A DNA stretch of 26,256 nucleotides, from positions 1 through 26,256 of the IMG/VR virus record IMGVR_UViG_3300028114_000083. One strand, given 5' to 3'. Made by a program: the position numbers and the translations under genes. The notes under the pieces are model-generated. The model made no database searches. It was not told the origin of the DNA and saw only the letters and a program-made list of their open reading frames with translations. This DNA comes from a virus. Within the stretch, counting starts at the first letter, position 1; each line of letters begins with the position of its first letter. This document shows, in pieces, positions 1 to 26,256 of the stretch.

Positions 1-393
1 TGGCCTATACCGCGTAATGGATGGACATGGGATCGAGCAGTATATCATTATGATAGTCAATGGGGAGAAACTAGCGCCCAAGTTAGAGAGGGTAAGCCTT
101 CAACATCTTTTACTGGATTTGCTGGAGAAGATTTTATTTTCAATTCTTTTGGTTATCATAGCAATGGCTATGGTTCAGCTTATAGAATTGGTTCTATAGT
201 TCTACATCCAACGAAAAAAACCCCTTATTTTCCAAATCCAACAGAAAATAGACTTGATTGTTGGCCAAGAAGACCAGACGCTATTGATCCAAAAGCTGAC
301 TTTGCATGTGGAATACCAAAAGATTCAAGTGGAAATTATTTAAATGGTTTTCTCCCCTTCGGTGGATTTCCTGGAACAAATTCAAAAACTTAA
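1..393 (+). CDS. Minor tail protein, gpL-like, C-terminal part (5' end outside window)
   Basis: Reading frame 1 is open from the first base to a TAA at 391-393, giving 130 residues with no start in the window, so only the C-terminus is present. The fragment is rich in Trp, Tyr, Gly and Phe. It ends with two cysteines in the contexts L-D-C-W-P and A-C-G-I-P, followed by L-P-F-G-G-F-P-G. A cysteine-bearing C-terminus closing on a G-G-F-P-G-like motif is what I associate with lambda gpL-type tail-tip proteins; in lambda gpL, four C-terminal cysteines hold an Fe-S cluster. Only two cysteines are visible here. The next genes are K-, I- and J-like, which is the lambda order and supports the call. 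The product would sit at the distal end of the tail tube. Confidence 0.6.
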   Translation, partial: WPIPRNGWTWDRAVYHYDSQWGETSAQVREGKPSTSFTGFAGEDFIFNSFGYHSNGYGSAYRIGSIVLHPTKKTPYFPNPTENRLDCWPRRPDAIDPKADFACGIPKDSSGNYLNGFLPFGGFPGTNSKT

Positions 394-395
394 AT

Positions 396-1130
396 ATGAT
401 AACTAATAAAATAAAAAAAGAAATAATCAAACATTCTGAAAAAGTTTTTCCAGAAGAATGCTGCGGTTTTATTGTAGAAGAAAACGATAATCAAATATGT
501 ATACCATGTGAAAATATTGCTAAAAATAAATTAGATAATTTTTTAATATCAACAAAGGATTATGTTTCAATTAAAAACAGATATTCTAAATTGTTATTTT
601 TATATCACAATCATGTTGAAGCCAAAGAGTTTAGTCTTATTGATAAAAAAACAGCAGATTTTATGGCTATAGATTTATTACTATATATAAATAAAAGTAA
701 TAATTTTAAAATTTATTATAGTGACGAATTTAAAAATTTAAACTATTTATTTAGAGAATATGATTCTTATGAAAATAATTGTTTTCATTTAATAAAAAAT
801 TATTTTAAGAATGAATTGAATATAAATATAGATTTTGATGAATCTTCTGTAATTGAAAAAAGAGTAGAAGATCTAGATATATTTAAAATTGCTTTAGATT
901 ATTTTAAAAATAATAATTTTATATATATAGACGATATATATAATTTAAAAAAACATGATCTTATTGTATTAAAAAATAAAATTAGCAGCCATTTAGCAGT
1001 GTATCTTGGTAACAATAAAATCCTACACCAACCTATAAATAGAATTTCTATAATAGAAGAGTACTCAAACCAATACAAAAAAGAAGCACAAGGCATATTT
1101 AGGAGTAATATAATATATGACAAAAGTTAA
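396..1130 (+). CDS. Tail assembly protein K-like: JAMM peptidase + NlpC/P60 domain
   Basis: This 244-residue protein joins two peptidase domains, as in lambda gpK. The N-terminal JAMM/Mov34 part has P-E-E-C-C-G near residues 19-24 (metal-site Glu) and H71-x-H73 followed by S80 and D83, the usual zinc-site set. The C-terminal NlpC/P60 part has a candidate nucleophile C129 (N-C-F-H-L-I), H199 (S-H-L-A-V-Y-L-G) and H211 (L-H-Q), so the catalytic triad looks complete. Such proteins act in tail-tip assembly and may open peptidoglycan at entry. The ATG at 396 was chosen because it begins 2 bp after the upstream stop. A longer frame from 306 exists but would overlap the upstream gene by 88 bp. There is no clear Shine-Dalgarno, so reinitiation is likely. 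The 3' end overlaps the next gene by 14 bp. Confidence 0.8.
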   Translation: MITNKIKKEIIKHSEKVFPEECCGFIVEENDNQICIPCENIAKNKLDNFLISTKDYVSIKNRYSKLLFLYHNHVEAKEFSLIDKKTADFMAIDLLLYINKSNNFKIYYSDEFKNLNYLFREYDSYENNCFHLIKNYFKNELNINIDFDESSVIEKRVEDLDIFKIALDYFKNNNFIYIDDIYNLKKHDLIVLKNKISSHLAVYLGNNKILHQPINRISIIEEYSNQYKKEAQGIFRSNIIYDKS

Positions 1131-1890
1131 TTTACATGGAAAATTAGGTAAAATTTTTGGAGAAACTTGGCAATTAGAAGTCAAAAGCGTTTCAGAAGCT
1201 TTAAGAGCAATAGAGGCAAATACAGGTAAATTAAGAAAATGGTTTATGGATTATAAAGATGAATTTGATTATCAAGTCCTTGTTAATAATGTGCCTTTAT
1301 CTTATAATGGTGGACCAATTACATTAGAAAATTATACAAAAAGTGATATATTTATAGAATTTAATGATAATTTAAAACAAATTGATATAGTTCCTATAAT
1401 AACTGGATCAGGCGGCGTAAGTAGAACCGTTATGAAAGTTGCTTCATTTGTTGGAGCAGGGGTCATGTTCGCAGCAGCTTTTGTTTTCCCCCCCGCTGCA
1501 CCATTTCTTATAGCTGGTGGACTAGCCTTAGCAGCAGCAGGAGTAACTATGATGTTATCAAAACCCCCACCACTTGTACCCTATCAGGATCAACAGGCTA
1601 CCACAAGCAAGCAAGCAGCAATCGGAGGCGCTGCTGGAGGTAGTGGACCAATATCTTATTTATTTAATGGGCCAATAAATACGATAGGAGAAGGGGGTCC
1701 AGTTCCTGTAGGTTATGGGGAATTAATAATTGGGTCACATAATATTTGTACAAATTATGATGTAATTTATTCAGCAAATTATAGAGATATAAATCCTTTT
1801 TCTTTAGCAGAAACTCAAAAAGGGTGGCAGTTCTTATTTAACGAGCATGCGATGCTTATCAATCAGAAAGCAACAACTAGTAATTTTTAA
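1117..1890 (+). CDS. Tail assembly protein I-like (TAP-I family)
   Basis: This 257-residue protein has the build of lambda gpI. It has a compact N-terminal ubiquitin-like part (about residues 1-95, starting V-N-L-H-G-K-L-G). A Gly/Ala-rich hydrophobic stretch follows (about 106-148) that could span a membrane. The C-terminus contains Y-L-F-N-G-P-I-N-T-I-G-E-G-G-P-V-P-V-G-Y-G (about 180-201), closely resembling the gpI ending as I know it. The family helps assemble the tail tip and is probably absent from or minor in the mature virion. The start is well supported by AGGAG ten bases before the ATG. It overlaps the K-like gene by 14 bp and is followed 6 bp later by the J-like gene, in the lambda order K-I-J. 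Confidence 0.8.
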   Translation: MTKVNLHGKLGKIFGETWQLEVKSVSEALRAIEANTGKLRKWFMDYKDEFDYQVLVNNVPLSYNGGPITLENYTKSDIFIEFNDNLKQIDIVPIITGSGGVSRTVMKVASFVGAGVMFAAAFVFPPAAPFLIAGGLALAAAGVTMMLSKPPPLVPYQDQQATTSKQAAIGGAAGGSGPISYLFNGPINTIGEGGPVPVGYGELIIGSHNICTNYDVIYSANYRDINPFSLAETQKGWQFLFNEHAMLINQKATTSNF

Positions 1891-1896
1891 TTTTAT

Positions 1897-4800
1897 ATGC
1901 CTAATCCAAATAAAATTATCGAAGGATTAAACTTTTTAGAATACTCATCTAATATGAGCGATTGTTGGGGAGGAATTAAATTTCCAGAAAGTATTGCTGC
2001 AGACTTTATGGGAGGTTCTCATGCATTATTTTTTAGTGGAAGAGATGCAGATTATAGACTATTGGATACAGCTTCATTTGCGGGTGGAGGCTTTGGTCCA
2101 AGAGGTTTAAGTGGTACACATGAGCCTGTATCGCCTTTATTTGGTCTTGATGGTCCAGGAACAAGAATATATTCAGACTTTGCCGACGGTTATACTTACG
2201 TTAGTGGAGCATGGGCAGATAGCAATGGTACCGATCCTGGAGTTCCATTAAGTTCAGCAGTTTCAAATGCTTGGGAATCGGGTTATACTAGATGGAAACC
2301 TTTTAGTTTGAATTATTTAGGACATGATCAAAATACTCCAAGATTATTTACAAAAATAGGATACGTAAGAGGAAGTTCTCCCAGCCCACGCAACAGCGTA
2401 AATAAGTATGTTTCAACTTATGGAGCAACCCAAAGAACAGACGTATCTATCACTTCTATAAATACAATAAGTGCCCTAGATATTCTATGTGAAGGACCAA
2501 TAGAAGGATTAGTTTCTGGAAATTATATTTATGATTTTAGTGGTAAACAAGCGGGAGACATCGGATATACAAATATAAAATTTGAACCATTTTTTACTGG
2601 TGAGAATGATTTAGCAACAAATCCAATAGTTGGAACTAACGCACCCGAAGCTAGATCTATATTTTGGAACGACACCCCAATAGTTAATGAAAAAGGATAC
2701 GTAAATTTTCAATATATAAATTATAAATATAACTATGGAGAACCAAATCTTCATACGCAATGGAATCCAAAAGTCTTATTATATGAAGATAGATTTCATT
2801 GGGACGGCTATCAAGTAGATAAATTTAAATATCCAATTCCAGTACAAACGTCCAAACAAATAAATGAAAAAATAAGAGGCGCAAGCACTTATGAAGGCGC
2901 ATTCTCTGGATTGTACTATCCAATGAGATATTATATATATAATACGGATTTAGACGCAATTAGATTAAATTTTAAAATAGAAGCTTTATATTTCTCTCCA
3001 ATTACTGGCTCAAATGTGGGAGAAACAGAAGAGCAAGAAATCCAAATGCAAATATTTCTATATAGATTGTACAAGGACGGAACAACCTCTTTTGCTTCTA
3101 TGGAAAAATTAGCAGAAGCAGATCCTTTCATGTTTTCTTCTGAAGCTTTTAGAATTAGAGGCAAAATTCAATCGCCAATGATTCATCATTTTACAATGTA
3201 TTTAAGATCACATTCAGATAATTTAGTATTTTTTGAAATTGAACCAAATCAAGTAGGATGGATGATAAGAGTTGATAAACCTACCACTGAATTCTATGGA
3301 TCATATCAAAAAAATACAATTGCACTTGAGAGTATAACTCAAATCTACAGTGAAAGATTTACTTTTCCAAATACGGCTTGTGTGTTTTCAAAATATGACT
3401 CAAGATATTTTAGTAATGTTCCAGAAAGAAGCTACAGAGCAAGATTATTAAAAGTTAAAATACCAAGTAATTATGACCCTATAGCAAAAAATTACAGTGG
3501 TAATTGGGATGGAACATTTAAATTAGCTTGGACGGATAATCCAGCTTGGTGTTATTATGATTTAATAACAAGCAATAGATATGGATTAGGCAAATTCATT
3601 GATTCAAATTTAGTAGATAAATGGACCTTATATGAAGTTTCAAAATATTGCGATACTCTTGTTCCAGATGGAATGGGAGGATTAGAGGCAAGATTCACAT
3701 GCAATGTTCTAATTGGTTCTAAAGAAGAAGCGTATAAGGTTTTAGATGATATGGCATCTATATTTAATGGACTAACATATTACTCCGCTGGACAAATTTT
3801 CGTTTCTCAAGATTCTCCCAAAGAACCAATTTATCTATTTAATAATAGTAATGTTGTAGAAGGGCAATTTACATATTCGGATAGTTCAAAAAGATTAAGA
3901 AGATCTGTTGCGTTAATTAGATTCAATGATTCAAAAAATAACTATAAACCAGCTTTGGAATACGTAGAAGACAGAAGTAGTTTACAAAAATATGGAATCA
4001 GAGAAGCAGAAATCACAGCTTTCGGATGCACAAGACCAAATCAAGCTAGAAGACTTGGTAAATGGTTTTTAAAAAGTGAAAATTTAGAAACAGAAACAGT
4101 TGAATTTAAAGTTGGACTAGAGGGTTCATTTTTAAAACCTGGAGATGTTGTAAGTGTTTTTGATCAGAATAGAAAAAATAATATTTATGCTGGAAGAACT
4201 CTAGAATTAACTAGCGGTTACGCAATAATAGATAGTAGAACAGATAACTTAGCGGCTCTTACGGGCTCACAAAGAAACAATACAATACAATTTTCAGTTT
4301 TAACTCCAAGTTATACATTAGAGCAAGGAACGGAAATTGGTAATTTATATATAACTGGATTTGACGCTAACTCTTCTGGAATATCTGGGTTAAATTCTAT
4401 GTTTTTTAGAAAATCGCAAATTCAAAATATTAGTATTACTAATCCAAAAGAATATTTTACTAGTGGAACTGAAAATTTTAAAGATTTTATAAAAATTAAT
4501 TTTCCAAATACACATTCTATTCCAGAAATTAATGGTGGCGGTGTTTCAATAAGTCAAAATAAATTTACAAAAACAGCTGTAGATGGTTGGGGTAATGCTC
4601 ATGCATATTCGGCAACAGGATATCAAAAAAATATTTACACAGAAGCCACGGCGGATTCTACTAACAAATATTTAATGTTTGGTTTAAATTCTGAAAATGG
4701 TTTAGCTGATCCGAGTTTTACGGGTATGGATTACTCTTGGTTTTTTCAAATTGGTGCAGCATTAGGGATATATGAAAATGGCAATAATATAGGAAGTTAT

Positions 4801-5760
4801 GGGACCTACACAACAAGCACAAAACTTAAAATATCTTATGATGGAGAATTAGTTAATTATTATAAAGATGGAGTTTTAATGAGAACCGTAGAAAGACCAA
4901 TTGGACAAAAACTTTACGCAGACGCAGCTTTATATAGTAATTTAGCTGCAATTAATTGGAATTATGGTAAATTTTCATTATCAGAAACAGCAAGAATTTT
5001 ACCTCAAAATACAGTATGGACCATGGAAGTTAGTGGATATAATACCCCATTAAATGCAAGATCACAAATAAATAATAATGCTAATCTTGTATATCCAGGC
5101 TATTATCTAGAAGCAGCTCTTGATAAACCAAAGCCTTATAGAGTCGTAAATATACAAGAAATAGAAAGTAAAACGTTCTCTATTACTGCTTTAGAATATG
5201 TGCAAGAAAAATATCAAGATATTGAGACTGGCGCATCACTCATTTCTGTTAATAATAAAGTTCCAACGCCTGGATCACCAACTTTAGGTTTACATATAAT
5301 ATATAGAAACGCTAGCGGAAGATACGCAACCCCTGATGCGTATATAAATGGAGAATTTGTAACATCAGGAGCTAGTGGCGTAGTTTATACTAGTGCGCAA
5401 CCAAATGGAATTAATTCCATAGGATTTTTTATAAAACCCCCTGCTGACTCTGGTAATGTAAGTAGATATTTACTTTATAAAAATAGTGGGACTACATTTT
5501 TAAATGATCCTCCTGGACAAAATTTGATTATTGGTGTCTATTCTAATGAGGCATTAGGTAGATCTGGAGTTGCTTATAGTCCTAGCTCTGGAGCTCTTTT
5601 ACCATCCTTTTTTACGCCATTGGGAGCAGGAACTTATTATCTTAGAGTATATGCAGAAAATATTCTTGGAGAAAGATCTCCTTATTCAGAAAAAAATGTA
5701 ACACTAACTGCACAAAGTGCGATTAGTCAAGATCAAATTTCACAATTTAATATACAATGA
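1897..5760 (+). CDS. Central tail tip / host specificity protein, gpJ-like, with extra domains
   Basis: This 1287-residue protein is the probable central hub that plugs the tail end and contacts the host. The typical gpJ opening, I-S-A-L-D-I-L-C-E-G-P-I-E-G-L, appears only at about residue 190. It is followed by W-N-D-T-P-I-V-N at about 257, so about 180 residues precede the part that normally starts near residue 20-30. A stretch at about 887-1028 (V-N-Y-Y-K-D-G-V-L-M-R-T-V) looks like a concanavalin/SPRY-type beta sandwich inserted in the hub. About residues 1120-1281 are beta-rich and fibronectin III-like. No Shine-Dalgarno is visible before the ATG at 1897, so reinitiation from the I-like gene is assumed; an internal ATG lies near residue 20. 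The 3' end overlaps the next gene as ATGA. Confidence 0.82.
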   Translation: MPNPNKIIEGLNFLEYSSNMSDCWGGIKFPESIAADFMGGSHALFFSGRDADYRLLDTASFAGGGFGPRGLSGTHEPVSPLFGLDGPGTRIYSDFADGYTYVSGAWADSNGTDPGVPLSSAVSNAWESGYTRWKPFSLNYLGHDQNTPRLFTKIGYVRGSSPSPRNSVNKYVSTYGATQRTDVSITSINTISALDILCEGPIEGLVSGNYIYDFSGKQAGDIGYTNIKFEPFFTGENDLATNPIVGTNAPEARSIFWNDTPIVNEKGYVNFQYINYKYNYGEPNLHTQWNPKVLLYEDRFHWDGYQVDKFKYPIPVQTSKQINEKIRGASTYEGAFSGLYYPMRYYIYNTDLDAIRLNFKIEALYFSPITGSNVGETEEQEIQMQIFLYRLYKDGTTSFASMEKLAEADPFMFSSEAFRIRGKIQSPMIHHFTMYLRSHSDNLVFFEIEPNQVGWMIRVDKPTTEFYGSYQKNTIALESITQIYSERFTFPNTACVFSKYDSRYFSNVPERSYRARLLKVKIPSNYDPIAKNYSGNWDGTFKLAWTDNPAWCYYDLITSNRYGLGKFIDSNLVDKWTLYEVSKYCDTLVPDGMGGLEARFTCNVLIGSKEEAYKVLDDMASIFNGLTYYSAGQIFVSQDSPKEPIYLFNNSNVVEGQFTYSDSSKRLRRSVALIRFNDSKNNYKPALEYVEDRSSLQKYGIREAEITAFGCTRPNQARRLGKWFLKSENLETETVEFKVGLEGSFLKPGDVVSVFDQNRKNNIYAGRTLELTSGYAIIDSRTDNLAALTGSQRNNTIQFSVLTPSYTLEQGTEIGNLYITGFDANSSGISGLNSMFFRKSQIQNISITNPKEYFTSGTENFKDFIKINFPNTHSIPEINGGGVSISQNKFTKTAVDGWGNAHAYSATGYQKNIYTEATADSTNKYLMFGLNSENGLADPSFTGMDYSWFFQIGAALGIYENGNNIGSYGTYTTSTKLKISYDGELVNYYKDGVLMRTVERPIGQKLYADAALYSNLAAINWNYGKFSLSETARILPQNTVWTMEVSGYNTPLNARSQINNNANLVYPGYYLEAALDKPKPYRVVNIQEIESKTFSITALEYVQEKYQDIETGASLISVNNKVPTPGSPTLGLHIIYRNASGRYATPDAYINGEFVTSGASGVVYTSAQPNGINSIGFFIKPPADSGNVSRYLLYKNSGTTFLNDPPGQNLIIGVYSNEALGRSGVAYSPSSGALLPSFFTPLGAGTYYLRVYAENILGERSPYSEKNVTLTAQSAISQDQISQFNIQ

Positions 5761-7214
5761 ACACTTTAAATCAAACATCCTCTTCAGAAAATATAAAATT
5801 AAACTGGACAGATTCAATCACAATTTCTAAATTCTTAAGAGAAGATGAGCTTGATTATGATTCAATTGTTAAACCTTATACTATAAAAGTTTTAGATGAA
5901 AATGATATTTTATTAAAAGAGTACAATAATTTTAAAGAAGGAGAAAAAAATTTTTCTTTAGTTGAAGTTGCATTACAAGACTTGGGATCTCTTAGGCGTT
6001 CTTATATGTTTGCATCCCCAAGAAAACGTTATACAAGAACAATGGACACAATTAGATATTCTTTCACTTTTTCTTTAGAAAGAAATATAAATGCATATTT
6101 TGAAAAATATGAAAAAATTGGTTTTTATAAAAAATTAAAACTTGAAATAGTATCAGAAGATGGAGACACTAAAAATGACACATCAATAAATGTTGATTTT
6201 AAATCAATAAATAATGAAAACATTGATTTAGTTTTTAAAAAAATATTTAGAAATATAGAAAATAATGGTCTTAAATTCAAATTTGATAATAATTTATTTG
6301 TAGAAAAAGAAATAGAAAGTATACTTATTATTCCAACCAATGAACCATTTAAAAATAATTTTAAATATATATTTGTTGATGATATAAAAAATAAATGGCT
6401 ATCTATTATACAAAATGAAACCTCATTAAGCGTTCCTTTTCCAAATTCTTATGTATTTCCAAATAGTGAAAAATTAAATTTAAAAGTTTATTATTTAAAC
6501 TCTTTACAAAGTAATATCTTTAAATATCTTAAAGATAAAAATACATCAGATGGTGTTTTACTTGAAATTATGGAAGAATATGTCGCGGATCAAAAAATAG
6601 AAAAAACAGATATTCAAAATGAAAAAGACGAATATACATGTTTATATCAAAATTTCATTTATCTTTTTAATAACGAAAGCCTTAATAATATGGCTTTACC
6701 ATCAATTTTAATTAATGATATAGAATTTAAAAATTATTTTCCAAAATACAAAAATGATCAAAATCAATTTACATATTTAATAAATAAATTAAACCCGCAA
6801 AATACTTCTGCTTTGAGCGTTGTTAATGACGATAGATTTGACAATTTAGGTTATAAATTTAAAGATTTAGATGGAAATATTAATGATTATTTATTAATCG
6901 AAGATTTAACTTATCAAAAAAATACAAATATAAAAAATATAGAAATAAAAAACGTCATAGATGAAAATGATAATATATCTATTTATCTTGAAGCGACAAC
7001 AAGATTTATTAACACTTCAGATTTCAACTTAAAAAAGATAAGTAATAATTTGTCTTTTATAGAAAGATATTTTACTAATATTGATGATGTAAATTATGTT
7101 ACATTTTTATTTAAATTAAATTACGATTATATAAATAATAATTTCCCAGATGTACCAAAAAATCAATTAATTCAAAATAAAGAATTTATATTCTTTGAAT
7201 TTGAAATCAATTAA
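5757..7214 (+). CDS. Unrecognised protein coupled to gpJ-like hub; possible J extension or tail fibre
   Basis: This 485-residue protein starts inside the stop of the J-like gene (ATGA at 5757-5760) without a visible Shine-Dalgarno, so its translation should depend on J. I do not recognise a family. The first ~60 residues (K-L-N-W-T-D-S, later K-P-Y-T-I-K-V-L-D-E-N-D) resemble a fibronectin III-type strand pattern. That would suit a continuation of the beta domains at the end of the J-like protein. The rest is rich in Asn, Lys, Ile and Phe, with no signal peptide, membrane segment or cysteine cluster; the composition is more AT-driven than that of the J-like gene. It could be a detached C-terminal part of J, a fibre attached to it, or a tip accessory. 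It ends directly against the convergent tape measure gene. Confidence 0.75.
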   Translation: MNTLNQTSSSENIKLNWTDSITISKFLREDELDYDSIVKPYTIKVLDENDILLKEYNNFKEGEKNFSLVEVALQDLGSLRRSYMFASPRKRYTRTMDTIRYSFTFSLERNINAYFEKYEKIGFYKKLKLEIVSEDGDTKNDTSINVDFKSINNENIDLVFKKIFRNIENNGLKFKFDNNLFVEKEIESILIIPTNEPFKNNFKYIFVDDIKNKWLSIIQNETSLSVPFPNSYVFPNSEKLNLKVYYLNSLQSNIFKYLKDKNTSDGVLLEIMEEYVADQKIEKTDIQNEKDEYTCLYQNFIYLFNNESLNNMALPSILINDIEFKNYFPKYKNDQNQFTYLINKLNPQNTSALSVVNDDRFDNLGYKFKDLDGNINDYLLIEDLTYQKNTNIKNIEIKNVIDENDNISIYLEATTRFINTSDFNLKKISNNLSFIERYFTNIDDVNYVTFLFKLNYDYINNNFPDVPKNQLIQNKEFIFFEFEIN

Positions 7215-10200
7215 TTATTTTACTTTTTTGTAGACGGAGCTACTTAACATTCCGCCAGGTCTTTGTTGTTCTGTTATTATTTTAACGACTTCAGTTTTTA
7301 TTTTTTCAGATAAAGCTTTTGCGTCTTTTTCATTTTTCATTCTATCGAATCCACTATTTTGAGATCCTGAAGTGTTATTATTTTTTTCTTCTGTTGAATT
7401 ACCATTTTGATCTATATTAATGGATATATTAATATTATTAGATGTATCTCCATTTTTTGTGGTTTCTGATTGAGAAGAGAAACCTTGTGATGCATTACCG
7501 TCATCTACCATGCCACCTTCTGCAAACTTTCTTACTTTTCCAGAATTAACATTATCAAAGAATTTTTTGCCATAACGACTGACTGAGTCTTTTTTAATAA
7601 CATATTCTCCGCCCATCAACATAGCAGGAACATCGTCTTTACCAGTACTTCCACCTTTAGCAAAACCGATTATTCCTCCGTTTGCTCTATTATATACAGA
7701 GTATGGATTTCCTCCTCCTCCAATTTGACCAAGTCCAGCCCCATAAACTTTCGCGTTATTATATTGAGACATTGTTGGGGGAGTATAATTTAATCTAGCG
7801 GTTGTACCAACGTAAGGATTTAAATTAGACACTTGAGAAGTGGAAGGGGTGTTTAAACGCGCAGAAGGTGATTGTAAATTAGAACCATAAGCAGAAGACG
7901 CACCTTTAGCTGCCGAAGTAGATAATCTTCCAGAATTTCCTAAATTTAAGCCAGATGTACCTGCGTCTCTTGGACTGTTTGGGCCAAATAAACCATTTCC
8001 TTGAATAAATTGACCTAATAATCCTCCACCAATTGCCATACCAGCAGACATTAATCCGCCAAAAAATGTGTTTTTCATTTGTTTATTATAATTATCTTTA
8101 TTTTGTTTATTAATTTCATCTATCCTAGATCTATTTTCTAAATTATTTCTAATTGTTTCAACGGCGCTATCTCTATTATTATAATATATTCCAATTGCTT
8201 CTGACAAGTAATCTATTAATCTATTTCTTTTATCTTCAATTATTTTTGTTTGAGGATTATTGGGATCAGTTCTAGCTAAGTCAGATAGCATTGGATTTAG
8301 AATATTTGACCCGCCAGTTGGAAAAAGATCATCATTGTATGTATATACGTTTCCTAATTCAGCTGCGAGACCTCCGCCAAAAACATCAGAAAAACTTTCC
8401 AAAGTAGAATTTTGATCAGAAAAAGATAAGTCCTTACCACTAATTAAATTTTTTATTGTACTTTGAAATTCCTTAATCATTTCTTTTTTAACAACCCTAC
8501 CCTGAACTTCTTTTCCATTTACAATTAATGGTTCAATATTTGAACTTGCAGTCATTGAATCTATTTGTTGTTCTGAAGGATTATAGCTAGCAAAACCTCC
8601 ACTAGCCATTCCAATAAGTCCTCCTTCATTTAATTTTCTTAAAAATGGTTCACCGTATCTACTTACTGCAGACTTTTTAACAACATATTCTCCCTTGGAA
8701 AGCATGGCTGGAACGTCATCTTTAATTCCAGATCCTCCTAAAACTCTACCTCCACTAGAAAATCTTTGTACAGTATTTCCTACGATCATTCCACCAGTAG
8801 CTGCCCCAAGTGGACTTTTAAATAAAGCAGGAACGCCTCCTATACTGCTAAACAAGGAATTAAATATAGAATTGGTAGCCATTTCTAAAGCTAATTGTTG
8901 AATTTTATTAGCTATATTTAAGGCCATCGTCCTAAACGCATCATCTACACTCTTAGTTCCATCAATTACAGATTGAAAAGCGTTATTAAATTCAGATTTC
9001 ATTGTTCGAGCTGTATCAACAAAAGTTGAATTAACGTCTCTAGCCATATCTTGAGTACCATAAGTCATTTCTTCTGAAAAAGCAGCAAATGGATCACTTC
9101 CTTTAAATTTTTTCTCTCTAATTCGGGCTGTTCTTTCTGCTTCTCCAGCAGATCTAAGTTCATCAGCAAATACACTACCTTCTTTTGCGCCAGCTATTGC
9201 GGCTAATTTGTTTGCTAATAATGGAGCTACTCTATTTAAAGCTTCAAGATTACCCTTGTATTCGTCTTCTAATTTTCTTAATTGTTCTGCTAAAGCTGAT
9301 TTTGCGTCTTCTCTTGCGGAAGCTGTATATACGCTTTGATTTAATCTATCGAAACCATTTTGCAATAACGCAGAAGAATTTTGAATTGTTTGATTTTTAT
9401 TTTTGTAATCCGAAATATCTCTTGTCGTAACGCTACCCTCATTAATTTTTGAAATCATTTTTTCTTGTTGAATGATAGCTTGATCAATCAATTTTTTCTT
9501 TGTCTCTGGATCAAAAATCCCTTCATTAATAGCATTTATTGTTTGGGCTCCAGTATTTTTAACTATCTCTTGCAAATCAATTTTATTTGTTTTGCCCATT
9601 TGTCTTAAATCTAAACCTTGGAAAGCCCCTGCACCCATATCAGCTTGAGCCTTTGATAAAGCTATTGAATTTAAATCTTTTCTAGAAGTCCTTCCTTCTG
9701 CCGCTTGAGCTACTCCTAATAATCCAAGTTTTGCAGCTTCAGCAGCTTTTGCTAATCCAGCCGTGTCATCTCCATATTGTTTTCTTAAGCCTATTTCTAT
9801 CTCCCTATATCTATTAAGAGTGTCTTCTCTCAAAGATGCGCTTGAAATATTTTTGGCAAGATCACCCAAATTTGTGCTAGAAATTGAAGAAGATATAGCC
9901 GTTCTTTCTGCTGCAGCACTTATCTTAGCTAGTGCAATTTCATAAGGAACACCAGCGTTGGTCATTGCATCTAATTGTTTAACAAACTCTTGTTGGAATT
10001 TAACTGCTTCTTCTTTTCTTTTTTCTTCATCAACAGTACCAGCAGCTATTTTACCTAAAGTTTCTTGAACTGTTTTTCCTAAGATTGAATTTATTTGAGT
10101 ATCTTTAAATGAGTTATCTCTAAACAAATCTTGAAAATTACCACTTTTTAAATTATTTAAAGCAGCTTGTCTTTTTTCAGAAGCAACTAAATCTCCAGAT

Positions 10201-13200
10201 TCAGTACCATTTCCAGGAGTAAATAATTGATTTAAGTTCTGAGACAATTGAGAAAAATTAAATAATTTGTCTCTTATATTTTGTAACGTTTGAGCGACTA
10301 GCTCTCCTTGTGATCCAAGGTTTTTGAATTCTTCTATAATTTTTTGTATTTTAGTTTTTGGATCTCCGTCTCCATCTAAAATCATTTTAAATGTATCTTT
10401 AATATCTGCCCCATTTTTCTTGGTAACATCTTTAGACTCTACTAACCCATCAACAAAAACATTTAATTCTTCATTAAAATTTTGTAAATTTTTAGCTGCA
10501 AGTTCTGAAGCTAATACTTGAGAAGCAATTTGTTTTTTTGTTTCTTCAGATTTTGTGGCAAAATCTCTTCCTACCCCTTTAGGTAAAGCTTTAACTGGAT
10601 CAAGAAGGCTATTAAGTTCATCGCCTAAAGAAGGTTCAGTGCTAACATATTTTGCTGATCTTTCTAGCTCTTTAACTCTTTTACTTATATCTTCTTGACT
10701 AAAAGGAAGAGCTCCAGTTGACATAACACTTTTAGGTCCATTTTCAATTTTTGAAACATTAAATCCAAAATTATCTTGAAAGCCTTTGGAAGAGTCCTCT
10801 AAATCTTTTAATCCTTTTGATGTCGTAAATGAAACTAATTCAACGGCATTAGCATATCCAGTTAAAGATTGCATTAATTTTTCATTATTAATTACTAATT
10901 CAGCAAATGTGTCACCAGATCTAGTACGAAGTCTAGAAAATGCAGATATATTTTCATCAAATGTATCTTTTAATTTTCCTTCTCCTTTAAGCCTAACCAC
11001 AGAGCTTGTAAAATCATCTATACTTTTTGCTGATTCTTTTGCTACGGTTGCTCTTCCCAGAGCTTCTCTTAATGTTTCTTCATTTCCACTCTCTAATGCA
11101 TCTTTAATTTGATTTGTTATTTCTGGTCCAGCGCTATTAAATATTTTTGCCAAAGATTTTGCTTGATTTTTTTCAACTCTTTGCAGTTCGGCGCCTGTTC
11201 CTTTTATTTCTCCGCTTCTTAATCCTTGTGCTTGACCTTTAGAAATCAAAAATGCTTGTACATCTTCACTAAATCTAGCTAAATCATTTCCTGATTTTTG
11301 CGCTTGTCTTGAAAATTCATCAGCTCTACTATTTATAATATCAAAAGCCTTTTTAAGACCTATGGCGCTTCCAACCAAAGCTCCAATTGCAATTCCAGGA
11401 GCACCAAATAAAGCACCTAAACCAGCAAAACTTGCAGCCGTACCAATTCCTTCTGCTGCGCCAGCCGCGACCTTACTCTGAGGATTAAATTGAGCAATTG
11501 TTTGAGCAGCGATTGGTGCACCTATACTCAATCCAATTCCAACATTTTGGAGCCTACTTAAAGCTTGAGCTCTGGCATTCTGAGCTCTTTCAAGACCAGT
11601 TCTCGCTATTTCTCCTCTGGTTCCTCCAACCGCGGCTCTTCCTTCTAACTCTGTAAGAGCTTTTCTTCCTCTTAATAAACTTGATGATTGAACTACCAAT
11701 GCTTCGGTTTCAATATTTAATTTTTGATTTAATTGAGAAGCTTTGATTAATTGACTCTCTACTTTTCCTCCTGCAGCATCAATTAAACGATATTGATTTG
11801 TTAATTTAGTTAATTCTTTATTTGCATCATCTAAAGTTATTTTACCAGCAAAAACACTTCGTATTAATTGTTGAATTGCCACAACTGCTTCTTTTTGGGC
11901 TGGTTCAATTATATTAATCGGAGAGCCTCCAACTCCAGAACCAACTGTAGTAAACTTTTGTAAAGCAAAGTTAGGTATAAATCCAGAACTAAAAGCGCCA
12001 GATGTTTTTGCTTGCTGTATGCTTTTTTTACTTGAAATTCCCTGCTGTAATCCAAATGGTTCGTCTTGGGTATTATAAACTCCTAATCCAAGTGGATTAG
12101 CAGAGGCTATCAATTTATTACTTTGGTCAACTCTTATTTTAGACTTTGGTACTCCAGCGGACACTTCCCTAGAGACTGCTTCTTGTAGTGCTGAAAAATT
12201 AGGTACAAATCCTAAAGCTTTTGATTTTTTTGAGGGATTTTCGTACTTATCAATTTTTGCTGCCATACTATTTAAATTGCCAGCAGATAAAGAGTTTTTT
12301 AAATCTGCAAATGATGTTCCTGAAAATTCATAAGGTAATTTAAATCTTGATCTAATTTTACCTAATTCACCAGCGTCTAAATCAAAATTTGCTATCTCAC
12401 TTAGAGATAAACTACTAATAGAAGATTTTATTCCTGCTTCAAATATTTGTCCCACAGAAGCTTCTACTGCGCTACGACTTAAATTAGATTCAATATTAGT
12501 TTTAAATCTATTGGTATCAACAATTTGAGGCTTAGTTAATCCTCCTCTGAAATAATTTGCAGATATGTCAATCAAATTTTTTCTAACGTCATCGTATAAT
12601 TTTTCATTAATATCAAAATTATTTGAAGGAAAAGGAAACGTTTTAAATCTGTAAGCTTTTCTATTTTTACCTTCACCTGCATATCCCGCTGATTCGCCTA
12701 CTGCATTTTGACCAAAAGATGGAAAAACAACTCCATACTTTGCGGCTCCTGACCTGTTAGCAAAACCAGCAACACCTTTTTCTTGTTTTATAGCGGCAGC
12801 CCTATCTGCAGCACTACCTTCTTCGAATTTTTTAAACGCAAGAGTTAGTTTATTTCTGTCTACTTTATTTATGAAAGGAATACCAGTTTTCATAAATATT
12901 TGTATTCCAGCTTTTTGTGCAGCGTCTACCTCCGTTTGTCTTATCATTACCAAGCCTTGTTTAGAACCTGATTGTTGTAAATAGTTTTGACGAGCTATTC
13001 CTTGCATGCTAAAGTTCGGAATAAATCCATCACTAGCGTAAGGATTAAATCCTAATTTACTTTGAAATGCTTGAGCATAATTCTTTCCAGCGTTACTTCT
13101 TTCAGGAGGCATAATAGCTGGTTGAGTCATTCCTGGAAATTTTTTAATTGTTTCTGCTGAATTATAAATTATTCTTCCTGAGCCTGGCATATTCATTTCT

Positions 13201-14891
13201 TTTACTTGCCCAGGCTTATATCCTCCCGCTAAAGCTCCATAAATTTCTGATAATGCAAAATTAGGTATAAATCCAGAACTTTTTGTTGTTATTTGGCCCT
13301 TGCTAACACCTACTCCTTTTCCTAAAAGACCAGTTGTAACAGAATTGGATAATGTTGTTGCTTGAGCCCTTAAAGCATTTTGTTCTTGTAAAATTCTTAA
13401 TATTTTAGTTTCAACATCTAATACGGTAATTTGCTTGCTATTAATTGCGGCTAAAAGTTCAGGTTCTCTTAGTAAAACTTCATTAATTTTAGATTGAAGT
13501 TGAGCACGAATTGCTGTTTGATCATTAATTCCCAATAAAGCTTTTACTCCAGAGCCAGCAAATTTAGCTAAGTCTAAAGATAATTTTCCTATAACAGCAG
13601 TAATTAAAACTATGCCTGGCCCAGATATAAAAGTAGATAATCCCTTAAGTATTCCTCCTCCAAGTTTTGCGCCAACGCCTTCAGAATCTTGATTATTAAT
13701 AGCTTCTAATAATTTATTAACATTTTTTAATGTGCCTTCTATAGCTGGTTGAAGCGCTCCAGATCCAACCGTTGATCCAATTTGAGTAACATTTTGTAAT
13801 GTAGCGTTAAATAACGAAGATAAAGTTTGATTTAATGCTTCGTTTCTTTTTATAGCTTCATTTGTTGAGCTGGCAGAAGTTTGTAAAGCTCTATCATATA
13901 CAGAATATTCTTTTCCTAAATCTCCTAAAGCAGCTTTTAATACGTTTATTTGAAACACGCCACCGACAAGTTCTCCAGTTTGAGATTTTTGAGAATCACT
14001 TAGTCCGTCAAATGTTGAAGCTAATTCTTTTAATATTGAAATAGCAGGTAAAGTATTTCCTTCTAAATCTCTAACGTTTAATCCCAAAGACTGTAATTGA
14101 TCTAACACTTCTGTTCTTTGAATTCTTGTAAAAATTGTTTTTAAAGAATTTCCAATAACTGCTCCACCTCGCGCTGTTGTTTGTTGCACACTGGTTACAA
14201 TACCAATTAATTCATCAAATCCAACGCCAGCATCTTGAGCAGAACTTCCTACTCGCTGTAATGCTTTAACTAAATCGCCAGAACTTACAGCAAACGCGGC
14301 ATCAACATTAGCTAATTTATTAACAATGCCTGTAGAGTCTAACGCTGTTTTATTAAAACTGTTTATTGTGGCGGTAAGAGCCTCAACTGCACTATTTGCA
14401 TCTAAACCGCTTAAGCGAGTCAAAATTAACGCATCGCTTGTTCTTTTTAGTGTTTCTTCTACTCCAAGACCTTGACGAGCTAATTCTGTTGCTGCTACTG
14501 CGACGGTTTGAAATGATTGTCCTGTATTCTTAGCTATATCAAATAAAGTATTTCCGAACTTGGTTAATCCTTCTGTGCTTGTATTTAATATAACATTTAT
14601 ATCTGCTAAAGATTTTTGTACATCAATTGAGCTTTTAATTAGGTCTATAAAAGCCTTTTCTACAGTATATATCAATCCTGCACTAGCTCCGAACGCAATA
14701 ACGCGAGCATTGGAAGCATCTAATGATTTTTGAAATTCATTTGCTGCACCAGTGATTCTACCTAAAGGTTGGGTAAAGGCTTTTTCATTCAATCCCTTCA
14801 ATTTAAAGTCTTTAGATAAAGCGCTTTGAATATCTCTTTCAAGTTGCCTTGTATCCGCACCTATTGAAATTATGCCACCTGTTCTAGCCAT
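7215..14891 (-). CDS. Tail tape measure protein, TP901-like core with G-F-x-P-N-F modules
   Basis: This 2558-residue protein is by far the longest in the window. The N-terminal ~350 residues match the TP901-type tape measure core (S-L-A-D-I-N-V-I-L near residue 77, T-A-T-I-N-S-F-N, G-G-A-V-I-G-N-S-L-K-T-I-F). Helical and low-hydrophobicity segments follow, with hydrophobic Gly/Ala stretches near residues 420, 1180 and 2280 that could insert in the host membrane. Four G-F-I/V-P-N-F-A/S motifs lie near residues 538, 620, 892 and 966. Two C-terminal repeats of the D-D-V-P-A-M-L..G-E-Y-V type lie near 2051 and 2414, typical of tape measure ends. The start is firm, with AAGGAG shortly before the ATG. 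At about 1.5 angstrom per residue a fully helical ruler would be near 380 nm, but inserted modules make this an upper bound. No muramidase or peptidase domain was recognised. Confidence 0.9.
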   Translation of the reverse strand: MARTGGIISIGADTRQLERDIQSALSKDFKLKGLNEKAFTQPLGRITGAANEFQKSLDASNARVIAFGASAGLIYTVEKAFIDLIKSSIDVQKSLADINVILNTSTEGLTKFGNTLFDIAKNTGQSFQTVAVAATELARQGLGVEETLKRTSDALILTRLSGLDANSAVEALTATINSFNKTALDSTGIVNKLANVDAAFAVSSGDLVKALQRVGSSAQDAGVGFDELIGIVTSVQQTTARGGAVIGNSLKTIFTRIQRTEVLDQLQSLGLNVRDLEGNTLPAISILKELASTFDGLSDSQKSQTGELVGGVFQINVLKAALGDLGKEYSVYDRALQTSASSTNEAIKRNEALNQTLSSLFNATLQNVTQIGSTVGSGALQPAIEGTLKNVNKLLEAINNQDSEGVGAKLGGGILKGLSTFISGPGIVLITAVIGKLSLDLAKFAGSGVKALLGINDQTAIRAQLQSKINEVLLREPELLAAINSKQITVLDVETKILRILQEQNALRAQATTLSNSVTTGLLGKGVGVSKGQITTKSSGFIPNFALSEIYGALAGGYKPGQVKEMNMPGSGRIIYNSAETIKKFPGMTQPAIMPPERSNAGKNYAQAFQSKLGFNPYASDGFIPNFSMQGIARQNYLQQSGSKQGLVMIRQTEVDAAQKAGIQIFMKTGIPFINKVDRNKLTLAFKKFEEGSAADRAAAIKQEKGVAGFANRSGAAKYGVVFPSFGQNAVGESAGYAGEGKNRKAYRFKTFPFPSNNFDINEKLYDDVRKNLIDISANYFRGGLTKPQIVDTNRFKTNIESNLSRSAVEASVGQIFEAGIKSSISSLSLSEIANFDLDAGELGKIRSRFKLPYEFSGTSFADLKNSLSAGNLNSMAAKIDKYENPSKKSKALGFVPNFSALQEAVSREVSAGVPKSKIRVDQSNKLIASANPLGLGVYNTQDEPFGLQQGISSKKSIQQAKTSGAFSSGFIPNFALQKFTTVGSGVGGSPINIIEPAQKEAVVAIQQLIRSVFAGKITLDDANKELTKLTNQYRLIDAAGGKVESQLIKASQLNQKLNIETEALVVQSSSLLRGRKALTELEGRAAVGGTRGEIARTGLERAQNARAQALSRLQNVGIGLSIGAPIAAQTIAQFNPQSKVAAGAAEGIGTAASFAGLGALFGAPGIAIGALVGSAIGLKKAFDIINSRADEFSRQAQKSGNDLARFSEDVQAFLISKGQAQGLRSGEIKGTGAELQRVEKNQAKSLAKIFNSAGPEITNQIKDALESGNEETLREALGRATVAKESAKSIDDFTSSVVRLKGEGKLKDTFDENISAFSRLRTRSGDTFAELVINNEKLMQSLTGYANAVELVSFTTSKGLKDLEDSSKGFQDNFGFNVSKIENGPKSVMSTGALPFSQEDISKRVKELERSAKYVSTEPSLGDELNSLLDPVKALPKGVGRDFATKSEETKKQIASQVLASELAAKNLQNFNEELNVFVDGLVESKDVTKKNGADIKDTFKMILDGDGDPKTKIQKIIEEFKNLGSQGELVAQTLQNIRDKLFNFSQLSQNLNQLFTPGNGTESGDLVASEKRQAALNNLKSGNFQDLFRDNSFKDTQINSILGKTVQETLGKIAAGTVDEEKRKEEAVKFQQEFVKQLDAMTNAGVPYEIALAKISAAAERTAISSSISSTNLGDLAKNISSASLREDTLNRYREIEIGLRKQYGDDTAGLAKAAEAAKLGLLGVAQAAEGRTSRKDLNSIALSKAQADMGAGAFQGLDLRQMGKTNKIDLQEIVKNTGAQTINAINEGIFDPETKKKLIDQAIIQQEKMISKINEGSVTTRDISDYKNKNQTIQNSSALLQNGFDRLNQSVYTASAREDAKSALAEQLRKLEDEYKGNLEALNRVAPLLANKLAAIAGAKEGSVFADELRSAGEAERTARIREKKFKGSDPFAAFSEEMTYGTQDMARDVNSTFVDTARTMKSEFNNAFQSVIDGTKSVDDAFRTMALNIANKIQQLALEMATNSIFNSLFSSIGGVPALFKSPLGAATGGMIVGNTVQRFSSGGRVLGGSGIKDDVPAMLSKGEYVVKKSAVSRYGEPFLRKLNEGGLIGMASGGFASYNPSEQQIDSMTASSNIEPLIVNGKEVQGRVVKKEMIKEFQSTIKNLISGKDLSFSDQNSTLESFSDVFGGGLAAELGNVYTYNDDLFPTGGSNILNPMLSDLARTDPNNPQTKIIEDKRNRLIDYLSEAIGIYYNNRDSAVETIRNNLENRSRIDEINKQNKDNYNKQMKNTFFGGLMSAGMAIGGGLLGQFIQGNGLFGPNSPRDAGTSGLNLGNSGRLSTSAAKGASSAYGSNLQSPSARLNTPSTSQVSNLNPYVGTTARLNYTPPTMSQYNNAKVYGAGLGQIGGGGNPYSVYNRANGGIIGFAKGGSTGKDDVPAMLMGGEYVIKKDSVSRYGKKFFDNVNSGKVRKFAEGGMVDDGNASQGFSSQSETTKNGDTSNNINISINIDQNGNSTEEKNNNTSGSQNSGFDRMKNEKDAKALSEKIKTEVVKIITEQQRPGGMLSSSVYKKVK
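11965..13283 (-). repeat. Four G-F-I/V-P-N-F modules in the tape measure gene
   Basis: Motif copies are encoded near 13280, 13035, 12218 and 11995, at about residues 538, 620, 892 and 966. Two of them share an identical 20-bp DNA block (13261-13280 and 11971-11990) encoding S-S-G-F-I-P-N-F. The stretches between are dissimilar in length and sequence, so the motif acts as a boundary repeat between different modules, not as part of a uniform array. Confidence 0.8.
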
Positions 14892-14910
14892 TCCTTGCTC
14901 CTTCTATAAT

Positions 14911-14917
14911 ATTACAC
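14911..14917 (-). promoter_or_regulatory. GTGTAAT motif upstream of tape measure gene (candidate late promoter)
   Basis: GTGTAAT reads on the - strand in the 70-bp gap before the tape measure gene. The ATG lies 19 nt further on. The segment between holds ATTATAG and then the Shine-Dalgarno AAGGAG, so a start of transcription 6-8 nt after the motif would keep the ribosome site. It is one of six identical copies, all in gaps upstream of - strand genes. A promoter role is inferred. Confidence 0.6.
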
Positions 14918-14933
14918 AATATTTAATATTTAT

Positions 14934-14950
14934 GATAGCTTTAAGCTATC
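14934..14950 (-). other. Perfect 7-bp hairpin between chaperone-like gene and tape measure gene
   Basis: GATAGCT and AGCTATC are separated by a 3-base loop. The hairpin lies 12 bp after the stop of the 333-residue gene and just before the GTGTAAT motif of the tape measure gene. No run of U follows on the - strand, so a classical intrinsic terminator is doubtful. It may be a weak terminator, a 3'-end stabiliser or a processing site. Confidence 0.4.
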
Positions 14951-14961
14951 TTATTATAGTT

Positions 14962-15963
14962 TTACTCCCCATGTAACTTCATAAGATCTTCCATAGTTAA
15001 TACTCCACCTTTTTTCTCTGCAACGTCATGTAATGACACAACATTTTTATCTGCACCAATTTTAGCTAAATCTTCTTTTTTAGCGCCAATAATTGAAGTA
15101 GATACTGTTCCATCAGTTTTTTGAGTATCATTCTTTTCTATCATTTCATCCGCATTTTTACCAGTTTCTAGCCATTCTATAAGCTTATCTGGATCATTAT
15201 AATAATCTTCTGGTGGAGAATGTTTAGAATTAGATACTATATTTTTAAAGTACCTAGCAAAACTAAATATTTCCATTTGATAAAAAGTCAAATCTATAAT
15301 AGGTTTTCCATATAGATAATATGGATTTTCTGGGCTTAAATTAAATAGATTAAGATAAAAAGAAGATAATGCAATTTTCTTTAAATTTTGTTCTGAAAAT
15401 TTTATATTAACTTTATTGTAAATAAATACTAATTTTGTTATATCAAAGTTCTCAAGCTCTTCAAACTCTTCTTGAGAAAAAAACTTTTCATTTAAATTTA
15501 CATCCTTATATACGGATATAAACATAAAATATTCATTTATTTTTTTATTCGCATAGTCTTCTACTGTAAAGCCTAATAACTCAGCAAATTCAAGCAATAG
15601 AGCTTTTAAATCTTTTTCTTCTTTTTCTATAGATTTATTTATATATTTGATATCTTCAATTTTAAATACTTTGTTTTTTGTTTGTTTTAGGGAAGAGATA
15701 TTTTTTTTAATCTTGTCTATTTTTTCGTTCTTTTCTAAAGACCAAAGATTTTCTTTGATCAAGTACTTCTCTTTTTCTTTTTTGGTGGGCAAACCGCTTT
15801 CTATGGCTTTTTTTTCAAAATCTTGCTTTTTATAATCTATATCACCTGAATTAATTGCAGTATTATGCTTTATATATAAGTTATGCTTTTCATAATTAGT
15901 TTTAGAAAAACCCTTTAATATATCTATAAAAGTAAGCTTTAAATTACTTTCACTGTTTTCCAA
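14962..15963 (-). CDS. Unrecognised protein upstream of tape measure (tail assembly chaperone position), TTG start
   Basis: This protein of about 333 residues is very Lys/Glu/Asn-rich, with a likely coiled-coil region (about residues 45-125, many K-E-K and K-K repeats). A central helical part has a Tyr/Phe-rich patch (L-S-P-E-N-P-Y-Y-L-Y-G), and the C-terminus is acidic (L-T-M-E-D-L-M-K-L-H-G-E). I do not recognise the family. Its position just before the tape measure gene is where siphoviruses encode tail assembly chaperones (lambda G/GT). The frame opens right after a TAA at 15964-15966, and the first codon is TTG. There is no in-frame ATG until about residue 147, so TTG (weak GTGGGG upstream) is the only reasonable start. 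The upstream 260-residue gene is in the same frame, separated by two TAA stops. Confidence 0.7.
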   Translation of the reverse strand: MENSESNLKLTFIDILKGFSKTNYEKHNLYIKHNTAINSGDIDYKKQDFEKKAIESGLPTKKEKEKYLIKENLWSLEKNEKIDKIKKNISSLKQTKNKVFKIEDIKYINKSIEKEEKDLKALLLEFAELLGFTVEDYANKKINEYFMFISVYKDVNLNEKFFSQEEFEELENFDITKLVFIYNKVNIKFSEQNLKKIALSSFYLNLFNLSPENPYYLYGKPIIDLTFYQMEIFSFARYFKNIVSNSKHSPPEDYYNDPDKLIEWLETGKNADEMIEKNDTQKTDGTVSTSIIGAKKEDLAKIGADKNVVSLHDVAEKKGGVLTMEDLMKLHGE

Positions 15964-15999
15964 TTAAATTACCCCACTTTCTTTATTGGGTTTTTTAAC

Positions 16000-16782
16000 T
16001 TATGGTTTAACTTCTTCTGAATTAGGAGCGTTTTTAGGGTCTGTTGCAATCATATTCAGAAGCTTCTCAAACTCTTCTTGGCTTGAGGCTCGACCAGTAT
16101 ACCAAAAACTTATAAGATAGATTAATTTAGCTAACGCTTGTTTTTCCCAAGAATTTTCTGGACCGTCTTCTATAGAGTCGTATGCCGAGAGCTTATCTTC
16201 AAAAGTCGTCCCGCTAAATAAATTTTCATATGTCTTATCTTTATTTTCTAATAAACTAAGCTGAAGAACCCACCACATTATAGTTTTATTTCTTGCTCTA
16301 TTCTCTGCAGTTTGATCAAATAGACTTGCTTGAGCAAACTCATAGTCTTGAAGCTTTTCTTTATTTTTTGATATCTCTCTTAATAAATTTTTATAATTGC
16401 TACGCTCTTCTTCTGTTCTTGAGGCTTCTTCCTTTAATGAAAGTTTTTGGAATTGGGTTTGTATATCAAATAAAGATACATACAATTTAGTATATTCTTC
16501 TTTATCTAATTCACTGAAAATACCACCATCATTACTGAACCTTTTAGCTAGTAAAGCTCTTGTAAGTAATCCAGCCTTGATACCTTCTGATAATTTTACT
16601 CCATAAAACAGTTCGGCTTCATCGAATAAGCTTCTGGTTGGCTTTTTGATTGCTAATTTAGCAGGTACATTTTTCTTTACTTTTTTAGTGATCTTGACTT
16701 CTTCATTCTTTTCATTTTTTGATATTTCTACTTCGTCAATCTCTTCTTCTTTATTTATTTCAAATCCAAACATTATTTTCAT
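16000..16782 (-). CDS. Unrecognised protein, possible tail assembly chaperone
   Basis: This 260-residue protein has a charged, probably disordered N-terminus (about residues 9-45, alternating Glu/Lys) and a helical body (R-S-L-F-D-E-A-E-L-F-Y-G-V-K-L). The middle is Trp- and Leu-rich (M-W-W-V-L-Q-L-S-L-L), and the tail is acidic. I cannot assign a family. Its place between the tube gene and the tape measure, in tandem with the 333-residue gene, matches the usual location of chaperones that coat the tape measure before tube polymerisation. The start is supported by GGAG eight bases upstream and an ATGA overlap with the gene before it. No slippery heptamer with a continuing frame was found, so a lambda-type G/GT frameshift product is not indicated. 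Confidence 0.75.
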   Translation of the reverse strand: MKIMFGFEINKEEEIDEVEISKNEKNEEVKITKKVKKNVPAKLAIKKPTRSLFDEAELFYGVKLSEGIKAGLLTRALLAKRFSNDGGIFSELDKEEYTKLYVSLFDIQTQFQKLSLKEEASRTEEERSNYKNLLREISKNKEKLQDYEFAQASLFDQTAENRARNKTIMWWVLQLSLLENKDKTYENLFSGTTFEDKLSAYDSIEDGPENSWEKQALAKLIYLISFWYTGRASSQEEFEKLLNMIATDPKNAPNSEEVKP

Positions 16783-17054
16783 ATTTTTTCTCCATTATTT
16801 TCAATTAAATTATTTAAATAGTCTTTTATTTTACCATAATAAACAACGCCGCCAATTGTTTTAATAAATTTATGTTTTTTTTCATTATCCCAATTTTTAT
16901 AATTTTTGATAAAGTTAATTTTTTTTAAGGCGATTAAATCTGGCTTTAAGATTCCAAAGTTATCCTTTAAACTTTTTTGTATGCTTTGCACAGAAAGATT
17001 ACCTTCGATTATTTCATCTATAGAAAAATTATAATTTAATCTTTTGGATTTCAT
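16779..17054 (-). CDS. Small unrecognised protein in the tail assembly cluster
   Basis: This 91-residue basic protein (N-terminal M-K-S-K-R-L-N-Y) has no signal peptide, membrane segment or cysteine. It lies in a row of genes linked by ATGA overlaps at both ends (17051-17054 and 16779-16782), so it is co-translated with its neighbours. No Shine-Dalgarno is visible before its ATG, in keeping with coupling to the 74-residue gene. Gene order (tube protein, small proteins, tape measure) suggests a role in tail assembly. No sequence motif confirms that. Confidence 0.65.
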   Translation of the reverse strand: MKSKRLNYNFSIDEIIEGNLSVQSIQKSLKDNFGILKPDLIALKKINFIKNYKNWDNEKKHKFIKTIGGVVYYGKIKDYLNNLIENNGEKI

Positions 17055-17275
17055 TTGAGTGTTATATTGATTTTGCTAAAGCCTTCTTCAATTTCTCTTA
17101 CTGCGTCATTAGCATTATCAAGAACTCTTTTGCGTATTTTTTGATAAGTTTCACTATTTATATTATAGCCAGAATCACTTAAATCTTCAAGAATAAAAAA
17201 GAAATTTTTATATATACTTGTGATTTTTCTCTTTATCTGAAAAAGAGTCATATCTTTTATAGGATCATTTTCCAT
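17051..17275 (-). CDS. Small unrecognised helical protein, first gene of chaperone cluster
   Basis: This 74-residue protein is probably all-helical and charged (M-T-L-F-Q-I-K-R-K-I-T near residue 9). Its ATG is preceded by AAAAGGCAAAAGATT, a reasonable Shine-Dalgarno. A GTGTAAT motif stands 41 nt upstream, immediately after the terminator of the tube gene, so this looks like the first gene of a four-gene unit (74, 91, 260 and 333 residues). The stop overlaps the next start as ATGA. No family is recognised. Confidence 0.65.
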   Translation of the reverse strand: MENDPIKDMTLFQIKRKITSIYKNFFFILEDLSDSGYNINSETYQKIRKRVLDNANDAVREIEEGFSKINITLK

Positions 17276-17316
17276 AATCTTTTGCCTTTTGACCTTAAAC
17301 CTTTAACCTAACATGT

Positions 17317-17323
17317 ATTACAC
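17317..17323 (-). promoter_or_regulatory. GTGTAAT motif after the tube-gene terminator (candidate late promoter)
   Basis: GTGTAAT on the - strand begins only four bases after the terminator hairpin and 41 nt before the ATG of the 74-residue gene. Its place between a terminator and the next gene is what a promoter restarting transcription would show. The sequence after it (ACATGTTAGG) leaves room for a leader carrying the AAAAGG ribosome site. Confidence 0.6.
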
Positions 17324-17326
17324 CAA

Positions 17327-17358
17327 AAAATAACCCCCGCTTACGCGAGGGTTATTTT
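17327..17358 (-). terminator. Strong rho-independent terminator after the major tail tube gene
   Basis: AAAATAACCC (17327-17336) pairs perfectly with GGGTTATTTT (17349-17358). An inner CGC/GCG stem closes a TTAC loop after one C/A mismatch. On the - strand the stem ends in six U residues, giving a classical intrinsic terminator 22 bp after the tube gene stop. On the + strand it also ends in a short U run, so it may act both ways. It isolates the tube gene from the four-gene unit that follows. Confidence 0.85.
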
Positions 17359-17379
17359 AATTTAACTTAGTTTAATTTA

Positions 17380-18531
17380 TTAGTTTCGACCACTAATAAA
17401 TATTCCGTTAGTCAAGTCTTGAGGACCACCAACTTGAGTACTGAATGTCAAACTAACGGTCTTATTACTGCCGATATCAGAGCTGAACTCTTGACTATCT
17501 AGTTTAGCACCTTTGAGCTTGAATTGAGCAACTGTTACTGTTGAGTCTGTTGGACTTTTGATTGTAATTGTTGGTGTATATGTTGCTCCATCAGCAAGAA
17601 CAGTTTGAGCTAGTGCACCTGTTTGTAGGTCTGTCATTTGAGCATCGACTTTAAGAGTTACAGTAAGTGGGAAGTTGATTTCGCGACTAAATGCAAATCT
17701 ACTTCCTAATTTTTCAATTGGAGTACGTCCTAAATCAAAACTCATCGTATAATTCTGTACATTCATTGTAGTGGCATCTGCTCCACCAGCGTTCGTATTA
17801 CTTATGGATAAACTAATATCTCCTGGTCGAAGAGCACTGATCCCACTAATATCTGTTGCATTACTAGAATTTTGTAAAGCTGTTGGTAATTGATAAAAAT
17901 TACTTAATGCTAATCCATTTGTTGGATTAATTGCTGGGGTATAATTTCCACTTGTACCTTTTTGGAAATTCATGTTCAATCCTTCAACATTAACTGTGAC
18001 TGTTGGGAAATTGCCAACTGAACCTTCTGTTGAATAGGATGTTAAAAACGCATTACCAATACCAATAACGCCGTTGTTAGCTATACCAGTATCAGCAAAC
18101 TCGACAGCATCAGAACCTTCTGAAACAGTTCTGATAAAGTAATTTCTTTCATCTTGTACTTTGTTTAAAATTCCAGAGATAGCGGAAACCTCACTAGGAG
18201 ATCCTGGAGTAGCAATTGAAAATCCTAATCCACTTTCATTTGCAAGATTTGCTAGTAAATAACTAAAATCAAGCGAAACAGTTGGACTGCTCAAGATAAC
18301 ACGGTCAATTGCAGCTAGTTGGCCAAATTGATTTACGTCAGTACGATCAACTTTGAAACTGTAATTTACAGTTTGGACTCTTTGAAGTTGTTTGACTAAG
18401 TTTGTAGCGTCACTACCGCTATTAAGACTTCCACCGACTCCAGCTGTGAATGTTCCATAATGAAAACCTGATGCGGGTGAGGGCCCAGCGTAAAGGGCTT
18501 CTGATTGATAAATTATTCTATTTCTAGGCAT
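17380..18531 (-). CDS. Probable major tail tube protein
   Basis: This 383-residue, Ser/Thr/Asn/Gly-rich, mostly beta protein has a tube-like pattern: V-N-Y-S-F-K-V-D-R-T-D-V-N-Q-F-G near residue 54, then S-P-T-V-S-L-D-F-S-Y-L. Its size and location (after neck genes, before assembly and tape measure genes) fit the major tail protein. It sits alone between a GTGTAAT motif upstream and a strong terminator downstream. Its GC content is visibly higher and its codon choice richer than those of neighbours. Both are expected of a highly expressed structural gene. GGAG lies about 13 bases before the ATG. The C-terminal ~110 residues (T-P-T-I-T-I-K-S-P-T-D-S-T-V-T) may be an extra surface domain. A minor decoration role is possible but less likely. 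Confidence 0.78.
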   Translation of the reverse strand: MPRNRIIYQSEALYAGPSPASGFHYGTFTAGVGGSLNSGSDATNLVKQLQRVQTVNYSFKVDRTDVNQFGQLAAIDRVILSSPTVSLDFSYLLANLANESGLGFSIATPGSPSEVSAISGILNKVQDERNYFIRTVSEGSDAVEFADTGIANNGVIGIGNAFLTSYSTEGSVGNFPTVTVNVEGLNMNFQKGTSGNYTPAINPTNGLALSNFYQLPTALQNSSNATDISGISALRPGDISLSISNTNAGGADATTMNVQNYTMSFDLGRTPIEKLGSRFAFSREINFPLTVTLKVDAQMTDLQTGALAQTVLADGATYTPTITIKSPTDSTVTVAQFKLKGAKLDSQEFSSDIGSNKTVSLTFSTQVGGPQDLTNGIFISGRN

Positions 18532-18555
18532 ATTATTTGTTCTCCATTTGTAGTT

Positions 18556-18562
18556 ATTACAC
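18556..18562 (-). promoter_or_regulatory. GTGTAAT motif upstream of major tail tube gene (candidate late promoter)
   Basis: GTGTAAT on the - strand lies 24 nt before the ATG, in a 56-bp gap. A-rich sequence precedes it (AAAAAAATAAAAATC), as in an UP element. ATGGAGAACA, holding the Shine-Dalgarno, follows. A transcript starting 6-8 nt after the motif would have a short leader that keeps the ribosome site. Together with the terminator downstream it defines a one-gene unit. Confidence 0.65.
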
Positions 18563-18587
18563 CGATTTTTAGTAGATTTTTATTTTT

Positions 18588-19457
18588 TTATTGCCTTGGG
18601 TATCTATTTTTTATTATCTCAAAATCAACAAAAGCAGAATATACATTTCTATTTAAACTGTTTGTAGTATTTACTAATCTAGTATCAGTTTTAGATACAG
18701 TAACGTCATTAACATATACATAATCTGAATCTGCTATTTTATTTTTAGTATGCCCAGTATAATCAAAACATTTATTTGGAGTAGATATAGAGCCTAGAGA
18801 GTTAAATGGCATTTCATTAGGGTATATTAATGGTATTAATTGCCTAGAAGTATCTCTCATTATGCTTGTTACAGCGTCCAAATTATATACATTATCAGCT
18901 AATATTATAGCCCTAATATTACCTACTGTTTGGTCTAATCCACCAAAAGCCAAGGGTTTATTTCTGCCTCCTTGATATTTTAAATATATAACAGGATAAG
19001 TTTCAGCATTTATAGGCAGACCAGTTGGGTTTTGATATGTTCTAGGATTAATTTGATAAGAGGTTTCAAATAATACATTTTCTTCACTTTTGCTAGTTAA
19101 AAACATATTGAAATCTTTAACAGCATAATCTGCACTTAAAGAAGTGCTAGGGTTAGGTATACTTTGGCTAAAATATAATTGACCTTCTTGAGCGTTAATG
19201 CCACTTAATCCGCTTTGACCAACAGTTATAAAATTTCCATTTAAATATACGCCACTTATAATATCAGCCCCACTTATAGAACAGTCAATAACCATTTGTT
19301 TAAATGGCGCTCCATAAGTATAATATCCATGATACATATTGTTGACTTCGTAAAATGAGCTAGTATGATTTGTAAAAGCTTCGCCTTTAGTTAGTACTTT
19401 ATTATCCAACCAAAGCAACATATTCGTCATTAAAATATTGTCAAATTGCGGTATCAT
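18588..19457 (-). CDS. Neck/tail structural protein, possible tail terminator
   Basis: This 289-residue protein appears to be mainly beta (V-Y-L-N-G-N-F-I-T-V, D-Y-V-Y-V-N-D-V-T-V-S) and carries no signal peptide, coiled coil or catalytic motif. I do not recognise the family with certainty. It lies between the completion-like gene and the major tail tube gene, the slot occupied by the tail terminator in lambda-like phages. Its length is larger than a typical terminator, so a fusion with a decoration domain is possible. Its ATG overlaps the upstream stop (ATGA, 19454-19457) and is preceded by AAAGGA, so both coupling and a direct ribosome site are available. Confidence 0.7.
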   Translation of the reverse strand: MIPQFDNILMTNMLLWLDNKVLTKGEAFTNHTSSFYEVNNMYHGYYTYGAPFKQMVIDCSISGADIISGVYLNGNFITVGQSGLSGINAQEGQLYFSQSIPNPSTSLSADYAVKDFNMFLTSKSEENVLFETSYQINPRTYQNPTGLPINAETYPVIYLKYQGGRNKPLAFGGLDQTVGNIRAIILADNVYNLDAVTSIMRDTSRQLIPLIYPNEMPFNSLGSISTPNKCFDYTGHTKNKIADSDYVYVNDVTVSKTDTRLVNTTNSLNRNVYSAFVDFEIIKNRYPRQ

Positions 19458-20044
19458 TTTAATCCTTTCACAAAATTACGATAAAGTTCAGACATATATG
19501 ATATCGATCTGTAAGCAGTGCTTCTAATTTTATTTTTAGATTGAATGCCTCTACCAGATCTGCTATTTTTAAATAATACGCCGTAAACATAATAACCAAA
19601 TCCAGAAATTCCATCTTCCACTCCCTTTACCCAACTTCTTCCTTTTTCAAAAGGAAGAGGCGTTTCTGATCTTATCTCCTCTAAAGACGGAGTATATACA
19701 TCATATTTTAATTCAAAAGTTTTTTTATCAAATTTTGGCTTCTTGCCTAAAAATGTATTTTGTTTGATTAATTTTTTTAAATCTTCAACTGGTTTATCTG
19801 TTTCATCAAATCCAATAAAAGCAAAAAGATTCTCTTGTCCATTTAATGTGTTACTTATATTTTCTCCGTCTGGTCCAGAGCTTAATTCTTTTGAAATTGG
19901 ATGATTTTCTATTTCTTGAATATAAAAATTTAAACTTTCATCTAAAACGTCTTTAGCGTATTCGATAGATTTTTGTTTAAACGCTTCTTCAAAAGCTGGA
20001 GATATTTCGTCTCGAATCTTTTTTATATCTATCTTGCTAGCCAT
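19454..20044 (-). CDS. Putative tail completion / HK97 gp10-like neck protein
   Basis: This 196-residue protein starts with a long charged helix (about residues 1-45). It ends with a Gly/Ser/Arg-rich loop (G-Y-Y-V-Y-G-V-L-F-K-N-S-R-S-G-R-G-I-Q) followed by a helix. That pattern is common in HK97 gp10-like proteins that join the tail to the neck. It lies directly after the stopper-like gene, as such proteins usually do. GGAG about 11 bases before the ATG supports the start, and TAATG links it to the previous stop. The assignment relies on layout and the S-R-S-G-R-G loop. Confidence 0.65.
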   Translation of the reverse strand: MASKIDIKKIRDEISPAFEEAFKQKSIEYAKDVLDESLNFYIQEIENHPISKELSSGPDGENISNTLNGQENLFAFIGFDETDKPVEDLKKLIKQNTFLGKKPKFDKKTFELKYDVYTPSLEEIRSETPLPFEKGRSWVKGVEDGISGFGYYVYGVLFKNSRSGRGIQSKNKIRSTAYRSISYMSELYRNFVKGLK

Positions 20045-20484
20045 TATTTTGTTTGCTCCAATCCATATATATAATAAAAATTATTTAAATACTCTTGGAT
20101 AGAGTCTTCTGTTATAACATTCCAAGTTTTTCCATCAAATTCTAATTTAATTGTTTTACCATTAGCAATAAAATCTCTTGCATTTTTTTTAACTTTTAAA
20201 GTAACATCTCCTCGAGCAAATACTATTTTTAAATCGCTATCGACTGCATCTGTGTCTCTAGCATTATTATAATTAATTCTTCCATTAAAAATCCCAGTCA
20301 CGGGCATATATGTATAATTCACTGAATCTGAACTAGATCCATATCCATAAAGTGGAGTGCTTTGTAGTTCTTGGATTACTTTAATTGGCTCTTTATGGAC
20401 GATAAAACTTCTAGAAAAATAATCAAAAAATTCATCGTATGCGTTAGAAAACTCTGCTGCTGTATTTGAATTTATAAAGCTCAT
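20044..20484 (-). CDS. Putative head closure (stopper-like) protein
   Basis: This 146-residue protein has an N-terminal helix (Y-D-E-F-F-D-Y-F) and a run of beta strands (P-V-T-G-I-F-N-G-R-I-N-Y, D-L-K-I-V-F-A-R-G-D-V-T-L-K-V, I-K-L-E-F-D-G-K-T-W-N-V). A small beta barrel ending in T-W-N-V-I-T-E resembles stopper proteins of the SPP1 gp16 kind. Size and order (adaptor-like gene before it, completion-like gene after it) agree. No Shine-Dalgarno is seen; the ATG follows the previous stop by 2 bases (TAATCATG), so reinitiation is likely. Confidence 0.6.
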   Translation of the reverse strand: MSFINSNTAAEFSNAYDEFFDYFSRSFIVHKEPIKVIQELQSTPLYGYGSSSDSVNYTYMPVTGIFNGRINYNNARDTDAVDSDLKIVFARGDVTLKVKKNARDFIANGKTIKLEFDGKTWNVITEDSIQEYLNNFYYIYGLEQTK

Positions 20485-20486
20485 GA

Positions 20487-20996
20487 TTATGCATTATATA
20501 TACTTCTTATTTTATATAATGAATTTTTATAATCAACATCATAATAACCTTCAATAAAGTCATCTCCTGCGACTTGCAATGGTCCAGAATTATTGTTTTT
20601 GTATTGAGATGTTAAAGTTTTTAATTCAGAATATTCTTCTTTTCTTATAGCGATGTAATTTTTAAGGACTTCGTTTTTATTAACTTTTTGAACTGTACTA
20701 CCGTCATCTTTAATAGAAACAAAATCAGAAGATGCCGAACTAGCGGTGCTTTTTATTTTAAGGTCAAAGTAGTATATAGAATACATTTTTTTGAATATAT
20801 ATTTTTCAATATCAGATAAATTTGGAGATATTTCAAAAGTTGAGCTATCTACTGAAAAACTAGCGTTAATCATATTATTCAATCCACCAATATTTCTTCT
20901 GACCCATGCGGCTATAGCTGCTATGCTAAAATCATCTGGTTCGCCCATTTCTTCATAAATCTCTTGGGCAATAGAGGTTACGGTATTTATAATCAT
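20487..20996 (-). CDS. Putative head-tail adaptor protein
   Basis: This 169-residue protein is helical at the N-terminus (I-A-A-I-A-A-W-V-R-R-N-I-G-G-L-N near residue 25) and in the middle (E-K-Y-I-F-K-K-M-Y-S-I-Y-Y). Its length and composition fit connector adaptors of the HK97 gp6 or SPP1 gp15 type, which sit under the portal. It is the first of four consecutive neck-type genes. A GTGTAAT motif lies only 7 nt before the ATG and no Shine-Dalgarno is visible, so the transcript may be leaderless. Fold-level assignment is inferred, with no catalytic residues to check. Confidence 0.62.
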   Translation of the reverse strand: MIINTVTSIAQEIYEEMGEPDDFSIAAIAAWVRRNIGGLNNMINASFSVDSSTFEISPNLSDIEKYIFKKMYSIYYFDLKIKSTASSASSDFVSIKDDGSTVQKVNKNEVLKNYIAIRKEEYSELKTLTSQYKNNNSGPLQVAGDDFIEGYYDVDYKNSLYKIRSIYNA

Positions 20997-21003
20997 ATCA
21001 TAA

Positions 21004-21010
21004 ATTACAC
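21004..21010 (-). promoter_or_regulatory. GTGTAAT motif 7 nt before adaptor-like gene (candidate leaderless promoter)
   Basis: GTGTAAT on the - strand is followed by TTATGAT and then the ATG at 20996. Upstream is TAAATAATTTAAA. There is no Shine-Dalgarno between motif and start. If transcription starts 6-8 nt after the motif, the mRNA begins at or next to the start codon. Confidence 0.55.
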
Positions 21011-21047
21011 TTTAAATTATTTAAATTTTAAAGTAAGATTATCAAGT

Positions 21048-21287
21048 TTAATACAATTTGCTTTTGATATATTCAACACAATCTATAAATTTATCTATTT
21101 GTAATTCTGATATACCATTTTCTTCTATTCTATTGACTAATGTTGCGTTACCAATCGGTCTAAGGTAAAAGCTTAAATGATATGCATTTTCAGCATATGC
21201 TATATTAATATCTTGTTTAACATAAGAAGCTGAACCATTTTCAGAGAATCCTAAAGAAAGTAAATGATTTTTGATATGATCGAACAT
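21048..21287 (-). CDS. Small unrecognised protein preceding the neck genes
   Basis: This 79-residue protein reads M-F-D-H-I-K-N-H-L-L-S-L-G-F at the start, with alternating strands (I-N-I-A-Y-A-E-N-A-Y-H-L-S-F-Y-L-R) in the middle and a C-terminal helix (Q-I-D-K-F-I-D-C-V-E-Y-I-K-S-K-L). This alpha-beta-alpha order is plausible for a small folded protein, but no family is recognised. It is flanked by GTGTAAT motifs on both sides, so it may be its own transcription unit. The ATG is only 7 nt after the upstream motif and has no clear Shine-Dalgarno apart from a short AAGG. Confidence 0.65.
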   Translation of the reverse strand: MFDHIKNHLLSLGFSENGSASYVKQDINIAYAENAYHLSFYLRPIGNATLVNRIEENGISELQIDKFIDCVEYIKSKLY

Positions 21288-21294
21288 ACCTTAT

Positions 21295-21301
21295 ATTACA
21301 C
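21295..21301 (-). promoter_or_regulatory. GTGTAAT motif 7 nt before the 79-residue gene (candidate leaderless promoter)
   Basis: The motif starts one base after the stop codon of the 1272-residue gene (TAAAGTGTAAT) and is followed by ATAAGGT and the ATG. The whole gap is 15 bp and is almost filled by the motif and a 7-base spacer. That makes a chance match less likely. Confidence 0.55.
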
Positions 21302-21302
21302 T

Positions 21303-24300
21303 TTATATACTAAATAATTTAAAATCATTTTTTAATTTTCCATCTAAACCCATCTTGCCTATAGAAACTCTTTCCTCTGGGTACATATCAAGAAATTCAC
21401 CATAGAAGAATATATCATTTCCAGAATAATTAACTCCGTTAACATATTGTCTTAACCATTGGGTTTCGAAACCTTGTCCTCTACCATAAAAATTAATAGT
21501 ATCCATATTAAGAGTAAAATCTTTTTGACATATTGGATCACCATTTGTTTTGTTAGTTATGGTTAAAAAAGCGTTTCTATTCATTAATCTATTCATATTT
21601 TCCCATCCTGGCGATTTGGTCTCTCTACTTACAACATATAATTTATTTTCATGAACCATAAATTCTTCGCCAGCACTTCCTTGACTAAAGGGTCCTCCAA
21701 TATTATCTGCATGCCCCCAAACTGAATCGGTTATACCACCAAAAGTTTTTAATAAAGCTCCTCCTGTAGCATCAACAAAATGAACTCCTCTATTGCCAGA
21801 GTTTTGATATAATTCCCAATGCTGTCCACAAAATCCTACCCCTGTGCCTGGAATAACTTTTACATCCTCTACGTAGTCATATGCATGAGCTGAATAATTA
21901 GAAACAACATAAGAACTTGGATTAGAATAATGCATTGTACTTGTATCAAAGGCTGGTATAGGAGTAAAATTAGTATAGATTGTTCCATTACTGGAATTTA
22001 CTGCGCATAATTTTCTTTTTGTAGTGACTCCTACTGTTGTAAAATTTCCACCAGCATATAAATAATCTCCGCTTATGTCTATTCCTCTAACGGTACTATT
22101 AAAATTCGGATTAAAATTAGCATCTAACGCTCCGTCTGATAATCTGACTTTCGCACATCTATTTCTTGTCAATCCGCCAACAAGACTGAAATCACCACCA
22201 ATATACATATGATCGCCACTTATTTTTATAAAAAGAACTGAATTATTTCCAATATTAGGATTAAAATTTGAATCCAAAGAATTAGTTTCTATATTGTACG
22301 CGGCTAATCTATTTCTTGTTATTCCGCCAACAGTTGTAAAAGAGCCTCCCATATACAACATGTTTCCACTTGTAGCTAATGCTAAACAACCCCCATTTAA
22401 ATTTGGATCAAAAGATGTTAAAAATGTATGAGGATTAGTTTTAATATCCCAAGCTGCTATACGATTTCTTGTTGCTGTAGTTGTAGAAGGTGGAACATTA
22501 CTTCTAACATTAGTAAAAAAGCCTCCTATATATAAAATTCCACTATTTTGATGAATATGCATAGATTGAACTGTGCTACTTGGATTTGGAGCAAAACCAG
22601 TATATAGTCTTCCGTTATTCAACTCGTAAGCTGCGCATTGTCTATCTAAACCAAAAGTATCTATTTGATTCCAAGTAGCTCCACCAACATAAAGCTTACC
22701 GCTGTATATATCCATACAAAGTAAATCGCTCATCATACTTGATCTTGGATATCTTTGCATCTCTGTTGTATTAAAATCAAAAACTGTTAAAGTATGAGCT
22801 TTGCCAGTGCCTAAATCTGCAAAAGTTCCAGCTACTAAAATTCCAGAAGGATGAACTTTTACTTTATTAGCATGTCTACTAAAAGCAGGAGTCCAATTTG
22901 TAATTCCTGAAGTATTTAAATCTATTGCTGCGCCTCTTGGTCTAGGTAAACCATTCACAGTATGAAATCGTCCAACAGCATACAAAATATTATTATCATA
23001 ATCAATATCTAATCCATAAACATGATCATCAAAATTAATATTTAAATCCGTAATTTGTTTTCTATGTATATCATAACAAAACAACCCACTTCTACTTAGA
23101 CCACTTACTTGACTGAAGTTTCCTCCAACATACAGAAGATTATCTTTTCTTTTCATAGAGCTAACAGCAACTGCATTTATATAAGGTGCTCTGCTTAAAA
23201 AATCTGTGCTAATTGGATCAGGAAATCTTTGCATATTCCAATTCAATCCATCTACGACTACATTTGTACCAGTATGAATACCAACGAATGCTTTGGTTGT
23301 AGAATTTGTTTTGTTGAAATTGCCACCTATATATAATATATCACCACTTTTTTCTAAACAATTAACATTTCTATCAACATCACTACCTAGAGCTGCATTA
23401 AACGATAAAGTGCTTTTGCCACTAATTAAATCTACTGCACCCACAGACGCACGACTGACTCCATTTATAAAATCAAATCTTCCGCCAATAAACATAGCGT
23501 TTGATCCTGTGTCTAAAAGCATTGCGCCTACAGTTCCTATATAAGAATTATAATCATGAATGTCTGGGCTCCAATCTGTTATTGAGTTAGTATTTAAGTC
23601 TATACAGGCAGCAAGAGTTCTTTCTTTAAATTGTTTATTGTTAAGACTTGAAACATGTTGATTATTAGGATAATATAGTATATTGTCTATGACTCTTTTA
23701 ATACGATTATTAGGTGAAACATTAGGTCCACCTCCATTACCATAAAAATCAAAACATCCATAAACATGCTTGCCACTTATTGTATCTATTACGATTGGTG
23801 AACCAAACCTTGTTCTTCCACTCAGCTGAGGATCACTAGAGAGATTTGCGCTAGTATTAAGGCTGTTATTATGAATTGGTGGACCAGAAAAAATTAATAA
23901 AAACTTACCATCTCCAAATTCTCTGCATCCATTAGTACCATAATCAGCTGTATTATATTTTCCACCTCCTATTGGAGCAAATTCGCTAATAAGATCTCCA
24001 TTCTCATAATCAAATTTAGCTAAATGTCGATATCTACTTCCTGAGCCTCTAGGATTTAAATTCCCCTGACTTGCGGATATATAAATTCCACTTTTTCCAA
24101 GTTCCATGTTTGCTTGATTTGTATTTTCTAAATTAGGATCCCAAGGTAAAAGATTAAAATTAAAATCACAAGCTGCTGCTCGATTTCTAGTTACGCCATT
24201 AACACTTGTGAAATTTCCAATAAAATATATTCGTTGTCTTTCATAATCTGGAACCGCCATGATCACGTTACTGTTGCAACTTTTTAAACCAGTTAATGCT

Positions 24301-25121
24301 ATTCCACTTATCACATCATGAGCAGTGATGCCACCTAAAACTCTGCCTCCATCTGTTGTGCTGAAGTTAGCGCCATAAAATACTATTCCTGTACCACCAC
24401 TAGGATATATTGATCCTGTTATAAAAAATGAACCATTTGAACTCAGATTATTAGATACCGTTCTGACGTGATTAAATTGAGTAATACTTGTATCTCTTTG
24501 ATCAAGAAAATATCCCATAGAATTTCTAGAGGGATCGTTTGTTAAAACCATTTTATTAACTTGTCTGAATCCAGGATTATTAATACTATTAGGAGGAGTA
24601 AAAGTGGATACATTATTTCCACCTCCTATCATAAATCCTGTTCTTTGATTAAGCATTAAAAATTGATGAACACTTTTTCCCCCGCCCATGGCCATAGCCC
24701 AACCAGTATTCAGACCACTACTAGTTATATTTACCATATGGCCATACCTAATTCTATTTGTTGTACTTCCGTCAGGAGTACCAACCTTGGGATTAGAAAC
24801 AAAAAATTGATTATTAGATCTATATTGACTTAAGGCAAGAACATAAGAGCCATCATCTAACTTCGTAATATCACTAATTCCAACTCCGTTATTATGAGCA
24901 AAATTATCAGTTTTAAAGTCGACAGGATTTGAAACAAATTCAATGCCACTACCAGAATAATTTAAAGCAATCATTGGACTAGGTAAATGAGCTCCAACTC
25001 CGCCAAATTGTCCTGCAACATAAAGAAGGTTATCTTTAATAACTGAATCATGTATAGGGCCGTTAAAAGCTCCTAAATTATTTATTTGATTTGTATCATC
25101 TGCAAAAAAAGAATTAAACAT
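21303..25121 (-). CDS. Giant delta-60 / DUF5122 beta-propeller repeat virion protein
   Basis: This 1272-residue protein is built largely of repeats of the form L-Y-I/V-G-G-N/D-F-x-x-V-x-G-x-T-R-N-R-x-A-A, followed by a strand and an N-F-N-P turn. This is the delta-60 / DUF5122 beta-propeller repeat. I count about twelve copies by eye, the most regular between about residues 850 and 1050; earlier copies are more diverged. The last ~200 residues do not follow the pattern. There is no signal peptide or membrane segment. Such propellers are usually secreted or surface adhesins in bacteria; here the structural neighbours suggest a fibre or capsid/neck decoration that binds a surface. It begins 5 bp after the previous stop with no Shine-Dalgarno (TAATATTTATG), so it should be translated by reinitiation. 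Confidence 0.8.
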   Translation of the reverse strand: MFNSFFADDTNQINNLGAFNGPIHDSVIKDNLLYVAGQFGGVGAHLPSPMIALNYSGSGIEFVSNPVDFKTDNFAHNNGVGISDITKLDDGSYVLALSQYRSNNQFFVSNPKVGTPDGSTTNRIRYGHMVNITSSGLNTGWAMAMGGGKSVHQFLMLNQRTGFMIGGGNNVSTFTPPNSINNPGFRQVNKMVLTNDPSRNSMGYFLDQRDTSITQFNHVRTVSNNLSSNGSFFITGSIYPSGGTGIVFYGANFSTTDGGRVLGGITAHDVISGIALTGLKSCNSNVIMAVPDYERQRIYFIGNFTSVNGVTRNRAAACDFNFNLLPWDPNLENTNQANMELGKSGIYISASQGNLNPRGSGSRYRHLAKFDYENGDLISEFAPIGGGKYNTADYGTNGCREFGDGKFLLIFSGPPIHNNSLNTSANLSSDPQLSGRTRFGSPIVIDTISGKHVYGCFDFYGNGGGPNVSPNNRIKRVIDNILYYPNNQHVSSLNNKQFKERTLAACIDLNTNSITDWSPDIHDYNSYIGTVGAMLLDTGSNAMFIGGRFDFINGVSRASVGAVDLISGKSTLSFNAALGSDVDRNVNCLEKSGDILYIGGNFNKTNSTTKAFVGIHTGTNVVVDGLNWNMQRFPDPISTDFLSRAPYINAVAVSSMKRKDNLLYVGGNFSQVSGLSRSGLFCYDIHRKQITDLNINFDDHVYGLDIDYDNNILYAVGRFHTVNGLPRPRGAAIDLNTSGITNWTPAFSRHANKVKVHPSGILVAGTFADLGTGKAHTLTVFDFNTTEMQRYPRSSMMSDLLCMDIYSGKLYVGGATWNQIDTFGLDRQCAAYELNNGRLYTGFAPNPSSTVQSMHIHQNSGILYIGGFFTNVRSNVPPSTTTATRNRIAAWDIKTNPHTFLTSFDPNLNGGCLALATSGNMLYMGGSFTTVGGITRNRLAAYNIETNSLDSNFNPNIGNNSVLFIKISGDHMYIGGDFSLVGGLTRNRCAKVRLSDGALDANFNPNFNSTVRGIDISGDYLYAGGNFTTVGVTTKRKLCAVNSSNGTIYTNFTPIPAFDTSTMHYSNPSSYVVSNYSAHAYDYVEDVKVIPGTGVGFCGQHWELYQNSGNRGVHFVDATGGALLKTFGGITDSVWGHADNIGGPFSQGSAGEEFMVHENKLYVVSRETKSPGWENMNRLMNRNAFLTITNKTNGDPICQKDFTLNMDTINFYGRGQGFETQWLRQYVNGVNYSGNDIFFYGEFLDMYPEERVSIGKMGLDGKLKNDFKLFSI
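21950..24240 (-). repeat. Tandem beta-propeller repeat units inside the 1272-residue gene
   Basis: Imperfect units of about 130-200 bp recur, each encoding a G-G-x-F strand, a T-R-N-R turn and an N-F-N-P-like turn. The DNA of neighbouring units is still similar: TTTCTTGT.A.TCCGCCAACA appears at about 22160 and 22310 on the + strand. That points to relatively recent duplication within the gene. Units towards 24200 and 23500 are more degenerate. Confidence 0.75.
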
Positions 25122-25126
25122 AAATA

Positions 25127-25567
25127 TTAATTAGCAAAATCTTTAATATAAGTTGTGTAAAATTTATTATCTAGTCTTAGAATATTAAATATATCAACTC
25201 TTCCAGAAACTTGAGTTAAAGTAGGAGATGCGCTTGCAGGAAATCTATAATTAGATCCAAATATCATATAATTATTTCCATAATTACTTTGAACTACTTT
25301 TACTAAAATACTATCTCCTTCTGGCAAATTTAAAGGATCATTTAAATTATTATATACTGTAGCAAAACCAGTTAATTGATAAACAAAATTTCTTCCAGAA
25401 GCATAATCTGGAGTGAACGTATTTCCAGTAAAATATACTATATTTTTTTGAAAATAAACTTCTTTTCCGCTAATTAATAAAGCTCCATTCATGGAGTCTC
25501 CAGTGGTATTGATATATCTAATATCTGCGTCTGTTTGATTAATGAAAATTGGATTGTTTAATATCAT
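25127..25567 (-). CDS. Fibre-like virion protein
   Basis: This 146-residue protein starts with I-N-Q-T-D-A-D-I-R-Y-I-N-T-T-G-D-S-M-N-G-A-L, a pattern recurring in the repeats of phage tail fibres. The rest is predicted to be beta-sandwich (L-P-E-G-D-S-I-L-V-K-V-V near the middle). It may be a short fibre or spike, or the attachment part of a fibre completed by a neighbour. It is followed 5 bp later by the beta-propeller gene, so both may form one adhesin complex. No Shine-Dalgarno is visible. A GTGTAAT motif lies 8 nt before the ATG. Confidence 0.7.
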   Translation of the reverse strand: MILNNPIFINQTDADIRYINTTGDSMNGALLISGKEVYFQKNIVYFTGNTFTPDYASGRNFVYQLTGFATVYNNLNDPLNLPEGDSILVKVVQSNYGNNYMIFGSNYRFPASASPTLTQVSGRVDIFNILRLDNKFYTTYIKDFAN

Positions 25568-25575
25568 ATAATATT

Positions 25576-25582
25576 ATTACAC
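25576..25582 (-). promoter_or_regulatory. GTGTAAT motif 8 nt before the fibre-like gene (candidate leaderless promoter)
   Basis: GTGTAAT on the - strand is followed by AATATTAT and the ATG. It lies in the 24-bp gap after the lectin-like gene. There is no ribosome site in between. Transcription starting 6-9 nt after the motif would give an mRNA that begins at the start codon. This unit would carry the fibre-like and beta-propeller genes. Confidence 0.55.
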
Positions 25583-25591
25583 ATCTTATTT

Positions 25592-26256
25592 TTATGGTAG
25601 ATTAAGTCCTTGGCCAAGAGTGGTTTTGTAGAGGGAGCGAATGAATTGAAAATTAGCGTCTGAAACTCCGCCGTTGCACATCATTGTAAAGGCATAGTCA
25701 GACTTGCCTCCTTGAGCTCCATTGTCTGACCTAATGTTTAGTCTTGCTCTAGTTCCAATTCCAACAGCAGTTGCGATTGTTCTGGATTGCGTTGTGTTAT
25801 TCCATCTAAATAATTGCTGTGTTCCGTTGTAACCAATAAATAAAATTCCAAGGTCATCTTCAGCTACGCCAGTAGCTAGGTTACTCCAAGAGCTAAACCC
25901 GCCCCCAGATGTAGTTCTCAATCCAGAACCTAGTATGGTATTGGGGGTGGTCGTGTAGGTTTGCATATAGTTTGTTGGCTGACCCCCAAAAAGCGCATCG
26001 CTGTTAATGTCCAATGCTAAAGTTCCATTGTTTTCTAAACCTAATTTTACAACAGTCATAAGAAACATGGTTGAAGTAAGACCAGTTAAGCCATTTATCT
26101 CCATATATTTTGAAGTATTAGAGAAAACCATGAAGTCAGAAGCTCTGGTTGGAGAATTTACAAGAGTTCCATTAAATGTTCCCAAGCCTCCCAAGGAATA
26201 GATTGTTGTTCCGCTTTCACTATTCTGCGATAAACGAAGAGGCCAGCAGACCATAT
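25592..26256 (-). CDS. Lectin-like (LamG/concanavalin-fold) virion protein, cut by the window edge
   Basis: About 220 residues are visible. The reading frame is open to the right edge, where an ATG codon happens to stand two bases from the end, so the true start may lie outside. The sequence has the strand rhythm of laminin-G/concanavalin-type domains (S-K-Y-M-E-I-N-G-L near residue 48, D-L-G-I-L-F-I-G-Y-N-G near 133). It ends with S-L-Y-K-T-T-L-G-Q-G-L-N-L-P, a type of ending I associate with phage surface proteins. Base composition is visibly less AT-rich than in the genes to its left, as for the tube gene. A glycan-binding fibre or decoration is the likely role. Recent acquisition could also explain the composition. 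Confidence 0.65.
   Translation of the reverse strand, partial: MVCWPLRLSQNSESGTTIYSLGGLGTFNGTLVNSPTRASDFMVFSNTSKYMEINGLTGLTSTMFLMTVVKLGLENNGTLALDINSDALFGGQPTNYMQTYTTTPNTILGSGLRTTSGGGFSSWSNLATGVAEDDLGILFIGYNGTQQLFRWNNTTQSRTIATAVGIGTRARLNIRSDNGAQGGKSDYAFTMMCNGGVSDANFQFIRSLYKTTLGQGLNLP

Follow-up and report, generated by a model that had tools for sequence, protein, structure and literature searches.

Genes and motif copies in the window

The window analysed here is the whole of a 26,256-bp virus record, which is itself a fragment. Its genes with a recognisable function are tail genes, namely those for tail tip, J-like and tape measure proteins. The features referred to below are listed by position.

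7215..14891, minus strand: tail length tape measure protein of 2558 aa (assigned by matches to PHROG families of that function, the best at E = 1e-55)
14911..14917, minus strand: predicted GTGTAAT promoter driving the tape measure gene (7215-14891), with an RNA start predicted at ~14904 and a leader of ~13 nt that includes GAAGGAG
17317..17323, minus strand: predicted GTGTAAT promoter of a four-gene run whose first gene is 17051-17275; predicted RNA start ~17310, leader ~35 nt
17324..17358, minus strand: predicted intrinsic terminator abutting the 17317 promoter on its upstream side (fold -20.5 kcal/mol, z = -6.4; position from sequence)
17380..18531, minus strand: putative major tail protein, 383 aa, named from its position
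18556..18562, minus strand: predicted GTGTAAT promoter serving gene 17380-18531 (putative major tail protein); predicted RNA start ~18549, leader ~18 nt with GGAG
21004..21010, minus strand: predicted GTGTAAT promoter of gene 20487-20996; ATG 7 nt away, predicted leaderless
21295..21301, minus strand: predicted GTGTAAT promoter of gene 21048-21287; ATG 7 nt away, predicted leaderless; the site overlaps the gap that precedes gene 21303-25121
25576..25582, minus strand: predicted GTGTAAT promoter of gene 25127-25567; ATG 8 nt away, predicted leaderless

A total of six GTGTAAT copies were found when both strands of the window were scanned, all of them on the minus strand (plus-strand ATTACAC starting at 14911, 17317, 18556, 21004, 21295 and 25576), and no further copy occurs on either strand. 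These are exactly the six positions reported in an earlier note on this DNA, which had also seen the motif by eye nowhere else in the window. All six copies lie inside gaps between minus-strand genes, and the note's count of six motif-bearing gaps out of the seven longer than 10 bp was confirmed, whereas its estimate of roughly 320 bp of such gaps, about 1% of the window, had to be corrected to 365 bp and 1.4%.

The number of copies is ordinary by itself and not significant, as 3.28 would be expected in the window and at least six were reached in 12 of 100 shuffles. Their placement, unlike their number, is significantly beyond chance: in none of 2000 dinucleotide shuffles of the minus-minus gaps was any 7-mer common to more than five of them. 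Three of the six promoters predict leaders of only 1-2 nt, and the other three predict leaders of 13-35 nt with a Shine-Dalgarno-like sequence. As the window is only a 26 kb fragment, a wider test of the motif was run on related contigs.

The motif in related uncultured phage contigs

A search with the 383-aa putative major tail protein, which has no PHROG family match and no match among isolates, gave 56 loci in viral contigs at 36-88% identity, and at almost every one of these loci GTGTAAT stands upstream of genes. Whole or nearly whole related contigs of 50-162 kb were then fetched for comparison, all of the records compared being fragments, and their genes were called with a simple ATG-only method. 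Every large related contig examined showed the enrichment upstream of genes, relative to controls, that the note had proposed to look for. In the tabulated contigs GTGTAAT leads the upstream 7-mers or ranks near their top, with an enrichment of 38- to 1400-fold relative to the remaining sequence of the contig. Orthologous sites among those compared are not independent of one another.

The heptamer consensus in the clade is GTGTAA[T>A>G], with change tolerated at the last base only. Upstream enrichment is 203-fold for GTGTAAT, 33-fold for GTGTAAA and 26-fold for GTGTAAG, while single-base variants at the other positions are near background (GTATAAT, 2.4-fold). A literature search for GTGTAAT together with phage returned nothing relevant.

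The motif is retained at orthologues of the window genes. All 14 contigs compared have it 14-43 nt upstream of their tape measure gene, and the putative major tail protein gene is preceded by it in 45 of 53 cases, exactly 24 nt away in 36. Twelve of twelve orthologues of gene 17051-17275 have the motif at 26-41 nt and a Shine-Dalgarno-like sequence. For gene 20487-20996 the motif is found at 7-11 nt in 14 of 14 orthologues and a Shine-Dalgarno sequence in none of the 14; the three orthologues each of genes 21048-21287 and 25127-25567 have it at 7-8 nt and at 8 nt, respectively.

Orientation and absence of a -35 box

The motif is strongly oriented in the related contigs, with 86 plus-plus gaps holding a sense copy against 9 holding an antisense copy, and 152 against 9 among minus-minus gaps, and it falls to background level in convergent gaps. 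Divergent gaps often hold two back-to-back copies, commonly 9-10 nt apart; one such GTGTAA pair is found at G017:63339-63361 and similar sites occur elsewhere. Two polymerases could hardly bind both copies at once because of this short spacing, and the upstream DNA of each promoter is the transcribed region of the other, which would argue against a needed upstream site.

Neither a -35 element nor a conserved activator site was found in the pooled unique motif sites from related contigs (n = 162 and n = 247), so that the lack of a consistent -35 box seen by eye in the window holds for these larger sets. Beyond the motif, upstream conservation is limited to a weak AT-rich stretch between -8 and -3. 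An enriched upstream TTACAC was considered as a -35 or activator site and rejected, being the inverted motif of the divergent promoter pairs. In the window, the strong hairpin of the predicted terminator at 17324-17358, immediately upstream of the 17317 copy, also fits a promoter role. The pattern supports the view that GTGTAAT acts like a core promoter of the -10 type that has no -35 box.

Predicted RNA starts and leaders, and tmRNA genes

The distance from the motif to the ATG ranges from 3 to 68 nt, with 7-8 nt the commonest value (106 of 276 genes). Among unique sites, a Shine-Dalgarno sequence accompanies only 2 of 100 genes with the motif at most 12 nt away, against 43 of 50 with the motif at least 20 nt away; counted by protein family, the figures are 1 of 60 for the near and 10 of 22 for the far group (P = 3e-6). 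Taken together, the peak at 7-8 nt and the dependence of the Shine-Dalgarno sequence on distance indicate that RNA synthesis would begin roughly 7 nt past the motif, and leaderless late mRNAs are predicted. With the motif as a -10 element and such a start, the near group would be leaderless, leaving a Shine-Dalgarno sequence no space; with the motif as a -35 element, RNA would start within the near-group genes. Many messages thus appear to begin right at the start codon.

Six tmRNA genes were identified in clade contigs by ARAGORN, and both of the two examined with Rfam were confirmed.

L067:14722-15112, minus strand: tmRNA gene in G017
L085:3676-4080, minus strand: tmRNA gene in G032
L103:19044-19431: tmRNA gene
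L283:10560-10942: tmRNA gene
L291:17160-17547: tmRNA gene
L301:17255-17621: tmRNA gene

GTGTAA precedes four of the six, and in G032 the mature 5' end lies 7 nt past the last base of the heptamer. Since tmRNA is a non-coding RNA, this speaks against a purely translational role of the motif. In G017, G008 and G039 a sigma70-like promoter abuts GTGTAA, forming a possible double promoter. The clade tmRNAs also have unusual tag peptides, e.g. AKTAKYKGHISARASLVEMTASVA.

Gene classes and other promoter types

The distribution of promoter types along the 133.6-kb contig G017 follows its gene modules. Between 2 and 64 kb, where the portal and tail genes are located, 22 upstream GTGTAA[TAG] sites were counted against three sigma70-like promoters; the polymerase and helicase region (64-95 kb) has three against seven, and the region of ribonucleotide reductase, RIIA and small genes (95-133.6 kb) has six against 16. 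When all contigs are pooled, fewer of the motif-bearing gaps (17 of 173) than of the other gaps (140 of 469) contain a sigma70-like promoter (P = 5e-8). The motif is found mainly in virion modules and is mostly absent from replication modules, with sigma70-like promoters showing the reverse, although it also precedes some non-virion genes, e.g. PhoH-like and ferredoxin-like ones.

This is the layout expected for early genes under a host sigma and late genes under a phage sigma, and late timing is deduced from it. The proposal of a phage-specific late promoter made for the window accordingly extends to the clade as a putative -10-type core, lacking a -35 and concentrated in virion gene modules.

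Two other promoter-like classes were tabulated. The sigma70-like TTGAC-type promoters occur in 157 sense against 30 antisense gaps of the related contigs, and a further class, TAGA-N17..20-TATAAT, in 30 sense against three antisense gaps of G017 and other related contigs.

Candidate sigma factors

A search for sigma region 2 gave a match in 21 of 25 records, with two recurrent families, in agreement with the earlier suggestion that a phage sigma factor might be involved. One family is represented by a 227-aa protein (G017:17239-17922) whose gene lies beside the portal block and outside the window. Its region 2 match (E = 3e-4) is below Pfam's cut-off, and it contains a cysteine-rich insert and a conserved acidic/hydrophobic C-terminal tail. 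The structural model, of moderate confidence overall (mean pLDDT 70), has a region-4-type C-terminal helical domain at 148-220 that is itself confident, and fold searches with the model placed sigma factors among the best matches, none of them at E <= 0.001. A 149-aa protein with a possible zinc ribbon (L063:16790-17239, in G017) is encoded directly before the 227-aa sigma gene and overlaps it; its position is conserved and it is a possible partner of the sigma.

The second family, of about 200 aa (G017:102820-103449), is widespread in the clade. Neither family has a tblastn match at E 1e-3 among 50,697 isolate phage records.

The 227-aa sigma lies upstream of the portal gene in all five of the other large synteny contigs with that block. 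GTGTAAT is the top 7-mer around its homologues (113-fold) and is still enriched beside the two most distant of them, at 46% and 55% identity. Around the 200-aa loci GTGTAAT is 43-fold enriched and TATAATA gives a stronger signal. In G032 the 200-aa sigma is missing at its syntenic place, while the motif and the 227-aa sigma are both kept. The 227-aa sigma was not found in the large motif-bearing contigs G031 and G038, both of which are fragments that also lack the portal block.

The 227-aa sigma is favoured because of the contig lacking the 200-aa protein at its syntenic place and the enrichment around the 227-aa homologues. It is the best candidate for the reader of GTGTAAT, through a link that is correlational. 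G032 also encodes an RpoD-like 317-aa sigma (G032:117040-117993; L088:17040-17993 region) and an ECF-like sigma (94123-94743; L086:14123-14743).

Comparison with known promoter systems

The closest parallels are in mechanism and do not imply family membership: the GTGTAAT system would work like the late promoters of phiEco32 and T4. Middle and late promoters of phiEco32 consist of a single tAATGTAtA element with starts 6-8 bp downstream and are used by the host polymerase with the phage sigma gp36, which is said to lack region 4 (PMC8948821, PMC4331800). The points of likeness are one short strict element without a -35 and, in the proposed system, a phage-encoded sigma serving late genes. The start predicted here, ~7 nt downstream, would also be similar; it is derived from how far start codons lie from the motif, from the Shine-Dalgarno pattern and from the 5' end of one tmRNA. 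The element here is GTGTAA[TAG], not tAATGTAtA, and the 227-aa candidate, unlike gp36, keeps a region-4-like domain in its predicted model. Further differences are the lack of a tblastn match among isolates for the candidate, the larger genomes of the clade and the predicted leaderless late mRNAs.

In T4, late promoters consist of an 8-bp box roughly a helical turn away from the start, lack a -35, and are recognised through gp55 together with gp33 and the gp45 clamp (PMC2988020). The likeness to T4 drawn in the earlier note stands as to mechanism, i.e. a simple -10-type promoter without a -35 and, as a candidate, a phage sigma. It does not extend to the sequence, the conserved element being GTGTAA[TAG] and not an octamer of the TATAAATA type, the T4 TATA box. 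No gp55 homologue was identified, neither sigma having a tblastn match among isolate phages at E 1e-3. The candidate also differs in carrying its region-4-like part within one protein. A search for a phage DnaN clamp gave no DnaN family match, and the conserved acidic/hydrophobic tail of the 227-aa sigma is only suggestive of a clamp contact.

ECF sigma promoters combine a strict -10 such as GTT (Mtb SigH) with a -35 needed at fixed spacing (PMC6411747). The present system has in common with them its candidate two-domain sigma and a strict -10 element that opens with GT, but no conserved -35 at fixed spacing is seen at GTGTAAT sites. The late promoters of AR9 and phiKZ (AACA-N6-TA/G and TATG) are read by a phage multisubunit non-virion RNA polymerase (PMC5312081). 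They are likewise a phage-specific late class with its own consensus; GTGTAAT differs from both sequences, and the reader proposed here is of a different kind.

Proposed mechanism and alternative explanations

We consider it probable that GTGTAA[T/A/G] is the late core promoter of a large clade of uncultured tailed phages and is read via the 227-aa phage sigma. The motif would act as a -10-type element of the late genes, without a -35, and RNA synthesis would begin about 7 nt downstream. A start codon 7-8 nt from the motif would then give a leaderless mRNA, and one at least 20 nt away a leader with a Shine-Dalgarno sequence. Its most likely reader would be the host core RNA polymerase with the phage two-domain sigma (~227 aa) encoded beside the portal block. 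This explanation draws on sequence statistics, namely motif, orientation, gene class, distance logic and the presence of the sigma, from which the RNA start, late timing and recognition by the 227-aa protein are deduced. Counting against it, the 227-aa sigma has a region-4-like domain, yet no -35 is visible.

The same promoter could be read by the ~200-aa sigma (G017:102820-103449) or another phage sigma, and the wide occurrence of the 200-aa family and the enrichment of the motif at its loci are in keeping with this. We regard it as unlikely, given that G032 keeps the motif without the 200-aa protein at the syntenic place, that TATAATA outweighs GTGTAAT around the 200-aa loci and that a TAGA-N17..20-TATAAT class exists. 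Reading by host RNA polymerase with a host sigma and a phage activator, or by a modified polymerase, is quite unlikely. Activator-dependent late promoters are known, some phages have no late sigma of their own, and TGTAAT differs from TATAAT by one base; against this stand the slight enrichment of GTATAAT compared with GTGTAAT, the lack of a conserved activator site or -35 among the pooled sites, and the depletion of sigma70-like promoters in motif-bearing gaps.

Being located just 5' of start codons, the motif could instead act within the RNA, as a signal for the start of translation or for RNA processing. This is very improbable in view of the Shine-Dalgarno dependence on distance, and a translation signal in particular was rejected on the variable ATG distance and the motif before tmRNA genes. 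A chance or compositional artefact would suit the six copies in the window, which are within expectation, but is scarcely credible against the placement in gaps and the conservation across contigs; it was rejected on placement although the count alone is ordinary. A bolder extension of the preferred explanation is possible but doubtful: late transcription across a widespread clade of uncultured phages would be driven by a new family of phage sigmas that use a GTGTAA promoter lacking a -35, with most late mRNAs leaderless and the conserved acidic/hydrophobic tail of the sigma possibly binding the sliding clamp, as an independent, replication-coupled counterpart of T4 late transcription.

If the late promoter assignment is right, the 7-bp signal would provide a readable transcription code for phages known only from metagenomes, marking their virion genes and operons. 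It also raises the possibility that phage late genes are routinely translated from leaderless mRNAs. The pairing of a strict short promoter with a sigma family lacking a detectable isolate homologue would make the recognition rule directly testable in vitro.

Relatives of the clade

As for a possible host, only two genome contigs with the sigma were found, one of them in a Flavobacteriales MAG where the binning may be wrong. The J-like, tape measure, polymerase and portal proteins have distant isolate matches only. The DnaE-like DNA polymerase at L066:9511-12108 (G017:69511-72108), for instance, is just ~27-31% identical to its isolate matches.
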